Shown: positions 1 to 64,000 of the stretch, piece after piece
Position numbering within the stretch: the first letter of the stretch is position 1
Layout of the letters: each line of letters starts with the position of its first letter
NCBI RefSeq assembly: GCF_030269485.1
Contig: NZ_BSTL01000009.1
Span: 248,001 to 312,000, forward strand
Length of the DNA stretch: 64,000 bases
Direction: 5' to 3'
DNA from: Actinoplanes sp. NBRC 103695
Lineage (GTDB): Bacteria > Actinomycetota > Actinomycetes > Mycobacteriales > Micromonosporaceae
Program-made: the position numbers and the translations under genes
The notes under the pieces: model-generated
Told to the model about the DNA's origin: nothing
The model's input: the letters and a program-made list of their open reading frames with translations, nothing else
Databases searched by the model: none

Positions 1-654
1 CTGTGGGCGGCCTTCGTGGCCGAGGACGCGCTGCTGGTCGAGGTCAACCCGCTGGCCAAGGTGGGCGACGGCCGGGTGCTCTGCCTGGACGCCAAGGTGA
101 CGCTGGACGAGAACGCCGAGTTCCGGCACGCCGACCACGCGGCCCTGGTGGACCAGTCCGCGGTCGACCCGCTGGAGCAGGCCGCCAAGGCGAAGAACCT
201 GAACTACGTGAAGCTGGACGGCGAGGTCGGCATCATCGGCAACGGCGCCGGCCTGGTCATGTCGACGCTCGACGTGGTCGCGTACGCGGGTGAGTCGCAC
301 GGCGGCGTGAAGCCGGCCAACTTCCTCGACATCGGCGGCGGCGCCAGCGCCCAGGTGATGGCCAACGGCCTCGAGGTCGTGCTCTCCGACCCGTCGGTGA
401 AGTCGGTGTTCGTCAACGTCTTCGGCGGCATCACCGCCTGCGACGAGGTCGCCAACGGCATCATCCAGGCCCTCGCCCTGCTCGGCGAGCGCGGCGAGCA
501 GGTCACCAAGCCGCTCGTCGTCCGCCTGGACGGCAACAACGCCGAGGCCGGTCGCGCGATCCTGGACGGCGCCAACAACCCGCTCGTCGAGCGGGTGGAC
601 ACGATGGACGGAGCGGCCGAGCGCGCCGCCGAGCTCGCGGCTGCGGGGAAGTGA
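1..654 (+). CDS. sucC: Succinyl-CoA ligase (ADP/GDP-forming) beta subunit, 3' part
   Basis: The reading frame is open from the first base, so the 5' part of the gene lies outside the window and only the last 217 codons are present. SucC with SucD converts succinyl-CoA to succinate with substrate-level phosphorylation in the TCA cycle. Visible are the end of the ATP-grasp domain (EVNPLAK) and the C-terminal CoA-ligase domain with NFLDIGGGA and [18 protein letters not shown], both typical of the beta subunit. The stop lies 4 nt before sucD, so the two subunits are surely co-transcribed. Confidence 0.97.
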
Positions 655-658
655 CGTC

Positions 659-1540
659 ATGGCTATCTGGCTCACCAAGGAATCCAAGGTCATCGTCCAG
701 GGCATGACCGGCTCGGAGGGTTCCAAGCACACCCGCCGCATGCTGGCCGCCGGCACCAACGTCGTGGGCGGCGTCAACCCGCGCAAGGCGGGCACCACCG
801 TGGACTTCGACGGCACCTCGCTGCCGGTGTTCGCGTCCGTCGGCGAGGCGATCAAGGAGACCGGCGCCGACGTGTCAGTCATCTTCGTGCCGCCGGCGTT
901 CACCAAGGCCGCCGTCGTCGAGGCGATCGACGCCGAGATCCCGCTGGCCGTGGTGATCACCGAGGGCGTGCCGGTGCAGGACTCGGCCGCCGCGTGGGCG
1001 TACAACGTGTCGAAGGGCAACAAGACCCGGGTCATCGGGCCGAACTGCCCGGGCATCGCGTCGCCGGGCGCCTCCAACGCCGGCATCATCCCGGCCGACA
1101 TCACGCCGGCCGGCCGGATCGGTCTGGTGTCCAAGTCCGGCACGCTGACCTACCAGCTGATGTACGAGCTGCGCGACATCGGCTTCTCGACCAGCGTGGG
1201 CATCGGCGGCGACCCGGTCATCGGCACCACCCACATCGACGCGCTCCGGGCGTTCCAGGACGACCCGGACACCGACGCGATCGTGATGATCGGTGAGATC
1301 GGCGGCGACGCCGAGGAGCGGGCGGCCGAGTTCATCAAGGAGCACGTCACCAAGCCGGTGGTCGGTTACATCGCCGGCTTCACCGCGCCGCCCGGCAAGA
1401 CCATGGGCCACGCCGGTGCGATCATCTCCGGCTCCGCGGGCACCGCGGACGCCAAGAAGGTGGCGCTGGAGGCCGCGGGGGTCAAGGTCGGCAAGACGCC
1501 GAGCGAGACCGCGCGGCTCATGCGCGAGGTCATGAGCTGA
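659..1540 (+). CDS. sucD: Succinyl-CoA ligase alpha subunit
   Basis: The 293-residue product has normal family length. It carries the N-terminal CoA-binding Rossmann domain ([15 protein letters not shown] near residue 15, then [10 protein letters not shown]) and the phosphohistidine loop [10 protein letters not shown], whose His is about residue 251. It forms the alpha/beta enzyme with SucC, whose gene ends 4 nt upstream. The ATG follows the sucC stop directly, and the sucC end offers only a weak purine-rich ribosome-binding site, so translational coupling is likely. A strong hairpin follows the stop. Confidence 0.98.
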
Positions 1541-1556
1541 TTTTCACGTACGACCA

Positions 1557-1604
1557 CAGCGGCGCGCCGTGCCCCGGGATCATCTCGGGAGCGGCGCGCC
1601 GCTG
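1557..1604 (+). terminator. Long hairpin terminator after sucCD
   Basis: Perfect 13-bp inverted arms at 1557-1569 and 1592-1604 (CAGCGGCGCGCCG and its complement) enclose 22 nt that can extend the helix with a few mismatches. It begins 17 nt after the sucD stop and is followed by a short T-rich run. A Rho-independent-type end for sucCD is the simplest reading. Confidence 0.75.
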
Positions 1605-1649
1605 TTTCTGCATCGCTTCCCGGGCGTTCGCGTGAAAAAGTAAGCGACG

Positions 1650-3023
1650 ATGCCCGACTCTCCTGATCAATACGACGACTCGAAACTCGAGGCGCCGAAC
1701 GAGGCCGCCCATGAGGACGCCCATGGCGCGACCCGCGAGACCGTCAAGGTTGATCTGGCGAACCACGAGACCCGGCAGGTCGACACCGGCGCCCGGCGGA
1801 CCGTGCCGATCGACCGGGCCAACCACGAGACCGTCAAGCTGCCCGGCCAGCGCCGCCCGCCGGCCCGCAAGGGTCGCGCGCCGCTGCTGGTCGCGGCCGG
1901 TTTCGCCACGTTCTGGGCGGCCCTGGTCTCGTACCTGCCGATGGTCGCGATCGTCGGCCTGGCCCGCACCTTCGAGGGTGCGGGCGGGCTGGGCGGCGCC
2001 GCGGCCGGCGGGCTGGCGGCGTGGCTGCTCGGGCACGGCGTACCCCTGGGCACCGCGATCGGTCCGGTGTCGCTCGCCCCGCTGCTGGTCACCCTGCTCG
2101 CCGCCTGGCGGCTGAACCGGGCCGGCCTGCACGTCACCCGGGCCATCGGCGCGCGCCGCAGCGGCTCGGTCCGGGCGGCGTTCCTGGTCGCTGTCACGGT
2201 CGGGCTCTGGTACACGCTTCTCGGCGCGCTCGCGGCGATGGCGCTCAGCGGGCCGGGGCTGGAGGTCAGCCCGATGCGGGCGGCCGGGCAGCTCTTCCTG
2301 ATCGGGACGGCGGCGGCACTGATCGGCTCACTGCGCGGCACCGACGCCGTGGTGGTGCTCGCCCGTTGGCTGCCCGCGCCGGTACGGCACGGGATGCGGA
2401 CCGGGGTGGTGGCGGCGCTGCTCCTGCTGGCGGCGGGCGCCGCGTTCACCGGGCTGTCGGTGGCGATCGGCGGTGGCGAGGCGGCGGACATGATCGCCGT
2501 GTACCGGACCGGGGTGGCCGGGCAGACCGGCATCACGCTCGTCAGCCTGGCGTACGGCGCGAACGGCGTGATCTGGACGGCGGCGTACCTGCTGGGCCCG
2601 GGATTCACCCTCGGCACCGGCGTCGAGGTGAGCCTGACCGAGGTGACCGTCGGGACGCTGCCCACGCTGCCGCTGCTGGCCGGGCTCCCGGCCGGTCCGA
2701 TGGGCGGCGTCGGCGTGCTGCTGCTCGCGATCCCGGCGCTGGCCGGGCTCTGCGCCGGGGCGATGCAGACCAACCGGCTGCGCCGCGACCCGGAGAACCC
2801 CGAGCCGGGCTGGGGCCTGCTGCTCGGCTCGGCGGTTCTCGCCGGCCCGGCCGGTGGCCTGCTGCTGGGCCTGCTGGCCTGGTTCTCCGACGGTTCGCTC
2901 GGCGGCGGCCGGCTGTCCGCGATCGGCCCGGACCCGGTGGCGGTCGGCGCGGTGGCGGCCGGGGTGATCGCGCTGTCGGCCTCGCTGGGCGCGGCCGCCG
3001 CACGAACCTTCCGCAAGAAGTAA
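1650..3023 (+). CDS. DUF6350 (PerM-like) polytopic membrane protein
   Basis: The 457-residue protein has a hydrophilic N-terminal tail of about 75 residues followed by roughly 8-10 hydrophobic segments. Family and position (after sucD, before purN-purH) match the DUF6350 group, which includes mycobacterial PerM, a membrane protein linked to cell division. That role is family knowledge, not seen here. The tail contains a near repeat: TVKVDLANHET around residue 31 and TVPIDRANHET around residue 50. The C-terminus ends in Arg-Lys residues. The ATG is preceded by GAAAAAGTAAGCG, so the ribosome-binding site is weak. A bidirectional hairpin follows. Confidence 0.8.
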   Translation: MPDSPDQYDDSKLEAPNEAAHEDAHGATRETVKVDLANHETRQVDTGARRTVPIDRANHETVKLPGQRRPPARKGRAPLLVAAGFATFWAALVSYLPMVAIVGLARTFEGAGGLGGAAAGGLAAWLLGHGVPLGTAIGPVSLAPLLVTLLAAWRLNRAGLHVTRAIGARRSGSVRAAFLVAVTVGLWYTLLGALAAMALSGPGLEVSPMRAAGQLFLIGTAAALIGSLRGTDAVVVLARWLPAPVRHGMRTGVVAALLLLAAGAAFTGLSVAIGGGEAADMIAVYRTGVAGQTGITLVSLAYGANGVIWTAAYLLGPGFTLGTGVEVSLTEVTVGTLPTLPLLAGLPAGPMGGVGVLLLAIPALAGLCAGAMQTNRLRRDPENPEPGWGLLLGSAVLAGPAGGLLLGLLAWFSDGSLGGGRLSAIGPDPVAVGAVAAGVIALSASLGAAAARTFRKK

Positions 3024-3037
3024 GCGCCGTAAAAGGA

Positions 3038-3068
3038 GGAGCGCCCCGGCCGATGGCCGAGGCGCTCC
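3038..3068. terminator. Bidirectional hairpin between convergent genes
   Basis: GGAGCGCC at 3038-3045 pairs with GGCGCTCC at 3061-3068, with an inner GGCC/GGCC stem at 3048-3051 and 3055-3058. It lies between the stops of the DUF6350 gene (+) and the DUF4190-like gene (-) and can serve both. Confidence 0.65.
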
Positions 3069-3083
3069 CGAGACTCTCGCTTG

Positions 3084-3350
3084 TCAGCTGGAGCCGGTGA
3101 GGCCGGAGAGCGCGCCCGTGGCGATCAGGATGATGTTGATGACCAGCCCGAGCGCCAGGATGCCGAAGGTCACGTAGGCCAGTGTCGGCGGCTTGCCGAC
3201 CTTCTTGGCCTCGTTCAGGCACAGGACGGCGAAGACGATGCCCAGCGGCCAGCACAGGAACGCGAAGACGATGCCGAGGATGCCCCACAGCGTCACCTTG
3301 TCGTTACCCGCAGCCGGGGGCTGCTCTCCGTAGTAAGGGGGTGGCGTCAC
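3084..3350 (-). CDS. Small two-helix membrane protein, DUF4190-like
   Basis: This 88-residue protein has a Pro/Tyr-rich N-terminus (TPPPYYGEQPP) and two hydrophobic helices at about residues 22-45 and 58-82, the architecture of DUF4190 proteins that follow a Pro/Tyr-rich tail. The GTG start is chosen because GGAGG lies 6 nt upstream; longer in-frame extensions lack a ribosome-binding site and are antisense to purN. Its function is unknown. It converges with the DUF6350 gene and is divergent from purN. Confidence 0.75.
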   Translation of the reverse strand: MTPPPYYGEQPPAAGNDKVTLWGILGIVFAFLCWPLGIVFAVLCLNEAKKVGKPPTLAYVTFGILALGLVINIILIATGALSGLTGSS

Positions 3351-3497
3351 GTTATTCCTCCGTGCTTGCAGTTTGCTGTGAGCATGATGAAAGAGACGGG
3401 CAGCGTAACCGATGATCGGCAGTTTGTGGTGTCCCCCTTCTGACCCGGCTCGACGTGTCGTCGCGGAGTCGCCCGAAGGGGCAAACGGCCTGGGAGA

Positions 3498-3503
3498 TAG
3501 GGT
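3498..3503 (+). promoter_or_regulatory. -10 box of leaderless purN
   Basis: TAGGGT ends 6 nt before the purN GTG, so transcription would start at or next to the start codon. No ribosome-binding site is present, which supports a leaderless mRNA. Confidence 0.6.
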
Positions 3504-3509
3504 GCTCGG

Positions 3510-4139
3510 GTGACCGACCCCGCGCCCGCCCGCCTGGTCGTCCTCGTCTCCGGCTCCGGCAGCAACCTTCAGGAACTGCTCGATGCCTCCGCCGATCCCG
3601 CCTACGGGGCGAAGGTGGTCGCCGTCGGCGCCGATCGGGACGGCATCGCCGGGCTCGACCGTGCCGCCGCCGCCGGTGTGCCGACCTTCGTGGCGAAGCT
3701 GAAAGAGTTCGCGACGCGGGACGACTGGGACGCCGCCCTGACCGCGCTCGTCGCCGAGCACAAGCCCGATCTGGTCATCTCGGCCGGCTTCCTCAAGCTC
3801 GTCGGCCCGGCGTTCCTCGCCGCGTTCGGCGACCGGTACATCAACACGCACAACGCTTTGCTGCCGTCGTTCCCGGGCATCCACGGCCCGCGGGACGCGC
3901 TCGCGTACGGCGTGAAGATCACCGGCGCCACCCTCTTCTTCGTCGACGCCGGTGTCGACACCGGGCCGATCATCGCCCAGGTCAGCGTCCCCGTGCTCGA
4001 TGACGACACGGAGGAGACGCTGAGCGAACGCATCAAGGTCGCCGAACGCGCCCAACTGGTCGAGCACGTCGGCCGCCTGGTGCGCGAGGGCTGGACCATC
4101 GCTGAACGAAAGGTACGCATTCATGAGCGGCAGCGCTGA
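3510..4139 (+). CDS. purN: Phosphoribosylglycinamide formyltransferase (GART)
   Basis: PurN transfers a formyl group from 10-formyl-THF to GAR, the third step of purine synthesis. The 209-residue protein has the phosphate loop [14 protein letters not shown] (residues 11-24), the catalytic Asn112 and His114 in [13 protein letters not shown], and Asp150 in [11 protein letters not shown]. The GTG start is set by the TAGGGT box 6 nt upstream (leaderless). The 3' end overlaps purH by 17 nt, so the two consecutive purine genes are coupled. An Asn replaces the Pro usual after the catalytic His in many homologues. Confidence 0.96.
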
Positions 4140-5754
4140 GGCTACGAGCCTCGACCACGACGGAGAACGATCGCCGGAGCGCGGAGCGCAGGAAGCTCAG
4201 CGCGAGGGCCGCCGCCCGATCAAGCGGGCCCTGCTGAGCGTCTACGACAAGGCTGGACTCGTCGAGCTCGCTCAGGCCCTGCACGCCGCCGGGGTGCAGA
4301 TCGTCTCCACCGGCTCCACCGCCGGGAAGATCGAGGCCGCGGGCGTTCCCGTCACCAAGGTCGAGGAGCTCACCGGATTCCCCGAGACCCTGGACGGGCG
4401 GGTCAAGACGCTGCACCCCAAGGTGCACGCCGGCCTGCTCGCCGACCTGCGCCTGCCGGCTCACGAGCAGCAGCTCGCCGAGCTCGACATCGCGCCGTTC
4501 GACCTGCTGGTCAGCAACCTCTACCCGTTCACTCAGACCGTCGCGTCCGGGGCGAACGAGGACGAGTGCGTCGAGCAGATCGACATCGGCGGCCCGGCGA
4601 TGGTGCGCGCGGCGGCCAAGAACCACCCGAGTGTGGCCGTGGTGACCTCGCCCGCGGCGTACCCGCTGATCGTGCAGGCCCTCGACGAGGGCGGTTTCAC
4701 GCTGACGCAGCGCAAGCACCTCGCTGCTCGCGCCTTCGCGGAGATCGCGGAGTACGACGTGGCCGTCGCCAACTGGTGTGCCACCGTGCTCGCGCCGGAC
4801 GAGTGGCCGGAGTTCGCCGGGCTCGCCCTGAAACGGCAGGCCACGCTGCGCTACGGCGAGAACCCGCACCAGCAGGCGGCGCTCTACACCGACCCGGCTG
4901 CGCCGGCCGGGCTGGCGCAGGCCGAGCAACTGCACGGCAAGGAGATGTCGTACAACAACTACGTCGACGCGGACGCGGCCTGGCGCAGCGCCAACGACTT
5001 CACCGCGCCGTGCGTGGCGATCATCAAGCACGCCAATCCGTGCGGCATCGCGATCGGCACGGACGTGGCCGAGGCGCATCGCAAGGCGCACGCGTGCGAC
5101 CCGGTGTCCGCGTTCGGCGGTGTGATCGCGGTCAACCGTGAGGTGACCGTCGCGCTGGCCGAGCAGATCGCCGACGTCTTCACCGAGGTGATCGTGGCAC
5201 CGTCCTTCGAGGCCGGTGCGCTCGAGCTGCTGCGCGAGAAGAAGAACCTGCGCGTGCTGGTCGCCCCGGCGTGGGGCCCGGCGCCCGCCGAGATCAAGCA
5301 GATCGGCGGCGGCGTGCTGGTGCAGATGGCCGACCGGATCGACGCGTCCGGCGACGACCCGGCGAACTGGACGCTGGCCACCGGCGCGGCCGCCGACCAC
5401 GCAACCCTGCAGGACCTGGCCTTCGCGTGGCGGGCGATCCGCAGCGTGAAGAGCAACGCGATCCTGCTCGCCCACGACGGCGGCACCGTCGGCGTCGGCA
5501 TGGGCCAGGTCAACCGGGTCGACGCCGCGCATCTCGCGGTGAACCGGGCCGGCGCCGGCCGGGCGCGGGGCAGCGTGGCCGCCAGCGACGCCTACTTCCC
5601 GTTCCCCGACGGGCTCGAGGTGCTGATCGAGGCCGGCGTGAAGGCGGTCGTCCAGCCGGGCGGCTCGATGCGCGACAACCTCTCCATCGAGGCGGCGGAG
5701 AAGGCCGGCATCACGCTCTACCACACCGGCACGAGGCACTTCTTCCACGGATGA
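4123..5754 (+). CDS. purH: Bifunctional AICAR transformylase / IMP cyclohydrolase
   Basis: PurH performs the last two steps of IMP synthesis. In this 543-residue protein the N-terminal MGS-like cyclohydrolase domain shows [14 protein letters not shown] and [19 protein letters not shown]. The C-terminal transformylase domain shows the catalytic Lys-His pair in [13 protein letters not shown] and ends with the usual TGTRHFFHG. The chosen ATG overlaps the end of purN. It adds about 35 hydrophilic residues before the conserved [12 protein letters not shown], and no better internal start is evident. The pentapeptide gene follows after 4 nt. Confidence 0.97.
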
Positions 5755-5758
5755 TCGG

Positions 5759-6361
5759 ATGACAGCGGAACGAGTGGTGCACAACGAGACCTTCCGCGGG
5801 AAGGACTGGGCTCTCGCCGAGGAGAGCCGGGTGCACTACGAGGACTGCGCGTTCCACGACGTCGACTGGTCCGAGTCGGCGATGACGGGCTGCACGTTCA
5901 CGCACTGCCAGTTCGGGAACGTGCGGTTCAACGCGTCGGTGCTCACCCGATGCGCGATCCTGCGGTCGACGATCACCCGGTGCTCGTTCTTCGACACCAC
6001 GTTCACCGACTGCAAGCTGACCGGCACCCAGTTCCTGGACTGCTCGCTGCGCCCGCTCACCGTCGACGGCGGTGACTGGGGTTTCGTCGGCCTGCGCGGG
6101 CAGAACCTGACCGCGGTCAAACTGGCCGGCCTGCGGCTGCGGGACGCCGACCTGACCGGTGCCGACCTGACCCGGGCCGACCTGCAGGGCGCCGATCTGG
6201 CGAACGTGCAACTCAAGGATGCTGTGCTGAAAGGCGCCGACCTGCGCGGCGCGAGTCTCGACGGGGTCGCGCTGAAGGGCGTGGACCTCACCGGGGCGAA
6301 GATCGACCTGGCTCAGGCGGTGTTGTTCGCCTCTGCTTACGGAGCCGTGGTCTCCAGCTGA
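5759..6361 (+). CDS. Pentapeptide-repeat protein
   Basis: The 200-residue protein is dominated by A(D/N)LXX-type pentapeptides. They are clearest between about residues 118 and 185 (DADLTGADLTRADLQGADLA and on), with a Cys-rich set earlier (TGCTFTHCQF, ITRCSF, TDCKL). Such repeats fold as a right-handed quadrilateral beta-helix. Some family members mimic DNA and protect gyrase, but nothing here fixes a target. The two blocks are separated by about 40 non-repetitive residues, so the helix may be interrupted. It starts 4 nt after purH and is probably co-transcribed with it. Confidence 0.85.
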   Translation: MTAERVVHNETFRGKDWALAEESRVHYEDCAFHDVDWSESAMTGCTFTHCQFGNVRFNASVLTRCAILRSTITRCSFFDTTFTDCKLTGTQFLDCSLRPLTVDGGDWGFVGLRGQNLTAVKLAGLRLRDADLTGADLTRADLQGADLANVQLKDAVLKGADLRGASLDGVALKGVDLTGAKIDLAQAVLFASAYGAVVSS

Positions 6362-6373
6362 TTTCACGGCTGA

Positions 6374-6401
6374 TACGTTCGGCGGAAAAGATGACTGGGA
6401 G
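6374..6401 (+). promoter_or_regulatory. mdh promoter -10 box and ribosome-binding site
   Basis: TACGTT at 6374-6379 predicts a start of transcription near 6386. GGGAG at 6397-6401 lies 7 nt before the ATG at 6409. This pair favours that ATG over the in-frame one at 6391, which would fall almost on the transcription start. Confidence 0.5.
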
Positions 6402-6408
6402 TGAAAGC

Positions 6409-7359
6409 ATGGGCAAGAAGGTCACTGTCGTAGGCGCCGGCTTCTACGGGTCCACGACCGCACAGCGTCTGGCCGAGTACGACATCTTCGAGACCGTGGT
6501 GCTCACCGACATCATCGACGGCAAGCCCGCCGGCATCGCGCTGGACCTCAACCAGTCCCGCCCGGTCGAGGGCTTCGAGACGAAGGTGGTCGGCGTCACC
6601 ACCGGCGCCAACGGCGAGGGCTACGAGGCCATCGAGGGCTCCGACGTCGTCGTGATCACGGCCGGCCTGCCTCGCAAGCCCGGCATGAGCCGGATGGACC
6701 TGCTCGAGGTCAACGCCAAGATCGTCCGCACGGTGGCGGAGAACGTCGCCAAGTACGCGCCCAACGCCGTCGTCATCGTCGTCTCGAACCCGGTCGACGA
6801 GATGACCGCGCTGGCTCAGATCGCCACGCAGTTCCCGCGCAACCGGGTCTTCGGCCAGGCCGGTGTCCTGGACACCGCCCGGTTCACCAACTTCATCGCC
6901 GAGACCCTGGCCGTGCCGGTGAAGAGCGTCGACGCCCTCACCCTCGGCTCGCACGGCGACACGATGGTCCCGGTGCCCTCCAAGTGCACGGTGAACGGCA
7001 AGCCGCTGTCCGAGCTGCTGCCGGCCGAGAAGATCGAGGAGCTCGTCACCAAGACCCGGAACGGCGGCGCCGAGGTGGTCGCGCTGCTCAAGACCGGTTC
7101 GGCATACTACGCGCCGTCCGCCGCCGCGGCCCGGATGGCCAAGGCTGTCGCCGAGGACAGCGGCGCGGTCCTGCCGGTCTGCGCCTGGGTCGACGGCGAG
7201 TACGGCATCGACGGCGTCTACCTGGGTGTGCTGGCCGAGATCGGCGCGTCCGGCCTGAAGAAGGTCGTCGAGACCGACCTCACCGACTCGGAGCTGGCCG
7301 GTCTCAAGGAGGCCGCCGAGGCCGTCCGCGCCAAGCAGGCGGACGTCGCCAACCTCTGA
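6409..7359 (+). CDS. mdh: Malate dehydrogenase (LDH-like type)
   Basis: The 316-residue NAD-dependent enzyme interconverts malate and oxaloacetate. It shows the dinucleotide fold VVGAGFYGSTTAQRLA at the start, an acidic residue after strand 2 (VVLTDI), the substrate-loop arginines in GLPRKPGMSRMD, ARFTNFIA, and the catalytic His in LGSHGDTMVPVP. Sequence and length match the LDH-like malate dehydrogenases. The ATG at 6409 is preferred because GGGAG precedes it by 7 nt. icd, the next TCA-cycle gene, follows 53 nt downstream on the same strand. Confidence 0.95.
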   Translation: MGKKVTVVGAGFYGSTTAQRLAEYDIFETVVLTDIIDGKPAGIALDLNQSRPVEGFETKVVGVTTGANGEGYEAIEGSDVVVITAGLPRKPGMSRMDLLEVNAKIVRTVAENVAKYAPNAVVIVVSNPVDEMTALAQIATQFPRNRVFGQAGVLDTARFTNFIAETLAVPVKSVDALTLGSHGDTMVPVPSKCTVNGKPLSELLPAEKIEELVTKTRNGGAEVVALLKTGSAYYAPSAAAARMAKAVAEDSGAVLPVCAWVDGEYGIDGVYLGVLAEIGASGLKKVVETDLTDSELAGLKEAAEAVRAKQADVANL

Positions 7360-7362
7360 ATG

Positions 7363-7378
7363 CAGTACGCTCGTACTG
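7363..7378. promoter_or_regulatory. Inverted repeat in the mdh-icd gap
   Basis: CAGTAC and GTACTG are separated by 4 nt, 4 nt after the mdh stop and 35 nt before the icd ATG. It could be an operator for icd or a weak stem at the mdh 3' end. Arms of only 6 bp leave this open. Confidence 0.3.
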
Positions 7379-7412
7379 TTAGTGTGTGGCTGCGGGAAGG
7401 GAGCGCCTGTCG

Positions 7413-8627
7413 ATGGCGAAGATCAAGGTCAACAACCCAGTGGTGGAGCTCGACGGCGACGAGATGACCCGGATCATCTGGAAGCAGATCCGGGAGCAGC
7501 TGATCCTGCCGTATCTCGACGTCCCGCTCGAGTACTACGACCTGTCGATCCAGTACCGGGACGAGACGGACGACCAGGTCACCATCGACGCCGCCAACGC
7601 CATCAAGCGGCACGGCGTCGGCGTCAAGTGCGCGACCATCACCCCCGATGAGGCGCGCGTCGCCGAGTTCGGGCTGAAGAAGATGTGGCGCTCGCCCAAC
7701 GGCACCATCCGCAACATCCTCGGCGGCGTGGTCTTCCGCGAGCCGATCATCATGTCGAACGTCCCGCGCCTCGTACCCGGGTGGACCAAGCCGATCATCA
7801 TCGGCCGGCACGCCCACGGCGACCAGTACAAGGCCACCGACTTCGTCGCGCCCAAGGCCGGCAAGTTCACCATGACGTTCACGCCGGAGGACGGCTCGGA
7901 GCCGATGGAGTTCCACGTCGCCGACTTCCCGGCCGGCGGCATCGGCATGGGCATGTACAACTTCGACGAGTCGATCCGTGACTTCGCCCGTGCGTCGTTC
8001 CGCTACGGCCTGGCCCGCAACTACCCGGTCTACCTGTCGACGAAGAACACGATCCTCAAGGCCTACGACGGCCGCTTCAAGGACCTGTTCGCGGAGATCT
8101 TCGAGACCGAGTTCGCGGCCGACTTCACCGCCGCCGGCCTCACCTACGAGCACCGGCTCATCGACGACATGGTCGCCGCCGCGATGAAGTGGGAGGGCGG
8201 CTACGTCTGGGCGTGCAAGAACTACGACGGCGACGTGCAGTCCGACACGGTCGCGCAGGGCTTCGGCTCGCTCGGCCTGATGACGTCGGTGCTGATGACG
8301 CCGGACGGTCGGACGGTCGAGGCGGAGGCCGCGCACGGCACCGTCACCCGGCACTACCGGCAGTGGCAGAAGGGCGAGAAGACCTCGACCAACCCGATCG
8401 CGTCGATCTTCGCGTGGACCGGCGGCCTCAAGCACCGCGGCGTCCTCGACGAGAACCCGGCCGTGACCGAGTTCGCCGAGACCCTCGAGCGCGTCTGCGT
8501 GGAGACCGTCGAGGGCGGCCAGATGACCAAGGACCTGGCCCTGCTCATCTCCCGCGACGCCCCGTGGCTGACGACGGACGAGTTCATGAACGCGCTCGAC
8601 GAGAACCTCGCCCGCAAGCTGGCTTAA
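7413..8627 (+). CDS. icd: NADP-dependent isocitrate dehydrogenase
   Basis: The 404-residue enzyme is of the homodimeric, eukaryote-like subfamily, which oxidises isocitrate to 2-oxoglutarate. Diagnostic stretches are [13 protein letters not shown], the substrate loop [12 protein letters not shown] with the isocitrate-binding Ser/Asn, FREPI, and [20 protein letters not shown] before the C-terminus. The ATG at 7413 has GGGAAGGGAG upstream (9-nt spacing) and gives the usual MAKIKV start. An in-frame start at 7386 would add nine residues of no known value. The gene is followed by a repeated hairpin. Confidence 0.97.
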
Positions 8628-8700
8628 GACCTTCAAACCGTTTGGGCGTACGCGCGACGGGCTTGACCCGACCGCAACACCCCGGCGGCGTGGCACACCG

Positions 8701-8751
8701 CGACCCAGTCGCGCGAAAGGCCGTGAACGTGCCTTTCGCGAGACTGGGTCG
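8701..8751. repeat. Long hairpin repeat after icd (family A, copy 1)
   Basis: Arms of 21 nt (8701-8721 and 8731-8751) pair with one mismatch around the 9-nt loop CGTGAACGT. The same arms and loop recur, inverted, at 21641-21681. This is the main content of the 364-nt gap between icd and the next gene. The rest of that gap holds a small AGGCGC/GCGCCT stem at 8916-8931, GC-rich sequence and the downstream promoter. It may terminate icd or be a dispersed palindromic repeat. Confidence 0.7.
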
Positions 8752-8977
8752 GTTGCTGTCGGCCAAACGCATGTTTGCAAGTCGTAACCCCGGGGTATGC
8801 GCTTCGTTTCTTACTGCAGAACGGATGACGGTCGTGACGCTGAGGGGTCGCCCGCCGGTCCGGCTGCCTTGTCCCGGGCGCCGATCGGTTCCTCTCGCTG
8901 TCCCGCACGACCAGTAGGCGCTTCTGCGCCTGCCGTCCCTTCCCTGCGGGGGGCCTTGTCCCGGGCCCCCCGCCCCC

Positions 8978-8983
8978 TAAACT
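8978..8983 (+). promoter_or_regulatory. -10 box of the methyltransferase gene
   Basis: TAAACT ends 8 nt before the ATG at 8992. With no ribosome-binding site this marks a leaderless start and rules out the longer in-frame openings upstream. Confidence 0.55.
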
Positions 8984-8991
8984 CCCGTTCC

Positions 8992-9702
8992 ATGGTGTCC
9001 CGGCCGTTCTATGCGCTGCATGCCGACGCCTACGACCTGCTGATCACCGATCCGGTCGAGCCGTGGACCGATGCCGTGCACGAGCGGCTCGTCCGGGCGG
9101 GACTGCAGACGGCCGTGATGCTGGACGCCGGCTGTGGCACGGGCCGGCACGCCGCCGCGCTCATCGCCGACGGTCACCGGGTCGACCTGGCGGACGCGTC
9201 CGCGGAGCTGTTGTCCCAGGCCCGGCAGCGGTGCCCGGAAGCGACCGTGCGGCACGTCGACCTTCGCACGCTGGATCCGGCGCCGGAGTACGACGCGGTG
9301 ACCTGCCGGGGTGTCCTCAACGACCTGGTCACCGACGAGGACCGGGACGCGGTGATCGCGGCGCTGGCCGGTTGCCTGCGCCCGGACGGGTTGCTGTTCC
9401 TGGACGTGCGGGAGGCGGAGGCGTCCCGGGTGAGAGCCGACGGTACGTGGCGGCACCTCGTCGGAGGCCGGCTCCGGTTCTCCGCGCGTACCACCTGGGA
9501 CGACGGGCTGCTGCGGGTCGAGGAGCGCTACGACCTGGGCGGGCAGGTGTCCACCTACGACTTCACGATGCGGCCGTGGTCGACGGACGAACTGACCTCC
9601 ACGTTGCGGCGGCACGGGCTGCGTGACGTCGAGGTCGGCGGGGGAGTCGGTCGCCGTACGCCGGACCGGCTGTTCGTGGTGGCCCGCCGCGCCGTGCAAT
9701 AG
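8992..9702 (+). CDS. Class I SAM-dependent methyltransferase
   Basis: This 236-residue protein has the SAM-binding motif I MLDAGCGTGRHAAAL near residue 43, an acidic motif II position (RVDLADAS) and the post-I/II segment ending LDPAPEYDAVTCRGVLNDL. The rest resembles type-11/25 methyltransferases with a beta-stranded C-terminal half. The substrate cannot be inferred. The ATG at 8992 is supported by the TAAACT box; the open frame upstream runs through non-coding palindromic DNA. The stop codon overlaps the -10 box of the nitrilase gene, which follows after 9 nt. Confidence 0.85.
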   Translation: MVSRPFYALHADAYDLLITDPVEPWTDAVHERLVRAGLQTAVMLDAGCGTGRHAAALIADGHRVDLADASAELLSQARQRCPEATVRHVDLRTLDPAPEYDAVTCRGVLNDLVTDEDRDAVIAALAGCLRPDGLLFLDVREAEASRVRADGTWRHLVGGRLRFSARTTWDDGLLRVEERYDLGGQVSTYDFTMRPWSTDELTSTLRRHGLRDVEVGGGVGRRTPDRLFVVARRAVQ

Positions 9703-9705
9703 CGT
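9700..9705 (+). promoter_or_regulatory. -10 box of the nitrilase gene, overlapping a stop codon
   Basis: TAGCGT begins with the TAG stop of the upstream methyltransferase and ends 6 nt before the ATG at 9712, implying a leaderless transcript. Confidence 0.55.
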
Positions 9706-9711
9706 GCCGGT

Positions 9712-10434
9712 ATGCGGGTCGGCGCGTGTCAGACACCGGAGATCCTCGGGGACGTGGACGCGGCCCTGCGCGTCGTCCTGGACCACGCGCGGGCCCCGGT
9801 CGATCTGCTGCTCTTTCCGGAGTGCTTCCTGCAGGGCTATCTGGTCACCGAGCAGCATGTTCGGGAGCAGGCGTTCGACCTCGGGTCGCCGGAGTTCGCG
9901 GCGGTGCTGGAGCGGCTGGCCCCGGTCCGGCCGATGCTGGTGCTCGGGATGATCGAGCGGGCCGGTGCGGCGTACTACAACACCGCGGTCGTCGTCGCCG
10001 GTGGGCGCGTGGTGGGGCGGTACCGCAAGACGTTCCTGGTCGAGGGGGAGCGGGTGTTCGACGCCGGTGATGATTACCCGGTCTTCGAGTGTGCGGGCAC
10101 GCGTTTCGGGGTGAACATCTGTTACGACGCCCAGTTTCCGGAGGCGGCGGCCGGGGTCGCCGCCAACGGCGGGCAGGTGTTGCTGGTGGCGGCGCAGAAC
10201 ATGATGCGGCGGGCGAACGCCCATCGGTGGCAGCACCGCCACAACGAGATCCGGGCGCGGCGTGCCCGGGAGACCGGCATGTGGCTCGTCTCGGCCGACG
10301 TCACGGGCGAACGCGGCGACCTCAGGGTCGGCCTGGGCCCCACCTGCGTGATGAATCCGGCGGGTGAAGTGGTTGCCCAGGTGCCGGCCGGGGAAGCCGG
10401 CATGGTGATCTTCGACATCACTGTCCGTCGATAG
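9712..10434 (+). CDS. Carbon-nitrogen hydrolase (nitrilase superfamily)
   Basis: The 240-residue enzyme is shorter than true nitrilases and closer to amidase-type members. The Glu-Lys-Cys triad is visible: Glu in LLLFPECFLQGY, Lys in YRKTFLVEGE and the nucleophile Cys in GVNICYDAQFPE. The family cleaves C-N bonds in small amides or omega-amides; the substrate here is unknown. The ATG follows a -10 box by 6 nt. It sits 9 nt after a methyltransferase gene but has its own promoter. Confidence 0.88.
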   Translation: MRVGACQTPEILGDVDAALRVVLDHARAPVDLLLFPECFLQGYLVTEQHVREQAFDLGSPEFAAVLERLAPVRPMLVLGMIERAGAAYYNTAVVVAGGRVVGRYRKTFLVEGERVFDAGDDYPVFECAGTRFGVNICYDAQFPEAAAGVAANGGQVLLVAAQNMMRRANAHRWQHRHNEIRARRARETGMWLVSADVTGERGDLRVGLGPTCVMNPAGEVVAQVPAGEAGMVIFDITVRR

Positions 10435-10454
10435 CCGGAACCGGTTTCGTCTCG

Positions 10455-10466
10455 GAGAACGCTCTC
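10455..10466. promoter_or_regulatory. LacI-type operator candidate
   Basis: GAGAACGCTCTC differs by one base from the perfect palindrome GAGAGCGCTCTC. It resembles the AGCGCT-centred operators of LacI-family sugar regulators in actinobacteria. It lies 25 nt upstream of the predicted -35 box of the secreted lectin/beta-helix gene. Confidence 0.35.
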
Positions 10467-10490
10467 TTGTTCCGGAACCGTGGGGAGGTC

Positions 10491-10519
10491 TTGACCGGGC
10501 GACCCGGACCGCGTAACTG
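10491..10519 (+). promoter_or_regulatory. Housekeeping-type promoter of the lectin/beta-helix gene
   Basis: TTGACC and TAACTG are separated by 17 nt, close to the sigma-70 consensus. They are followed 52 nt later by the ATG at 10572, which has GGAGA 7 nt upstream. Confidence 0.55.
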
Positions 10520-10571
10520 TAAACCTACCTTCCGGTTCCCCTCATCCCCATCCCCCTCCGGAGATCACATC

Positions 10572-12746
10572 ATGGCTTCCCGGAAAATCCTCGCCGGGGC
10601 GGTGATGAGCGTCGTCGTCGGCGCCGTCGGCCTCCTCGGCATCACCAGCGCGTCCGCCGCGTCCTCCGGCACGCTCGTCAGCTCCGTCAACAGCAAATGC
10701 CTCGACGTCACCGACGGATCCACCGCCAACGGCAACCAGCCCCAGATGTGGGACTGCACCAGCGGCAACCAGAACCAGGTGTGGACGTTCGCCGACAACG
10801 GCACGCTCCAGGCCCGCGGCAAGTGCCTGGACCTGGCGAACAACTCCACCGCCAACGGCGCCGTCGTGCACCTGTGGGACTGCTTCGACACGGTCGCCAC
10901 CCAGAAGTGGACGCTGACCGCCGGCAAGGACCTGATCAACGTCGCGGCGAACAAGTGCCTCGACATCAAGGACAACAACCTCGCCAACGGAGCCAAGTTG
11001 CAGATCTGGGACTGCTCCGGTGCGGCAAACCAGAAGTGGACGTCCTCCGGCGGCGGGACCACCCCGCCGCCCGACACCCCGCCGGACAACCCGAACAACC
11101 CCGACCTCGGCCCGAACGTCTCCGTGTTCGACCCGTCGATGTCCCAGGCGACCATCCAGAACCGGCTCAACCAGGTGTTCAACCAGCAGGTGGAGAACCA
11201 GTTCGGCAACGCGCGGTACGCGTTGCTGTTCAAGCCGGGCAGCTACAACGTGGACGCCAACGTCGGCTTCTTCACCCAGGTCGCCGGCCTCGGTCTCACC
11301 CCCGACCAGGTGAACATCAACGGCCACGTGCACGTGGAGGCCGACTGGTGGCACGACGGCTCGCAGAACGCGACGCAGAACTTCTGGCGTGCCGCCGAGG
11401 GCCTGTCGGTCACCCCGCCCGACGGGCAGGACCGCTGGGCGGTGTCGCAGGCGGCTCCGTACCGTCGCATGCACCTGCGCGGCCGGCTCGCGCTCTCCGA
11501 CGGCGGCTGGTCGTCCGGCGGATTCATGGCCGACACCAAGGTGGACGGTCAGATCGACAACGGCTCGCAGCAGCAGTTCATCTTCCGCAACTCGCAGATG
11601 GCGGGCTACGTCAACAGCAACTGGAACGCGGTCTTCGTCGGTGACCAGGGCGCCCCGGGCAACACGTTCCCGAACCCGAAGTACACCAACGTCGCCCAGT
11701 CGCCGGTCGTCGCCGAGAAGCCGTACCTCTACGTCGACAGCACCGGGCTGTACCAGGTCTTCGTGCCCGCCCTGCGTACCAACGCGGTCGGCACGAGCTG
11801 GGCCGGCGGCAACCCGGCCGGGTCGTCGCTGCCGATCAGCACGTTCTACGTCGTCAAGGCCGGCGACACCGCCACGACCATCAACGCGGCCCTGGCGGCG
11901 GGCAAGAACCTGCTGGTCACCCCCGGCGTCTACCACCTCAACCAGACGCTCAACGTGACCCGGGCCAACACCGTCATCCTCGGTCTGGGCCTGGCCACCT
12001 TCATGCCGGACAACGGCGTGGACGCCATGCACATCGCCGACGTGGACGGGGTCCGGCTGGCAGGTGTGCTGTTCGACGCGGGCACCACCAACTCGAACAT
12101 CCTGCTGCAGGTCGGCCCGACGGGCTCCACCGCCAACCACGCCGCGAACCCGACCGTGCTCTCCGACGTCTTCGTCCGGGTCGGCGGCTCGGTGGCCGGC
12201 AAGGCGTCGATCAGCATGCAGATCAACAGCAACAACGTGATCGGCGACCACGCTTGGATCTGGCGGGCCGACCACGGCAACCCCAACACGGTCGGCTGGA
12301 ACGTCAACACCGGCCGCAACGGCCTGATCGTCAACGGCAACGACGTGACCTTCTACGGCCTCTTCGTCGAGCATTACCAGCAGTATCAGACGATCTGGAA
12401 CGGTGACCGCGGCCGGACGTACTTCTACCAGAACGAGATGCCGTACGACCCGCCGAACCAGGCCGCCTACATGAACGGCAGCACGCAGGGCTGGGCGGCG
12501 TACAAGGTCGCCGACTCGGTCACCACCCACGAGGCGTGGGGCCTGGGCAGCTACTGCTTCTTCAGCACGAACTCGTCCGTCGTCAACGCCCGGGCGTTCG
12601 AGACACCGGTCAAGCCCGGCATCCGATTCCGCAACATGATCACCGTGTCGCTCGGCGGCACCGGCACGATCTCCCACGTGATCAACAACCTCGGCGCCGC
12701 GGCCCGCGCGGGCCACACCGAGGAGCCCCTGGTCTCCGGACCCTGA
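10572..12746 (+). CDS. Secreted ricin-B-lectin / right-handed beta-helix protein
   Basis: The 724-residue protein begins with a Sec signal peptide (MASRKILAGAVMSVVVGAVG, cleavage near SASA-AS, residue 28-30). Residues about 30-155 form a ricin-B/CBM13 lectin domain with three repeats, each with KCLD and a QxW-type ending (NQVW, TQKW, NQKW). A Pro/Asp/Thr-rich linker leads to about 540 residues resembling pectate-lyase or GH55-like beta-helices (TPGVYHLNQTL, NTVILGLGLATF). The family binds and probably degrades polysaccharide, but I cannot name catalytic residues. The ATG at 10572 has a ribosome-binding site; the longer open frame lacks a signal peptide. Confidence 0.8.
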   Translation: MASRKILAGAVMSVVVGAVGLLGITSASAASSGTLVSSVNSKCLDVTDGSTANGNQPQMWDCTSGNQNQVWTFADNGTLQARGKCLDLANNSTANGAVVHLWDCFDTVATQKWTLTAGKDLINVAANKCLDIKDNNLANGAKLQIWDCSGAANQKWTSSGGGTTPPPDTPPDNPNNPDLGPNVSVFDPSMSQATIQNRLNQVFNQQVENQFGNARYALLFKPGSYNVDANVGFFTQVAGLGLTPDQVNINGHVHVEADWWHDGSQNATQNFWRAAEGLSVTPPDGQDRWAVSQAAPYRRMHLRGRLALSDGGWSSGGFMADTKVDGQIDNGSQQQFIFRNSQMAGYVNSNWNAVFVGDQGAPGNTFPNPKYTNVAQSPVVAEKPYLYVDSTGLYQVFVPALRTNAVGTSWAGGNPAGSSLPISTFYVVKAGDTATTINAALAAGKNLLVTPGVYHLNQTLNVTRANTVILGLGLATFMPDNGVDAMHIADVDGVRLAGVLFDAGTTNSNILLQVGPTGSTANHAANPTVLSDVFVRVGGSVAGKASISMQINSNNVIGDHAWIWRADHGNPNTVGWNVNTGRNGLIVNGNDVTFYGLFVEHYQQYQTIWNGDRGRTYFYQNEMPYDPPNQAAYMNGSTQGWAAYKVADSVTTHEAWGLGSYCFFSTNSSVVNARAFETPVKPGIRFRNMITVSLGGTGTISHVINNLGAAARAGHTEEPLVSGP

Positions 12747-12760
12747 CGAAGCGGTAGCTC

Positions 12761-12791
12761 AGGGCGGTGTTCGCGCCGCGGATACCGCCCT
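12761..12791. terminator. Stem between convergent genes
   Basis: AGGGCGGT (12761-12768) pairs with ACCGCCCT (12784-12791) across a 15-nt loop. It lies between the convergent lectin/beta-helix and VOC genes. No T-run follows, so its strength is uncertain. Confidence 0.4.
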
Positions 12792-12827
12792 CGGCTGCCA
12801 CTGCACACCCAGCCGTGCGCGTCAGGG

Positions 12828-13208
12828 TCAGGGTGCTGTCACGTCCTGGACCGAGCGGGCCAGGATGCAGAACTCGTTGCCCTCCGGGTCGGCGAGCACC
12901 ACCCAGGAGGCGTCGGCCGGCTGGCCGACGTCGACCGGGCGGGCGCCCGCCGCGATCAGGCGCTCGACCTCCTCGGCGGCGGTGCTGCCGTCGGCGCGGA
13001 GGTCGAGGTGCAGGCGGTTCTTCGCGGTCGTCTTGCGCTCGGGGACCTTGCACACGTCGATCGTCGGCCAGGTGGCGCCGGGCGGGCCGATGCTCGTCAC
13101 CTCGGCGTCCTGCTCGACGACCCGCCACCCCAGCACCGACATCCAGAAGCCGGCGACGAGTTCCACATCCACCGCGTCGATGGCGATCGTGGCTATGCGA
13201 CTGGTCAT
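12828..13208 (-). CDS. VOC (glyoxalase-like) family protein
   Basis: This 126-residue single-domain protein has the beta-alpha-beta-beta-beta repeat of the vicinal oxygen chelate fold: IATIAIDAVDVELVAGFW, WPTIDVCKV, RLHLDLRADG and VVLADPEGNEFCIL. It resembles the Glyoxalase_6 subgroup common in actinobacteria, which includes enzymes and resistance proteins; activity cannot be predicted. The ATG is chosen because TACCGT lies 6 nt upstream (leaderless). The first residues of a longer frame have no signal of their own. Confidence 0.8.
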   Translation of the reverse strand: MTSRIATIAIDAVDVELVAGFWMSVLGWRVVEQDAEVTSIGPPGATWPTIDVCKVPERKTTAKNRLHLDLRADGSTAAEEVERLIAAGARPVDVGQPADASWVVLADPEGNEFCILARSVQDVTAP

Positions 13209-13214
13209 GTGACC

Positions 13215-13220
13215 ACGGTA
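13215..13220 (-). promoter_or_regulatory. -10 box of the VOC gene
   Basis: On the minus strand TACCGT ends 6 nt before the ATG at 13208, the leaderless arrangement seen repeatedly in this window. Confidence 0.5.
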
Positions 13221-13242
13221 CCCAAGGGAGCGCGACCATTTA

Positions 13243-13305
13243 CGCACGTGGAGCGAAGCGACCCTCGGCGTGAGCGACGGTCTGTACCACCCACCCCGCT
13301 ACGAC
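13243..13305 (-). repeat. 63-nt intergenic repeat (family C, copy 1, inverted)
   Basis: Read on the minus strand it begins GTCGTAG, passes through a G/T-rich GGGTGGGTGGT run and ends CTTCGCTCCACGTGCG. Copies of the same length occur at 14923-14985 and 34964-35026 on the plus strand. Copies 1 and 2 bracket the PhoD gene in inverted orientation. Confidence 0.8.
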
Positions 13306-13379
13306 CGCATGATTTTGATCCTGGGTCTTCGTGGTGTCAGGCGGCGGTAACCGGGCGGGCGTCGCATCGAGGCATGACT

Positions 13380-14894
13380 ATGAGTCGACGCACGTTCGTC
13401 TCCGGGGCCACCGCGATCGCGGCCGGGCCGATGCTCATCCGCCTCGACGCGCCGCGGCTGCCCGACGGTCTGTTCCGGCTCGGCGTCGCATCCGGTGATC
13501 CGCTGCCGGGCGCCGTCGTCATCTGGACCCGCCTGGCGCCGGAAACCGGCATGCCCGATGTGGCCGTGCCGGTGCACTGGGAGGTGGCCACCGACGAGCG
13601 GTTCCGGCGGGTGGTCGCGTCCGGCGCCAAGCAGGCCACCGCCGATCTCGCGCACTCGGTGCACGTGGACGTCCGCGGATTGCGGCCCGGCCACCTCTAC
13701 TACTACCGCTTCAAGGCCGGCGCCCAGATCTCGCCGGTGGGCCGCACCCGCACCGCCCCGGCCGAGACCGGCCGCCCGCAGAACCTGCGCTTCGCGTTCG
13801 CGTCCTGCCAGGACTACCAGGCCGGCTTCTACAGCGCGTACGCCCACCTGGCCGAGGAGGACCTGGCGTTCGTCGCGTTCCTCGGCGACTACATCTACGA
13901 GAGCGCGCCCAACCCGAACGCCCGCCGCACCCACGAGGGCACCGGCGAGCCTCTCGACCTGGCGCAGTACCGCAACCGCCACGCCCAGTACAAGACGGAC
14001 CCGCACCTGCGGGCCGCGCACGCCGCGTTCCCGTGGATCGTGACCTTCGACGACCACGAGGTCGACAACAACTGGGCGGACGAGATCCCGCAGGACCCCG
14101 ACCTGCAGACGCCCGCGGCGTTCCGGGCCCGGCGCGTCGCCGCGTTCCAGGCGTACTACGAGCACATGCCGATGCGCCGCTCCTCCCTGCCGCGCGGGCT
14201 GGACATGCAGGTGTACCGGCGGTTCCGCTTCGGCGACCTGGCCACCATGCACGTGCTGGACACCCGGCAGTACCGCAGCGACCAGCCGGCCACCCGCGAG
14301 GCCGCGCTCGACCCGGCGCTCACCATGACCGGGCCCGAGCAGGAACGGTGGCTGGTCAACGGTCTGCGCAACTCCGGCAGCCGCTGGAACCTGCTCGCCA
14401 ACCAGGTGATGTGGGCGCAGAACGACCGCACGGCCGGCCCGGCGCAGACGTTCGACCTGGACAACTGGGACGGCTACCGGGTGCAGCGCCGCCGGTTGCT
14501 CGACCACTTCGGCTCCGGCCAGGTGGCCAACCCGATCGTGCTGACCGGCGACCGCCACTGCACCTGGGCCTGTGACCTGCGTACCGACTTCGACGACCCG
14601 TCCACCCCGGTGGTCGGCGCCGAGATCACCGGCACGTCCATCACGTCCGGCGGGGATCCCGACGTGGCCGCGTTCCACCGCACCTACGACCCGATCATGG
14701 CGGAGAGCCCGCACTGGCGCTACATCGACAACCAGCGCGGCTACGTGGTGTGCGATGTGGACAGATCACGCACGCTGAGCAGCCTCCGCCTGGTGGACAC
14801 GGTGTGGGCGGAGGTCGCACCGGTGCGCACGGCCGCCGAGTTCGTCGTCGAGAACGGCCGCCCCGGCATCGCATCCGTCACGGCGGCATCTTGA
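13380..14894 (+). CDS. phoD: Alkaline phosphatase D (PhoD-type), Tat-exported
   Basis: The 504-residue protein starts with a twin-arginine signal (SRRTFVSG within the first 10 residues). It has the PhoD N-terminal beta domain (FRLGVASGDPLPGAVVIWTR) and a metallophosphatase domain with metal-binding stretches FLGDYIYE, TFDDHEVDNNW and LTGDRHCTW. PhoD enzymes are exported phosphodiesterases/monoesterases that free phosphate and need Ca/Fe. The ATG at 13380 is chosen because GAGG lies 7 nt upstream; ATG 13374 is too close to it. The gene is flanked by inverted copies of the 63-nt repeat. No Pho box was recognised. Confidence 0.9.
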   Translation: MSRRTFVSGATAIAAGPMLIRLDAPRLPDGLFRLGVASGDPLPGAVVIWTRLAPETGMPDVAVPVHWEVATDERFRRVVASGAKQATADLAHSVHVDVRGLRPGHLYYYRFKAGAQISPVGRTRTAPAETGRPQNLRFAFASCQDYQAGFYSAYAHLAEEDLAFVAFLGDYIYESAPNPNARRTHEGTGEPLDLAQYRNRHAQYKTDPHLRAAHAAFPWIVTFDDHEVDNNWADEIPQDPDLQTPAAFRARRVAAFQAYYEHMPMRRSSLPRGLDMQVYRRFRFGDLATMHVLDTRQYRSDQPATREAALDPALTMTGPEQERWLVNGLRNSGSRWNLLANQVMWAQNDRTAGPAQTFDLDNWDGYRVQRRRLLDHFGSGQVANPIVLTGDRHCTWACDLRTDFDDPSTPVVGAEITGTSITSGGDPDVAAFHRTYDPIMAESPHWRYIDNQRGYVVCDVDRSRTLSSLRLVDTVWAEVAPVRTAAEFVVENGRPGIASVTAAS

Positions 14895-14922
14895 AAATCC
14901 ACTTCAAGAACGTAAAACCGAT

Positions 14923-14985
14923 GTCGTAGGTGGGTGGGTGGTGCGGACCGCTGCTCACGCCGAGGGTCGCTTCGCTCCACGTGCG
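14923..14985 (+). repeat. 63-nt intergenic repeat (family C, copy 2)
   Basis: It shares nearly all positions with the copy at 34964-35026, including GTCGTAGGTGGGTGGGTGGT and the end TTCGCTCCACGTGCG. It is inverted relative to 13243-13305. It starts 28 nt after the phoD stop. Confidence 0.8.
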
Positions 14986-15025
14986 GGAGTGGTCACTGTG
15001 CTAGTTGCTCCGCTTCGCTCCGCGG

Positions 15026-15121
15026 GCGATCGCCTTGTAACCGGTGACTCGGCCACGAAAAACGACGGCTGCAAACCCCGCGGCCGTCGTTTTTCGTGGC
15101 CGAGTCACCGGCGGCGATCGC
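15026..15121. terminator. Very long palindrome between convergent genes
   Basis: Arms at 15041-15069 and 15083-15111 are perfectly complementary over 29 bp around a 13-nt loop. Beyond a small internal loop a further 9 bp pair (GCGATCGCC at 15026-15034 with GGCGATCGC at 15113-15121). The stem contains GGCCACGAAAAA, giving T-runs on both strands, as in the hairpins at 16255 and 42202. It lies between phoD (+) and the HhH-like gene (-), so a bidirectional terminator is likely. Confidence 0.75.
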
Positions 15122-15135
15122 TCCCGCCTGGGGTT

Positions 15136-15360
15136 CTACTTGGCGATCCGGCTGAGCTCGGCGATCGCCTGGGCGGCCTTGATGTACTTGTTGTCGGCGA
15201 GGTCGCTGATGGTCTTGATGTTGAACGCCTTGAGCAGCGCCTCACCGTCCGCCTCGCTGACCCCGGAGAGTGCGGAGACCGGGGCGTCAGCGAGCTCCTT
15301 CGGGGAGCTCGACTCGTACGCCTTGTCCAGCACGGCATCAAGGTTCACGGAGATCGGCAT
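15136..15360 (-). CDS. Small helix-hairpin-helix-like protein
   Basis: This 74-residue soluble protein is rich in helices. The segment LSGVSEADGEALLKAFNIKT looks like a helix-hairpin-helix or DUF4332-like unit, and the C-terminus ends in AAQAIAELSRIAK. The ATG has GAAAGG about 10 nt upstream. Helix-hairpin-helix modules often bind DNA or act in oligomerisation, but the function is unknown. It converges with phoD across a giant palindrome and is divergent from the GrpB-like gene. Confidence 0.7.
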   Translation of the reverse strand: MPISVNLDAVLDKAYESSSPKELADAPVSALSGVSEADGEALLKAFNIKTISDLADNKYIKAAQAIAELSRIAK

Positions 15361-15523
15361 GGGTTGCGCACCTTTCGATCGGGACGCCGCCGAGTTCGCC
15401 CGGCGACAAGACACCGACTTAGCCGTTCCCGGCCGAGCTAAACCCTCTGTCCCCGGTCCGGGTGTCCCGGACCGAGCTGAACCTCTGCCCCGGGCACGGG
15501 TATCCCGGGCCGGCGACACGACC

Positions 15524-15529
15524 TAGCAT
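15524..15529 (+). promoter_or_regulatory. -10 box of the GrpB-like gene
   Basis: TAGCAT ends 6 nt before the ATG at 15536, indicating a leaderless transcript. Confidence 0.55.
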
Positions 15530-15535
15530 CGGCCG

Positions 15536-16045
15536 ATGACCGAGCTTCGCCGCGCCGCCGATCTGCTCGACGCCGCGACCACCATCCTGGCGCGGGAGAG
15601 GCGCCGGCTGGCCGGGGTCCTCACGGCGGAGCACGAGCTGGTGCTCGTCGGCGGCAGCTCGGTGGCGGGCGCCCTGACGAAGGGCGACGTGGATCTCCAC
15701 CTGCGCGTGCCGGAGAGCGCGTTCCCAGACGCCGTGGCCGCGCTGACCGAGATCTACGACGTGGTGCTGCCGGAGATCTGGCAGCCGACTTTGGCAACGT
15801 TCGCCGTCAAGGCGGCCCTGCCGACCGGAGTGGCGGCAACGCCGATCGGCTCCGAGCACGACGTGCGTTTCACAAGGACTTGGCGCCGCCTTGCTGCCGA
15901 CCCCGCCCTGGTCGACGCCTACAACGAGCTCAAACTCCGCCACCGCAACGACCCGAGGGAGTACGAGCTTCGCAAGTCAGCCTTCTTCGACAAGCTGGCA
16001 GGCAAAACAAGACCCGCCCAAAGCGACCAGCAAAACATGACCTGA
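15536..16045 (+). CDS. GrpB/UPF0157-like nucleotidyltransferase
   Basis: The 169-residue protein has the nucleotidyltransferase signature LVGGSSVAGALTKGDVDLHL (Gly-Ser pair followed by DxD-like DVDLHL). It also has a C-terminal helical segment YNELKLRHRNDPREYELRK, typical of GrpB/UPF0157 proteins. The biochemical role of this family is poorly known; some members act with dephospho-CoA kinase. Here it stands alone behind its own leaderless promoter. The last 15 or so codons (KTRPAQSDQQNMT) are variable, and an intergenic repeat zone follows. Confidence 0.8.
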   Translation: MTELRRAADLLDAATTILARERRRLAGVLTAEHELVLVGGSSVAGALTKGDVDLHLRVPESAFPDAVAALTEIYDVVLPEIWQPTLATFAVKAALPTGVAATPIGSEHDVRFTRTWRRLAADPALVDAYNELKLRHRNDPREYELRKSAFFDKLAGKTRPAQSDQQNMT

Positions 16046-16080
16046 CAGCAGCGCAGGCCCCATCCCACCCACCCACCCAT

Positions 16081-16250
16081 GTGGTCCAGAGCAACAACCC
16101 GTCCGGTGCGGTCGTGTAGGGCAGCCCCCGCCCGTGTAGTCCAGAGCAACAACCCGTCCGGTGTGGTTGTCTAGCGCAGCCCCCGCCCGTGTGCTCGTCC
16201 AGAGCAACGACCCGCCCGGGGTGTTTGTCTAGCGCAACCACCCGCATTTC
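16081..16250. repeat. Three tandem units of about 56 nt
   Basis: GTCCAGAGCAAC recurs at 16084, 16139 and 16197, each followed by CCCG(T/C)CCGG, a G/T-rich segment and (T/A)G(T/C)CTAG-like sequence. Units of 55-58 nt are imperfect. They abut the 165-bp repeat at 16231-16398. With that repeat they fill the 406-nt gap between the GrpB-like and SEC-C genes. Confidence 0.65.
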
Positions 16251-16398
16251 GCCCGCTGACGACTTGGCCACGAAAAAGTGCCAGGCGAAGCCGAGGTGCT
16301 TTTTCGTGGCCAAGTCGTCAGCTCCCCGGGGCGAAATGCCCGGAGGAGCGAAGCGACGACCAGCCAGCTCAGCAGCCGCATGCAACCAGCCCAGCCCA
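16231..16398 (-). repeat. 165-bp hairpin repeat (family B, copy 1)
   Basis: This is an inverted copy of 42129-42293. Its core is a perfect 24-bp stem (16255-16278 with 16299-16322) around an 18-20-nt loop, flanked by a second stem of GCATTTCGCCC and GGGCGAAATGC. It lies between the convergent GrpB-like and SEC-C genes. T-runs on both strands suggest bidirectional termination. Confidence 0.8.
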
Positions 16399-16451
16399 CC
16401 TCAGCTCAGCAGCCCCAGCGGCAGCCCCGCAACCCAGCCCTCAGCTCAAGG

Positions 16452-17438
16452 TCATCTCCCCCGGGGCAAGCAGCACTTCTTGTACTTGTTGCCGGACCCG
16501 CACCAGCACGCCCCGTTCCGCTCCGGCGGCCAGGTGACCTTGGCGGGGACCAGGGCGACCTGGCGTGCGTAGCCGGCCCGCGTCTCCGGGTCGGCCGGGT
16601 CGCCGTCCGCCCCGACGTACCCGGTCAGCCCGGCGACCGAGCCGGTGGGCAGGGTCAGGCCGGTGCGCCCGGCGGCGGCCAGCCGGGTGAGCTCGTGCTC
16701 CAGGCGGGCGCGGTGCTCGTCCCAGGTGTCGCCGTACGGCTCGGACAGCGCGGGCCATTTCGTCAGCAGGCTGTCGAACTCGGCCCGCGGCCAGAACAGC
16801 AGCTCCTCGGCGGGTGCGGCGGCGGGGCGGGCCAGCCGGGACTCGAGCCGCTCGGCCAGGTTGTCGTGGGTGTCGTGCGGCATGCCGAGGACGTGCCGGA
16901 TACGGTGCCGTTGCTGGAGCAGGAAGAAGAGCACGCCCGCGTCGTCGGCGGTGGCCGGCTCGGCGGTGCCGCTGCGCTCGGCGAGCGCGGTCTGTACTGC
17001 CTCGGACAGCCACTCCTCGGCGACCCGGTTGCGCCCGCCGGCGGCCAGGGCGGCGGTGAGGTACGCCGCGGCGTCCGGGTATTGCGTGAGCAGCGCGCGC
17101 AGGGGTTCGAGGTCGGCCATCGCCTCGTCGCCGCGGCCGGACCGGAACAGGATCCGTGCGCGCAACGCCCGGGCGGCGGCGACCTGGCTGTCGTCCCGCG
17201 TCGCGTACGCGTCGAGCGCCCGTTCCACGTATTTCAGGGCCGCGTCGAGTTTCGAGCGGCTCTCGGCGATTTCGGCGGCGAGCGCCAGGGCGTACCCGGC
17301 GTCGTCCTTGTCGGCGAGCCGCCCGGCCTCCGCGGCGTCGGCGAGCTCGGCCGCGAGGCCGAGCGGATCGGCGGCCCCGAGTGCGGACTGCCGGATCTCA
17401 GTGAGGTCTGCGCTGGTCAATTCATCCTTCAACGGCAC
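16452..17438 (-). CDS. SEC-C zinc-motif protein with TPR-like helices
   Basis: The 328-residue protein is mainly alpha-helical. Ala-rich repeats between about residues 20 and 170 look TPR-like (ALKYVERALDAYATRDDSQ). The extreme C-terminus is a SEC-C zinc motif, CWCGSGNKYKKCC, as in SecA and many accessory proteins. Its partner is unknown; SEC-C motifs bind zinc and often mediate protein contacts, for example at the ribosome or SecB. The GTG start is fixed by TAGCGT 6 nt upstream. Family B repeats lie just beyond its stop. Confidence 0.8.
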   Translation of the reverse strand: MPLKDELTSADLTEIRQSALGAADPLGLAAELADAAEAGRLADKDDAGYALALAAEIAESRSKLDAALKYVERALDAYATRDDSQVAAARALRARILFRSGRGDEAMADLEPLRALLTQYPDAAAYLTAALAAGGRNRVAEEWLSEAVQTALAERSGTAEPATADDAGVLFFLLQQRHRIRHVLGMPHDTHDNLAERLESRLARPAAAPAEELLFWPRAEFDSLLTKWPALSEPYGDTWDEHRARLEHELTRLAAAGRTGLTLPTGSVAGLTGYVGADGDPADPETRAGYARQVALVPAKVTWPPERNGACWCGSGNKYKKCCLPRGR

Positions 17439-17444
17439 GTTGCC

Positions 17445-17450
17445 ACGCTA
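17445..17450 (-). promoter_or_regulatory. -10 box of the SEC-C gene
   Basis: Minus-strand TAGCGT ends 6 nt before the GTG at 17438; it decides this start in the absence of a ribosome-binding site. Confidence 0.55.
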
Positions 17451-17534
17451 CTGCGACTCGTACGCGATAGCTGTTGATCTGGGTCTCACTTGTGGCGGCG
17501 CGGCGGTAGGGGAGTGAGAACGGAGGACTGCGGG

Positions 17535-17540
17535 CATAGT
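17535..17540 (+). promoter_or_regulatory. -10 box candidate of the HATPase gene
   Basis: CATAGT ends 6 nt before the GTG at 17547. It has the conserved A at position 2 and T at position 6 but not the first T, so support is moderate. Confidence 0.4.
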
Positions 17541-17546
17541 GCTGCG

Positions 17547-17984
17547 GTGAACGGACTGAGCACCTCGCCGCCCCCGCCGGACGCGGAGGAGCTGAACGCC
17601 TGGACCCTGGAGACCCCCGCCCAGCTCAAGGGCCTGCGCGCGGGCCTGGTGGAGGCGCTGAACACGCACGCGTCGGTCATGAACAGTGAGCTGGACGGCA
17701 TCCCGGAGCGGATGGTTCTGGTCGTCACGGAGCTAGCGACCAACGCGATCAAGCACGGTCACCCACCGACTCGGATCCGGCTGCTGCGCACCGGGGACCA
17801 GTTCGTCCTGGACGTCGCCGACCACGATCTGACGGCTTTCCCGGAGCTGGCCGAGACCCGGCCGATCAACGCGGGCGGCCGCGGTCTGCACCTGGCTCAG
17901 GCTTTCGCGCTCGAGGTCGGCTGGTACGCCACCCACGACACCAAGCACATCTGGGCGGTCTTCCCCATCGACGCCGAGAGCTGA
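17547..17984 (+). CDS. HATPase_c protein, anti-sigma/serine-kinase-like
   Basis: The 145-residue protein is a single GHKL ATPase domain with an N-box (VLVVTELATNAIKHG) and a G-box (NAGGRGLHLAQAFA), like the RsbW/SpoIIAB-type kinases abundant in streptomycetes and relatives. Such proteins usually bind or phosphorylate an anti-sigma-factor antagonist, but no partner gene is adjacent. The GTG at 17547 removes a low-complexity extension found with the more upstream in-frame start. A hairpin region separates it from the convergent anti-sigma gene. Confidence 0.78.
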   Translation: MNGLSTSPPPPDAEELNAWTLETPAQLKGLRAGLVEALNTHASVMNSELDGIPERMVLVVTELATNAIKHGHPPTRIRLLRTGDQFVLDVADHDLTAFPELAETRPINAGGRGLHLAQAFALEVGWYATHDTKHIWAVFPIDAES

Positions 17985-18091
17985 GACCTCGGAGACGGCG
18001 ACGGTGAGCGCCGCCTGCTCGCTCGGCAACCGCCTGGTGTTCTGCGGGTCGGCGACGAGCCTCTGGAAGGCGCGTCGTGCTTCCTTTCCTG

Positions 18092-18140
18092 GTACGGGTG
18101 GTGGCTTCGTCGCCACCACCCGTACTTCGCGCGCGCGAAG
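18092..18140. terminator. Two consecutive perfect palindromes
   Basis: GTACGGGTGGTGGC (18092-18105) pairs perfectly with 18112-18125 around TTCGTC. It runs directly into the 16-bp perfect palindrome CTTCGCGCGCGCGAAG (18125-18140). They sit between the HATPase gene (+) and the anti-sigma gene (-) and can end both transcripts. Confidence 0.6.
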
Positions 18141-18180
18141 CCCGCGACGGATGCGGCCTGGCCCGGTTTCGAACCCCGGC

Positions 18181-18888
18181 CTAGTAGGTCAGCGTTCCGC
18201 GGAGCAGGCTGCGCCCGGAGTGCGCGGCGTCGCCGTCGTGCGGCTCGTCGCTGACGTCGACGAGGCGGTACCGGTTCATGTCGATGCCGGGCGGCACCGG
18301 CAGCACCGTTACCGGCCGGTCGGGCAGGTTCCCGAGCGCGACCATCTTCGTGGGGTCGTCCGGGTCGATCAGCCACACCTCGTGGAAGCCGGTGGTCAGC
18401 GGCAGGTTCCGCACGTCGATGCGCATCGCTCCGTCGGACAGCACCTGGACGCTGCCGGCCGCGGCGCCCGGCACCCTCGGCAGGGGCGCCAGGGTGGCCC
18501 GCGCTGTCACCGTCTCGGCCGGGGCGCGTCGCACGAACCGGTCGACCGTGACCGTGCCGGCGACCGCGAGAATCGCGGCGGCCGTCGCGGCGAGCACCGG
18601 CGTCAGCCAGCGCGACCGCGTCCGGCGGGTCCGCACCGACCGCTCGAGGGGTGCGGCGGCCGGGGTTTCGCCGGAGATGCCGTCCTCGACGCGTCGCCAG
18701 ATGTGCTCCGGCGGCGCCGGGAGGTCGCGCAGGTCCTCGCTCTCCGCGCCCAGGTCGGCGACGGTACGCAACGCGTCGAGCTCGTGCCGGCAGACCGCGC
18801 ACTCGTTCAGGTGACCGGACTCGCCGGGCCCCTCGGTCTCCTCAGAGAGCGCGAGAAGCACCAGCCGATCGGGATCCAAATGCTGCAC
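18181..18888 (-). CDS. rskA: Anti-sigma factor, RskA-like
   Basis: The 235-residue protein has an N-terminal zinc anti-sigma domain (HLNECAVC, the HxxxCxxC motif at about residues 26-33), one membrane helix near residues 94-113 (WLTPVLAATAAAILAVAG) and an extracytoplasmic RskA-type domain (FHEVWLIDPDDPTKMVALG). It should hold the neighbouring ECF sigma factor at the membrane until regulated proteolysis. Its start lies 47 nt inside the sigma-factor gene, the usual translational coupling. Confidence 0.9.
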   Translation of the reverse strand: MQHLDPDRLVLLALSEETEGPGESGHLNECAVCRHELDALRTVADLGAESEDLRDLPAPPEHIWRRVEDGISGETPAAAPLERSVRTRRTRSRWLTPVLAATAAAILAVAGTVTVDRFVRRAPAETVTARATLAPLPRVPGAAAGSVQVLSDGAMRIDVRNLPLTTGFHEVWLIDPDDPTKMVALGNLPDRPVTVLPVPPGIDMNRYRLVDVSDEPHDGDAAHSGRSLLRGTLTY

Positions 18889-19420
18889 CGTCCACCTCCC
18901 AACGACGTCGCAGGTTCGCCAGCCCTCGGCGAATGTGGCTCTTGACCGTGCCGAGCGGGAGCCCGGTGACGGCCGCTATCTGTGGATGCGTCAGATCGTC
19001 GAAGAACGCCAGTTCCAGCGTGCGCCGCTGCTCGGCGGGCAGCCGGCCCAGCTCGTCGGCGACCACCAGCCGGTCGACTATCCGCTCCGGGCGCTCCGGC
19101 TCCTCCGGCGGGGCCACCTGGGCGCGGACGGTCGCGGTGACCCGGTCGTCGCGGACCGCCGACCGGATCCGGTCGATCGCTTTCCGCCGGGCGATCCCGA
19201 GCAGCCAGGCCAGCATCGTGCCGCGCTGCGGGTCGAACGTGTCCCGCCCGGCCCATGCGGCCACGAACGTCAGCTGCGTGACGTCCTCGGCGTCGGCCCG
19301 GTTGCTCAGCAGGCGCTGCGCCAGGTAGAGCACGGCGGCGCCGTGTCTCTCGTACGCCGTCCGCAGCGCCTTCTCGTCACCGGCGCGCAGGCGCTCGGCG
19401 AGTTCGTCGTCGGAAATCAT
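18842..19420 (-). CDS. sigK: ECF RNA polymerase sigma factor, SigK-like
   Basis: The 192-residue protein has region 2 (YLAQRLLSNRADAEDVTQL) and region 4 (LPLGTVKSHIRRGLANLRRR) of ECF sigma factors. Pairing with an RskA-type anti-sigma factor points to the SigK/ECF19 group. The ATG is preceded by GGGAGG; an in-frame extension upstream would cross the promoter. The divergent gene encodes a DUF4397 surface protein. In mycobacteria SigK drives surface-protein genes and its own operon, and matching promoter-like sequences are seen on both sides here. Confidence 0.88.
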   Translation of the reverse strand: MISDDELAERLRAGDEKALRTAYERHGAAVLYLAQRLLSNRADAEDVTQLTFVAAWAGRDTFDPQRGTMLAWLLGIARRKAIDRIRSAVRDDRVTATVRAQVAPPEEPERPERIVDRLVVADELGRLPAEQRRTLELAFFDDLTHPQIAAVTGLPLGTVKSHIRRGLANLRRRWEVDGAAFGSRSAGASRAL

Positions 19421-19452
19421 CGACCTCCCTCCCGAGCAGCGGTTCTCCCCGT

Positions 19453-19480
19453 CATTCGCTCGGCGGGTCGGCGATGGATG
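19453..19480 (-). promoter_or_regulatory. SigK-type promoter of sigK-rskA
   Basis: On the minus strand CATCCA (19475-19480) and CGAATG (19453-19458) are 16 nt apart. This resembles the mycobacterial SigK consensus CATCCA-N16/17-CCGAAT. It implies autoregulation, with a leader of about 25 nt before the ATG at 19420. Confidence 0.6.
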
Positions 19481-19506
19481 CAGTGAATTTCTCACACTCT
19501 CGACCG

Positions 19507-19534
19507 CATCCGCCGCCGACGGTCACGACGAAGA
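19507..19534 (+). promoter_or_regulatory. SigK-type promoter of the DUF4397-sortase unit
   Basis: CATCCG (19507-19512) and CGAAGA (19529-19534) are 16 nt apart, matching the opposing promoter in spacing and in both half-sites. The DUF4397 ATG is 29 nt beyond. Confidence 0.55.
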
Positions 19535-19563
19535 CCAGGGCGTACCCAACAGAGGGAGTTCCG

Positions 19564-20388
19564 ATGCGTGTTTCCCAACTTCGCCGAGCGGCAACTGTCG
19601 GCGCGGCGGCCCTGATCGCGTTCGGCGCGGCGGGCGCGTTCCTGACCGGTCCGGCGTCCGCCAAGGCCAACGCGCGTGTGTCCGTCGTGCACGGCATCCC
19701 CGGGCAGCCGGTGGACGTCTACGTCAACGGCAAGAAGACCCTGCCGGACTTTCAGCCCGGGAAGGTCGCCGGACCGCTCAGCCTGCCGGCGGGCGAGTAC
19801 GACATCGCGCTCACCAAGCCGGGCGATCCCATCGCCGACGCGCTGCTGACCGTCGACAACGCCGAGGTGCCCGGCGGCGCGAACATCAGCCTGGTCGCCC
19901 ACCTGAGCGCGGACGGCAAGCCGGTGCTGACCCCGTTCGTCAACGACACCGCCAAGCTCGGTGCGGGCAAGACCCGGCTGGTCGTGCGGCACACCGCGGC
20001 GGCGCCGGCGGTCGACGTGCGTGCCGGTGGCAAGCCGGTCTTCGAGGACCTGACCAACCCCAAGGAGGCCAAGGCAGACCTCGACGCGGGTACAGTCTCC
20101 GCCGACGTCGTGCTGGCCGGTTCCGACACCCGGGTGCTCGGCCCGGCGGACCTGGATCTGAAGGAGGGCACCGCGACGATCGTGTACGCGGTGGGCTCGG
20201 CCGAGGACAAGACGCTCGACATCGTGTCGCAGACCATCACCGGGCTGCACTCGGCGCCGGGCGGCGTGCCCAGTGGCACCGGTGGTCTCGCCGACCGTGG
20301 GCTCTCGCTGCCCTGGTACGGCGTCGGCATCGCCGGCATTCTGCTGGCCATGCTGGGCTTCGCACGGCTGGCGACCGGCCGCCGATGA
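19564..20388 (+). CDS. DUF4397 surface protein with sortase-like C-terminal signal
   Basis: The 274-residue protein has a signal peptide (RRAATVGAAALIAFGAAGAF, cleavage near ASAKA), then DUF4397-type beta repeats (RVSVVHGIPGQPVDVYVNGK, TRLVVRHTAAAPAVDVRAG). It ends with LPWYG, a hydrophobic helix and RR. That tripartite end resembles an LPXTG cell-wall sorting signal with Tyr in place of Thr. GAGGGAG precedes the ATG. The next gene is a sortase overlapping by 4 nt, and a SigK-like promoter lies upstream, so this looks like a sigma-controlled, sortase-anchored surface protein (inference). Confidence 0.85.
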   Translation: MRVSQLRRAATVGAAALIAFGAAGAFLTGPASAKANARVSVVHGIPGQPVDVYVNGKKTLPDFQPGKVAGPLSLPAGEYDIALTKPGDPIADALLTVDNAEVPGGANISLVAHLSADGKPVLTPFVNDTAKLGAGKTRLVVRHTAAAPAVDVRAGGKPVFEDLTNPKEAKADLDAGTVSADVVLAGSDTRVLGPADLDLKEGTATIVYAVGSAEDKTLDIVSQTITGLHSAPGGVPSGTGGLADRGLSLPWYGVGIAGILLAMLGFARLATGRR

Positions 20389-21029
20389 GCCGACGAGGTG
20401 GCCTGGTTCTGCTGGCCGTCGGCGCGGTACTCACCGCATCGTTCGGGGTGGCAGCTTGCCAGGCTCGGCCTGCCGGGGACTTCGAGTCCCCGGCGGGCAC
20501 CTCGCCGGTCTCCGCGGCGCCAGCGGAGCCGTCAGTGCCCATCCAGGACGGCAAGCTCCCGACGGCAACGGCAGCCGACGACTCACCCACCCGGCTGGCG
20601 GTTCCGGCGCTGAAGCTGAACGCGACCGTGGACGCGGTCGGGATCGACGCGAAGACCGGCGATTTCGCGGTGCCGCCGAGTGTCGATCAGGTCGGCTGGT
20701 ACCGGTTCGGGCCGGGCTTCTCGGCGGCGGCCGGCTCGATCGTCGTCGCCGGCCACGTGGACAGCGCGGCCGAGGGCAAGGGCGCGTTCTTCCGGCTGGG
20801 CGAGCTCGAGGCGGGCGACGAGGTCATGCTGACCGGTCCCGGCGGGAAGACCCGCGTCTTTGAGGTGGTGGCGCGCGAGCGGTACCGCAAGACGGCGATC
20901 CCGCTGCGGAAGTTCTTCGCGCGGGACGGCGATCCGCGGCTGACGTTGATCACGTGCGGGGGGCCGTTCGATCCGAAGACGCGTCACTACCGGGACAACG
21001 TGGTGGTGACGGCGGCGCCGGTTTCGTAA
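20385..21029 (+). CDS. Class F sortase
   Basis: The 214-residue protein has an N-terminal hydrophobic segment, a low-complexity stalk, and the sortase fold with catalytic His in VVAGHVDSA, Cys in LTLITCGG and Arg in HYRDNVVV. Class F sortases are the actinobacterial type. The N-terminus LTASFGVAAC also looks like a lipobox, so it may be lipid-anchored. Its ATG overlaps the DUF4397 stop (ATGA), so the two are co-translated and the DUF4397 protein is the obvious candidate substrate. Confidence 0.9.
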   Translation: MSRRGGLVLLAVGAVLTASFGVAACQARPAGDFESPAGTSPVSAAPAEPSVPIQDGKLPTATAADDSPTRLAVPALKLNATVDAVGIDAKTGDFAVPPSVDQVGWYRFGPGFSAAAGSIVVAGHVDSAAEGKGAFFRLGELEAGDEVMLTGPGGKTRVFEVVARERYRKTAIPLRKFFARDGDPRLTLITCGGPFDPKTRHYRDNVVVTAAPVS

Positions 21030-21086
21030 GGGTTCGTAAGCGCGGGCGTGCTGTCGTTCGCGGTGGACTGCCGGTTGACTTGACCC

Positions 21087-21626
21087 ATGAGACGTGTCGC
21101 CTTGGTCGTCGTCATTTCCGTGGGGCTTGCGGCCGCGCTGTTCTGGTTCCAGCCGTGGCGCCTGGCCACCGATACGACGGTGCGTGAGTCGCTGTCGGCG
21201 GTCGAGTCGGCGGCTCCGGCAGAGTCGGCGGCGCCTGCAAAAGCGGCTCCTGTGAAGGCGGCGGAGGCGCCCCGGCGGGCCACTGTCCTCGCGCAGGGAT
21301 CGTTCGTGACCCACGAGCACGACACCACCGGCAGCGCCCGGCTGGTCCGCAACCCCGACGGCAGCCATCAGGTCGAGCTGATCGGGCTGGACACGAGTGA
21401 CGGACCGGATCTGCGGGTCTGGCTCACCGACCGGCCGGTCCTCGCCGGGCGCGACGGCTGGCGGGTGTTCGACGACGGCGAGCACGTCGAACTGGGCCGT
21501 CTCAAGGGGAATCGCGGCGACCAGGTCTACGCCCTCGACGCCTCCGTGGACCCGGCGGATTTCCGCAGCGTGAGCATCTGGTGCAAGCGGTTCTCGGTGT
21601 CCTTCGGCGCTGCCGCGCTCGCCTGA
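21087..21626 (+). CDS. Membrane-anchored DM13-domain protein
   Basis: The 179-residue protein has one N-terminal membrane helix (VALVVVISVGLAAALFWF), an Ala/Pro/Glu-rich spacer, and a DM13 domain from about residue 70: ATVLAQGSFVTHEHDTTGSA, VELIGLDTSDGPDLRVWL, and a late Cys in SVSIWCKRFSVSFG. DM13 domains have been proposed to work in extracytoplasmic electron transfer through that Cys; this is not proven. It lies 57 nt after the sortase gene and could belong to the same sigma-controlled unit. Confidence 0.8.
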   Translation: MRRVALVVVISVGLAAALFWFQPWRLATDTTVRESLSAVESAAPAESAAPAKAAPVKAAEAPRRATVLAQGSFVTHEHDTTGSARLVRNPDGSHQVELIGLDTSDGPDLRVWLTDRPVLAGRDGWRVFDDGEHVELGRLKGNRGDQVYALDASVDPADFRSVSIWCKRFSVSFGAAALA

Positions 21627-21640
21627 GCGGGCCGACCCAC

Positions 21641-21681
21641 CCGTCGCGCGAAAGGCGCGTTCACGGCCTTTCGCCCGACGG
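21641..21681. repeat. Long hairpin repeat (family A, copy 2)
   Basis: Arms of 16 nt (21641-21656 and 21666-21681) pair with one mismatch around GCGTTCACG. The flanking CGACCC and GGGTCG add more pairs. It is the inverted equivalent of 8701-8751, with the same GAAAGGC arms and almost the same loop. It lies between the convergent DM13 and galT genes. Confidence 0.7.
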
Positions 21682-21721
21682 GGTCGCGGAGTGGGAACGG
21701 TGCTGTGCCGCGCCCGTACCC

Positions 21722-22810
21722 CTAAAGGTCTTTCAGCAGTTGGGCGGCCTTCTCGGGGACGATGTCGTTGATGAAGGCGCCCATCGCGGACTCCGAGCCG
21801 GCCAGGTATTTGAGCTTGTCGGCGGCCCGGCGGATGCTGAACAGCTGCAGGTGCAGGTAGCCGAGGTCGCGGCCCTCGCCGGTGACCGCCTGGTGCCAGC
21901 CCGAGATGTACGGCATCGGCTTGCCGAAGAGCGCGTCGAAACGGCGCAGGACATCCAGGTAGAGCGGGGCGAAGGCGTCGCGTTCGGCGTCCGACAGGGC
22001 GGGGATGTCGGGCAGGTGCCGGTGCGGGGCGACGTGCACCTCGAAGGGCCAGCGGGCCGCCGCCGGGACGTAGGCCGTCCAGTGCTCGTTGGCGGCGACC
22101 ACCCGGGCACCGGACCGTTGCTCGGCGGCCAGGACGTCGGCGTAGAGCGAGTTGCCGGTGGCCCGGTGGTGCTTGGCCGCGGCGGTCAGCATCAGCCGGG
22201 TGCGGGGCGTGACCATCGGGTACGCGTAGATCTGTCCGTGTGGGTGACTCAGGGTCACGCCGATCTCGATGCCACGGTTTTCGAACGGGAAGACCTGCCG
22301 CACGCCGTCCATGGCGGACAGCTCGGTGGTGCGGTCGGCCAGGACGTCGACGACCGTGCGGACCCGGGCCGGGGTCAGGGCGCCGAAGCTGCTGTTGTGG
22401 TCGCTGGTGAAGCAGACCACCTCGCAGCGGCCGATGCCGGGACGGACCGGGACGAGGTCGGTGACCTGTGAGATCTCGTCGGGGTGCACGCGCTCGCTGA
22501 ACGACGGGAACTGGTTCTCGAACGTCACCACGTCGTAGTCGGGCGCCGGGATCTCGGTGGCGAACTCGGGGGTGGACGGGCACAGCGGGCACTTGTCGCT
22601 GGGCGGCAGGAACGTGCGGGTGTTCCGGTGTGCGGCGACCGCCACCCACTCGTCGACCAGCGGGTCGTGCCGTAGCTGGGACGCGGCCGGCGGGGTCGGC
22701 AGGTCGCGCTTGTCCGGCCAGGCGTTGCGGTCGTGGCCGGCGGTCTCGTCGAAGTAGACGAGCTCGCGGCCGTCGGACAGCCGGATCGGGGTGCGCTGCG
22801 CGATCGTCAC
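21722..22810 (-). CDS. galT: Galactose-1-phosphate uridylyltransferase
   Basis: GalT exchanges UMP between UDP-glucose and galactose-1-phosphate in the Leloir pathway. The 362-residue protein has the zinc-site CPLCPS stretch, FENQFPSFSERV, the nucleophilic His in SHPHGQIYAYP and HVAPHRHLPDIPAL. The GTG start overlaps the stop of the upstream deoR-type gene (GTGA), so the regulator and enzyme form one operon. galK and galE are not in the window. UDP-sugars made here could also feed the nearby polysaccharide locus, though that link is only positional. Confidence 0.94.
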   Translation of the reverse strand: MTIAQRTPIRLSDGRELVYFDETAGHDRNAWPDKRDLPTPPAASQLRHDPLVDEWVAVAAHRNTRTFLPPSDKCPLCPSTPEFATEIPAPDYDVVTFENQFPSFSERVHPDEISQVTDLVPVRPGIGRCEVVCFTSDHNSSFGALTPARVRTVVDVLADRTTELSAMDGVRQVFPFENRGIEIGVTLSHPHGQIYAYPMVTPRTRLMLTAAAKHHRATGNSLYADVLAAEQRSGARVVAANEHWTAYVPAAARWPFEVHVAPHRHLPDIPALSDAERDAFAPLYLDVLRRFDALFGKPMPYISGWHQAVTGEGRDLGYLHLQLFSIRRAADKLKYLAGSESAMGAFINDIVPEKAAQLLKDL

Positions 22811-23592
22811 GAGGCGCTCACCACGACGAGCTCGGCCACCTGCTCGAGCAGCACGGCGCGGGCGGAGTCGTCCAGGCCCTCGTCGGTGATCACGATGTCG
22901 GCGCGCTCCAGGGGAACGATCGACGAGATGCCGACCGTGCCCCACTTGGTGTGATCGGCGAGGACGACCAGGCGCTCGGCCGCCTCCACGAGGGCTCGGT
23001 TGACGTCGGCCTCCATCAGGTTGGGCGTGGTGTAGCCGGCGCGCTCGCTCATGCCGTGCACGCCGAGGAAGAGCATGTCCAGGTGCAGGGTGCCGATCGC
23101 GGCGACGGCCACCGGGCCGACCAGCGCGTCGGAGGGTGTGCGGGTGCCGCCGGTCAGCACGACCGTCTGGTCGGGGCGGCCGGCCCGGTAGAAGATGTCG
23201 GCGACCGGGATCGAATTGGTCACCACCGTCAGTGACGGGACGTCGACCAGGCGCTGGGCCAGGCCGGCGGTGGTGGTGCCGGCCGAGAGGGCGATCGCGT
23301 CGCCGGGGGACACCAGCGCGGCGGCCCGGACGGCCATCGCCGCTTTCTCCCCCTGCTGCCGGACCGACTTGGCGGCGAAGCCGGGCTCGTGCGCCGAGCC
23401 CGGACTGACCGTGGTCGCTCCGCCGTGTACCTTCGCCAGCAGCCCGCGGTCGGCGAGCGACTCGAGGTCGCGGCGGATGGTCATGTCGGAGACGCCGTAC
23501 TCGGCGGCGAGCTCACTGACGCGCACGCCGCCCGCGGCGCGCACCCGATCGAGGATGGCAGCCTGTCGCTGCTGCGCGAGCATCAGCGACAC
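22807..23592 (-). CDS. DeoR-family transcriptional regulator
   Basis: The 261-residue protein has an N-terminal winged helix-turn-helix (ELAAEYGVSDMTIRRDLESL) and the DeoR sensor domain (GDAIALSAGTTTAGLAQRL, VVTNSIPVAD, VLADHTKWG), which binds phosphorylated sugars. It is coupled to galT by a GTGA overlap and is probably a galactose-metabolism regulator acting on its own promoter. The GTG at 23590-23592 is chosen because minus-strand TATCGT lies 8 nt upstream; an ATG three codons later is the alternative. Confidence 0.92.
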   Translation of the reverse strand: MSLMLAQQRQAAILDRVRAAGGVRVSELAAEYGVSDMTIRRDLESLADRGLLAKVHGGATTVSPGSAHEPGFAAKSVRQQGEKAAMAVRAAALVSPGDAIALSAGTTTAGLAQRLVDVPSLTVVTNSIPVADIFYRAGRPDQTVVLTGGTRTPSDALVGPVAVAAIGTLHLDMLFLGVHGMSERAGYTTPNLMEADVNRALVEAAERLVVLADHTKWGTVGISSIVPLERADIVITDEGLDDSARAVLLEQVAELVVVSAS

Positions 23593-23600
23593 GCCGCGTT

Positions 23601-23606
23601 ACGATA
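23601..23606 (-). promoter_or_regulatory. -10 box of deoR-galT
   Basis: Minus-strand TATCGT ends 8 nt before the GTG at 23592, predicting a leaderless deoR-galT mRNA. Confidence 0.5.
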
Positions 23607-23674
23607 CGGGAACCGAACTATTTCGCACACACCTGAACACTACCTGGCTGTCGGCTGTGTGGAAAAGGGTGACG

Positions 23675-24589
23675 TCAGATACCTCGTCCGCGCTTGTGCA
23701 GAGCCGACAGCACGTTCTCCACCTTGACCGCCCCGGTCATGGCGGCCAGCGCGATCGCGGTGCGCGGCTCTTTCCAGTTGGCGCGGACCGCCTCCTTGCT
23801 GAACTGCCAGGCGGCGCTGCGGTTGCCGGACGCCGCGGACCAGCAGGCCAGCTGGCCGTAGACGCGGGCGGCGCCCGGGCGGCAGCCGCTGATCTCCGGG
23901 TGGCGTTGCATCATCCAGCGCAGCGAGGAGATCTTGGTGGCGTACTCGTACGCGTAGTGGCTGGTGCGGCCCCACAGCACCCGGACCAGGGGCTCGTCCA
24001 GGTGCACGATGGGCCGCCGCCGGGCCGCCCTCAGCAGCAGGTCCCAGTCCTCGTTCTGGCTGCCCGGGGCGTCCTCGGCGACCATGCCGACCGCGTCCTC
24101 GGCCAGGGCCTCGCGGCGCATCAGGAACGACGACGAGTGCAGCATCGCCATCCGGGAGCGGGCCAGCTCGTCGATCGTGACCCGGCTGCGCCCGGCCAGG
24201 CGGGGCGTGACCTTGTCCTCGTACTCGACCTCGATCGCGCAGGTCGCGAACTCGGCGTCCGGCTCGGCGAGCAGGGCTGCAACCTGCCGGCGGAGCTTGT
24301 CGGGGCGCCAGAGGTCGTCGTCGTCGCAGAACGCCACCAGCTCGGTGTCCAGCGAGAGGATGCCGGTGTTGCGGGCGCCGGCCAGGCCGGGGGTGCGCCA
24401 GTTGGTGAGCACCAGCACCTGGGTGCCCTCGGTGCAGGCGAGCAGGTAGTCCGGCTCGGTCTGGTCGTACACGACGACCACCTTGACCTCGCCGGGGTAA
24501 CGCTGGTCCCGGACCCCGGCGATGGTCTTGCGCACCAGCTCGGGGCGGTTCCGGGTGGGGATCACGACGCCGACGGACGGCCAGTTCAT
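23675..24589 (-). CDS. Family 2 glycosyltransferase
   Basis: The 304-residue GT-A enzyme shows the nucleotide-sugar site VGVVIPTRNRPELVRKTIAG, then GLAGARNTGILSLDTELVAF and an Asp-rich metal site FCDDDDLW. These mark an inverting GT2 that adds a sugar to a lipid- or polysaccharide-linked acceptor. The ATG has AAGGAGG 4 nt upstream and overlaps the stop of the upstream sulfotransferase by one base. The pair forms the left-hand minus-strand arm of the exopolysaccharide locus. Confidence 0.88.
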   Translation of the reverse strand: MNWPSVGVVIPTRNRPELVRKTIAGVRDQRYPGEVKVVVVYDQTEPDYLLACTEGTQVLVLTNWRTPGLAGARNTGILSLDTELVAFCDDDDLWRPDKLRRQVAALLAEPDAEFATCAIEVEYEDKVTPRLAGRSRVTIDELARSRMAMLHSSSFLMRREALAEDAVGMVAEDAPGSQNEDWDLLLRAARRRPIVHLDEPLVRVLWGRTSHYAYEYATKISSLRWMMQRHPEISGCRPGAARVYGQLACWSAASGNRSAAWQFSKEAVRANWKEPRTAIALAAMTGAVKVENVLSALHKRGRGI

Positions 24590-25518
24590 CACGCCTCCTT
24601 CTGGGAGAGGGGGTATCCGTACGCCCGGAGTATCGGGCCGCACACGGTGCTGACCATCCGGCGCTGGGCGGGTGGCAGCGCGGACCGCCACGCGTCGTCC
24701 CGGCGCAACTGCACCCGGCCGACGGTGAAACGCATCGGGTTTCCGGCGGCGCTGTGCCCGACACCGAGATCGGCCTGGCCGGGCCCGAGAAAATCCAGAT
24801 CCTCGGGTACGAGGCTCAGCCCGGCGAAGCCGGCCAGCCTTTGCAGGGCGGCCCGTGGGTCGGTGAGGAGCTCCTCGTAGCGGACCCGTTCGACCGCGAC
24901 GCCGCGCCGGGCGAGCAGGCCGAACGCGGCGTTGTGCGCGTTCCAGAGCAGCGCCGAGCGGCCGGGGGAGTAGCGGGTCATCTCCTCGGCGCCGTCGGTC
25001 TCCGGCCGGGCGACGGTCTTGGTCCACGAGTACGCCACCCCGCGCGCGTCCCGCACCACGTGCACGACACGCAGGTCCAGGTCATCGGCGAAGCGCAGCA
25101 CGTGGGCCAGGGCGCTGTGCTTGGACGAGTCGACCACCACGCTCGAGCCGGACACCTCGGCAGCCGCGGCGTAGACCTTGGCGTAGTAGCCGGCGTACTC
25201 GCGCACCTCGTCCATCGGCATCTGCCCGGCGGCGAGCCGGGGGATGTGCCGGGTGCGCTCCACCAGGTCCTGAAGGGCGTGCACGCGCGCCACGTCGACG
25301 TTGCCCCAGCCGTTGAAGGCGCGTTCGCCGACCCGCTTCCAGAACGTGCAGGCGGCGAACCTGGCGCCGCACCCGCAGCGCTCGTTGTCGAGGATGTCGC
25401 GCTGCCACAGGTGCACGATCTCGCCGAGCGCGCAGACCGACGGGAGCTCGCCGAGCAGTCGTTCGACGAGCGTGGTCCCGCTGCGGCCCAGACCGCCGAG
25501 GTAGAGCACTCGTGCCAC
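24589..25518 (-). CDS. PAPS-dependent sulfotransferase (locus copy 1)
   Basis: The 309-residue protein has the 5'-phosphosulfate loop LGGLGRSGTTLVERLLG at its start and the 3'-phosphate motif VVHVVRDARGVAYSW near residue 155, with VVVDSSKHSALA between them. A Cys-rich patch (CGCGARFAACTFW) near residue 48 is unusual. It transfers sulfate from PAPS, probably to a glycan given its neighbours. The GTG start gives the phosphate loop at the right distance. It is divergent from the WecG/TagA gene across an inverted repeat and coupled to the downstream GT2. Confidence 0.86.
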   Translation of the reverse strand: MARVLYLGGLGRSGTTLVERLLGELPSVCALGEIVHLWQRDILDNERCGCGARFAACTFWKRVGERAFNGWGNVDVARVHALQDLVERTRHIPRLAAGQMPMDEVREYAGYYAKVYAAAAEVSGSSVVVDSSKHSALAHVLRFADDLDLRVVHVVRDARGVAYSWTKTVARPETDGAEEMTRYSPGRSALLWNAHNAAFGLLARRGVAVERVRYEELLTDPRAALQRLAGFAGLSLVPEDLDFLGPGQADLGVGHSAAGNPMRFTVGRVQLRRDDAWRSALPPAQRRMVSTVCGPILRAYGYPLSQKEA

Positions 25519-25527
25519 TTTGTCCCG

Positions 25528-25561
25528 CCTTCGCTCGTTTCGCTCCTATAACGAGCGAAGG
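25528..25561. promoter_or_regulatory. Inverted repeat in a divergent promoter region
   Basis: CCTTCGCTCGTT (25528-25539) and AACGAGCGAAGG (25550-25561) are perfectly complementary across 10 nt. They fill the 62-nt gap between the divergent sulfotransferase and WecG/TagA genes. It could be an operator controlling both arms, or a leader hairpin. Confidence 0.5.
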
Positions 25562-25580
25562 ACGTTGAAGGAGGCGTGGA

Positions 25581-26363
25581 GTGAGCGTTGAGGCATTCGA
25601 CCGGGTTCAGCTGGACGGAACGGGATTCGACCGGATCACCGAGTGCGAGGTGGTCGCCGTGGTGCGCGAGGCCATCGCATCCGGCCGAGGCGGACGGATC
25701 ATGACCCCGAACGTCGACATCCTGCGGCAGGCGCAGGTGAACAAGCGGGTACGCGGCTACCTGGACGACGCGGACCTGATCGTCGCGGACGGGATGCCGC
25801 TGGTCTGGGCCAGCCGGCTGAGCGGCACGCCGCTGCCCGAACGGGTCGCGGGCAGCAGCCTGATCTGGTCACTGTCCGCGGGCCTCGGCCGGGACGGGCG
25901 GTCGATCTTCGTGATCGGCGGCAACCCGGCCACGGCAGAGGCGGCGGACGGCGCGACCAGGGCGGCGCGGCGGCTCGCCGAGGACTGCCCGGGACTGCGG
26001 ATCGCCGGGACGCTGTGCCCGGAGTACGGCTTCGAACGGGATCGCAAGGTCTACGCCGAGTTCCGGGCCGCCGTGACCGCCGCACAGCCGGACCTGGTCT
26101 TCGTCGGCCTCGGCTTCCCGAAGCAGGAGAAGGTCATCACCAAGCTGCGCGAGGGCCTGCCGGACACCTGGTTCATCGGCTGCGGCGCGGCGGTGAACTT
26201 CGTCGCCGGGGACGTGGACCGCGCGCCGCGCTGGATGCAGCGGACCGGCCTGGAGTGGGCGCACCGGCTGACCACCGAGCCGGGGCGCCTGGCCGGTCGC
26301 TACCTCAAGCACGACGCGCCCTACGCCCTGCGGCTACTCACCGCGGCGGCCACGCGCCGCTGA
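25581..26363 (+). CDS. WecG/TagA/CpsF-family glycosyltransferase
   Basis: The 260-residue GT26 enzyme shows TPNVDILRQAQ, DADLIVADGMPLVWASRL, VFVGLGFPKQEKVI, GCGAAVNFVAG and the C-terminal membrane-docking segment RAPRWMQRTGLEW. Relatives add ManNAc or ManNAcA, or a hexose, to an undecaprenyl-linked first sugar, so it probably adds an early residue of the repeat unit. The GTG has AAGGAGG 6 nt upstream. Its last 30 nt overlap the convergent GH26-like lipoprotein gene, the only plus-strand gene between the two minus-strand arms. Confidence 0.9.
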   Translation: MSVEAFDRVQLDGTGFDRITECEVVAVVREAIASGRGGRIMTPNVDILRQAQVNKRVRGYLDDADLIVADGMPLVWASRLSGTPLPERVAGSSLIWSLSAGLGRDGRSIFVIGGNPATAEAADGATRAARRLAEDCPGLRIAGTLCPEYGFERDRKVYAEFRAAVTAAQPDLVFVGLGFPKQEKVITKLREGLPDTWFIGCGAAVNFVAGDVDRAPRWMQRTGLEWAHRLTTEPGRLAGRYLKHDAPYALRLLTAAATRR

Positions 26364-27377
26364 ACCGGGCCCGCCGTGCGGGGGAATCTGGTCGAAGTAC
26401 GGGTCCTTGGTCATCTTCTTGAACGACTGGAAGGCGGCCTTGTCCCCGGTCAGCTGGAACTGCTGATTCGGCCCGTTGCCCTCGGGGTCGGACTCGAAGT
26501 AGGCGACCCCCTTGATCTGCGGGTTCGCCTTGAACGTCCGGGCCGCGTCCTTCAGCCACGCGGCCCGGCTCGACGAGCCCCACGCCTTGGCCACCCCGAA
26601 CTCGCCGACGATGATCGGCTTGGGCCGCTGCGCCGCCCAGGTGAGGAACGGGCCCATCAGCTGCCCGATCGGCTGGAACTTGCTGCCGGCGTAGACGTCC
26701 ACGCAGGTCCAGTCGACCTGGTCGTCGCCGGGGTAGAACTCGGGTGCGTTGCCCCGGACGAAACCCTCGGCGGTCGGGCACCACACCCAGGACACGTTCG
26801 TCGTGCGTTCCTCGGCGAAGATCCTCCGGACGTACTTCCAGGCGGCGATGTAGTCGGCGCCGGACCACATGGTGGCCTGCAGGTTGGGCCGATCCATCTC
26901 CCAGCGCATCCGCAGCAGCACCGGCTTGTCCACCTTGCGGATCGCGCGGGCCTGCTCCCGGATGGTCCGGTCGTGCTCGCCGTCCACGATGGACCGGTTG
27001 TCGCCGGTCGCCCAGCTGATCATCAGATCCGCGCCGGTGTTCAGGAACTCCTGGTCGCTCTCGGTGCCGACCATCTGCTCGAAGCGGCGGTACGTGTTCA
27101 GGATGTTCAGCCGCCGGCCGAGGTCGTCCTCCAGCCCGTTCACGGCCTCGATCCGGCCGGCGTGGGTGAGCGACTCGGGCTTGATCCAGGCGCCCAGGTA
27201 GGCGCCCTTCTCCGGGGCCTCGAACGGGCCGGCCTCGAACGGTCCGGGATTGACCGCGACACCGGGCGGAGGCTTGCCGAGGTCGGCCGAGGGCGCCGGG
27301 GCGGGTTGTTTCTGGTCCGGGGTGGTGCACCCGGCGACCAGCAGGACCAGGACCAGGACGAGCGCGAGCCGCCTCAT
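26334..27377 (-). CDS. GH26-like glycoside hydrolase lipoprotein
   Basis: The 347-residue protein has a lipoprotein signal with lipobox LVAGC near residue 16, a Pro-rich spacer and a GH26-like (beta-mannanase family) TIM barrel. The acid/base Glu is in RMRWEMDRPN and the nucleophile Glu in IIVGEFGVAKAW; WVWCP and YPGDDQVDW are further family marks. It would sit outside the membrane and may trim or release the polysaccharide made by this locus. The start overlaps the methyltransferase stop (ATGA); the 3' end overlaps the convergent WecG/TagA gene by 30 nt. Confidence 0.85.
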   Translation of the reverse strand: MRRLALVLVLVLLVAGCTTPDQKQPAPAPSADLGKPPPGVAVNPGPFEAGPFEAPEKGAYLGAWIKPESLTHAGRIEAVNGLEDDLGRRLNILNTYRRFEQMVGTESDQEFLNTGADLMISWATGDNRSIVDGEHDRTIREQARAIRKVDKPVLLRMRWEMDRPNLQATMWSGADYIAAWKYVRRIFAEERTTNVSWVWCPTAEGFVRGNAPEFYPGDDQVDWTCVDVYAGSKFQPIGQLMGPFLTWAAQRPKPIIVGEFGVAKAWGSSSRAAWLKDAARTFKANPQIKGVAYFESDPEGNGPNQQFQLTGDKAAFQSFKKMTKDPYFDQIPPHGGPGSAARGRRGE

Positions 27378-28105
27378 CCGACGCGCCGTGCCGCGTAGAG
27401 GACGTTCACCGCGAACGCGTCGGAGCCGGGGAACCTCCGCGCCGCCGCGTCCGCCGCCCGCGCCAGCGGATGCTCGTGCAGCGACGGGGTGAGCATCGAG
27501 AAGCCGCGCCGCTCGACGATCTCGAACCCGTGCCGGCCCAGCAACTCGCCGACCTGCTGGTGGGACAACTCGGCGAACCACTGCTTCCCGCTGTGCCGCC
27601 GCGCCCGCAGGTGCCGGACCGACCGGGCGTTGCCGTGGTTCTCCACCACCAGCATGCCGGACCGTGGCGTGGGCAGGACCTTCGCCGCGAAGGCCAGCGC
27701 CCGGTCCCGCACGCCGGCGTCCACGTTGAGCAGCAGCCGGAACATGGTGACGATCGCGGGCAGCGCGGCGGGCACCGGCTCGGGCACCGGGCCGTCCGCC
27801 GCAACCTGGTGGAACTCGGCCCGCGAGCCCACCTCGGCGGCCTTGGCCATCATCTCGGCCGAGGTGTCGTAGCCGTGCGCGGCCCGGACCAGGCCGTGCA
27901 GCGTACGGATGGCCCGGCCGGTGCCGCAGGCGAAGTCGTGCTGCACCGGCGGCCGGCCGTCGAACTCCCGGGTCACCAGGCCACGCAGGTACGCCCGCTG
28001 CCGCTCGTTGATGCGGGACGCGTAGGTGTCCGGCGCGTAGGTCACACTCTCGTACTTCTCGACAGCCTCGGCGTCCTGGAACACCTTGGTGTAGTCGGTG
28101 GACAC
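27374..28105 (-). CDS. SAM-dependent methyltransferase of the polysaccharide locus
   Basis: The 243-residue protein has SAM motif I as HDFACGTGRAIRTLHG, AAHGYDTSAEMM for the second acidic loop, and AIVTMFRLLLNVD. Co-translation with flippase and hydrolase genes suggests it methylates the glycan or its lipid-linked precursor, but a small-molecule substrate cannot be excluded. The GTG has GGAGG 4 nt upstream, and this ribosome-binding site overlaps the flippase stop region. Its stop overlaps the GH26 lipoprotein ATG by 4 nt. Confidence 0.82.
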   Translation of the reverse strand: MSTDYTKVFQDAEAVEKYESVTYAPDTYASRINERQRAYLRGLVTREFDGRPPVQHDFACGTGRAIRTLHGLVRAAHGYDTSAEMMAKAAEVGSRAEFHQVAADGPVPEPVPAALPAIVTMFRLLLNVDAGVRDRALAFAAKVLPTPRSGMLVVENHGNARSVRHLRARRHSGKQWFAELSHQQVGELLGRHGFEIVERRGFSMLTPSLHEHPLARAADAAARRFPGSDAFAVNVLYAARRVG

Positions 28106-28114
28106 GGTTCCTCC

Positions 28115-29656
28115 TCAGGGGGGCGTGCGGCGGAATCGGAAGGCGGTCAGCGCCAGCCGCTCACGGAACAGCCAGGCGCCGAAGCAGAAGGCCGGCACGG
28201 CGATCGCCAGTGCCAGCGAGAGAGCGGCCGGTCCGTAGCCGAGCACCGTGGTGACCAGCCGGGGCAGCACCCCGAAGCACGCCACGGACAGCGCCGCGGC
28301 GGTCAGCGTGCCGGCGCCGAACGGATGCAGCCGCGCGTGCCGGGCCACCTGGAGCAGCGGCAGCAGGTTGTTCGCCAGCATCGCGCCGGCCAGGCCGAGC
28401 GCCGCCCCCATCGCGCCCAGGCGGGGGATCAGCAGCAGGTCCAGCCCGATCGTCAGGCCCAGCGCGACCAGCACGTTGGCGAGATTCCACGAGGTGCGCC
28501 CGGCCATCGAGAGCACCATGTCGACCATGCCGCATCCGGTCGCCACCAGCATCGCGCAGGCCAGCACCACGACCACCGGCGCGCCCGCGCGGTACTGCTC
28601 GCCGAACAGGCCCAGGTAGATCGGGGCGAACAGGATGACCAGCAGGTTGATCGGCCAGGTCACCAGGACCAGCCAGCCGGTCGCGGTGCGGTAGAGGTCG
28701 TTGGCGGTGTCCCGGTCGCCGGTCGCCAGCGCCTCCGCCAGGCGTGGCTGCACCGACTGCGAGACACCCTGGTTGGCGAACTGGATCAGGATCACGAAAC
28801 GGCCGGCCACCGCGTACACCGCGGCCGCGGCGAGCCCGCCGAGCGCGGCGACCAGCAACACGTCCACCCGCTGCACGGCGAGCTGGGCGACGCTGGCCAG
28901 GGCGCGCGGCGCGGTGAACCGCCAGAACCCGCGACGCAGCTCCCGGCGCTCGACCCGGCGGGTGCGCGACTCGTCCGGCCGCCCGGCCCGGTACGTGTTG
29001 CGCAGCGCGAACGCGGCCAGGATCGCCACCGGCAGATAGGGCACCGCCCAGGCCAGCGCGAACATCGGCAGCTCGACCGTTGTCCACAGGGCCGCGACGC
29101 CCGCCCCGGCCACCAGCAGCAACTGCAGCGTGCTGCGGAGGACCCGGTCGAGCATCACGGTCGGCCGCATCAGACGGTAGCCGCGGGTGGCGGTGAGCAG
29201 CACGTCGGCGAGCGCGGACAGCGGCAGGAAGACGGCCAGCACCCGCAGCCCCAGCACGTGCTCGGCGAACACGTGCGGCGACTCGTCCGCGGTGAGCCGG
29301 GCCACCGCCGGGGCGGCCAGCCACAGGGCGGCGCCGATCAGGCCGGACAGCAGGATCACCGGGGTCAGCCCGGTACGCAGGCAAGAGCCGAGCAGCTGGG
29401 TGCGCCCGGTGGCCCGCAACCGGCTGAGCCAGTAGACCAGGCCGGTCTGCGTACCCAGCTTGGCCAGGCCACCGCCGAGCACGAACGCGGCGGTGGCGGC
29501 GAAGAACGCGCCGGCCTGTTCGGCGCCCAGCGACCGGGCGACGATCCAGGTGACCAGCACGCCGGTCGCGCCGGCCAGCGCCATCCCGGCCATGTTGGCC
29601 AGCCCGCCGCGGGCCGCGCCGTGTCTGCCCTTCTCGGCGATCGCCGTGGCGGTCAC
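28115..29656 (-). CDS. Wzx-like polysaccharide flippase
   Basis: The 513-residue protein has about 14 hydrophobic segments and the MATE/MOP-superfamily pattern of oligosaccharide flippases, such as GATGVLVTWIVARSLGAEQ in helix 1 and GLIGAALWLAAPAVARLT. It would flip undecaprenyl-linked repeat units outward. The GTG at 29656 overlaps the upstream sulfotransferase stop as GTGA, which I prefer over the in-frame GTG at 29689 inside that gene. The loop near residue 230-245 is Arg/Glu-rich. It fits between the polymerase and methyltransferase genes in a coupled operon. Confidence 0.87.
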   Translation of the reverse strand: MTATAIAEKGRHGAARGGLANMAGMALAGATGVLVTWIVARSLGAEQAGAFFAATAAFVLGGGLAKLGTQTGLVYWLSRLRATGRTQLLGSCLRTGLTPVILLSGLIGAALWLAAPAVARLTADESPHVFAEHVLGLRVLAVFLPLSALADVLLTATRGYRLMRPTVMLDRVLRSTLQLLLVAGAGVAALWTTVELPMFALAWAVPYLPVAILAAFALRNTYRAGRPDESRTRRVERRELRRGFWRFTAPRALASVAQLAVQRVDVLLVAALGGLAAAAVYAVAGRFVILIQFANQGVSQSVQPRLAEALATGDRDTANDLYRTATGWLVLVTWPINLLVILFAPIYLGLFGEQYRAGAPVVVVLACAMLVATGCGMVDMVLSMAGRTSWNLANVLVALGLTIGLDLLLIPRLGAMGAALGLAGAMLANNLLPLLQVARHARLHPFGAGTLTAAALSVACFGVLPRLVTTVLGYGPAALSLALAIAVPAFCFGAWLFRERLALTAFRFRRTPP

Positions 29657-30534
29657 CGGGAACGCCAGACTGGTAGGCGGTCCAGCCACATCGCCAGCGC
29701 CTCGTCGTGCGAGGAGTAGTGCGAGGTCAGTTCGGCGCGGATCCCCGGGTCCATGTCGGACTGCCGGGGGCGGGCGTTGTGCCGCTCGAACTCCGGCCGG
29801 TCCAGGTGCGTCGGGAGGCCGAGGTAGGTCAGCACCTCGTCGTACACCTCCTCGGGATGGCTGAAGAAGCGTTCGCTCTCCACCACGTGGATCCGCTCCC
29901 GGCCGACGTGCTGGGCCATCACGCCGAGGTAGCGGGCGTACTCGCCGCGGCCGCGGTAGGCGTGGTGCTGGTGGGCGAAGCTGTAGTAGCCCGGGTCCTG
30001 GGCCAGCCGCTCCTCCTGGCGGTGCAGCCGGGCCGGTTCCAGGGCGAGCGCGTTGCCGAAGTCGCGTTCCCGCTCGAAGCCGCGCGCCACCTCGTGGTGA
30101 TGCTGCGAGTACGCGCGCTCCACCGGGTCACGGACCAGCACGATCAGCTTGGTGTCCGGCAGATCCTGGGCGATCCGGGCAACCGCCTGCGGGTGGTACA
30201 TGTAGTACGGGCTGGACTCGAAGGTCTGCGCCGGCACCCCGTACCGCTGCTGGATCTTGTCGGCGGTGCGCTGCAGCGGGAAGTGCGCGCGGTACCAGGA
30301 CATGCCCCGGCGGTAGGACGTGTCGAAGTAGTGCACGCCCTTGTGCAGCACCGCCTTGAGGATCGCCGGGTGCGCGGCCAGCGCCCGGTACAGCGACGTG
30401 GTGCCGCACCGCTGGCCGCCGCAGATCAGGAACGACGGCTTCATCCGGGCCGGCGAGGTGAGCCGGCCGTACGACCGGGATCCCAGGTGCACCACCCGCT
30501 TGACCGGCAGGGGCATCTTGCGTACGTCGATCAT
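29653..30534 (-). CDS. PAPS-dependent sulfotransferase (locus copy 2)
   Basis: The 293-residue protein resembles heparan-sulfate/NodH-type sulfotransferases. It has ICGGQRCGTTSLYRALAAHP (phosphosulfate loop) near residue 38, SSPYYMYHP, and LIVLVRDPVERAYSQHHHE (3'-phosphate site) near residue 130. It is a different subfamily from the sulfotransferase at 24589-25518. It would sulfate a sugar residue using PAPS from the APS kinase encoded at 35049. Its ATG directly abuts the stop of the APH-like gene, and its stop overlaps the flippase start. Confidence 0.88.
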   Translation of the reverse strand: MIDVRKMPLPVKRVVHLGSRSYGRLTSPARMKPSFLICGGQRCGTTSLYRALAAHPAILKAVLHKGVHYFDTSYRRGMSWYRAHFPLQRTADKIQQRYGVPAQTFESSPYYMYHPQAVARIAQDLPDTKLIVLVRDPVERAYSQHHHEVARGFERERDFGNALALEPARLHRQEERLAQDPGYYSFAHQHHAYRGRGEYARYLGVMAQHVGRERIHVVESERFFSHPEEVYDEVLTYLGLPTHLDRPEFERHNARPRQSDMDPGIRAELTSHYSSHDEALAMWLDRLPVWRSR

Positions 30535-31743
30535 CTACAGCTCCTCGACCCGGCGGATCAGCACCGGCAGCAGCCAGGTACCGAGCACGCCCAGGCGGGC
30601 GCCGGCCTCGGCCTGGCGATCGGTCAGATAACGGGCGGCCAGGTCGACCAGGTAGAGCAGCGCGGTCAGCTCACGGGCCTCCGGCGCCACGGCGAACGGT
30701 GCGAGCAGTTCGGCGGCCTGGCGTACGGTCGCCTCCACGGCGTCCTTCGCGTCGCCGGTGGACTGGATCCGCCGCTGCAACGCGTGGTGCACGGCGTCGA
30801 AGCCGACCGGCACGCCCTGCGCGAACCGCTCCCAGTCCCAGACCAGCAGCGCATCGGTCAGGTTGGCCATGTTCCACGGGGCCCAGTCGCCGTGCCACGC
30901 CCCGTACCGGAAGGTCGTCGCCCCGGACTGCCGCACCAGAAGCTCGGCCGCCGCACCCAGCGCGACCCCCTCCGGCCGGTCCTGCACCGACGCCAGGCGG
31001 GCGCGCAGCTCGGTCCAGTACGGGCTGCCGACCAGCTGCCCCGCGGTGTATCCGCAGCACCCGGCGATGTCGACCATCGCCGCGGCCAACCGGCGCGGGG
31101 TCAGCGGGGCACGCGGCAACCACACCGGCAGCGCCGACTGCACCAGCACCTGCAGGCCGCGCCACTGCCCGGCGTGCAGCACGGTCGGCACGGTCAGCTT
31201 GGTCAGCCCCGAGCGCTGCAACGCGATCAGCGCGTTGGTCTCGGCCCGGACCAGGCGCTGGGTGAGCGGACCGGTGCCCAGCTTGCCGAAGCCGAACGTC
31301 TCGCCCTCCGGGCTGATCAGCTGCAGCACCGGTTTACGGTTCGCCCGCGCGGGTCCGATGTGGATGCTCACGGCCAGCTCACGGCCGAGCGCCTCGCGCA
31401 GGTGCCCGTCGACGCTCTCCGGCCCGGTCACCTTGATGCGGTCGCGGAGCAGGACCCCGGACGCCCCGGTCCGCAGCGCGGCGACCACCGCGTCCCGCTT
31501 GAGCCGGGCGGCGCGCGACTGCGGTTCGGCGTACCGCCGGACGGCGGCCGCGGCGACCTTGCGCGACCCGGCCGGCACCAGCAGGCGCGGCCGGCGCGCG
31601 TCGGGCACCACGTAGTACTCCGCGACCTGATCACCCTCGCCGTTGGTGGGATAAAGGAGGTCGATGACCTCGGTCAGGTACTGCGCGCGGAGTGCGGCGT
31701 CACCGGCTGTCAGCGCTGCCGGAGCGGTCTTGACTGGACTCAT
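30535..31743 (-). CDS. APH-like kinase of the polysaccharide locus
   Basis: The C-terminal half of this 402-residue protein has the aminoglycoside-phosphotransferase-type catalytic loop HGDWAPWNM and a following metal site LLVWDWERF. The N-terminal half, with RPRLLVPAGSRKVAAAAVRR and FGFGKLG, may form the nucleotide-binding lobe. APH-fold kinases phosphorylate small molecules, sugars or lipids. The coupled genes suggest a sugar, lipid carrier or glycan as substrate, but this is inference. The ATG overlaps the polymerase stop (ATGA), and the stop abuts the sulfotransferase ATG. Confidence 0.75.
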   Translation of the reverse strand: MSPVKTAPAALTAGDAALRAQYLTEVIDLLYPTNGEGDQVAEYYVVPDARRPRLLVPAGSRKVAAAAVRRYAEPQSRAARLKRDAVVAALRTGASGVLLRDRIKVTGPESVDGHLREALGRELAVSIHIGPARANRKPVLQLISPEGETFGFGKLGTGPLTQRLVRAETNALIALQRSGLTKLTVPTVLHAGQWRGLQVLVQSALPVWLPRAPLTPRRLAAAMVDIAGCCGYTAGQLVGSPYWTELRARLASVQDRPEGVALGAAAELLVRQSGATTFRYGAWHGDWAPWNMANLTDALLVWDWERFAQGVPVGFDAVHHALQRRIQSTGDAKDAVEATVRQAAELLAPFAVAPEARELTALLYLVDLAARYLTDRQAEAGARLGVLGTWLLPVLIRRVEEL

Positions 31744-33110
31744 GCATCCCCCTTCAGGGCTCGTTTCCCAACGAGCCCTGCGTCGTTGCGCCAGAGCAGC
31801 GCGAAGGCCAGAACCATGAAGGCCAGGGGGGTGGCCAGCGAGTTGTACCAGAGCATCGCGGAGAACGAGGTGACGATCGAGGCGCTCGCGGCGATGCCGA
31901 TCGGGCTGCGGTCGCGGCGGAACCGCCACAGGCCGTACAGGAAGAAACCGAGGTAGCCGATCGTCCCGGCGGCGCCGTGCGCGAACATCAGCTGCCACAG
32001 CTGGCCGTTGCCGCCGACCGTGAAGTTGCCGCAGCGTTCGCAGCTCGCGCTCTCGCCGACGGTGATCGAGTTGCGGCCGCCGATCGTGTTGCGGGTGGAG
32101 CCGTACCCGATCACCGGCGAGTCGAGGAAGCCGTCGATCGCCCGCTCCATCAGGAACGACCGCACGCCGTTGGACTTGCCGTTGTCCAGCCGCGCGTTCA
32201 CCGTGTCGCCCAGCGGGCTGGCCAGCAGTGCCACCAGCAGGGCGGCCCCGGCGACCGCGACCGCGCCGATGATCCAGAGCTTGCCGAGCAGCACGTAGCG
32301 GAAGGCGACGTAGAGGATCAGCACGCCGAGGCCGATCCACAGGCCGCGGTTCAGCGACACCACCGCGGGGGCGATCGCGATGCCCAGGCAGCCGACGGCG
32401 AACACCTTGGGGCCCAGCCGCTTGGACGCCCAGGCGGCGACCACCAGCCAGCCGGCCAGCAGGCAGAAGTTGTTGCCCCAGGTGTTGGTGTAGCCCCACG
32501 GCGCGGCCGGGCGGGGCTTGTCGCCACCGACCAGGTCCATGATCTGCGCCGCGTACGGATGGACCAGTGACTGCACGAAGCCCTTGCTCCGGACGCTCTG
32601 CGGCAGCAGCCACTCCACCGGCGAGGTGAACTCGAACGACCCGGCGAACATGCCCAGCAGTCCGCCCCCGACGGTCACCACGAACAGCCAGCCGAGCAGC
32701 TTCACCAGCCGGCGCCGCGGCAACTCGGTCTCGGTGAGGTTCCCGGCGTAGAGCAGCAGGACGGTCATCGTCAGGTAGAGCGTCAGCCGGTAGCCGACCG
32801 AGATCAGCCGGTCCGAGGCGTGCTCGGCGACCGTGCCCGGCGGGTCGACGCCGAGCGCCGCGACGCTCACCACGACCGCCGCCAGGAACAGCCCCCACCA
32901 GGCGAACCCCGGCGGCATCAGCAGCCGTCGCCCGCCCGCCCGCCGCTTGAGCAGCATGACCAGCATCGGGAGGGCCATGATCGGGAAGATCAGCACGCCC
33001 AGCCCGAGAGCCCACCACAGTGGATAGAGCGCCAGGATCGCGGTGATCGGCCAGGCCGGGAGGGGAGCGAGGGTCTTCTGCGTCCGTAAGGGCGGGGCGA
33101 GGACCGTCAC
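31740..33110 (-). CDS. O-antigen ligase / Wzy-like polymerase
   Basis: The 456-residue protein has about 11-12 membrane segments and a large extracytoplasmic loop near residues 320-380 (VIGYGSTRNTIGGRNSITVG), the pattern of the O-antigen ligase/polymerase superfamily. A typical stretch is GYTNTWGNNFCLLAGWLVVA followed by VVSLNRGLWIGLGV. It would polymerise lipid-linked repeats on the outer face. The GTG overlaps the Wzz-like gene stop (GTGA), and the stop overlaps the next ATG, so it sits in a fully coupled operon. Two Cys in the large loop (SCERC) may form a disulfide. Confidence 0.85.
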   Translation of the reverse strand: MTVLAPPLRTQKTLAPLPAWPITAILALYPLWWALGLGVLIFPIMALPMLVMLLKRRAGGRRLLMPPGFAWWGLFLAAVVVSVAALGVDPPGTVAEHASDRLISVGYRLTLYLTMTVLLLYAGNLTETELPRRRLVKLLGWLFVVTVGGGLLGMFAGSFEFTSPVEWLLPQSVRSKGFVQSLVHPYAAQIMDLVGGDKPRPAAPWGYTNTWGNNFCLLAGWLVVAAWASKRLGPKVFAVGCLGIAIAPAVVSLNRGLWIGLGVLILYVAFRYVLLGKLWIIGAVAVAGAALLVALLASPLGDTVNARLDNGKSNGVRSFLMERAIDGFLDSPVIGYGSTRNTIGGRNSITVGESASCERCGNFTVGGNGQLWQLMFAHGAAGTIGYLGFFLYGLWRFRRDRSPIGIAASASIVTSFSAMLWYNSLATPLAFMVLAFALLWRNDAGLVGKRALKGDA

Positions 33111-34822
33111 TCGTCCTTCTCGCCGTCCTGCTTGAGCGGCGCGAGCTCGATCACCGCGGTCGGCGGTTCGTCCACGCTCTTGCGGGGCGCCGGGCGGTTG
33201 GCCAGGCGCATGGTCTTCTCGGCGTCCAGGATCGCCGTGTCCTCCGGCGACGGGCCGCGGCTCTGCATCGGCGGGGTCAGCGCGACGGCCGGCGGGTGGA
33301 TCTCGGCGGCGCGCAGCCCGGTCAGCCGCGGCAGCACCACCGCGCCCAGCAGCGGGGTGCCCACCCGGCGCAGCTGCTCGGCCGCGTCCACCAGCATCGG
33401 GCGGCGCGCCTTGCGCAGCTCGACCGCGAGGATCGCCGCGTCGGCCAGGCTGGCCAGGCTCTGCGCGTCGGCGCTGCTGCTGGTGGACGGCGCCTCGATG
33501 ACCACGTACCCGGTCTGCCGGCGCAGCGCCTCCAGCGTGTCCCGCAGCCGTTGCGACTGCATCAGCCCGGCCGCGGTCGCCGCGCCGCCGGTGGTGATCA
33601 CCCGCAGCGACGGGATGCGCGGGGTCCGTTGCATCGCCCGGCTCAGCGCGGTCCGCCCGGCCAGCAGGTCGGAGAGGCCCGGCACGGCGTTGACGCCGAG
33701 CATCCGGGCCAGCGGCGCCGCGTCCACCATGCTGTCCGGCAGGTGCGCGCCGATCAGCACCACGTCGCTGCCGGTACGCGCCAGCGCGGCCGCCAGGTTC
33801 GCCGCGACCAGCGTGCTCGCCGACCCGCGGCTGGCGCCGGTCACCACGATGATCTTGTCGCTCGGGTCGAGGCTGGCCAGCACCTCGTTGCGCAGCCGGT
33901 TGAAGACTCGCCCGCCCGGCCCGTACGGCTGGAGCACGTCGTCGAAGTGCGGCGTGGTCCGCTCGTCCAGCGCGGCCAGCACCGGCATCCGGGCCCGGTC
34001 CCGCACGTCCGCCGCGGTCCGTAGCCGGCGGTCCAGCCGCTCCCGGGCGAACGCCAGCACCAGCCCGGCGAGCAGGCCGAGCATCGTTCCGGTGGCGATG
34101 TTCACCATCGCGTTCGGGCTGGTCGGCTCCTCCGGAACCCGGGCGTCACTGATGATGCTGCCGGCCGCCACCGTCGTCGTGGTCAGCTCGTTCAGCCGCC
34201 CGGTCATCGAGTTCAGCTGGTTCTGCGAGTTGCTGCGCAAGCTTTCCAGGTTGGCCCGCTCCGAGCTGCCCTGCAGGGAGTTGGCCAGCCGCCCGTTGAT
34301 CGAGGTCAGGTTGGTGGTCAGCTGCCGGATCTTCAGCGACAGCGACTTGATCTGCGAGTCCAGGCCGCTGCGCGCGGTCTGCTCCCGGTTCCGCAGGTAC
34401 GCCTCGGCGAACGCGTGCGACCCGGCCTGCGCCTTCTGCGGCGTGTCCGCCTCGAAGCGGATCACCAGCACGGTGGTGTTGGCCGGTACCTCCACCGAGA
34501 CGTCGTGCGCCAGTTCGAGCGGGTTGACCCCGCTGCGCAGCAGGGCGGCCGCCTTCACCGCCACCGCGCCCGAGCCGACCAGTTGCGCCTCGGTGTCCAG
34601 GTTGATCGAGCCCTTGGTGCGTCCGCCGGACTGGTTGGTGTCCTGCTCGACGGCCTGCACCAGCACCGACGTGCTCGACTCGTACACCTTGGGCAGCGTG
34701 CTGGTCAGCGCCGCGCCCAGGCCTAGGCCGGCGCCGGTCGCCGCCAGCACGACCCACCAGTGGCGACGGACCATGCCGACGTAGTGCGAGAGGTCGGCGG
34801 ATCCGGGGCGAGTCGCTTCCAT
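33107..34822 (-). CDS. Wzz-like co-polymerase with degenerate BY-kinase domain
   Basis: The 571-residue protein has the Wzz architecture: membrane helix at about residues 21-41, a periplasmic-type coiled-coil region, and a second helix near residue 240-260. It continues into a BY-kinase-like cytoplasmic domain. The nucleotide motifs are altered: Walker A appears as GASRGSASTLVAANLA without the catalytic Lys, Walker A' as VVLIGAHLPD rather than a DxD pattern, and Walker B as YVVIEAPS. No C-terminal Tyr cluster is present. It probably sets chain length without kinase activity. It is the first gene of a seven-gene overlapping operon; its ATG has only a weak ribosome-binding site. Confidence 0.86.
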   Translation of the reverse strand: MEATRPGSADLSHYVGMVRRHWWVVLAATGAGLGLGAALTSTLPKVYESSTSVLVQAVEQDTNQSGGRTKGSINLDTEAQLVGSGAVAVKAAALLRSGVNPLELAHDVSVEVPANTTVLVIRFEADTPQKAQAGSHAFAEAYLRNREQTARSGLDSQIKSLSLKIRQLTTNLTSINGRLANSLQGSSERANLESLRSNSQNQLNSMTGRLNELTTTTVAAGSIISDARVPEEPTSPNAMVNIATGTMLGLLAGLVLAFARERLDRRLRTAADVRDRARMPVLAALDERTTPHFDDVLQPYGPGGRVFNRLRNEVLASLDPSDKIIVVTGASRGSASTLVAANLAAALARTGSDVVLIGAHLPDSMVDAAPLARMLGVNAVPGLSDLLAGRTALSRAMQRTPRIPSLRVITTGGAATAAGLMQSQRLRDTLEALRRQTGYVVIEAPSTSSSADAQSLASLADAAILAVELRKARRPMLVDAAEQLRRVGTPLLGAVVLPRLTGLRAAEIHPPAVALTPPMQSRGPSPEDTAILDAEKTMRLANRPAPRKSVDEPPTAVIELAPLKQDGEKDE

Positions 34823-34963
34823 CGGTTCGGCGGCCCTTTCGGGGGTGAGTTGTTCGGTCGGCAGATCGGGCGTTTCGCCCCACGAGGGGTAAACGGGCTT
34901 TCTGCGTTCGCGTAACTCATTGAGCCGAACTGGTCTTGATTCAAGGAAAAAGACAAGATCGAT

Positions 34964-35026
34964 GTCGTAGGTGGGTGGGTGGTGCTGACCGTCGCTCCCG
35001 CCGAGGGTCGCTTCGCTCCACGTGCG
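34964..35026 (+). repeat. 63-nt intergenic repeat (family C, copy 3)
   Basis: It is the closest relative of 14923-14985, differing at only a handful of positions. It lies between the start of the Wzz-operon and the stop of the APS-kinase gene, a 226-nt gap otherwise holding only A/T-richer sequence at 34900-34955 that may contain the operon promoter. Confidence 0.8.
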
Positions 35027-35048
35027 TGATTGGTTGCGCTCCTCCTGC

Positions 35049-36569
35049 CTACGGCAGTTTGGGCTCGACCCAGCCGTTCTCGACGAGGTAGGCCAGCACC
35101 GAGTCGATGGCCTCGGGGATGGTGATCGTCGTGGTGTCGATCGTGAGCTCGGCGTCCGTCGGGACCTCGTACGGGTCGTCGATGCCGGTCAGGCCGCGCA
35201 GCTGGCCGGCCCGGGCGCGGGCGTAGAGGCCCTTGCGGTCGCGCTGCTCGCACACCTCGAGCGGGGTGTTGACGTGCACCAGCACGAATCCGGCGCCGGC
35301 CTCCATCGCACTCCGGCGGGACGCGGCGCGGGCCGACTCGTACGGCGCGATCGGGCAGGCGATGGCCATCCCGTGGTGCCGGCCCACCTCGGCCGCCACC
35401 CAGCCGATCCGGCGTACGTTGCGGTCCCGGTCGGCCTTGCTGAAGCCCAGCCCCGCCGAGAGCTCGCGGCGCACCACATCGCCGTCCAGCAGCGTGATCG
35501 TGCGCTCGCCGTCCTCGCGCAGCCGGTCGGCGAGACCCCGCGCCACGGTCGACTTGCCGGAACCGGAGAAGCCGGTGAAGAACACCACCAGACCGCGGAA
35601 GCGCCGGGCCGGGCGCATCCGGGCCATCTCCTTGGCCACCGCGGGCGGGGTGTGCCACTCGGGCAGCGGGAAGCCGCGGTCCAGGGTGTCGTTGATCTCC
35701 GCGATGGTCATCGCCAGCCGGCGGTTGCGCGGCGGGATGTCGTCGCGCCAGCGCCACTGGCCGTCGCGGTTGTCGTACGCCAGCTCCCGCGGCACCAGCA
35801 CCCGCAGGCCGCCGCCGGACAGCATCTCGCCGGTGGACAGCACGTGCGTGACGCCGTACGACTGGGCCACCCGCGCGCGCAGCAGGGCGTCGCGCATCTC
35901 GTCGCCCCGCGCGACCAGCGGGACCGCCACGATCGTGGCCGGGGGCATCCGGTCGCGGGCCGCGAAGATCGCCCGCACCAGCGACTCCGGCGGCAGGCCC
36001 TCCGGACCCGGGCCGGTCACCGGGATGAAGATCAGCAGGTGCGCGGCCAGCGTGCGCGCGGCGTGCGCGATCTGCGCCAGCTGCGGGCGGTGCAGCGGCC
36101 GGTCGGCGATCACCCCGAGCACGCGACCCGGAGGCAGCAGCGCCTTCACCTCTTCCGGGGTACGCCGCAGCCGCTGGAACGGGCCGTGCCCGCCGTCGCC
36201 CATCCGGCGGACCGCCCCGCCGACCGCGGCGAGACCGTCCTTGGTGGGCCAGGTGTCGGTCACCTCGATCGCGGCGACCGGCGCACCCTCCGGGTCGGTG
36301 ATCACCACGGCCCGGCGTATCGGATCGTCCGGGTCGAGCCTCGCGGCCATCTCGGCCGGAATCTCGAGCGTCACCGCGACCGGCCACCGCGTTCCGTCGG
36401 CGAGCCGGCCGGTCCGCCGCAGCGCGGTCAGATCGGCCCGGCCGAGAAAGCCGGTGAGCGGCGCATAGGCCCCGGAGAGCAACAGCTCGAGATCCGCCAG
36501 CTCATGGGGCCGTGGCGTGTACGACGGGGCGTCGCGCACCACATCCTCGGGCAGCATCGAACCGTTCAC
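35049..36569 (-). CDS. cysC: APS kinase fused to a degenerate ATP-sulfurylase domain
   Basis: In this 506-residue protein the last 190 residues are a complete APS kinase: P-loop FTGFSGSGKSTVARGL, DGDVVRRELSAGLGFSK, PYESARAASRR and GLYARARAGQLRGLTGIDDP. It phosphorylates APS to PAPS. The first 300 residues have the sulfurylase fold, but the catalytic QxRNPxHxxH motif reads VIADRPLHRPQ and the GRDxAG motif reads STGEML, so ATP-sulfurylase activity is doubtful. The second GTG of two is chosen for its AGGGGG 8 nt upstream. It probably supplies PAPS to the two neighbouring sulfotransferases. Confidence 0.88.
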   Translation of the reverse strand: MNGSMLPEDVVRDAPSYTPRPHELADLELLLSGAYAPLTGFLGRADLTALRRTGRLADGTRWPVAVTLEIPAEMAARLDPDDPIRRAVVITDPEGAPVAAIEVTDTWPTKDGLAAVGGAVRRMGDGGHGPFQRLRRTPEEVKALLPPGRVLGVIADRPLHRPQLAQIAHAARTLAAHLLIFIPVTGPGPEGLPPESLVRAIFAARDRMPPATIVAVPLVARGDEMRDALLRARVAQSYGVTHVLSTGEMLSGGGLRVLVPRELAYDNRDGQWRWRDDIPPRNRRLAMTIAEINDTLDRGFPLPEWHTPPAVAKEMARMRPARRFRGLVVFFTGFSGSGKSTVARGLADRLREDGERTITLLDGDVVRRELSAGLGFSKADRDRNVRRIGWVAAEVGRHHGMAIACPIAPYESARAASRRSAMEAGAGFVLVHVNTPLEVCEQRDRKGLYARARAGQLRGLTGIDDPYEVPTDAELTIDTTTITIPEAIDSVLAYLVENGWVEPKLP

Positions 36570-36701
36570 CGTCACATCCCCCTGGAGCCGACTGGAGGAC
36601 AGTTTCGCAGCATGGGCTGATCCGGTCGAGCCGGGCTCGATCGTCACCTTCCCGGGGCACATGTTAGACAAAACGGACAACAGGTCGAATACTGGGCGAT
36701 C

Positions 36702-38003
36702 GTGAGACGCCCCCGCCGCTTGCGGCTCCTTCATCTGGCCGCTGTGACCACGGCATTCGCGCTGTCCGTGGTCACCACCCTCGCCTGGGCATGGACCGGC
36801 GGCGTCGACGAACTCGGGATCCCGCTGCCGTACAGCCACCCCGGCGCCTCCGGCCCCGGATCCGCCGCCGACGGCAGCCCGACCGTGCACGTGGATCCGA
36901 GCAACGGCTGGATCGACCCCACCGCGCCCGAGCCGGGCGTGCCCGCCGTACCCGATCAAGGTCTCCCGGGCCGGCCCACCACCGCCGCGCCCTCCACCGC
37001 CGGGCCGGACAGAAGGCCGCACCCGGCACCGCCGGTGCGCAACCCCTCCTGCCGCACCGGCGAGAAGCTGGTGCCCACCTGCGGCATCCTCTGGGGCGTG
37101 GCCCCCGGCGCGTTCACCGAGCAGCGCGGAGCCGTGGCGCTCGCCGCCTTCGAACGCAAGACCGAGCGGCACCAGGACATCTACCACGCCTACCACCGCG
37201 GCGAGAAGCAGCTCTTCCCGACGAAGGAGGAGATCGGGATCGCCCGCGAGAGGGGCCGCGAACGGCTGCTCTTCCTCAACTGGAAACCGGTCGGGGCGTC
37301 CTGGGAGGAGATCGCCGAGGGCGACAAGAAGACCGACGCCTACCTCGACCGGCTCGCCAAGCACATCAGGAAGAACTACCGCGAACAGTTCTTCTTCACG
37401 GTGCACCACGAGGCCGAGGACAACGTCCGGGAGAAGTCCGGCTCCGGCTACACCGCCGACGACTACGCCAAGATGTACCGGCACGTCGTCAAGCGGCTAC
37501 GCGCCAGGGGCGTCGACAACCTGGTCACCGTGCTGGTCCACATGGCGTACGTGCCGCACACCACGAAGAGCTGGTTCGACCGGATGTACCCCGGCGACGA
37601 CGTGGTCGACTGGATCGGCTTCGACACGTACGCGTACAGCGACCCCGGCTATGGCCACGGCGACCTCACCGAACTGCTCAACCGCCGGATGGGCAGCCGG
37701 CCCACCTGGCCCGGCTTCTACAACTGGGCGGTCAACCGGCACGCCGACAAGCCCCTGATGGTCGCCGAGTGGGGCGTCTGGAGCTCGAAGAAGAACCCCG
37801 GCCACAAGGCCGGCTTCTACCGGGACATGGCCCGGCAGATCCCCCGCTTCAAGAACATCCGAGCCATGGTCCACTTCGACACCCCGCACAACCAGAAGGG
37901 CATGGACTCCCGCGTCGACGCCACGAGAGAGTCCCTCGCGGCGTACCGCAGGCTCGGCCACCTCCCGATCTTCCAGGTCGAGGTCGACAACGCCCTGTCC
38001 TGA
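36702..38003 (+). CDS. Secreted or membrane-anchored GH26-like hydrolase
   Basis: The 433-residue protein has an N-terminal hydrophobic segment (LAAVTTAFALSVVTTLAWAW) acting as signal or anchor, a long Pro/Gly/Thr linker to about residue 110, and a GH26-like barrel. Catalytic Glu candidates are in FFTVHHEAEDN and LMVAEWGVWSS; MYPGDDVVDWIGFDTYAY is family-typical. It is related to the lipoprotein at 26334-27377, so the locus is bracketed by two such hydrolases. The GTG follows TACTGG by 6 nt, suggesting a leaderless start. It is divergent from the APS-kinase gene. Confidence 0.82.
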   Translation: MRRPRRLRLLHLAAVTTAFALSVVTTLAWAWTGGVDELGIPLPYSHPGASGPGSAADGSPTVHVDPSNGWIDPTAPEPGVPAVPDQGLPGRPTTAAPSTAGPDRRPHPAPPVRNPSCRTGEKLVPTCGILWGVAPGAFTEQRGAVALAAFERKTERHQDIYHAYHRGEKQLFPTKEEIGIARERGRERLLFLNWKPVGASWEEIAEGDKKTDAYLDRLAKHIRKNYREQFFFTVHHEAEDNVREKSGSGYTADDYAKMYRHVVKRLRARGVDNLVTVLVHMAYVPHTTKSWFDRMYPGDDVVDWIGFDTYAYSDPGYGHGDLTELLNRRMGSRPTWPGFYNWAVNRHADKPLMVAEWGVWSSKKNPGHKAGFYRDMARQIPRFKNIRAMVHFDTPHNQKGMDSRVDATRESLAAYRRLGHLPIFQVEVDNALS

Positions 38004-38104
38004 CCGAATGCCCGGAGCCGGGTGGCGTCGGCCGCCGCTGGTGCGCGGTGCTGGGTATGCCAGGCGGGCGGGTGCATGCTCGCTGTCGCTGCGGCCGGGC
38101 GCGG

Positions 38105-38184
38105 GCGTGGCCGGGCGCGGGCGTGGCCGCTCGTGGGCGTGGCCGGGCGTGGGCGTGGCCGGGCGTGGGCGTGGCCGGGCGCGG
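38105..38184. repeat. 16-nt tandem repeat, five units
   Basis: Units of GCGTGGCCGGGCG(C/T)GG begin at 38105, 38121, 38137, 38153 and 38169, with one variant (GCTCG). A 16-nt period is not a multiple of three, so it is not coding. It is part of the 735-nt gap at 38004-38738, in which no gene is visible. Confidence 0.85.
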
Positions 38185-38401
38185 TCGGTGGTAGGAGCAG
38201 GCGCGAGTGGTAGGACCAGCACGCGGTGGTGGGTCAGCGCGGGGTCCAGGCCGAAATACCGCGCTGAGCTACCACGGTCCGCGGGAGTGGTAGCCGGGAG
38301 CGGTCTGGCGGTGCCGGGTGGCGCCCGGTCCTACCACCGGCCGCGACGGAGGCCGGCCGGGGCGATCGTGGCGGGCCGTCCGGGCCCGGGATGCCGCCTG
38401 T

Positions 38402-38526
38402 GCGGCTACCACTCGGCTGTGCGGCTACCACTCGGCTGTGCGGCTACCACTCGGCTGTGCGGCTACCACTCGGCTGTGCGGCTACCACTCGGCTGTGCGG
38501 CTACCACTCGGCTGTGCGGCTACCAC
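38402..38526. repeat. 19-nt tandem repeat, six perfect units plus a partial
   Basis: GCGGCTACCACTCGGCTGT repeats without change at 38402, 38421, 38440, 38459, 38478 and 38497, with a partial unit from 38516. The 19-nt period rotates through all frames, so a protein-coding role is excluded. CTACCAC (or GTGGTAG) heptamers also occur elsewhere in this gap and in the one after 62597. Confidence 0.95.
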
Positions 38527-38533
38527 CGTTGGC

Positions 38534-38578
38534 GGCGGCTACCACCGTGAGTGGGCACCCCGGTCGCCTGGCGACCCG
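38534..38578 (+). repeat. Copy of a GC-rich intergenic repeat (family D)
   Basis: The stretch containing GTGAGTGGGCACCCCGG and CCTGGCGACCC matches sequence at 62994-63044, 63064-63114 and, inverted, 62670-62721. It directly follows the 19-nt array. After it come three near-repeats of ACCTGAGAG at 38656-38685. Confidence 0.55.
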
Positions 38579-38725
38579 TCCCGGCGCCACGCCCGGCGAG
38601 AGGGGCCGCAGCGACGGCGAGCCGGCACCCGGCCCTACCCCACGGCCGGCGAAACCTGAGAGAGACCTGAGAGACCTGAGAGTCTTCTCGGGGTTCCACC
38701 TGATCCCTTGCGTGACCGGGGTTTC

Positions 38726-38731
38726 TAGGCT
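38726..38731 (+). promoter_or_regulatory. -10 box of the ABC exporter operon
   Basis: TAGGCT ends 7 nt before the GTG at 38739, giving a leaderless start for the four-gene operon. Confidence 0.55.
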
Positions 38732-38738
38732 GGTCGCC

Positions 38739-39653
38739 GTGAGCCTCATCGCAACGGAAGCGTTGACCAAGACATATGGGGGGCGGGTGACCGCGCTCTC
38801 CGACCTCACCGTCGACGTCGAGCCCGGCGTCATCGGTCTGGTCGGGGCGAACGGCGCCGGCAAATCCACCTTCATCAAGATCATGCTGGGACTGCTGGCG
38901 CCGACGAGTGGCCAGGTCCGGGTGTTCGGCATCGACCCGACGGTCGAGCCGGACAAGGTGCGCCTCAGGGTCGGGTACATGCCCGAACATGACTGCCTGC
39001 CGCCGGATGTGTCCGCCGCCGAGTTCGTCACCCACCTGGGCCGGATCAGCGGCCTGCCCCGCGCCGCCGCACGGGAACGCGCCTCCGAGGCGCTCCGGCA
39101 CGTCGGCCTCTACGAGGAGCGGTACCGCCAGATCGGCGGCTACTCCACCGGCATGAAACAGCGGGTCAAGCTGGCCCAGGCGCTGGTGCACGACCCCGAC
39201 CTGCTGCTGCTCGACGAACCCACCAACGGCCTCGACCCGGCCGGGCGGGACGCCATGCTCGCGCTGATCCACCGGATCGGCACCGAGTTCGGCATCTCCG
39301 TGGTGGTCTGCTCGCACCTGCTCGGCGAGGTCGAGCGGATCTGCGACTCGCTCATCGCGATCGAAGGCGGCCGGCTGCTGCGGGCCGCCCGGATCTCGGC
39401 GATGACCGAGGCGTCCGACGTGCTCGCCGTCGAGGTGGCCGAGGGCGTCGACGAACTCGCCACCGCGCTCGGCAAGCTGGACATGAAGGTCAGCCGGGAC
39501 GGCCGGCTCCTGCTGGTCGAGCTGACCGCGGACGACGCGTACGACCGGATCCTGCAGGCCGTGGCCGACCTGGATCTGCCGCTGCACCGCCTCGACCTGC
39601 GACGGCATCGCGTCGCCGAGCTCTTCACCCCGAGGGAGATGGCCGATGTCTGA
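38739..39653 (+). CDS. ABC-2 exporter ATPase, first of two
   Basis: The 304-residue ATPase has Walker A GANGAGKST, Q-loop region YMPEHDCLPP, signature YSTGMKQRVKLAQAL, Walker B LLLLDEPTNGLDP and H-loop VVCSHL. The Q-loop Gln is replaced by Glu-His in MPEHD, a common variant in this exporter type. A C-terminal 90-residue domain follows. The GTG is fixed by the TAGGCT box 7 nt upstream. It overlaps the permease gene by 8 nt and heads a four-gene operon for export of an unknown substrate. Confidence 0.9.
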   Translation: MSLIATEALTKTYGGRVTALSDLTVDVEPGVIGLVGANGAGKSTFIKIMLGLLAPTSGQVRVFGIDPTVEPDKVRLRVGYMPEHDCLPPDVSAAEFVTHLGRISGLPRAAARERASEALRHVGLYEERYRQIGGYSTGMKQRVKLAQALVHDPDLLLLDEPTNGLDPAGRDAMLALIHRIGTEFGISVVVCSHLLGEVERICDSLIAIEGGRLLRAARISAMTEASDVLAVEVAEGVDELATALGKLDMKVSRDGRLLLVELTADDAYDRILQAVADLDLPLHRLDLRRHRVAELFTPREMADV

Positions 39654-40509
39654 GGCCAGCGTCATCCACGACATCGGGTACCAGCGGTACGACGGCCCCC
39701 GGCTGGGCCGCCGCGCGGTGCTCGGCGCGATCTACGCGCACGGCCTGCGCGCCGCCTTCGGGTTCGGCCGCAGCGCCAAGTCGAAGATCTTCCCCTGGCT
39801 GGTCTTCGGCATCACGATCCTGGTCGGGGTCATCCTCGCCGCGGTCCGCGCGTACGCCGGGGTCATCCCGCTCAACTACGTCCAGTACGCGGACGCGATG
39901 AGCTGGCTGGTCATCCTGTTCGTCGCCGTGGTGGCGCCCGAGCTCGTGTCGCGGGACATGAGATCAGGGGTGCTGCCGCTCTACTTCAGCCGGCCGCTGC
40001 GGGCCGCCGACTACCTCGGCGCCAAGTGGGTCGCGCTGGTCACGGCGGTGTGGCTGCTGCTCGGTGTGCCGCAGTTCGTGATGTTCCTCGGCGCCGCGTT
40101 CACCACCAAGACCGGCATGTCCGGGGTGTGGGACGAACTCGGCGATCTCCTACCGGCCTGGGGGTACACCCTGATCTGGGCCGTCGTCTTCGCCTCGATC
40201 AGCCTGCTGATCGCGTCGCTGACCGGCAAGCGGGCGTTCGCGGCCGGCGGCATCGTGGCGGTCTTCCTGGTCACCACCCCGATCTTCGGCGTGCTGATGA
40301 GCCTGCCGTCGCGCACCGCCCAGGAACTGGCCGGCCTGGCCAGCCCGATGATGCTGATCAGCGGCGTCGGCACCTGGCTCTTCAAAGCCGGCAACACCGG
40401 GTTGCCGGTCGGCCGGTTCGGCCCGGTCTACGCCATCGAGGTGGTCACCCTGGTCGCCGCCTGCCTCCTGCTGCTGCTGGCCCGATACCGGAAGGTGGCC
40501 TCCCTGTGA
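39646..40509 (+). CDS. ABC-2 type permease, first of two
   Basis: The 287-residue protein has about six membrane helices and a short N-terminal cytoplasmic tail (IHDIGYQRYDGPRLGRR) characteristic of this ABC-2 subgroup. The sequence VAPELVSRDMRSGVLPLYFS between helices 2 and 3 is the conserved loop contacting the ATPase. It overlaps the upstream ATPase by 8 nt and the downstream one by 4 nt (GTGA). Confidence 0.85.
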   Translation: MSEASVIHDIGYQRYDGPRLGRRAVLGAIYAHGLRAAFGFGRSAKSKIFPWLVFGITILVGVILAAVRAYAGVIPLNYVQYADAMSWLVILFVAVVAPELVSRDMRSGVLPLYFSRPLRAADYLGAKWVALVTAVWLLLGVPQFVMFLGAAFTTKTGMSGVWDELGDLLPAWGYTLIWAVVFASISLLIASLTGKRAFAAGGIVAVFLVTTPIFGVLMSLPSRTAQELAGLASPMMLISGVGTWLFKAGNTGLPVGRFGPVYAIEVVTLVAACLLLLLARYRKVASL

Positions 40510-41417
40510 GCACGGTCGATCTGCAGAACGTGTCCCGCTGGTACGGGAACGTGGTCGCGGTCAACGACGTCAGCATGACCCTCGGCCCCGGCGTCACCGG
40601 CCTGCTCGGCCCGAACGGCGCCGGCAAGACCACGGTGCTGCACATGATGGCCGGCTTCCTGTCGCCGTCGAAGGGCCGGGTGCTGCTCGACGGCGAGCCG
40701 ACCTGGCGCAACCCGGCCGTGTACGCCAAGCTCGGGCTGGTCAGCGAGCGGGAGGCGGTGCACACCTTCCTCACCGCGTACGAGTTCGTGCGGGCCAGCG
40801 CCAAAATGCACAAGCTGCCCGACCCGGACGCCGCCGCCAAGCGCGCGCTCGAACTGGTCGAGATGACCGACGCGCAGGACCGCCGGATCGGCACCTACTC
40901 CAAGGGCATGCGGCAGCGCACCCGGGTCGCCGCCGCACTGGTCCACGACCCGCAGATGCTGCTGCTGGACGAGCCGTTCAACGGCATGGACCCGCGCCAG
41001 CGGATGCACATGATGGATCTGCTGAACAAACTCGGCGAACGCGGCCACACGATCCTTTTCAGCTCGCACATCCTGGAAGAGGTCGAGCAGGTCTCCGGCG
41101 CCGTCCAGGTGATCGTGGCCGGGCGGCTGGCCGCCTCCGGCGACTTCCGCGAGATCCGCCGCCTGATGACCAACCGGCCGCACGTCTTCGCGCTGCAGTC
41201 GTCCGACGACCGGCGGCTGGCCGTCGCCCTGATCAGCGAGAAGTCGGTCAGCGGCGTGGAAATCGACAACGCCGGTCTCACCGTCCGCGCGTCGGACTAC
41301 GGCAGCTTCACCCGGGCCCTGCCCCGGATCGCCCTGGGTGAGGGGATCCGGCTGCGCAAGCTGCTGCCCTCCGACGAGTCGCTGGAGAGCGTCTTCTCCT
41401 ACCTGCTGGAGGCATGA
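40506..41417 (+). CDS. ABC-2 exporter ATPase, second of two
   Basis: The 303-residue ATPase has Walker A GPNGAGKTT, LVSEREAVH at the Q-loop position, signature YSKGMRQRTRVAAAL, Walker B MLLLDEPFNGMDP and the switch His in LFSSHILEEVEQ. It differs clearly from the first ATPase, so a heteromeric exporter is likely. The GTG overlaps the permease stop (GTGA) and its stop overlaps the next ATG (ATGA). Confidence 0.9.
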   Translation: MSTVDLQNVSRWYGNVVAVNDVSMTLGPGVTGLLGPNGAGKTTVLHMMAGFLSPSKGRVLLDGEPTWRNPAVYAKLGLVSEREAVHTFLTAYEFVRASAKMHKLPDPDAAAKRALELVEMTDAQDRRIGTYSKGMRQRTRVAAALVHDPQMLLLDEPFNGMDPRQRMHMMDLLNKLGERGHTILFSSHILEEVEQVSGAVQVIVAGRLAASGDFREIRRLMTNRPHVFALQSSDDRRLAVALISEKSVSGVEIDNAGLTVRASDYGSFTRALPRIALGEGIRLRKLLPSDESLESVFSYLLEA

Positions 41418-42127
41418 TGTCCACGGTCGCCTACATCACCGCGCGCGGCCTTTTCGGCCGGCGCCGGGCTCTGCTCCTGCTGCCACTGCCACTTCTGCTG
41501 GTCGGTCTGGCCGCTCTCTGTGTCGCGTACGACGTCAACCCGCGGAACTGGGGTCCGACGGTCCTGGTCGGGCTGGGCCTGGCAGTGGTCCTGCCCGTGA
41601 TCGCGCTGATCGTCGGGACCGGTGTCCTCGGGTCTGAGGTGGACGACGGCACCATCGTTCACATCCTCACCAAACCGCTGCCGCGCCGCGACATCATCCT
41701 GGCGAAGCTGGGCGTGGCGGTCGGGGTCTCGGCGGTCACGGCGGCTGTGCCGCTGTTCATCGCGGGGTGGCTGGCCGACTCGCCCAAGTTGGGGCTGGCC
41801 CTGGCGGCTGGGGCGGCGGTGGGGGCGGTGGCTTACTCGGCGTTCTTTCTGCTCCTGAGTCTGCTTACCCGCCGGCCGGTGCTACTCGGGCTGGTTTACA
41901 TCCTGGTCTGGGAAGGGCTGCTGGGGCGTTTTGTCAGCGGTACCCGGGTTTTGTCGATCGAGCAGTATGTGATCGCCATTGCTGACCGGATCGCGCCTAC
42001 TGATCTGCTCGTCGGGCAGGTTGGTCTGCCGGTGACGATCGTCATGGCTGCGATTGTGACTGTTGGCTGCACTCTCTTTGCTGTTGATCGGCTGCGTTCG
42101 TTCAGCATGGCTGGGGAGACCAGTTGA
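41414..42127 (+). CDS. ABC-2 type permease, second of two
   Basis: The 237-residue protein has about six hydrophobic helices. The loop GSEVDDGTIVHILTKPLPRR is the ABC-2 coupling region between the second and third helices. It begins with two adjacent ATG codons overlapping the ATPase stop; either could serve. It completes a two-ATPase, two-permease operon. The end of the gene becomes richer in unusual codons. It runs into the family B repeat. Confidence 0.83.
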   Translation: MMSTVAYITARGLFGRRRALLLLPLPLLLVGLAALCVAYDVNPRNWGPTVLVGLGLAVVLPVIALIVGTGVLGSEVDDGTIVHILTKPLPRRDIILAKLGVAVGVSAVTAAVPLFIAGWLADSPKLGLALAAGAAVGAVAYSAFFLLLSLLTRRPVLLGLVYILVWEGLLGRFVSGTRVLSIEQYVIAIADRIAPTDLLVGQVGLPVTIVMAAIVTVGCTLFAVDRLRSFSMAGETS

Positions 42128-42128
42128 T

Positions 42129-42293
42129 GGTGGCTGGGCTGGGTGCGTACGGCTGAGTTGCTGGTCGTCGCTTCGCTCCTCCGGGCATTTCGCCCCGAGG
42201 AGCTGGCGACTTGGCCGCGAAAAAGTACCTCGGCTTCGCCTGGCACTTTTTCGCGGCCAAGTCGCCAGCGGGCGAAATGCGGGTGGTTGCGCT
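42129..42293 (+). repeat. 165-bp hairpin repeat (family B, copy 2)
   Basis: This is an inverted copy of 16231-16398. Arms at 42202-42226 and 42245-42269 pair perfectly over 25 bp, and 42185-42195 pairs with 42270-42280 as an outer stem. Relative to copy 1 two stem positions have changed on both strands, keeping pairing. It lies between the convergent permease and USP genes. With the 22-nt array it fills the 335-nt gap at 42128-42462. Confidence 0.82.
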
Positions 42294-42321
42294 TCACCCA
42301 GCGGTGGACCCGCTCTGGAGC

Positions 42322-42452
42322 AGCGCTGGGCCAGGTCTGGACTAGCGCTGGGCCAGGTCTGGACTAGCGCTGGGCCAGGTCTGGACTAGCGCTGGGCTAG
42401 CTCTGGACTAGCGCTGGGCCAGGTCTGGACTAGCGCTGGGCCAGGTCTGGAG
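42322..42452. repeat. 22-nt tandem repeat, six units
   Basis: AGCGCTGGGCCAGGTCTGGACT repeats from 42322 with near-perfect units at 42344, 42366, 42388 (variant with CTAGCTC), 42410 and 42432. It follows the family B repeat directly and lies before the stop of the convergent USP gene. It is not coding because its period is not a multiple of three. Confidence 0.9.
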
Positions 42453-42462
42453 CAGGTCTGGG

Positions 42463-42876
42463 CTAGCTGTGGGGGTTGGTTATGACCACTACTGGGCGGG
42501 TTGAGCGCTTTACCAGGTCCAACGGGACGCTGCCTAGGAGGCGCTCGGCTACTGCTGGTTTGGTGGTTGCGCCTACGACTATCAGGTCGGCGCTTTGGCG
42601 GTCTGCCACGTCCAGGATGCCGTCTACCGGGCGGCCGGAGACGACCGTGTGGCTGACCGTGATGCCGGCCTCGCCGATACGGCGGGCCATGGTCGCTGCC
42701 GCGTGTTCCGCGGCCTGGGTGAAGACGCTGCGGGGGACCGCGGCCAGGCGTTCCAGTTCGACGGCGTCTACCGAGACCACGGTGACCTCGGCGGCGGTCT
42801 GCTTCGCGAGGCTGATCACCGACTCGGCGACCCATGGTTGATCGGCGTCCGGTTTCGCAGCCACGATGATGCGCAT
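42463..42876 (-). CDS. Universal stress protein family member
   Basis: The 137-residue single USP domain begins MRIIVAAKPDADQPWVAESV and ends with the ATP-loop-like VVGATTKPAVAERLLGSVPL and RPVVVITNP. The Gly-rich signature is only partly canonical (GAT in place of GxxG), so nucleotide binding is uncertain. The role is probably stress or energy signalling. The ATG at 42874-42876 follows minus-strand TAGAAA by 8 nt, suggesting a leaderless transcript, and is divergent from the APC permease. Confidence 0.8.
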   Translation of the reverse strand: MRIIVAAKPDADQPWVAESVISLAKQTAAEVTVVSVDAVELERLAAVPRSVFTQAAEHAAATMARRIGEAGITVSHTVVSGRPVDGILDVADRQSADLIVVGATTKPAVAERLLGSVPLDLVKRSTRPVVVITNPHS

Positions 42877-42957
42877 GTCACAGATTTCTACCGGTTCGAC
42901 TGCGATCCGTCGATAGCAAGGCTCGACATACCGGCAGGTTTGTACCACCCTCCGTAT

Positions 42958-44325
42958 ATGGCGGACGCTGCGGCAGACCAGGAAACCACCACAGGCGAGC
43001 CCACGCTCAAGCGCGTCATGGGCCCTGGCCTGCTACTTCTCTTCGTGGTCGGCGACATCCTCGGCACGGGCGTCTATGCGCTCACCGGCCGGGTGGCGAA
43101 AGAGGTCGGCGGCGCGGTCTGGTTGCCGTTCCTGATCGCCTTCGTGGTCGCGCTGCTCACCGCGTTCAGCTATCTGGAGCTGGTGACGAAGTACCCGCGG
43201 GCCGCCGGGGCGGCGCTGTACACGCACAAGGCGTTCGGCATCCACTTTCTCACGTTCCTGGTCACCTTCGCGGTGATGTGCTCGGGGCTGACCTCGGCGT
43301 CGTCGGCGTCGAAGGCGTTCGCCGCGAACTTCGCCGACGCGTTCGACCTGACGCTGGGCGAGGGCACCGGGCTGATCGCGGTGGCGCTGGCCTTCATGAC
43401 GCTCATCGCGCTGATCAACTTCCGTGGCGTCGGCGAGAGCGTGAAGCTCAACGTACTCCTGACCTGTGTTGAACTGACCGGTCTGTTGATCATCATCTGC
43501 ATCGGCGCGTGGGCGCTGGGCGGCGGCAACGGGGACCTGTCCCGGCTCACCGACTTCCACACGGCGGACGGGGAGTCGGCCTTCTTCTCGGTGACCGCGG
43601 CGACCGCGCTGGCGTTCTTCGCGATGGTCGGCTTCGAGGACTCGGTCAACATGGCCGAGGAGACCAAGGATCCGGTACGCATCTTCCCCAAGGTGATGCT
43701 GACCGGCCTGTGCATCACCGGCGTGATCTACGTGCTGGTCTCCATCTCCTCGGTGGCCCTGGTCTCGCCGGAGGACCTGGGCGAGGGCGATGCGCCGCTG
43801 CTCAAGGTGGTCCAGGCCGGCGCGTCCGGCTTCCCGCTGTGGATCTTCGCGTTCATCACCATGTTCGCCGTGGCCAACTCCGCGCTGATCAACATGCTGA
43901 TGGCGTCCCGGCTGCTCTACGGCATGTCCAACGAGGGCGTGCTCCCCAAGATCCTCGGCAAGGTCCACCCCTCCCGGCGTACGCCCTGGATCGGGATCGT
44001 CTTCACCACGGTGATCGCGTTCGGCCTGATCTGGTTCGCCGACCTGACCGCCCTGGGTGGCACCACCTCGCTGCTGCTGCTCTGCGTCTTCACCGTGGTG
44101 AACATCGCGGTGCTGGTGCTGCGCCGGAACCCGGTCGAGCACAAACACTTCAGGGCGCCCACCGCGATCCCGGTGATCGGAGCGATCGCCTGTGCGTACC
44201 TCGCCAGCCCGCTCTCCGGCCGGGCGGCGGCCGACTACCGGGTGGCGGGCATCCTGCTCGTGATCGGCGTGATCCTGTGGCTGATCACCTGGGCGTCCCG
44301 CCGGCAATTCAGTCGCGCACAGTGA
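42958..44325 (+). CDS. APC-family amino-acid permease
   Basis: The 455-residue protein has about 12 hydrophobic segments and the APC hallmark in helix 1, VVGDILGTGVYALTGRVAKE. FSYLELVTKYPRAAGAALYT in helices 2-3 and GFEDSVNMAEETKDPVRIFP between later helices are also typical. It imports or exchanges an amino acid or related cation; the substrate is not evident. The ATG at 42958 gives a short hydrophilic N-terminus. It is divergent from the USP gene with an 81-nt gap, and the pairing may be functional. Confidence 0.9.
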   Translation: MADAAADQETTTGEPTLKRVMGPGLLLLFVVGDILGTGVYALTGRVAKEVGGAVWLPFLIAFVVALLTAFSYLELVTKYPRAAGAALYTHKAFGIHFLTFLVTFAVMCSGLTSASSASKAFAANFADAFDLTLGEGTGLIAVALAFMTLIALINFRGVGESVKLNVLLTCVELTGLLIIICIGAWALGGGNGDLSRLTDFHTADGESAFFSVTAATALAFFAMVGFEDSVNMAEETKDPVRIFPKVMLTGLCITGVIYVLVSISSVALVSPEDLGEGDAPLLKVVQAGASGFPLWIFAFITMFAVANSALINMLMASRLLYGMSNEGVLPKILGKVHPSRRTPWIGIVFTTVIAFGLIWFADLTALGGTTSLLLLCVFTVVNIAVLVLRRNPVEHKHFRAPTAIPVIGAIACAYLASPLSGRAAADYRVAGILLVIGVILWLITWASRRQFSRAQ

Positions 44326-44361
44326 TCCGGGGGTTCCATCCGGTGATCGATTGTGGACGAG

Positions 44362-44367
44362 TACGGT
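44362..44367 (+). promoter_or_regulatory. -10 box deciding the start of the GGDEF-EAL gene
   Basis: TACGGT ends 6 nt before the GTG at 44374. This favours that start over an in-frame GTG at 44353 that precedes the box. Confidence 0.5.
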
Positions 44368-44373
44368 GCTGAT

Positions 44374-46998
44374 GTGAATTCGGTCCGGTCGATGCGGCTT
44401 GTCCTCCTGGCCCTGCTGGGCTCCGCGTTCGCGGTGACGACCCTGGTTCTGCTACCCCTGCCGGCCGCCGCCGGCGTGCTCACCGTGGGCTCGGCCGGAT
44501 TCGGGGTGGCGATGCTGCGGTCGGCGGCACGCGGCCTGCCGACCGGCGCCCGGCTCCGGGCGATCGGTCTCGGCGCCGGCGCTCTGCTGACCGGCCTGGC
44601 CGGGGTGGCCAGCGGGATCAGCGTGGTGGCCGCGCCCGACCTGAAGGTGGACGGCGTTCCGCTGCCCGCCGAGATCTCGCTGGTCTGCGTCTTCCTGGCC
44701 GCGGCGCTCTACCTGCCCGTCCTGCTTCGCCCGCAGCAACGCCGCGAGCCGCTGGCCCGGCTGCGGGTCGGCCTGGACACCGTCGGGGTGGCCGCCTGCC
44801 TGATGTTCCCGCCGTGGCTGGTGCTGTTCAGCGCGGGGGAGCGGCGCGGCGCCTCGGTCACGGCGGTCCTGTTCGGCGGCGCGGCGATCGCGGTCGCCGT
44901 GGTGTCCGGGGTGCACGCGATCCGGCACCGGGCCGCCCTGCAGTGGTGCGGCCCCGGCGCCGCGCTGTCGCTGCTCGGGTTGACCGCGCTGACCATCGCG
45001 ATGGACCATCCGCTGGAGTCGAACGCGGCCATCGCCACCGTCGCCGCGTCCGCCGCGCTGAACGCGTCCGCCGCCGTGCTCTGGTGGGGTTCGGTCCGCG
45101 TCAACCCGGACGCCGGCCCGCTCCCGCCGGTCGGCAGCGAACCGGCCGCCGGCTTCCCGCTCTTCGCGCTGCCGGTGCTCGGCTGCGGGCTGGTCGTGGC
45201 CTACCACCTGATGACCGGCGGCGACCTGGACGCGAGCTCGATCATCCTGGCGACCACCGCGCTGATCGCGGTGGCCGCCCGCGAGTTCGTGTCGGCGATC
45301 GTGCTGCGCCGCCAGGCCGACCACCTCGCCGACCAGGGCAACCGGCTGCGCAGCCTGATGTTCGGCTCGTCCGACGTGGCAATGGTGCTGGACACCGCGC
45401 ACGCCGTCCGCTGGCAGTCGCCGGCCGCGGCCCGCCACTTCGGGCTGTCCGATCAGGACGTTCTCGGCCGGCCGGTCACCGCCCTGGTCGACCCGGACCA
45501 GGCCGAGGCCGTCCACGAGTACCTGTCCGAGCGGATGAGCGACGCGCAGGAACACACCGCCGGGCGGCCGCTGCCGGTGCGGTTCCGGGACGGCTTCGGC
45601 AGCTGGCGGGAGACCGAGTGGACGGCCGGCGGCGCCGACCCGGCCGAACCCGGCCGCACGCTGGTGGTCCACGTCCGGGACGTCACCGAGCAGCTCGAAC
45701 TGGAACAGGCGCTGCGGCAGTCGGCGCATCTGGACCCGCAGACCGGCCTGGCCAACCGGCAGGGCCTGATCCGGGCCGGCGACCCGATGCCGGGCGCGGG
45801 CGCGCTGATCGTGCTGGAGCTGGGCGGGCTGACCGCGGTCGCCGACGTGCACGGCACCGACGTGGTCGAGCTGGTGGTGGCCGAGGTGGCCCGCCGGCTG
45901 CGGACCCGGGTGGAGGGCGCGGACGTACCCGCGCGGATCGGCGAGGCACGGTTCGCGGTGCTCACCCACGGCGGCGCGGTGCACGCCCACGTGCTGGCCA
46001 GCCAGCTGGTGACGGTGCTGACCACGCCGTACTCGGCGGCCGGCACCGACGCGCACCTCTCGGTCTGGGGCGGCATGGCCGACCTGACGCCCGACGCCGG
46101 CGTCGAGGAGGTCATCCGGCGGGCGGCGCTGGCCCTGCGCGCGATCCGCACCGGCCCGCCCGGTGCCGTCGAGTGGTACGACGAGGAGATGGAGGAGCGG
46201 CTGCTCCGCCGGTCCACGTTGGAGCAGGACCTGCCCGGCGCGATCGGCCGCAACGAGCTGGAGTTGCACTACCAGCCGGTCGTCGAGCTACCCGGCCGGC
46301 GGCCGGTGGGTGTGGAGGCGGTGCTCTGCTGGCGGCATCCCACGCACGGCCGGGTTCCGGCCGTCGAGCTGCTCGCCCTGGCCGAGGACCTCGGATTCCT
46401 CGGCGACGTGCGGCATTGGATGCTGCACCGGGCGTGCCGTCAGCTGTCCGGCTGGCGCCACCAGCACGAGGACCTCTGGCTGTCGGTCAACGTCCGCCCG
46501 CGCGAGCTGCCGGACCCGGTCTTCCAGGCCGCCCTGGAGACCGCGATGGCCACCAACCTGGTCCCCGAGGCGGCCCTGGTGATCGAGGTCGCCGAACACG
46601 ACCTGCAGGACGACCCGGACCACGACCTGGCCGGGCACCTGGGCAGGCTGCGCGCGCAGGGCATGCGGACCGCGGTCGGCAACTTCGGCGCCGGTCCGAC
46701 CTCGCTGAGCCGGCTGCGTATCCTCCCGGTCGACCTGCTGCGCATCGACCGCGAGGTGTTCGGCCAGCCGGCCGGCGCGCCCCGCCGGCTCGGCGCGATC
46801 ATGGACGTGACGGTGACGCTGGGCCGCCGCCTCGGCATGGAGATCGTCGCGCAGGGCCTGATGACCGACGACGACCTGGAGACCGTCGAGGCCGCCGGGT
46901 GCCGCTTCGCCCAGGGCGATCTGCTCGGCCGCCCGCTGCCGGCGGAACACTTCGAGGCGCTGCTGGAACAGCACCGCGACCGCTCCCACCGGAGCTGA
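44374..46998 (+). CDS. Membrane PAS-GGDEF-EAL protein with degenerate catalytic motifs
   Basis: The 874-residue protein has about eight to nine hydrophobic segments in the first 310 residues, a PAS domain near 325-445 (FGSSDVAMVLDTAHAV), a GGDEF domain near 455-590 and an EAL domain to the end. The GGDEF signature reads RIGEARF. In the EAL domain the first Glu is present (GVEAVLCWRHP), but the metal-binding DDFG site reads VGNFGAG and the later EGVET reads QGLMT. It is therefore probably a c-di-GMP-binding or purely regulatory protein. The GTG follows TACGGT by 6 nt. Confidence 0.88.
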   Translation: MNSVRSMRLVLLALLGSAFAVTTLVLLPLPAAAGVLTVGSAGFGVAMLRSAARGLPTGARLRAIGLGAGALLTGLAGVASGISVVAAPDLKVDGVPLPAEISLVCVFLAAALYLPVLLRPQQRREPLARLRVGLDTVGVAACLMFPPWLVLFSAGERRGASVTAVLFGGAAIAVAVVSGVHAIRHRAALQWCGPGAALSLLGLTALTIAMDHPLESNAAIATVAASAALNASAAVLWWGSVRVNPDAGPLPPVGSEPAAGFPLFALPVLGCGLVVAYHLMTGGDLDASSIILATTALIAVAAREFVSAIVLRRQADHLADQGNRLRSLMFGSSDVAMVLDTAHAVRWQSPAAARHFGLSDQDVLGRPVTALVDPDQAEAVHEYLSERMSDAQEHTAGRPLPVRFRDGFGSWRETEWTAGGADPAEPGRTLVVHVRDVTEQLELEQALRQSAHLDPQTGLANRQGLIRAGDPMPGAGALIVLELGGLTAVADVHGTDVVELVVAEVARRLRTRVEGADVPARIGEARFAVLTHGGAVHAHVLASQLVTVLTTPYSAAGTDAHLSVWGGMADLTPDAGVEEVIRRAALALRAIRTGPPGAVEWYDEEMEERLLRRSTLEQDLPGAIGRNELELHYQPVVELPGRRPVGVEAVLCWRHPTHGRVPAVELLALAEDLGFLGDVRHWMLHRACRQLSGWRHQHEDLWLSVNVRPRELPDPVFQAALETAMATNLVPEAALVIEVAEHDLQDDPDHDLAGHLGRLRAQGMRTAVGNFGAGPTSLSRLRILPVDLLRIDREVFGQPAGAPRRLGAIMDVTVTLGRRLGMEIVAQGLMTDDDLETVEAAGCRFAQGDLLGRPLPAEHFEALLEQHRDRSHRS

Positions 46999-47057
46999 AA
47001 AGGAGCTCCGGGGCGAGCCAGGGTTGATCCCTGATGCCGCTCGGGTGCCCGGTGCCA

Positions 47058-47063
47058 CAGCAT
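47058..47063 (+). promoter_or_regulatory. -10 box candidate of the PspC gene
   Basis: CAGCAT ends 6 nt before the ATG at 47070. It keeps the A and T of the -10 consensus but not the first T. Confidence 0.4.
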
Positions 47064-47069
47064 GGAGTC

Positions 47070-47387
47070 ATGAGCGAGAACGCGCGAACGATCGACATGA
47101 CCGCCATCCGCGAGACAGTGGCCCGCGGCGTCGACGCCGTCCACGGCACGATGGCCCGCAACGGGCTGTCCCGTCCGAACGACGACCGTCTCGTCGGCGG
47201 GGTGTTCTCCGGCATCGGCCGCCGCTTCGGCCTCGACCCGTGGACCTCGCGCGCCGCGATCGCCGCGACGCTGCTGGTCATCCCGGGCACCCAGATCCTC
47301 GCCGTGTACCCGGTGCTGTGGGCGATGATGCCCACCGACGAGAAGGAGACGGCGCCCGCTCCCGAGGCCGCTCCGGCCGCAGCCTGA
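47070..47387 (+). CDS. PspC-domain membrane protein
   Basis: The 105-residue protein has the PspC domain LSRPNDDRLVGGVFSGIGRR FGLDPW with a hydrophobic stretch IAATLLVIPGTQILAVYPVL, ending in an Ala/Pro/Glu tail. PspC proteins sense or relay envelope stress; in actinobacteria they often stand alone, as here. An N-terminal helix (RETVARGVDAVHGTMARNG) precedes it. The ATG at 47070 is preferred to a longer frame because a -10-like box is 6 nt upstream. A strong hairpin follows. Confidence 0.8.
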   Translation: MSENARTIDMTAIRETVARGVDAVHGTMARNGLSRPNDDRLVGGVFSGIGRRFGLDPWTSRAAIAATLLVIPGTQILAVYPVLWAMMPTDEKETAPAPEAAPAAA

Positions 47388-47390
47388 CAG

Positions 47391-47425
47391 CGCGGGGGTG
47401 GCTGCCTCGGCAGCCACCCCCCGCG
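47391..47425. terminator. Bidirectional terminator between pspC-type gene and ppc
   Basis: GCGGGGGTGGCTGCC (47392-47406) pairs with 47409-47424, with a single bulged C and a very tight loop. It lies between two convergent stops and can serve both genes. Confidence 0.65.
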
Positions 47426-47433
47426 TCGCAGTC

Positions 47434-50229
47434 TCAGCCGGTGTTGCGCATGCCGGCGGCGATGCCGTTGACCGTGGTCAGCAGTGCCCGCTCCAAGGCC
47501 GTCGCCTCGGAGGGGGCGCGCCGGCCGCCGGGGGCGGTGGCCAGCTGACGGTGGCTGTCGCCGACCTCGCGGTACTGCCGTAGCAGCGCCACCTGGAGGT
47601 GGTGCAGGGGCTCCAGGTAGGTGTCCCGGACGCCCAGGGTGCGGTGCAGCTCGGGCTGGCCGGAGAGCGGGCCGTCGCCGCCGGTGATGGCCAGGACCTC
47701 GCGGACGGTCAGGTCGTACTCCTCCTGGATCCGCTGGAAGATCGGGTGCAGGGCCTCGGGCACCAGGGTCTCCACGTACCGGCGGGCGATGCTCAGGTCG
47801 GTCTTGGCCAGCATCATCTCGACGTTGCTGATGAAGGTCTGGAAGAACTGCCAGTTCTCCTTCATCTCCGTGACGGTGTCGGTCAGACCGGCCTCGCGGA
47901 CCGCCTTCAGCCCGGTGCCGACGCCGAACCAGCCGGGCACGATCTGCCGGGTCTGGGTCCAGCCGAAGACCCACGGGATGGCGCGCAGGCCGCCGAGCCC
48001 GGCGTCGGTGTTCGGCCGCTTCGCCGGCCGCGAGCCGATGTTCAGCGCGCCGAGCAGCTCGGTGGGTGTCGCCGCCCAGAAGTACGCGGGCAGGTCCGGG
48101 TCCTCGACCAGACGACGGTACGCGGCGAACGCCGCGCCGGAAGCGGTGTCCATGGCGGAGTCCCAGTGGGCGAGTCGCTCCAGGTCGACCGCGGGCGTGG
48201 TGTGCAGCAGCGTCGCCTGGAGGACCGCGGCGACCGTGAGCTCCAGGTTTTCCCTGGCCAGCGCCGGGATCGTGTACTTGTCGGAGATGACCTCGCCCTG
48301 CTCGGTCACCTTGATGGCGCCGTCCAGGGTGCCGTACGGCTGGGCCAGGATCGCCTCGTGGGTGGGCCCGCCGCCGCGCCCGACCGTGCCGCCGCGGCCG
48401 TGGAAGAGCCGCAGCCGCACACCGTGCCGGGCGGCCACGTCACGCAGCGCCCGCTGCGCCTTGTGGATCGACCACTGGCTGGTGGTGATGCCGGCCTCCT
48501 TGTTCGAGTCCGAGTAGCCGAGCATCACCTCCTGCAGGTCGCCGCGCGCCTTGACGATCTCCCGGTAGGCCGGCATGGACAGCATCTCGTCCAGCAGGTC
48601 GCCGCCCGCGTCCAGTTCGGCGGGCGTCTCCAGCAGCGGCACGATGCCGACCCGGGCCCGGCCGGAGTGCACGTCGATCAGGCCGGCCTCACGGGCCAGC
48701 ACGGTTGCCGCCAGCACGTCGTCGACACCCAAGGTCATCGAGATGATGTACGACTCGACGACGTCGGCGCCGAACCGGTCCTGCGAGTCGCGGATCGTGT
48801 GGAACACGTCGAACGTCTTGCGCGCCGAGTCGGTGAGCGGGGTGTCCGCCGACGACAGCGGCCGCCGCCCGGTCAGCTCGGTGGCAAGCAGCTTGGTGCG
48901 CTCGGCGCGGTCCAGGGTGGTGTAGTCGTCCACCTCGCCGACCTGCGCGTACATCTGGGCCAGCACCTCGTGGTGTTTCTCGGCGTGCTCGCGCACGTCG
49001 AGCGTGGCGAGCTGAAGCCCGAACGCGGACACCGTGCGGATGGCCGAGGCGACCACCCCGACGGCGGTGAGCTGGCCGGAGTTGCGAGCCAGCGAGGCGC
49101 GCATCAACTCGAGGTCGCTGATCAACTCGTCGGTGCCGAGGTAGTCGCGGCCGGGCACGTGCCGGGTGCCGTTGCGCAGCCGGGCGCGGGTGTTGGCCAG
49201 CTTCGCCTTGACCGCGCGGACCTTCAGCCGGTACGGCTCCTCGGCGTTGGTGCGCCGGAAGCGGTCCGCGACCTCGGGCAGCAGGTCCAGGTCCTTGGCC
49301 AGGCTGGCGGACAGGTCGAGGGAGACGCCCCGCAGGCGGCGGGACACCGAGAGCTCGTCGATCAGCGCGTCCATCGCCCGCTCGGTGGCCTGGATGCCGT
49401 GCTCGTGCTGGATCATCAGCACGTCCCGGGTGACCGCCGGGGTGACGAACGGGTTGCCGTCGCGGTCGCCGCCGATCCACGTGCCGAAGGTCAGCGGCCG
49501 GGCCGACGGCGCTGTCTCCACGCCCAGCTGGCGAAGGGTCTCGGCGAGGTCGTCGAGCACCTGCGGCGCCGCGTCGGCGTACAGGTCCTTGAGGTAGTAG
49601 ACGGCGTTGCGGGCCTCGTCGGTCGGGTCCGGACGGTCCAGCCGCAGCTCGTCGGTCTGCCAGAGCAGGTCGATCAGCTCGGCGAAGCGCCGGGTCGAGG
49701 CGGTGGTGTCGGTGGCGCCGTAGAGCACCGCGGCGGCCGCCTCGGCGTCCAGCGTGTCGGCGAGCCCGCGCAGCTTGGACAGGATCGAGCGGCGGGCCGC
49801 CTCGGTCGGGTGCGCGGTGAAGACCGGGCGGACGGCGAGCCGGCGGGCCGCGGAGGCGATCTCGTCGGCCGGGACGCCGCGCTCGGCGATCCGCTTGGCG
49901 GCCTGGTCCAGCCAGCCGCCGTCGCGGGCCCGGCGCCGCCGCAGGTCGCGGGCGCGGTGCACCTGCTCGGTGATGTTCGCCAGGTGGAAGTAGGTGGAGA
50001 AGGCCCGGGCCAGCTTGGTGCCGGTGGTCACGTCCATCGCGGCCAGCCGCTCGGCGGCCGCGGGCGCGTCCTGCCGGACCAGGGCGCGGATCTCCTCGAC
50101 GAGGTCGAGAAGGGGCGGGCCCTCCTGCCGGGCCAGGGTCTGTCCGAGCAGCTTTCCGATGCGGCGGATATCCGCGCGCAATGCCGCGTCGGGGCCTTCG
50201 GGGTCGATCTGACCCTGCTGGTCGGTCAC
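47434..50229 (-). CDS. ppc: Phosphoenolpyruvate carboxylase
   Basis: The 931-residue enzyme carboxylates PEP to oxaloacetate, refilling the TCA cycle whose mdh, icd and sucCD genes lie at the left of the window. Visible are the catalytic His140 in VFTAHPTEAARRS, the active-site stretches GYSDSNKEAGITTSQW and FHGRGGTVGRGGGPTHEAI, SRPAKRPNTDAGLGGLRAIP and the C-terminal MRNTG. The GTG has AAGGAG 8 nt upstream. It is divergent from a lysyl-oxidase-like gene, and its leader contains a perfect palindrome that may bind a repressor. Confidence 0.97.
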   Translation of the reverse strand: MTDQQGQIDPEGPDAALRADIRRIGKLLGQTLARQEGPPLLDLVEEIRALVRQDAPAAAERLAAMDVTTGTKLARAFSTYFHLANITEQVHRARDLRRRRARDGGWLDQAAKRIAERGVPADEIASAARRLAVRPVFTAHPTEAARRSILSKLRGLADTLDAEAAAAVLYGATDTTASTRRFAELIDLLWQTDELRLDRPDPTDEARNAVYYLKDLYADAAPQVLDDLAETLRQLGVETAPSARPLTFGTWIGGDRDGNPFVTPAVTRDVLMIQHEHGIQATERAMDALIDELSVSRRLRGVSLDLSASLAKDLDLLPEVADRFRRTNAEEPYRLKVRAVKAKLANTRARLRNGTRHVPGRDYLGTDELISDLELMRASLARNSGQLTAVGVVASAIRTVSAFGLQLATLDVREHAEKHHEVLAQMYAQVGEVDDYTTLDRAERTKLLATELTGRRPLSSADTPLTDSARKTFDVFHTIRDSQDRFGADVVESYIISMTLGVDDVLAATVLAREAGLIDVHSGRARVGIVPLLETPAELDAGGDLLDEMLSMPAYREIVKARGDLQEVMLGYSDSNKEAGITTSQWSIHKAQRALRDVAARHGVRLRLFHGRGGTVGRGGGPTHEAILAQPYGTLDGAIKVTEQGEVISDKYTIPALARENLELTVAAVLQATLLHTTPAVDLERLAHWDSAMDTASGAAFAAYRRLVEDPDLPAYFWAATPTELLGALNIGSRPAKRPNTDAGLGGLRAIPWVFGWTQTRQIVPGWFGVGTGLKAVREAGLTDTVTEMKENWQFFQTFISNVEMMLAKTDLSIARRYVETLVPEALHPIFQRIQEEYDLTVREVLAITGGDGPLSGQPELHRTLGVRDTYLEPLHHLQVALLRQYREVGDSHRQLATAPGGRRAPSEATALERALLTTVNGIAAGMRNTG

Positions 50230-50260
50230 CTCAGCGCTCCTTCAAAGACAGGCGTACGGC

Positions 50261-50274
50261 GGACAGCGCTGTCC
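50261..50274. promoter_or_regulatory. Perfect palindrome in the ppc leader
   Basis: GGACAGCGCTGTCC is a 14-bp perfect palindrome 32 nt upstream of the ppc GTG. It lies just downstream of a minus-strand -10-like TACGAT (50286-50291). An AGCGCT centre is typical of LacI-family operators, and the position suits a repressor blocking transcription. Confidence 0.45.
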
Positions 50275-50402
50275 CGACTCCCGCGATCGTATCGGCACCG
50301 GTCCCGGGCTGGGTGCTTTGAGGCAAGTCTCATATGACCTCACCGCCACCTCACATCCCATCGGATTTCCTTCTCGCTCCACCAACAAATCGAAGGGGAC
50401 AC

Positions 50403-52031
50403 ATGTCCACTCGAAAGAACCGCACGCGGGTGCTGACCGCCGGGGCGGTCGTCACCGCCGTGGCACTGGCCGGTGCCGGGTACGGCTACGCCAGCGCGGC
50501 CGAGGAACCGCCCGCCCTGGCGTTCCAGGCCGCCACCCACGACGTGACCGTCGAGCGTTACGTCGGGGAGGACTACTCGTACATGAACTTCGATCTCGGC
50601 GTGAACCTGATCGCCGGGAAGCAGCCCTTCGAGATCCAGGCGAAGCGGAAGAACTACGCCGAACCGATCGTGGCCCAGCAGATGGTCACGGACGCCAAGG
50701 GCAAGAAGTCGGCCGTGACCATTCCGGCGGGCCTGTTCACCACGTTCGACGGGTTCGAGGACTTCACCGCGATCACGATCAAGAACGAGGCCGGCGAGAC
50801 GGTCAAGGACTACCAGACCGACTGGTGCCCGAACACGTACGAGTCGCTGCGTACCCGGCCGGACGCGCCGTCGTCGACGCCGTACCCGCAGTCCTGCTCG
50901 GGTGGCAACCCCTTCCTGCTCGGCTCGGTGTGGGGCGTGCAGGCCGGTTACAACGCGCAGATCGAGAGCACCCCGCGGGTCGACTACAGCCAGGGCGAGC
51001 CGAACGAGGACTTCGATCTGCCCGGCGGCAAGTACCAGGTGACGGTCAAGCTGAACGAGAAGTACCGGTCGTGGCTCCAGGTTCCCGCCGACAAGGCGAC
51101 GGTCGCCCTGAACGTGACCGTCGTCGACTACGACGAGCGCGGTGAGGGCACGCCGGAGGGCCTGGCCAAGGCCAAGGCCGCGACGAGGGCCGCCGCCGTC
51201 GGTGACGAGCTGGCGCCCGGCAAGCTCGCGACCCGCGGCGAGCACGGCGAGCACGCCGGTCAGGGCGACGCGTCGGTGCAGGTCTCCGCGTACGACCCGG
51301 AGTTCCGCCCGCCCGCCAAGGTGCCGGCCACGCTGGCCGCCACGCCGAAGGCCGGCCCGAAGCCGGACCTGCGGTCGCTGCCCGCCTGGGGCATCGAGCT
51401 CTCCCAGGAGGACGGCAAGACCTACGTGAACTTCGGCGCTACCGTGTGGAACGCCGGCACGTCGCCGCTGGTGGTCGACGGCTTCCGCCGCACCGGCACC
51501 GACCTGATGGACGCGTACCAGTACTTCTACGACTCCAACGGCAAGGAGGTCGGCTCGGTCGAGGCCGGGACGATGGAGTGGGACGCGCGCGAGGGTCACC
51601 TGCACTGGCACTTCACCGACTTCGCGCAGTACAACCTGCTGAGCGCCGACCAGAGCCTCGCGGTCCGGTCCGGCAAGGAGGCGTTCTGCCTGGCCAACAC
51701 GGACGCGGTGGACTACACCATCCCGAACGCCAAGTGGCGCCCGAGCAACACCGACCTGTCCACCTCCTGTGGCCAGAACACCGCGGTGGCGGTACGCGAG
51801 GTGCTCGACGTCGGCAGCGGTGACACGTACAGCCAGGCCCGCCCGGGTCAGTCGTTCGAGATCACCGACCTGCCGAACGGCACGTACTTCATCCAGACGC
51901 TGGCCAACCCGGAGAACAAGCTGGCGGAGCTGAAGACGACCAACAACTCGTCGCTCCGCAAGATCATCCTCGGTGGCACGCCGGAGAAGCGCACCCTGAA
52001 GGTTCCCGCCGTGCACGGCATCGAGGGCTGA
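50403..52031 (+). CDS. Secreted lysyl-oxidase-like protein, first paralogue
   Basis: The 542-residue protein has a signal peptide (LTAGAVVTAVALAGAGYGYA, cleavage near ASA-AE), an N-terminal beta-rich region and a C-terminal domain like PF01186 lysyl oxidases. It has copper ligands in EGHLHWHFTDFAQYN, a Lys in SGKEAFCLANTD and a Tyr in GSGDTYSQARPG at the places where LOX makes its Lys-Tyr quinone. It may oxidise amines or cross-link proteins outside the cell, but activity is inferred. The linker near residue 265-305 is His/Gly/Ala-rich. AAGGGG precedes the ATG. A close paralogue follows 66 nt downstream. Confidence 0.83.
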   Translation: MSTRKNRTRVLTAGAVVTAVALAGAGYGYASAAEEPPALAFQAATHDVTVERYVGEDYSYMNFDLGVNLIAGKQPFEIQAKRKNYAEPIVAQQMVTDAKGKKSAVTIPAGLFTTFDGFEDFTAITIKNEAGETVKDYQTDWCPNTYESLRTRPDAPSSTPYPQSCSGGNPFLLGSVWGVQAGYNAQIESTPRVDYSQGEPNEDFDLPGGKYQVTVKLNEKYRSWLQVPADKATVALNVTVVDYDERGEGTPEGLAKAKAATRAAAVGDELAPGKLATRGEHGEHAGQGDASVQVSAYDPEFRPPAKVPATLAATPKAGPKPDLRSLPAWGIELSQEDGKTYVNFGATVWNAGTSPLVVDGFRRTGTDLMDAYQYFYDSNGKEVGSVEAGTMEWDAREGHLHWHFTDFAQYNLLSADQSLAVRSGKEAFCLANTDAVDYTIPNAKWRPSNTDLSTSCGQNTAVAVREVLDVGSGDTYSQARPGQSFEITDLPNGTYFIQTLANPENKLAELKTTNNSSLRKIILGGTPEKRTLKVPAVHGIEG

Positions 52032-52076
52032 CCGAACAGGACAGTGATCAACGAAACGTATTGATATGGTCACCCT

Positions 52077-52088
52077 CCGATTAATCGG
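52077..52088. promoter_or_regulatory. Perfect palindrome at the promoter of the second LOX-like gene
   Basis: CCGATTAATCGG is a 12-bp perfect palindrome 7 nt after a -10-like TATGGT (52065-52070), so it overlaps the expected transcription start. A/T-rich cores like this are rare here, and it is a good operator candidate. Confidence 0.5.
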
Positions 52089-52097
52089 GGGGTGTCC

Positions 52098-53618
52098 ATG
52101 TCATTTGTCACGAAACTCTTCGCCGTCACTCTGCTGACCATCACCGGAGGCGCCCAGGCCCCGGCCGATGATCCACCCGCTCTGGCCTTCTCCATCGCCA
52201 CCCATGACGTCACCGCCAAACGCTACGACTGGGGTGACGGGTTCGCCGACCTCCAGATGGACTTCGGGATCAACCTGATCGCCGGGCGGCAGCCGTTCGA
52301 GATCCGCGCCCATCGCGACACCTACGCCGAGCCGATCGAGGCGTACCAGGTGACCGGCGCGACCCGGACGCCGTTGCCGGACGGCCTCTTCACCTCGTTC
52401 AACGGCTTCAAGGACTTCGTCGACATCACCATCGCCGAGCCGTCGGGCGCCGTGGTCAAGCAGTACACCAGCAAGTGGTGCCCGAACTCGCCGTTGACGG
52501 TGCGCATCCGGCCGGACGCGCCGCCGACCAGCCCGTACCCGCTCAACTGCGGCTGGGCGGAGAACCCGTTCGCCCTCGGCGCGGTCTGGGGCGTGCAGGC
52601 CGGCCACAACTCGCCGATCGAGAGCTTCCCCTTCGTCCAGGCCGACGGGACGTTCTTCGACCTGCCGCTCGGCTCGTACCGGGTGACGGTCCGGCTGGCC
52701 GAGAAGTACCGCACCTGGCTGGGCGTGCCGGCCGCGGACGCCACGGTGAACCTGAACCTGACCGTGGTACCCGGCGACGTCGGCCTGCGCCGCAAGCCGG
52801 CGGCCAAGGCGGGGTCCGAGGCGGGGTCCAAGGCTGGCGGGCACGACCACGAGGGTGACGCCACCAAGCAGCTGTCGGCTTACCACCCGTTCCTGCGGCC
52901 GCCCGCGAAGATCCCGGCACCGCTGGCCGAAGTGCCCGCCGGCCCGCGCCCCGACCTGCGCTCCCTGCCGGCCTGGGACATCCTGCTGGACGACTACGAC
53001 GGCCGGACCAGCGTCACGTTCGCCGCCACGGTCTGGAACGCCGGCACGTCACCGCTGCTGGTGGACGGCTTCCGTCGTACCGGAACCGACCTGATGGACG
53101 CGTACCAGTACTTCTACGACGCAGCCGGCAACGAGGTCGGCGTCCGTCCCGCCGGGACGATGGAGTGGGATCCGCGCGAGGGCCACCTGCACTGGCACTT
53201 CACCGACTTCGCCCAGTACAACCTGCTCAGCGCCGACAAGACCCTGGCCGTCCGGTCCGGCAAGGAGGCGTTCTGCCTGGCCAACACCGACCCGGTCGAC
53301 TACCTGCTGCCGAACGCGGCGTGGAAGCCGCCGAACAACGACCTGTCCATGTCGTGCGGCCAGAACACCGCGGTGGCCGTACGCGAGCGCCTGGACATCG
53401 GCAGCGGCGACACCTACCTGCAATACCTGCCCGGCCAGTCCTTCGACGTGACCGACGTGCCCAACGGCACGTACTGGATCGAGGTCAAGGCCAACCCGGA
53501 GGGCAAGCTGGCCGAGCTCCGCACGGCCAACAACTCGTCCTTCCGCAAAATCATCCTGGGCGGCACCCCGGGCGGCGAGCGCACCCTGCGCGTGCCGTCG
53601 GTGCACGGTCTGGACTAG
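52098..53618 (+). CDS. Secreted lysyl-oxidase-like protein, second paralogue
   Basis: The 506-residue protein is homologous to the preceding one over its whole length. It has a shorter signal peptide (LFAVTLLTITGGAQAPAD) and the same catalytic-type features: EGHLHWHFTDFAQYN, SGKEAFCLANTD and GSGDTYLQYLPG. Shared N-terminal features include INLIAGRQPFEIRA and KWCPN. The linker before the oxidase domain is shorter and contains GGHDHEGD. The ATG at 52098 is chosen over GTG 52092 because GGGGGG lies 5 nt upstream. Tandem duplication followed by separate regulation is likely, since a promoter-like region with a palindrome lies between them. Confidence 0.82.
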   Translation: MSFVTKLFAVTLLTITGGAQAPADDPPALAFSIATHDVTAKRYDWGDGFADLQMDFGINLIAGRQPFEIRAHRDTYAEPIEAYQVTGATRTPLPDGLFTSFNGFKDFVDITIAEPSGAVVKQYTSKWCPNSPLTVRIRPDAPPTSPYPLNCGWAENPFALGAVWGVQAGHNSPIESFPFVQADGTFFDLPLGSYRVTVRLAEKYRTWLGVPAADATVNLNLTVVPGDVGLRRKPAAKAGSEAGSKAGGHDHEGDATKQLSAYHPFLRPPAKIPAPLAEVPAGPRPDLRSLPAWDILLDDYDGRTSVTFAATVWNAGTSPLLVDGFRRTGTDLMDAYQYFYDAAGNEVGVRPAGTMEWDPREGHLHWHFTDFAQYNLLSADKTLAVRSGKEAFCLANTDPVDYLLPNAAWKPPNNDLSMSCGQNTAVAVRERLDIGSGDTYLQYLPGQSFDVTDVPNGTYWIEVKANPEGKLAELRTANNSSFRKIILGGTPGGERTLRVPSVHGLD

Positions 53619-53661
53619 CGCGTTGCGGGCCCGGTGGCACTCTCCGGGCCCGCGACGACCG

Positions 53662-55419
53662 TCAGGCGGAAACGGGAACCGCGGGGCGCACCGACGGCTT
53701 GCTTCCGCCGGTGCGGGGGCGGGTGACCGGCTTGGACTCCGGCGTGGCCAGCAACAACCGCGATGGCGTCGTGGACGGGCGTTGCCTGGTCACGAATGCT
53801 CGGCGGGCAGCCGCGAAACCCGACCGGTCGGCCCACATGTCGCGGCTCATCTCGGCGAGCTCGCGCGCCTCGTACACGTCCAGTGGCACCCGCTCGCCCG
53901 CCAGGCGGCGGGCCTTCGCAGCGCGGCGGGCCTTGGCGGCCCGGGGGTCGGCCAGGTCTTCGGCCAGGGCGGCCAGCCAATTCGTGTACGCCTCGGGATG
54001 GCGCGGGCCCACCTCGTCGACCAGGCCCAGTGATGCCGCCCGCACCGCGTCGACCGGCAGTTTCTCGTCGATCAGCCGCTGGGCCGTCTCGGCTCCCACC
54101 CGCCGGGGCAGGGTGTAGGTGTGCAGCTCCGAGCCGTACAGGCCGATGTCGTAGTAGGGGTTGAGCACGATCCCGGAGCGGGCCGCGACCACGTCGGCAC
54201 CGAGGCCGAGCATCACGCCGCCGGCGCCCGCGTTGCCCGCATAGCCGGCCACCACCACCTGCCGGGTGCACGTGATGATCTCGCGGCACACCTCGTTGAT
54301 CGCGCGGATCGCGGACCACGCGGCGGCGGCCGGATCGGCGGCGGCCTCGATCACGTTCAGGTGGATGCCGTTGCTGAAGGCGTCCGTGCCGCCGCGGAGC
54401 ACCAGCACCTCGGTGTTCTGCGCGGACGCGTGGCGCAGCGCGGCCAGTAACCGGCGGCTGTGCCAGTCCGCCATCGCGCCGTTGTAGAAGTCGAACGACA
54501 GCCAGCCCACCGGGCCGTCGCGGCGGTACCGGATCTGCCGGTACGTGCCCGGCGCCTCCGGTTCCACGCCGGGCGGCAGGGGAGCGTCGGGGACGTGCCG
54601 CAGACGCTTGCCGAGCAGCCGGGCCGCGGGGAGCTTGATGCCGTCCGGGGCGCGCAGGTGGCCCAGCCAGACGCTGCCGTCGCCGGTGCCGACCAGCACC
54701 GCGCCCTGCCGGCGCCGCAGCAGCGCGCCGGGTGTGCCGCCCCGGGCCGGGCCCCGGTGGACGTCGAAGGCGAACACATCGAGGCCCGCCAACGAGGTAC
54801 GCACACCCGGTGTGCCGTCGGCCGCCCGGATGCGTCGCACAATGTGGTCCGTCGAGTCCTCCCAGGCGAAGGCGCGGTCCGCCGGGCGCATCGATGGGCG
54901 CGGCCTGGTGCCGGGCACCTCCGTCGGCATGTCGTCGGTGGGCACCGGCCGGAAGCCCGGGTCGGCGGCCTTCTCGAGGACCTCGGCGACCAGGTCCAGG
55001 GCGGCGTCGGCGATCGGGCCGTTGTAGAGCGACGACTTGCGTGGCGCGGCCATGGGGAGGGGGAAGGTGCGGGTGGCCCAGATCGGACCGGCGTCCATCT
55101 CCTCGACCGCCTGCAGCGCGGTCACGCCCCAGCGGCGTGCGCCCTCGGAGATCGCCCAGTCCAGCGAGGACGGACCGCGATCGCCGACCGGGCCCGGATG
55201 GATGATCACGGTGCGCCAGGCGCGCCACACCTCGGCCGGGACGCGTTCCTTGAGGAACGGGCAGAGGACGAGGTCGGGACTTGCCGCGCGTACCCCCTTG
55301 ATCATGTCTTGCGGACCGGTGGCGAGCAGGACACCGACGTCGTGACCGGCCTCCCGCAACGCGCACCAGACACGTTGACTGAGGCCGTTGAATGCGGAAA
55401 CAAGCAGCAGAACCCGCAC
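53662..55419 (-). CDS. hypX: HypX-like hydrogenase maturation protein (formyl-THF to CO)
   Basis: The 585-residue protein joins a formyltransferase-like N-terminal half (VIIHPGPVGDRGPSSLDWAI) to an enoyl-CoA-hydratase-like C-terminal half (LRGGTDAFSNGIHLNVIE, VVVAGYAGNAGAGGVMLGLG). This order is diagnostic of HypX, which makes the CO ligand of [NiFe]-hydrogenases aerobically through formyl-CoA. The GTG has GGGGAGGGG upstream. No hydrogenase or other hyp genes are in the window, so it is an orphan here. A Lys/Arg-rich C-terminal tail of about 30 residues is extra. It is divergent from mfd. Confidence 0.85.
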   Translation of the reverse strand: MRVLLLVSAFNGLSQRVWCALREAGHDVGVLLATGPQDMIKGVRAASPDLVLCPFLKERVPAEVWRAWRTVIIHPGPVGDRGPSSLDWAISEGARRWGVTALQAVEEMDAGPIWATRTFPLPMAAPRKSSLYNGPIADAALDLVAEVLEKAADPGFRPVPTDDMPTEVPGTRPRPSMRPADRAFAWEDSTDHIVRRIRAADGTPGVRTSLAGLDVFAFDVHRGPARGGTPGALLRRRQGAVLVGTGDGSVWLGHLRAPDGIKLPAARLLGKRLRHVPDAPLPPGVEPEAPGTYRQIRYRRDGPVGWLSFDFYNGAMADWHSRRLLAALRHASAQNTEVLVLRGGTDAFSNGIHLNVIEAAADPAAAAWSAIRAINEVCREIITCTRQVVVAGYAGNAGAGGVMLGLGADVVAARSGIVLNPYYDIGLYGSELHTYTLPRRVGAETAQRLIDEKLPVDAVRAASLGLVDEVGPRHPEAYTNWLAALAEDLADPRAAKARRAAKARRLAGERVPLDVYEARELAEMSRDMWADRSGFAAARRAFVTRQRPSTTPSRLLLATPESKPVTRPRTGGSKPSVRPAVPVSA

Positions 55420-55483
55420 GTCTGCCCCTCCCCGGGAAGTTGGCAACAGTGATCGGGAAGTCTTGTTGGCGCACAGTCGCCCA

Positions 55484-55504
55484 TGTCGGACATGGTGTCC
55501 GATA
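55484..55504. promoter_or_regulatory. Dyad in the hypX-mfd divergent region
   Basis: TGTCGGACA, 3 nt and TGTCCGATA form a dyad with one mismatch, 65 nt before hypX and 112 nt before mfd. It looks like the binding site of a TetR- or GntR-type dimer; the regulator is not in the window. Confidence 0.45.
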
Positions 55505-55615
55505 GCGGCTGCTCACGTTCTCTGTCAGACCGGCGGACTAAGCTGGAAGCCGTAACCCCCCGTCCCAGCTGGGCGTGGGGCTGTTCCACGTGTCTGCTCG
55601 CTAGGAGTGCCTTCC

Positions 55616-58600
55616 GTGCAACTGTCCGGTCTCATCCCGGCCGCCCTGCGCGACCGTGGGCTCGCCCGCGCCCGTGACCTCGCCCGCAAAGGCGGCGTCG
55701 ACTCCGACGCCCTCGACCTGACCGCACCCGCCTCGCTGCGCCCGTTCGTGGTCGCCGCCGTCGCCGCGCCCGCCGACAGCGGCGGCGCGTCCCGGCCGGT
55801 GCTCGCCGTCACCGCCACCAGCCGCGAGGCCGACGACCTCGCCGACGCGCTGGGCTGCCTGATCGACCCGGCCGCGGTGGCCGTCTACCCGTCGTGGGAG
55901 ACGCTGCCGCACGAGCGGTTGTCGCCGCGCTCGGACACGGTCGGCCGCCGGCTGGCCGTGCTGCGCCGGCTCGCGCACCCCGAGGGCGAACCGCTGCGGA
56001 TCATCGTCGCGCCGGTGCGCAGCCTGCTCCAGCCGCAGCTCAAGGGGCTCGGCGACCTCGAGCCGGTGGAGTTGACCACCGGCTGCGAGGCCGAGCTCGA
56101 GCAGGTGGCGCGGCGGCTCTCCGACATGGCGTACGCGCGGGTCGACCTGGTCACCAAGCGGGGCGAGTTCGCCGTCCGGGGCGGCATCCTGGACGTCTTC
56201 CCGCCGACCGACGAGCACCCGTCCCGGGTCGAGTTCTGGGGCGACGAGATCGAGGAGATCCGCACGTTCGCGGTGGCCGACCAGCGGACCATCGACCCGG
56301 TGCAGCGGCTGTGGGCGCCGCCCTGCCGCGAGCTGCTGCTCACGCCGGCCGTCCGGACCCGGGCCTTCGAGCTGGCCGCCGAGCACCCGGAGATCGCCGA
56401 GATCCTGGACAAGCTGTCCGACGGCATCCCGGTCGAGGGCATGGAGTCGCTGGCGCCGGCCCTGCTGCAGGGCACCGACAGCATGGAGTTGCTGATCGAC
56501 TGCATGCCGGCCGGGACGCACGTGCTGCTCTGCGACCCGGAGCGGATCCGCACCCGGGCGCATGACCTCACTCGTACCTCCGACGAGTTCCTCGAGGCGT
56601 CCTGGGCGGCCGCTGCCGTCGGCGGGCAGGCGCCGATCGACGTGGGCGCGGCGGCTTTCCGGACGCTGGCCGATGTGCGGGCGCACGCGGCGACGCTGCA
56701 CCAGCCGTGGTGGACGTTGTCGCCGTTCGGGCTGGACTCCCCGACGGAGGAGAAATCGGACGAAACTCCTTGGCTCGAGGCCCCCACCTCCGATGTTTCG
56801 CCGGACTTGGGCGACTTTCTGTCGCTGTCTGCCCAACCTGTGCCGCTCTACCACGGTGACACCTCGCGGCTGGCGTCCGACCTGTCCGCCTGGGTCTCCT
56901 CGGGCTGGGCGATCGCGCTGGTCTTCGAGGGCCACGGCACCGCGCAACGGGCCACCGAGCTGCTGCGCGACGCCGGCCTCGGCGTCACCCCCGTGGACAG
57001 CATCCCCACGGCGATCGAGCCCGGCCAGCTGATGATCACCTGCGGCGGGCTCAACCACGGCTTCGTCGACGAGGCCGCGCAGCTCGCGGTGATCACCGGC
57101 AACGACATCTCCGGCGGCCGCGGCGCGTCGACCAAAGACATGCGCAAGATGCCGTCGCGGCGGCGCAACACGATCGACCCGCTGGAGCTCAAGGCCGGCG
57201 ACCACGTCGTGCACGAGCAGCACGGCATCGGCCGCTACATCGAGCTGGTCCAGCGCGTCGTCAACGGCGCCGAGCGGGAATACCTGGTCATCGAGTACGC
57301 GCCGTCCAAGCGCGGCCAGCCCGGCGACCGGCTGTTCGTGCCCACCGACCAGCTCGACCAGCTGTCCCGCTACGTCGGCGGCGAGTCGCCGACGCTGCAC
57401 AAGATGGGCGGCTCCGACTGGCAGAAGAGCAAGGCCCGGGCGAAGAAGGCGGTGCGGGAGATCGCCGCGCAGCTGATCCAGCTGTACGCCGCCCGGCAGG
57501 CGTCGCAGGGCTACGCGTTCGGACCGGACACGCCGTGGCAGCGCGAGCTCGAGGACGCGTTCCCGTACACCGAGACCCCGGACCAGCTCTCCGCCATCAT
57601 CGAGGTCAAGGGCGACATGGAGAAGGCCGTCCCGATGGACAGGCTGATCTGCGGCGACGTCGGTTACGGCAAGACCGAGATCGCGGTACGCGCGGCGTTC
57701 AAGGCGGTGCAGGACGGCAAGCAGGTGGCCATCCTGGTGCCCACCACGCTGCTCGCCCAGCAGCACTTCAACACCTTCACCGAGCGCATGAACCAGTTCC
57801 CGATCACCATCAAGCAGCTCTCCCGGTTCCAGACGCCCACCGAGGCCAAGCTCACCCTGGAGCAGACCGCGGCCGGCACCGCGGACATCGTGATCGGCAC
57901 CCACCGGCTGCTGTCCAACTCGACCCGCTTCAAGAACCTCGGCCTGATCATCGTGGACGAGGAACAGCGCTTCGGCGTCGAGCACAAGGAGCAGCTCAAG
58001 TCGCTGCGGGCGTCGGTGGACGTGCTGTCCATGTCGGCCACCCCGATCCCGCGGACCCTGGAGATGGCGATCACCGGCATCCGCGAGATGTCCACCATCG
58101 CCACCCCGCCCGAGGAACGGCACCCGGTCCTCACCTTCGTCGGCGGGTACGACGACAAGCAGGTCGCCGCGTCCATCCACCGCGAGCTGCTGCGCGACGG
58201 CCAAGTGTTCTTCCTGCACAACCGGGTCGAGACGATCGACAAGGCGGCTCGCAAGCTGCGCGAGCTGGTGCCCGAGGCGCGGGTCGCGGTGGCGCACGGG
58301 CAGATGGGTGAGGACGCCCTGGAGAAGGTGATGGTCGGCTTCTGGGAGAAGGAGTTCGACGTGCTGGTCTCCACCACCATCGTGGAGTCCGGCATCGACA
58401 TCCCGAACGCCAACACGCTCATCGTCGAGCGCGCCGACCTGCTCGGCCTGTCCCAGCTGCACCAGATCCGCGGCCGGGTCGGCCGGGGCCGCGAGCGGGC
58501 GTACGCGTACTTCCTCTACCCGCGGGAGAAGCCGCTCACCGAACAGGCACACGAGCGGCTGGCCACCATCGCCCAGCACACCGAGCTCGGCGCCGGCATG

Positions 58601-59251
58601 TACGTGGCCATGAAGGACCTGGAGATCCGCGGCGCCGGCAACCTGCTCGGCGGCGAGCAGTCCGGGCACATCGAGGGCGTCGGCTTCGACCTCTACGTCC
58701 GGATGGTCGGCGAGGCGGTGGCCCAGTTCAAGGGCGAGCGGCAGGAGGAGGAGACCGAGGTCAAGATCGATCTGCCGGTCGACGCGCACCTGCCGACCGA
58801 GTACATCAACGTGGAGCGTCTGCGCCTGGAGATGTACCGGAAGCTGGCCGAGGCACGGGACGGTGCCCGCCTCGACGAGGTGGTCGCCGAGATGACCGAC
58901 CGGTACGGCGAACCGCCCTCGTCGGTGGCCAACCTGATCGCGGTGGCACGGTTCCGGCAACTGGCCCGGGCCTACGGGCTCGCCGATGTCTCCGTACAGG
59001 GAAAGCACCTGAGGTTTTCGCCGTTGCCGTTGCCCGACTCCAAGCAGATGCGGTTGAAGCGGTACCACCCCGACGCCGTCTACAAGACGACCAACGACCA
59101 GGTCAGCGTGCCGCGGCCGCAGACCCGGCGGGTGGGTGGCGAGCCGCTGCGCGACCAGCCGCTGCTGCAGTGGTGCGCCCAGTTGCTCAAGGACCTGCTC
59201 GGCGAGGCCCCCGCGCCGGTGACTTCCGGGGGTCGGCCGCGTGCCTCGTGA
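55616..59251 (+). CDS. mfd: Transcription-repair coupling factor
   Basis: The 1211-residue protein removes stalled RNA polymerase at lesions and recruits UvrA. It has the UvrB-homology region (YPSWETLPHERLSPRSDT), the RNA-polymerase-interacting Tudor-like domain (KAGDHVVHEQHGIGRYIEL), the RecG-like helicase domain with Walker A CGDVGYGKTEIAVRAAF near residue 680, the DEEQ box near 780, and QIRGRVGRGRERAYAYF. The GTG at 55616 has AGGAG 8 nt upstream; GTG 55607 is too close to it. The SurA-like gene follows after 22 nt. Confidence 0.97.
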   Translation: MQLSGLIPAALRDRGLARARDLARKGGVDSDALDLTAPASLRPFVVAAVAAPADSGGASRPVLAVTATSREADDLADALGCLIDPAAVAVYPSWETLPHERLSPRSDTVGRRLAVLRRLAHPEGEPLRIIVAPVRSLLQPQLKGLGDLEPVELTTGCEAELEQVARRLSDMAYARVDLVTKRGEFAVRGGILDVFPPTDEHPSRVEFWGDEIEEIRTFAVADQRTIDPVQRLWAPPCRELLLTPAVRTRAFELAAEHPEIAEILDKLSDGIPVEGMESLAPALLQGTDSMELLIDCMPAGTHVLLCDPERIRTRAHDLTRTSDEFLEASWAAAAVGGQAPIDVGAAAFRTLADVRAHAATLHQPWWTLSPFGLDSPTEEKSDETPWLEAPTSDVSPDLGDFLSLSAQPVPLYHGDTSRLASDLSAWVSSGWAIALVFEGHGTAQRATELLRDAGLGVTPVDSIPTAIEPGQLMITCGGLNHGFVDEAAQLAVITGNDISGGRGASTKDMRKMPSRRRNTIDPLELKAGDHVVHEQHGIGRYIELVQRVVNGAEREYLVIEYAPSKRGQPGDRLFVPTDQLDQLSRYVGGESPTLHKMGGSDWQKSKARAKKAVREIAAQLIQLYAARQASQGYAFGPDTPWQRELEDAFPYTETPDQLSAIIEVKGDMEKAVPMDRLICGDVGYGKTEIAVRAAFKAVQDGKQVAILVPTTLLAQQHFNTFTERMNQFPITIKQLSRFQTPTEAKLTLEQTAAGTADIVIGTHRLLSNSTRFKNLGLIIVDEEQRFGVEHKEQLKSLRASVDVLSMSATPIPRTLEMAITGIREMSTIATPPEERHPVLTFVGGYDDKQVAASIHRELLRDGQVFFLHNRVETIDKAARKLRELVPEARVAVAHGQMGEDALEKVMVGFWEKEFDVLVSTTIVESGIDIPNANTLIVERADLLGLSQLHQIRGRVGRGRERAYAYFLYPREKPLTEQAHERLATIAQHTELGAGMYVAMKDLEIRGAGNLLGGEQSGHIEGVGFDLYVRMVGEAVAQFKGERQEEETEVKIDLPVDAHLPTEYINVERLRLEMYRKLAEARDGARLDEVVAEMTDRYGEPPSSVANLIAVARFRQLARAYGLADVSVQGKHLRFSPLPLPDSKQMRLKRYHPDAVYKTTNDQVSVPRPQTRRVGGEPLRDQPLLQWCAQLLKDLLGEAPAPVTSGGRPRAS

Positions 59252-59273
59252 CGGACGTGAGAGAGTCATCGGC

Positions 59274-60011
59274 ATGCAGCGTGCCCGCCGTCTCGCATCC
59301 GCCGTCGTCGCCGCCGCCCTGACCGTCGGCGGGCTGTCCGCCTGCCGTTCGGCCCCGAGCGTCGCGGCCTACATCGGCGACGAGAAGATCTCGGTGGCCG
59401 AGGTGCAGCGGATCTACGACGACGCGCAGCGCAAGCAGGCCGCGCGGCCCGCCGCCGAGGGCGCATCCGCCGCACCGGCCGCGCCGCCCACGGTCACGAT
59501 GCCCGACGTGGTCAGCGCGATCATCAGCCAGCGCGTGGTCGCCCAGGTCGCGCAGGCGCGCAACGTCAAGCTGCCCGCCGAGGTGCCGCTGCAGGAGATC
59601 GGCGCCAGCCTGAGCCTGGCCGCCGACGCGGAGTACGTGCGCCTGTACGGCGAGAGCCGGCTGCTGCTCAACGAGCTCCTCCAGGCCGCGCAGCCCGGCA
59701 CCCCGCCGGACGCCGACGTCCAGCACGTGTTCGACGTCTTCGAGTCCACCGGCCAGATGAAGCCGGGTCTGACCTACCAGGAGTTCAAGTCCAGCGTGTC
59801 GCCCGAGGCGTTGCAGACACTGGGCAAGGCGCTGAACGTCAAGAAGGACGTGCAGGCCGAGGCCGACAAGCTCGACCTGCGGATCAACCCGCGGTTCGGC
59901 GACGCCGAGATCCCGGTCTACGTCGAGAACGGCCCCGACAACAAGCCGCTCAACCTGGTCTCGGTCTCCCTGGCCGACTCCGACGCGGCGTCGGTGATCG
60001 AAAAGTCCTGA
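59274..60011 (+). CDS. SurA-N-like lipoprotein
   Basis: The 245-residue protein has a lipoprotein signal with lipobox GLSAC about 25 residues from the ATG. Its helical domain resembles the N-terminal chaperone domain of SurA/PrsA proteins (VAAYIGDEKISVAEVQRIYD, VSAIISQRVVAQVAQARN), without a PPIase domain. It probably assists folding of exported proteins. The ATG at 59274 gives the correct signal; an earlier in-frame GTG does not. It is sandwiched between mfd and mazG, a common actinobacterial order, and its stop overlaps the mazG ATG by one base. Confidence 0.8.
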   Translation: MQRARRLASAVVAAALTVGGLSACRSAPSVAAYIGDEKISVAEVQRIYDDAQRKQAARPAAEGASAAPAAPPTVTMPDVVSAIISQRVVAQVAQARNVKLPAEVPLQEIGASLSLAADAEYVRLYGESRLLLNELLQAAQPGTPPDADVQHVFDVFESTGQMKPGLTYQEFKSSVSPEALQTLGKALNVKKDVQAEADKLDLRINPRFGDAEIPVYVENGPDNKPLNLVSVSLADSDAASVIEKS

Positions 60012-60955
60012 TGCCCCGCCGCATCGTCCTGCTGGTCACGTCGCCGCGCCTGCCCACCGGGCTGCTCACCGCGGCGGCGTGGGACCTGGTCCGCGCCCAC
60101 CCCGTGCACGCGGCCGAGGAGTCGGCGCAGGCCACGGCGCTGCGTGCGGCAGGCGCGCCGGTCACGGTCATCGGGCCCGACCCCGAGGCTCTGGTACGCG
60201 CACTCGCCACCAGTGACACCGTCGTCTGGCTGGCCGGCCCCACCGGCGACCAGGACTTCGCCCGGCAACTCGGCCTGCGCCTGGCCCGCGAGCCCCAGCT
60301 GGCCGAGATGGAGCTGATGTACGGCTCCTGGGATCCGCCCGGCGCCCGCCTGCTCGACGCGGTGGCCGTCATGGACCGTCTCGTGTCCCCCGGCGGCGAC
60401 CCGTGGAAACAGCAGCAGACCCACCAGAGCCTCGCGCAGTACCTGCTCGAGGAGTCCTACGAGGCGTACGACGCGATCGCCGAAAACGACCTGGACGCTC
60501 TCCGCGAAGAACTCGGCGACGTCCTGCTGCAGGTGGTCCTGCACGCCCGCCTGGCCGAGGACCTGCCCGAGGACGAGGCCTGGAACGTCGACGACGTGGC
60601 CGGCACGCTGGTCGACAAGATGATCCGCCGCAACCCGCACGTCTTCGCCGGCGAGCAGGTCGACTCGGTGCAGACCATCATCGACAACTGGGAGCGCATC
60701 AAGAAGCAGGAGAAATCCCGCGACTCGGCCCTCGACGGGGTGGCGTTGTCCCAGCCCGCGCTGGCCCTGGCAGCGAAGATCCTGCAGCGCACGTCCCGCG
60801 CCGGACTGGACGTGGCACTCCCGACGGACGACTCCCTGGGTGCGACGCTGCTGCGTCTCGTGGCCGAGGTGCGGCTGGCCGGCGGGGATGCCGAGCAGGC
60901 GTTGCGCGAGGCCACCCTGGCATACGCGAAGCAGGTCCGAGCCGCCGAGTCCTGA
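60011..60955 (+). CDS. mazG: Nucleoside triphosphate pyrophosphohydrolase MazG
   Basis: The 314-residue protein has a less conserved N-terminal half and a MazG domain from about residue 130 with the metal-binding helix motifs YLLEESYEAYDAI and LREELGDVLLQVVLHA, then NPHVFAGEQ and NWERIKKQEK. MazG removes damaged or abnormal NTPs and, in some bacteria, lowers ppGpp. The ATG overlaps the SurA-like stop as TGATG. The C-terminal segment ends with a second helical pair (LLRLVAEVRLAGGDAEQALR). Confidence 0.9.
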   Translation: MPRRIVLLVTSPRLPTGLLTAAAWDLVRAHPVHAAEESAQATALRAAGAPVTVIGPDPEALVRALATSDTVVWLAGPTGDQDFARQLGLRLAREPQLAEMELMYGSWDPPGARLLDAVAVMDRLVSPGGDPWKQQQTHQSLAQYLLEESYEAYDAIAENDLDALREELGDVLLQVVLHARLAEDLPEDEAWNVDDVAGTLVDKMIRRNPHVFAGEQVDSVQTIIDNWERIKKQEKSRDSALDGVALSQPALALAAKILQRTSRAGLDVALPTDDSLGATLLRLVAEVRLAGGDAEQALREATLAYAKQVRAAES

Positions 60956-60974
60956 TCGCGGCGATGATCGCAGG

Positions 60975-60980
60975 TAGGTT
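60975..60980 (+). promoter_or_regulatory. -10 box of the DUF885 gene
   Basis: TAGGTT ends 6 nt before the ATG at 60987, a leaderless start. Confidence 0.55.
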
Positions 60981-60986
60981 GCTGAC

Positions 60987-62597
60987 ATGCCGGACTTCGT
61001 GGACACCGCCGAGCAGATCGTGGACGCTCTGCTGGAGACCGACCCGCGCCTGGCCTCCGCCGTGGGCGACCACCGCTACGACAACCGGTTGCCCGACCTG
61101 TCACCGGGCGCCGTCGCCGAGCGGAACACCATGCTGCGCGAGGCCGCCGACGCGCTGGCCGGCATCGACCCCGACACGTTCGACGCCGAGGAACAGGTCG
61201 ACCACGCCATCCTGTCGGCCCGGGTGGAACGGGCGCTCTTCGAACTGTCCGACGTCCGCGAGCACGAGTGGAACCCGCTGGCACACAACCCCGGCGGCCT
61301 GCTGCACGCGTTGATCGCCCGGCCGTTCGCGCCGCTCGACGAACGACTGGCCAGCCTCGGTGGCCGCCTGGCCGCGATCCCCGACGCGCTGGCCACCGCC
61401 CGCGCGGTGCTGCGGGACATCCCACGCATCCACACCGAGACCGCGATCGGCCAATTCGCCGGGGTGACCGGGCTGATCCGCGACGAGATCCCCGCCCTGC
61501 TCGACGAAGAGCCCTCTTTGCGTACGGCCGTGGAGCCCGCCGCCGCGGCCGCCGTCGCCGCCCTGACCGAGTTCGGCGCCTGGCTCCGCACCCAGCTCGA
61601 CGTCCCCGGCCGCGACCCGCGCCTGGGCCGCCCGCTGTGGGAAGCGCGACTGTGGCACACCTTGGACACCGAGCTCACCGCCGCCGAGGTCCTCGACCGG
61701 GCCCGGCGCAACCTGGCCGACGCCGGCGCGGAACTCCGCGAGCTCGCCGCCGAACTCGTCGGCGAACCGGCCTCCGACGCAACCGTCCGCAAAGCCCTGG
61801 ACCGTCTGGCCGCCGACCACCCCGACGGCGAGACGATCGTCGGCCTGGCCCGGCTCAGCCTGGACGAGGCGACCGCGTTCGTCCGCGACCACGACCTGCT
61901 GACACTGACCGACGACCCGCTGGTGATCGAGGAGATGCCGGAGTTCGCCCGAGGCGTCGCCGTCGCCTACTGCGACTCACCCGGCGCGTTCGAGCCGGCC
62001 GGCCTGCCCACGTTCTACTGCATCGCGCCGGCGCCCAGCGACTGGCCGGCCGAGCGGGCCGAGTCGCTGTACCGCGAATACAACGACCACATGGTCCGCA
62101 ACCTGACGGTGCACGAGGCGATGCCCGGCCACTTCCTGCAGATCGCCCACGCGCGACGCTTCCGTGGCCGCACCAGGGTCCGGGCCATCGGCAGCTCCGG
62201 CCCGTTCGTGGAGGGCTGGGCCGTGTACGCCGAGGAGCTGCTGGCCGGCCTCGGCTTCGGTGGCGCGCCCGTGCGCATGCAGCAGCTCAAGATGCAGCTG
62301 CGCACCAGCCTGAACGCCATCCTCGACCAACTGGTCCACTGCGAGAACCTCCCCGAGTCCGAGGCGATGGCCTTGATGACCGGCGCCGGTTTCCAGGAGC
62401 AGGGCGAGGCGGCCGGCAAGTGGCGCCGCGCCCAGCTGACGTCGACGCAGCTCTCCACCTACTTCGTCGGCTACAGCGAGATCGCGGCGATCGCGGCGTC
62501 CCGTCCTTTCGGCGCAACCCCGAAGGCCTGGCACGATGCGATGCTGGCGCACGGCTCCCCGCCCCCGCGCCACCTCCGCACCCTCCTCGACGTCTAG
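60987..62597 (+). CDS. DUF885 family metallopeptidase-like protein
   Basis: The 536-residue protein is mostly helical and contains the zinc-site motif of the family, TVHEAMPGHFLQIAH, with SSGPFVEGWAVYAEELL supplying the third ligand. DUF885 members are predicted zinc peptidases; their natural substrates are largely unknown. No signal peptide is seen, so it should act in the cytoplasm. The start is set by TAGGTT 6 nt upstream. It stands alone after mazG, and an 831-nt repeat-rich gap follows it. Confidence 0.85.
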   Translation: MPDFVDTAEQIVDALLETDPRLASAVGDHRYDNRLPDLSPGAVAERNTMLREAADALAGIDPDTFDAEEQVDHAILSARVERALFELSDVREHEWNPLAHNPGGLLHALIARPFAPLDERLASLGGRLAAIPDALATARAVLRDIPRIHTETAIGQFAGVTGLIRDEIPALLDEEPSLRTAVEPAAAAAVAALTEFGAWLRTQLDVPGRDPRLGRPLWEARLWHTLDTELTAAEVLDRARRNLADAGAELRELAAELVGEPASDATVRKALDRLAADHPDGETIVGLARLSLDEATAFVRDHDLLTLTDDPLVIEEMPEFARGVAVAYCDSPGAFEPAGLPTFYCIAPAPSDWPAERAESLYREYNDHMVRNLTVHEAMPGHFLQIAHARRFRGRTRVRAIGSSGPFVEGWAVYAEELLAGLGFGGAPVRMQQLKMQLRTSLNAILDQLVHCENLPESEAMALMTGAGFQEQGEAAGKWRRAQLTSTQLSTYFVGYSEIAAIAASRPFGATPKAWHDAMLAHGSPPPRHLRTLLDV

Positions 62598-62669
62598 CAG
62601 CCTTTCGCGGTTGCAAGGTCTGATGTTGGGCTCCGTTATCTAGCTTCTGGTGCTTTCGTCAGGCGCGTG

Positions 62670-63044
62670 GGGTTCGCTGGGTTGCCGGCCGGCGGGGTGC
62701 CTGGTTACGGCTGGTGCCGCCGCTCGCGGTGGTAGCCGGGCGCGAAAGTGGTAGCCGAGCGCGGTATCCGGGCGTGGCCGGTCGGCTGGAGCTTCGCGGG
62801 CCCGTCGCTCGCGCGGATGGTGGTAGGTCTGGGCGCTATCCAGGACCGTGAGACCGCTCCTGGCTACCACGAGTGCAGATGGTGGTAGCGCAGGACGGTA
62901 TTTCGAGGTGAAATACCGTCCTGCGCTGCCATTTCGGCTGGTCCTACCACTTGCGTCGGGTTCTACCACTGCGTGCCGGGCCGGGGCCGTGAACGGCGGC
63001 ACCAGCCGTGAGCGGGCACCCCGCGGCCTGGCAACCCGGCTCGA
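62670..63044. repeat. Non-coding element bounded by imperfect inverted repeats (family D)
   Basis: Sequence at 62994-63044 (with GGCACCAGCCGTGAGCGGGC) recurs inverted at 62670-62721 at roughly 80% identity by eye, enclosing about 270 nt. The interior carries several GTGGTAG/CTACCAC heptamers and a long palindrome. No gene is visible in the whole 62598-63428 gap. The unit has the outline of a miniature inverted-repeat element, but target duplications were not identified. Confidence 0.5.
62884..62932. repeat. Long palindrome inside the family D element
   Basis: Arms of 22 nt (62884-62905 and 62911-62932) pair with one mismatch around GAGGT. The inner GGTATTTC/GAAATACC resembles CGAAATACCG at 38250-38262 in the other CTACCAC-rich gap. 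Confidence 0.75.
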
Positions 63045-63063
63045 CCCCGGTCGGGCGATAGCG

Positions 63064-63114
63064 GCGGCAGTGGCAGTGGGTGGGCACCTCCGCGGCTTGG
63101 CAACCCAGCCGGAC
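63064..63114 (+). repeat. Additional direct copy of the family D end sequence
   Basis: The stretch with GTGGGTGGGCACCTCCGCGG and CTTGGCAACCCAGCC matches 62994-63044 in direct orientation about 70 nt downstream. Confidence 0.5.
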
Positions 63115-63416
63115 TCCACGCACGACGAAAGTATCGGCCCATCCGCGCCGGCGCTGCTTCCGCGCCGTGCTGCGCTGGGGTTTGCGGGCTCGGTCCCGCG
63201 CCACGGTGGCGCGCCGGGCGCGGTGGCATGGAGCCCGTTTGCTGCCTCGGCCGGTCAGTGCAGGCCGGTGAAACCTTGCGATCGCCTCCGAGACTGCGGC
63301 CGGTCAGTGCAGGCCGCACGGTGGGGTCGCCCCGCTGGACGACGTGCAGCTCCGACTGACCGACGGCGATGAAGCGACTCGAAATCCACGCCCTTGATCC
63401 CAGCGCGGGCCTGCGA

Positions 63417-63422
63417 CATTTT
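63417..63422 (+). promoter_or_regulatory. -10 box candidate of the last gene
   Basis: CATTTT ends 6 nt before the GTG at 63429. An in-frame ATG at 63369 lies upstream of this box. Confidence 0.35.
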
Positions 63423-63428
63423 CTTTCT

Positions 63429-64000
63429 GTGGACAGCGAGCGGGTGCGGTTGGCGTACGGGAAAATTGTGGATCTTTATGTCGAGTTGTTCGGGACCAGC
63501 GAGAAGGTGCATCGGGACGATCTCGACCTGATCGGGCGGCAGCTGTCGGGGCGGGCCGGTGCGGTGCTCGATGTGGGGTGTGGGCCGGGGCATCTGACCG
63601 CCTACCTGTGCTCGCTGGGCGTCGAGGCGAGCGGGATCGATCTGGTGCCCGAGTTTGTCGCTCATGCTCGGGCCACGCATCCGGGGGTCGGCTTTCGGCT
63701 GGGGTCGATGGCCGGGCTGGACGTCGCCGATCAGTCCGTCGCGGGGATATTGACCTGGTACTCGACGATCCATCTGCGGCCGGCGGAGATCGACGGGGTG
63801 TTCGCCGAGTTTCGGCGGGTGCTCGTGCCGGGCGGGCGGCTGGTCGTCGGGTTCTTCGATGGTGACGAGGTTGAGGCGTTCGACCACAAGGTTGTTACCG
63901 CCTATCGCTGGCCGCCCGACGAGTTGGCCGCGCGGCTGGAGAAGGCCGGGTTCGCCGAGACCGAGCGCCGGCAGCGCCCGGCGGGTGAGGGCAATCGTCG
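63429..64000 (+). CDS. Class I SAM-dependent methyltransferase, 5' part
   Basis: The frame stays open to the end of the window, giving 190 codons of an incomplete gene. SAM motif I is AVLDVGCGPGHLTAYLCSLG, followed by VEASGIDLVPEFV (acidic loop), and the segment ILTWYSTIHLRPAEIDGVF matches the UbiE/type-11 group. RVLVPGGRLVVGFFDGDE is the conserved beta-strand 5 region. The GTG gives a normal start (ERVRLAYGKIVDLYVELF); an ATG at 63369 would add 20 residues. Codon use is rich in G-ending codons such as GGG and CTG, unlike the C-ending bias of the core genes. Confidence 0.8.
   Translation, partial: MDSERVRLAYGKIVDLYVELFGTSEKVHRDDLDLIGRQLSGRAGAVLDVGCGPGHLTAYLCSLGVEASGIDLVPEFVAHARATHPGVGFRLGSMAGLDVADQSVAGILTWYSTIHLRPAEIDGVFAEFRRVLVPGGRLVVGFFDGDEVEAFDHKVVTAYRWPPDELAARLEKAGFAETERRQRPAGEGNR

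Follow-up and report, generated by a model that had tools for sequence, protein, structure and literature searches.

A predicted sulfated-polysaccharide locus in Actinoplanes sp. NBRC 103695, its conservation in Micromonosporaceae and a candidate operon for its starter enzyme

Does a cluster of glycan export genes in Actinoplanes sp. NBRC 103695, lying beside two sulfotransferases and an APS kinase, encode a sulfated surface polymer, and how widely is such a pathway shared? According to two of the cluster papers cited below, sulfated polysaccharides are rare in bacteria outside cyanobacteria. The window analysed here is a whole stretch of 64,000 nt (NZ_BSTL01000009.1, positions 248,001-312,000), of which positions 23675-38003 were studied.

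Results

The initial annotation described seven minus-strand genes running from 34822 to 26334, with a WecG/TagA transferase and a GT2 plus second sulfotransferase as neighbours. All of these genes are found at the positions claimed with a strong coding signal (third-position GC 0.92-0.97), the gaps within the run, at -4, -4, 0, -4, +9 and -4 bp, bear out the overlapping or abutting arrangement described, and Pfam and NCBIfam matches agree with the neighbours as named (Table 1). An alternative upstream start, GTG 29689, is also possible for the flippase. The GH26b gene forms the upper end of the interval first read and is absent from the earlier gene list.

Table 1. Genes of the studied part, in window coordinates
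Product	Position	Strand	Basis
GT2 glycosyltransferase (wpsA orthologue)	23675..24589	-	PF00535; orthologue at same place in L270
ST1, PAPS-dependent sulfotransferase (wpsB orthologue)	24589..25518	-	PF13469 above cut-off; alignment n=20
WecG/TagA/CpsF (GT26) glycosyltransferase (wpsC orthologue)	25581..26363	+	PF03808, TIGR00696 above cut-off
GH26a lipoprotein glycoside hydrolase (wpsE orthologue)	26334..27377	-	Lipobox; CtLic26A profile match; invariant E160/E259
SAM methyltransferase (wpsF orthologue)	27374..28105	-	PF13649/PF13489 below cut-off; orthologue in L270
Wzx-type flippase (wpsG orthologue)	28115..29656	-	MatE PF01554; GTG 29656 taken as start
ST2, heparan-type sulfotransferase (wpsH orthologue)	29653..30534	-	PF13469; PDB profile and fold matches
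APH/choline-kinase-fold kinase (wpsI orthologue)	30535..31743	-	AlphaFold2 model, fold matches, invariant motifs
Wzy-type polymerase (wpsJ orthologue)	31740..33110	-	PF04932 slightly under cut-off; alignment n=20
Wzz chain-length protein with BY-kinase-like domain (wpsK orthologue)	33107..34822	-	PF02706; TIGR01005/TIGR01007 below cut-off; alignment n=36
APS kinase fused to degenerate ATP-sulfurylase-like domain (AMIS_7390 orthologue)	35049..36557	-	PF01583 181.6 bits; 3cr8 closest solved
GH26b, second GH26-type protein, divergent from APS kinase gene	36702..38003	+	PF02156 above cut-off; CtLic26A match; invariant E237/E356

Flippase, polymerase and chain-length protein occur together, with MatE and Wzz above their Pfam cut-offs and Wzy_C just below (30.5 against 31.7 bits, 1.2 under), yet kept in place across the aligned sequences. 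PF02706 confirms the Wzz-like protein as first named, to which we add a C-terminal BY-kinase-like domain. An active tyrosine kinase of the Wzc type was set aside here, as the Walker A lysine is absent from all 36 aligned sequences; a tyrosine-rich tail was not found, the last 60 residues of each holding 0 or 1 tyrosine.

The GH26-like lipoprotein is likewise recovered by its family profile against solved GH26 enzymes (E 4e-31), with a Pfam GH26 score of 19.6 bits against a cut-off of 20.2 (0.6 under) and a signal and lipobox (LVAGC) read off the sequence. Both catalytic glutamates are invariant in 20 sequences of GH26a and in 19 of GH26b. Among solved structures, both proteins come closest to CtLic26A, a GH26 enzyme named 'endoglucanase H' that we take to be a lichenase, and a mannanase assignment was set aside on that ground. 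The methyltransferase is present as claimed, with weak Pfam matches. Donor sugars were not assignable from the TagA or GT2 proteins, whose NCBIfam equivalogs score far below cut-off; galactofuranose and glucose have been suggested from trees in the available account of a related cluster (PMC13390465).

Neither Pfam nor the PDB, the latter searched with the kinase alignment, yields a sequence match for the protein originally called APH-like. Its AlphaFold2 model (pLDDT 89.8) nevertheless bears the name out, adopting an APH/choline-kinase fold with supporting fold matches, and HGDxxxxN and WDxE, which conform to the HxDxxxxN and D-x-E motifs looked for with this fold, are invariant in 25 sequences.

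Judged from its genes, the locus is orthologous to wps-1 of Actinoplanes missouriensis (PMC13390465, June 2026). The two share the order GT2, ST1, TagA, GH26, methyltransferase, Wzx, ST2, kinase, Wzy and Wzz, with the APS kinase adjoining. Locus L270 of genome G140, which we take to be A. missouriensis strain 431, matches it in gene content and order and retains the DUF4262 gene; every gene studied here has an orthologue there, at 59-90% identity. Unlike wps-1, the window has no wpsD (DUF4262), and the TagA and GH26a genes instead overlap at their 3' ends; wpsD is reported to be dispensable in A. missouriensis (PMC13390465). As far as the available text of that work goes, wps-1 was deleted gene by gene, each deletion except that of wpsD, and also deletion of AMIS_7390, harmed sporangia or spore release, and the authors predicted a sulfated sporangium polysaccharide while stating that sulfate in the polymer is unproven. 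The initial annotation held that sulfated glycans are seldom described for this group: its reading of a sulfated polymer stands, but its novelty does not, given this published prediction. The main text does not contain the words conserved, initiat-, phosphotransferase or Micromonosporaceae, and what is available of it is silent on a starter phosphoglycosyltransferase (PGT), on conservation, on sulfurylase motif loss and on a second GH26 protein.

A search for the gene set in other Micromonosporaceae, proposed earlier as a check, finds the core kept across genera. Of 80 related loci that were named, 69 contain all eight core genes, never spread over more than about 21 kb, so the clustering is more than chance. 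Among loci fetched from other families of the order, the core is conserved in 10 of 17 and rearranged in two more. A spread through the phylum was set aside; the kinase profile matches 16 of 396 phylum genomes, which include our own and one more family member, the other 14 by profile alone.

No starter PGT lies within the window cluster. The missing enzyme is probably the candidate PGT that heads a distant operon in the order PGT-cysQ-cysD-cysN, as its distribution suggests. CysQ neighbourhoods were read in 88 family genomes chosen from 150 searched. This sample is not random: 30 are the best CysQ hits, and the others were selected for breadth of genera and to include genomes that lack the cluster. 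Second CysQ copies are covered for G001, G003, G037 and G045, but not for G010 or G068. Of the 54 genomes examined that have a canonical cluster, 52 carry a PGT upstream of CysQ, G037 doing so at its second CysQ copy, against 0 of 31 without one (Fisher test, p 4e-20, computed with 51/54 and ignoring phylogeny). In G140 the cysQ concerned lies at about 8.12 Mb (L250). It is missing beside the examined CysQ in two cluster-bearing genomes, G030 and G024, and in three genomes with a divergent cluster. CysQ, a PAP phosphatase, lies within 50 kb of ST2 in 22 of 106 genomes. No account of the PGT-cysQDN link in actinomycetes was found in the open-licence literature searched.

This PGT might instead prime another polymer such as imp, its co-occurrence with the cluster reflecting shared ancestry. 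The neglect of phylogeny in the Fisher test leaves room for such a reading, as do the four other Bac_transf proteins in the genome and the available descriptions of imp, which name no PGT and give its transferases as GT4 and GT2. We consider it unlikely, since comparisons within genera g23, g5 and g24, and within g52 of another family (f9), set cluster-bearing genomes that have the PGT against clusterless ones that lack it. The PGT also directly adjoins the cluster in three genera (L080, L284, L285, L291) and lies inside the fetched cluster stretch in four genomes of family f16 (L141, L143, L144, L145). The alternative concerns one step of the pathway, and its odds are not exclusive of a sulfated product.

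Of the two sulfotransferases, ST1 scores 49 bits against the PF13469 cut-off of 27 and has the expected fold and motif. ST2 matches a heparan-type carbohydrate sulfotransferase in predicted fold and PAPS-binding motif: PDB profile and fold searches return 3rnl, 3-OST and NDST (3-OST-5 by profile, E 1e-23), and Foldseek matches its model to 3-OST-3 (E 1.7e-11). ST1 appears less important than ST2 in A. missouriensis, because deletion of wpsB leaves sporangium shape normal in the published account (PMC13390465).

It is conceivable that the Wzx/Wzy product carries no sulfate and that the substrate of the sulfotransferases is a different molecule, a lipid, peptide or small metabolite that happens to be encoded alongside. 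Sulfate in the polymer is so far a prediction, and in genus g34 an ST2 orthologue adjoins the APS kinase with no polymer genes beside it (L090 of G060), which shows that this enzyme is not always tied to the cluster. This arrangement is nonetheless improbable, given that ST1 and ST2 remain with Wzx, Wzy and glycosyltransferases over long evolutionary distances, that ST2 groups with carbohydrate sulfotransferases and that, in the available account, the wpsH mutant has squashed sporangia just like the mutants in wpsJ, wpsG and wpsK (PMC13390465).

An APS kinase for PAPS supply was claimed, and the kinase is indeed present, though not as a plain enzyme but fused to a degenerate ATP-sulfurylase domain. 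The P-loop GFSGSGKST is retained. The sulfurylase catalytic motif, which we take to be QxRNPxHxxH, was compared with fungal and Thiobacillus denitrificans enzymes and reads IADRPLHRPQ, with its positions conserved in an alignment of 25 sequences. A bifunctional PAPS synthase, combining ATP sulfurylase and APS kinase, was rejected on loss of this motif. From its sequence, the protein annotated 'sulfate adenylyltransferase/APS kinase' is most likely an APS kinase that makes PAPS. Such a role would account for the sporangium defect of the published deletion mutant, described there as 'unexpected', and would turn that mutant into evidence for sulfation. The presence of an APS kinase was rejected as a cluster marker, as 149 of 150 family genomes have one; position alone is informative, and the fusion lies within 20 kb of ST2 in 78 of 111 genomes. 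That it serves cysteine synthesis, with an incidental link to the cluster, is the annotation-based reading (PMC13390465) and accords with its near universality, but is very improbable against that proximity, the altered motif, CysD and CysN encoded elsewhere in the genome, away from the fusion, and an AMIS_7390 mutant reported as macroscopically unchanged on both media with severely defective sporangia.

Discussion

We favour, with a probability of roughly 0.8, the prediction that the locus works by a Wzx/Wzy-dependent route to produce a heteropolysaccharide that is sulfated and probably methylated and phosphorylated as well, because gene content, synteny across genera and families, linkage to APS kinase and CysQ, and the published wps-1 deletion phenotypes all support a sulfated surface polymer as initially proposed. 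In the pathway we envisage, the PGT of the distant operon would load the first sugar on undecaprenyl phosphate and the TagA-type and GT2 enzymes would extend the chain. ST2, ST1, the methyltransferase and the APH-fold kinase may then decorate the unit at the inner membrane side before Wzx flips it and Wzy and Wzz polymerise it, with the two GH26 hydrolases perhaps trimming or releasing the polymer outside. For sulfate activation, CysDN would form APS, the pseudo-sulfurylase/APS-kinase fusion would convert it to PAPS and CysQ would remove PAP.

A need for normal sporangium formation has been shown in A. missouriensis only, according to the available report (PMC13390465), and the distribution of the cluster points to an earlier and broader function of its product as a surface polymer of spores or hyphae. 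On balance we lean slightly towards the view that Micromonosporaceae and several sister families share an old trait, a sulfated and possibly phosphorylated surface glycan whose use predates sporangia. Its pathway would be split between the wps cluster and the PGT-cysQ-cysD-cysN operon, the two being gained and lost together, and would employ a pseudo-sulfurylase APS kinase along with a heparan-type sulfotransferase. What looks new here is the breadth of conservation and the pairing with an operon, distinct from the cluster, that would provide the starter enzyme and activate sulfate, a link that offers a candidate for the missing first enzyme. If a sulfated polymer is indeed conserved across this large antibiotic-producing family, that would change the picture of rarity, to which Cobetia is a proven exception, and would bear on how spores and sporangia are built.

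Parts of this architecture recur in known systems, as far as their available descriptions extend. The APS kinases of T. denitrificans (3cr8) and Entamoeba (23vk) likewise carry an ATP-sulfurylase-like N-terminal domain, which in such two-domain enzymes is without ATP-sulfurylase activity (PMC13213808); the 3cr8 motif reads QARQPMHRAQ, and that of the window protein is more degenerate. The xss cluster of Synechocystis, whose product synechan has been chemically shown to contain sulfate, also combines a Wzx/Wzy/PCP set with a pair of sulfotransferases that belong to different subfamilies, but differs in having eight glycosyltransferases and its own regulators, and PAPS genes were not seen in its description, which has zero mentions of PAPS or APS kinase (PMC8205485). 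The sulfated capsule cluster of Cobetia marina, with a structurally determined sulfated repeat unit, places cysN/C, cysD and cysQ beside polysaccharide and sulfotransferase genes, but differs from the present locus in its ABC-transporter (Kps) export and its size of about 70 genes (PMC11766843).

Organisation of the locus

Gene models built from codon-position GC, families and homologues agree with the initial annotation, which described a run of seven minus-strand genes in which nearly all stops and starts overlap or abut. These encode Wzz, Wzy, an APH-like kinase, the sulfotransferase ST2, Wzx, a methyltransferase (MT) and a GH26 lipoprotein (GH26a), with gaps of -4, -4, 0, -4, +9 and -4 bp. 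The neighbours it named are also present: TagA on the plus strand, a second sulfotransferase (ST1) whose gene overlaps that of GT2 by 1 bp, and an APS-kinase gene upstream of the run, 226 bp before Wzz. A second, divergent GH26 gene (GH26b) also lies upstream. The nearest named relatives of ST2 belong to Jidongwangia, Actinoplanes, Pseudosporangium, Couchioplanes, Paractinoplanes and similar genera.

In the reading frame ahead of an ABC-transporter ATPase, the first part is a short VRLPLGCAATTRLCGYHSA-like tandem repeat, which is probably non-coding and precedes the true start. A PAS-GGDEF-EAL protein of c-di-GMP turnover type is encoded a few genes away from the cluster.

Positions of features in the window, elsewhere in the source genome (contigs C4, C7, C19) and in the related locus L090
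Feature	Sequence	Position	Strand
Wzz to GH26 lipoprotein run	window	34822 to 26334	minus
APS kinase	window	35049-36557	
Tandem repeat	window	38391-38560	
PAS-GGDEF-EAL protein	window	44353-46998	
PGT heading cysQDN operon	C7	133869-135668	
Paralogous cluster	C4, ~152-168 kb	L020:12225 to L021:8362	
Sulfotransfer_3 group and polymer genes nearby	C19, ~123-143 kb	L022:5444-10206 and L023:358-5017	
Lone ST2 and APS kinase	L090	9528-12139	

The source genome (10.8 Mb, window included) also holds a second, paralogous cluster on C4 with its own phosphoglycosyltransferase (PGT), a Wzz-like protein, GT2, Wzy, Wzx, an ST2-like protein (41%) and a kinase homologue; in one genus (g4), most genomes are without the main cluster and show matches to this second type instead. 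A third site joining sulfotransferases and polymer genes, on C19, groups four Sulfotransfer_3 proteins closely, and some 10 kb beyond them a sulfotransferase is encoded together with a flippase, a Wzy_C protein and a protein that matches Wzz weakly.

Conservation within and beyond the family

The same gene set, for which a search of other Micromonosporaceae had been proposed, is found there, all eight core genes being present in 69 of the 80 best named loci. Of the 11 incomplete loci, five come from short stretches (<16 kb); the six full-length ones are without GT2 and ST1, and five of these also without TagA. With paralogues counted in, 130 of the 150 family genomes have an ST2 match of E 1e-20 or better, and 111 have one of at least 50% identity. 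Gene order, compared in 40 family stretches, is usually GT2-ST1-TagA / (GH26a)-MT-Wzx-ST2-kinase-Wzy-Wzz. The TagA-ST1-GT2 block is turned round as one unit in L068, L071, L078, L088 and L100 and is missing from the fetched stretch of L089; L091, L092 and L094 carry a divergent version of the cluster, and L095 and L096 a divergent paralogous one. Gene content, synteny, motif states and co-occurrence are established by the present analysis.

In L090 (genus g34, genome G060), ST2 and APS kinase alone are kept, between DeoR/GalT genes and an ABC transporter that also flank the cluster in Actinoplanes-type genomes; this lone ST2 is probably either a remnant or an enzyme that has been re-used.

Among the named genera with the cluster are Asanoa, Catellatospora, Hamadaea, Longispora and Phytohabitans, which are not known to form Actinoplanes-type sporangia. 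A sporangium matrix is thus unlikely as the sole role, and the product may also act outside sporangia.

Across the order, the Wzy profile matches 72 of 298 genomes, 18 of them from other families. Among 17 of these 18 loci read for gene content, ten (L140-L149) combine Wzx, ST2, kinase and Wzy, most with Wzz and several with ST1, GT2 and TagA; L150 and L151 are rearranged, and little except Wzx, Wzy and GT2 is left in L152-L155 and L159. In the wider phylum, 16 of 396 genomes have a match to the kinase profile.

A candidate starter enzyme

No PGT is present in the window cluster. The source genome encodes five Bac_transf proteins, one of which heads a compact PGT-CysQ-CysD-CysN operon and may load the first sugar. 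Of the 150 family genomes, 88 were inspected for the genes around CysQ. A PGT lies immediately upstream of CysQ in 52 of 54 with the canonical cluster (in G037 at a second CysQ copy), the CysQ neighbourhoods of G030 and G024 being without one, and at CysQ in none of 31 without the cluster, where CysQ and mostly CysD and CysN are there (51/54 versus 0/31, Fisher p 4e-20, shared descent ignored). Five of the 31 (G034, G060, G079, G093, G105) have an ST2 orthologue next to APS kinase; the surroundings read in G060 hold no polymer genes, and the same spacing suggests likewise for the other four. Divergent-cluster genomes G045, G082 and G023 have no PGT at CysQ (0/3); in G045 and G082, CysQ adjoins ST1 and GT2.

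Cluster and PGT also vary together within genera: both occur in G022 and neither in G053, G073 and G089 (g23), both in G046 and G083 and neither in G097 (g5), and both in G054 and neither in G074 (g24). The operon adjoins GT2 in L080, L284, L285 and L291 (three genera), and ST1 too in the first three; in 22 of 106 genomes, no more than 50 kb separates CysQ from ST2. Of 19 genomes from other families, 12 have the cluster, and 6 of these have a PGT beside CysQ; the 7 cluster-free genomes have none (0 of 7). One genus provides a contrast of its own (G170 versus G157). In four of the remaining six, the cluster stretch that was read contains a PGT (L141, L143, L144, L145), and by coordinates 8 of the 12 have CysQ and Wzy no more than 50 kb apart.

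Predicted PAPS supply and decorating enzymes

The best alignment of the APS-kinase protein is to 3cr8, an APS kinase with two domains. The P-loop (GFSGSGKST) is preserved. The sulfurylase motif reads IADRPLHRPQ, compared with QTRNPMHRAH in fungi and QARQPMHRAQ in 3cr8; the changed positions, R153 to Q159, show little or no variation among 25 aligned sequences. According to PMC13213808, the sulfurylase-like domain of an Entamoeba enzyme is catalytically inactive and the T. denitrificans enzyme is similar in composition. Given also that CysD and CysN are encoded elsewhere in the source genome, the predicted function is most likely PAPS synthesis. No other strong APS kinase occurs in that genome (second match at E 1e-3). 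In 78 of 111 genomes the gene sits no more than 20 kb from ST2; as it occurs in 149 of 150 family genomes, it must also supply other sulfation.

The ST2 profile matches 3rnl, 3-OST-5 and NDST, and its model (pLDDT 89.3) is best fitted by 3rnl and by heparan sulfotransferases. The sulfotransferase ST1 differs from it and is more remote. Modelling of the kinase (pLDDT 89.8) gives an APH/choline-kinase/fructosamine-kinase fold, the best match reaching Z 15.5 with rmsd 4.0 over 248 residues; H284, D286, N291, D303 and E305 of the kinase are invariant, and its target would be a sugar or small molecule. All 36 of the Wzz sequences compared lack the Walker A lysine in their kinase-like domain. Both GH26 proteins retain two invariant glutamates and match CtLic26A best in the PDB.

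Comparison with known systems

We infer that the polymer is sulfated, and in what order the steps run. This core claim, a sulfated polymer cluster, is already published, hence the novelty is modest; what is added, and can be tested, is conservation across the order, a PGT-cysQDN partner and a new reading of the APS kinase.

PMC13390465 (Tezuka and Ohnishi, June 2026) reports the wps-1 cluster of A. missouriensis: wpsA (GT2), wpsB (sulfotransferase), wpsC (TagA), wpsD (DUF4262), wpsE (GH26), wpsF (MT), wpsG (Wzx), wpsH (sulfotransferase), wpsI (kinase-like), wpsJ (Wzy) and wpsK (Wzz), plus the APS-kinase fusion AMIS_7390. That wps-1 is needed for sporangium formation has been shown there: deletion of wpsA, C, G, H, I, J or K gave squashed sporangia, wpsE and wpsF deletions had effects of a different kind, and loss of wpsB kept sporangium shape with ~10^7 versus 10^8 spores released. 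Loss of AMIS_7390, which that paper ties to sulfur amino acids, 'unexpectedly' caused severe defects; the authors predict a sulfated polymer, which by their own account awaits verification. The main matrix polymer, imp, is the subject of PMC12691653. In G140 this cluster is likewise present, with a DUF4262 gene separating TagA from GH26a, and the window cluster is thus its orthologue in another species, differing from wps-1 in lacking wpsD, whose deletion had no effect in A. missouriensis. Bacterial sulfated polysaccharides are termed exclusive to cyanobacteria in PMC13390465 and PMC8205485; PMC11766843 describes one in Cobetia.
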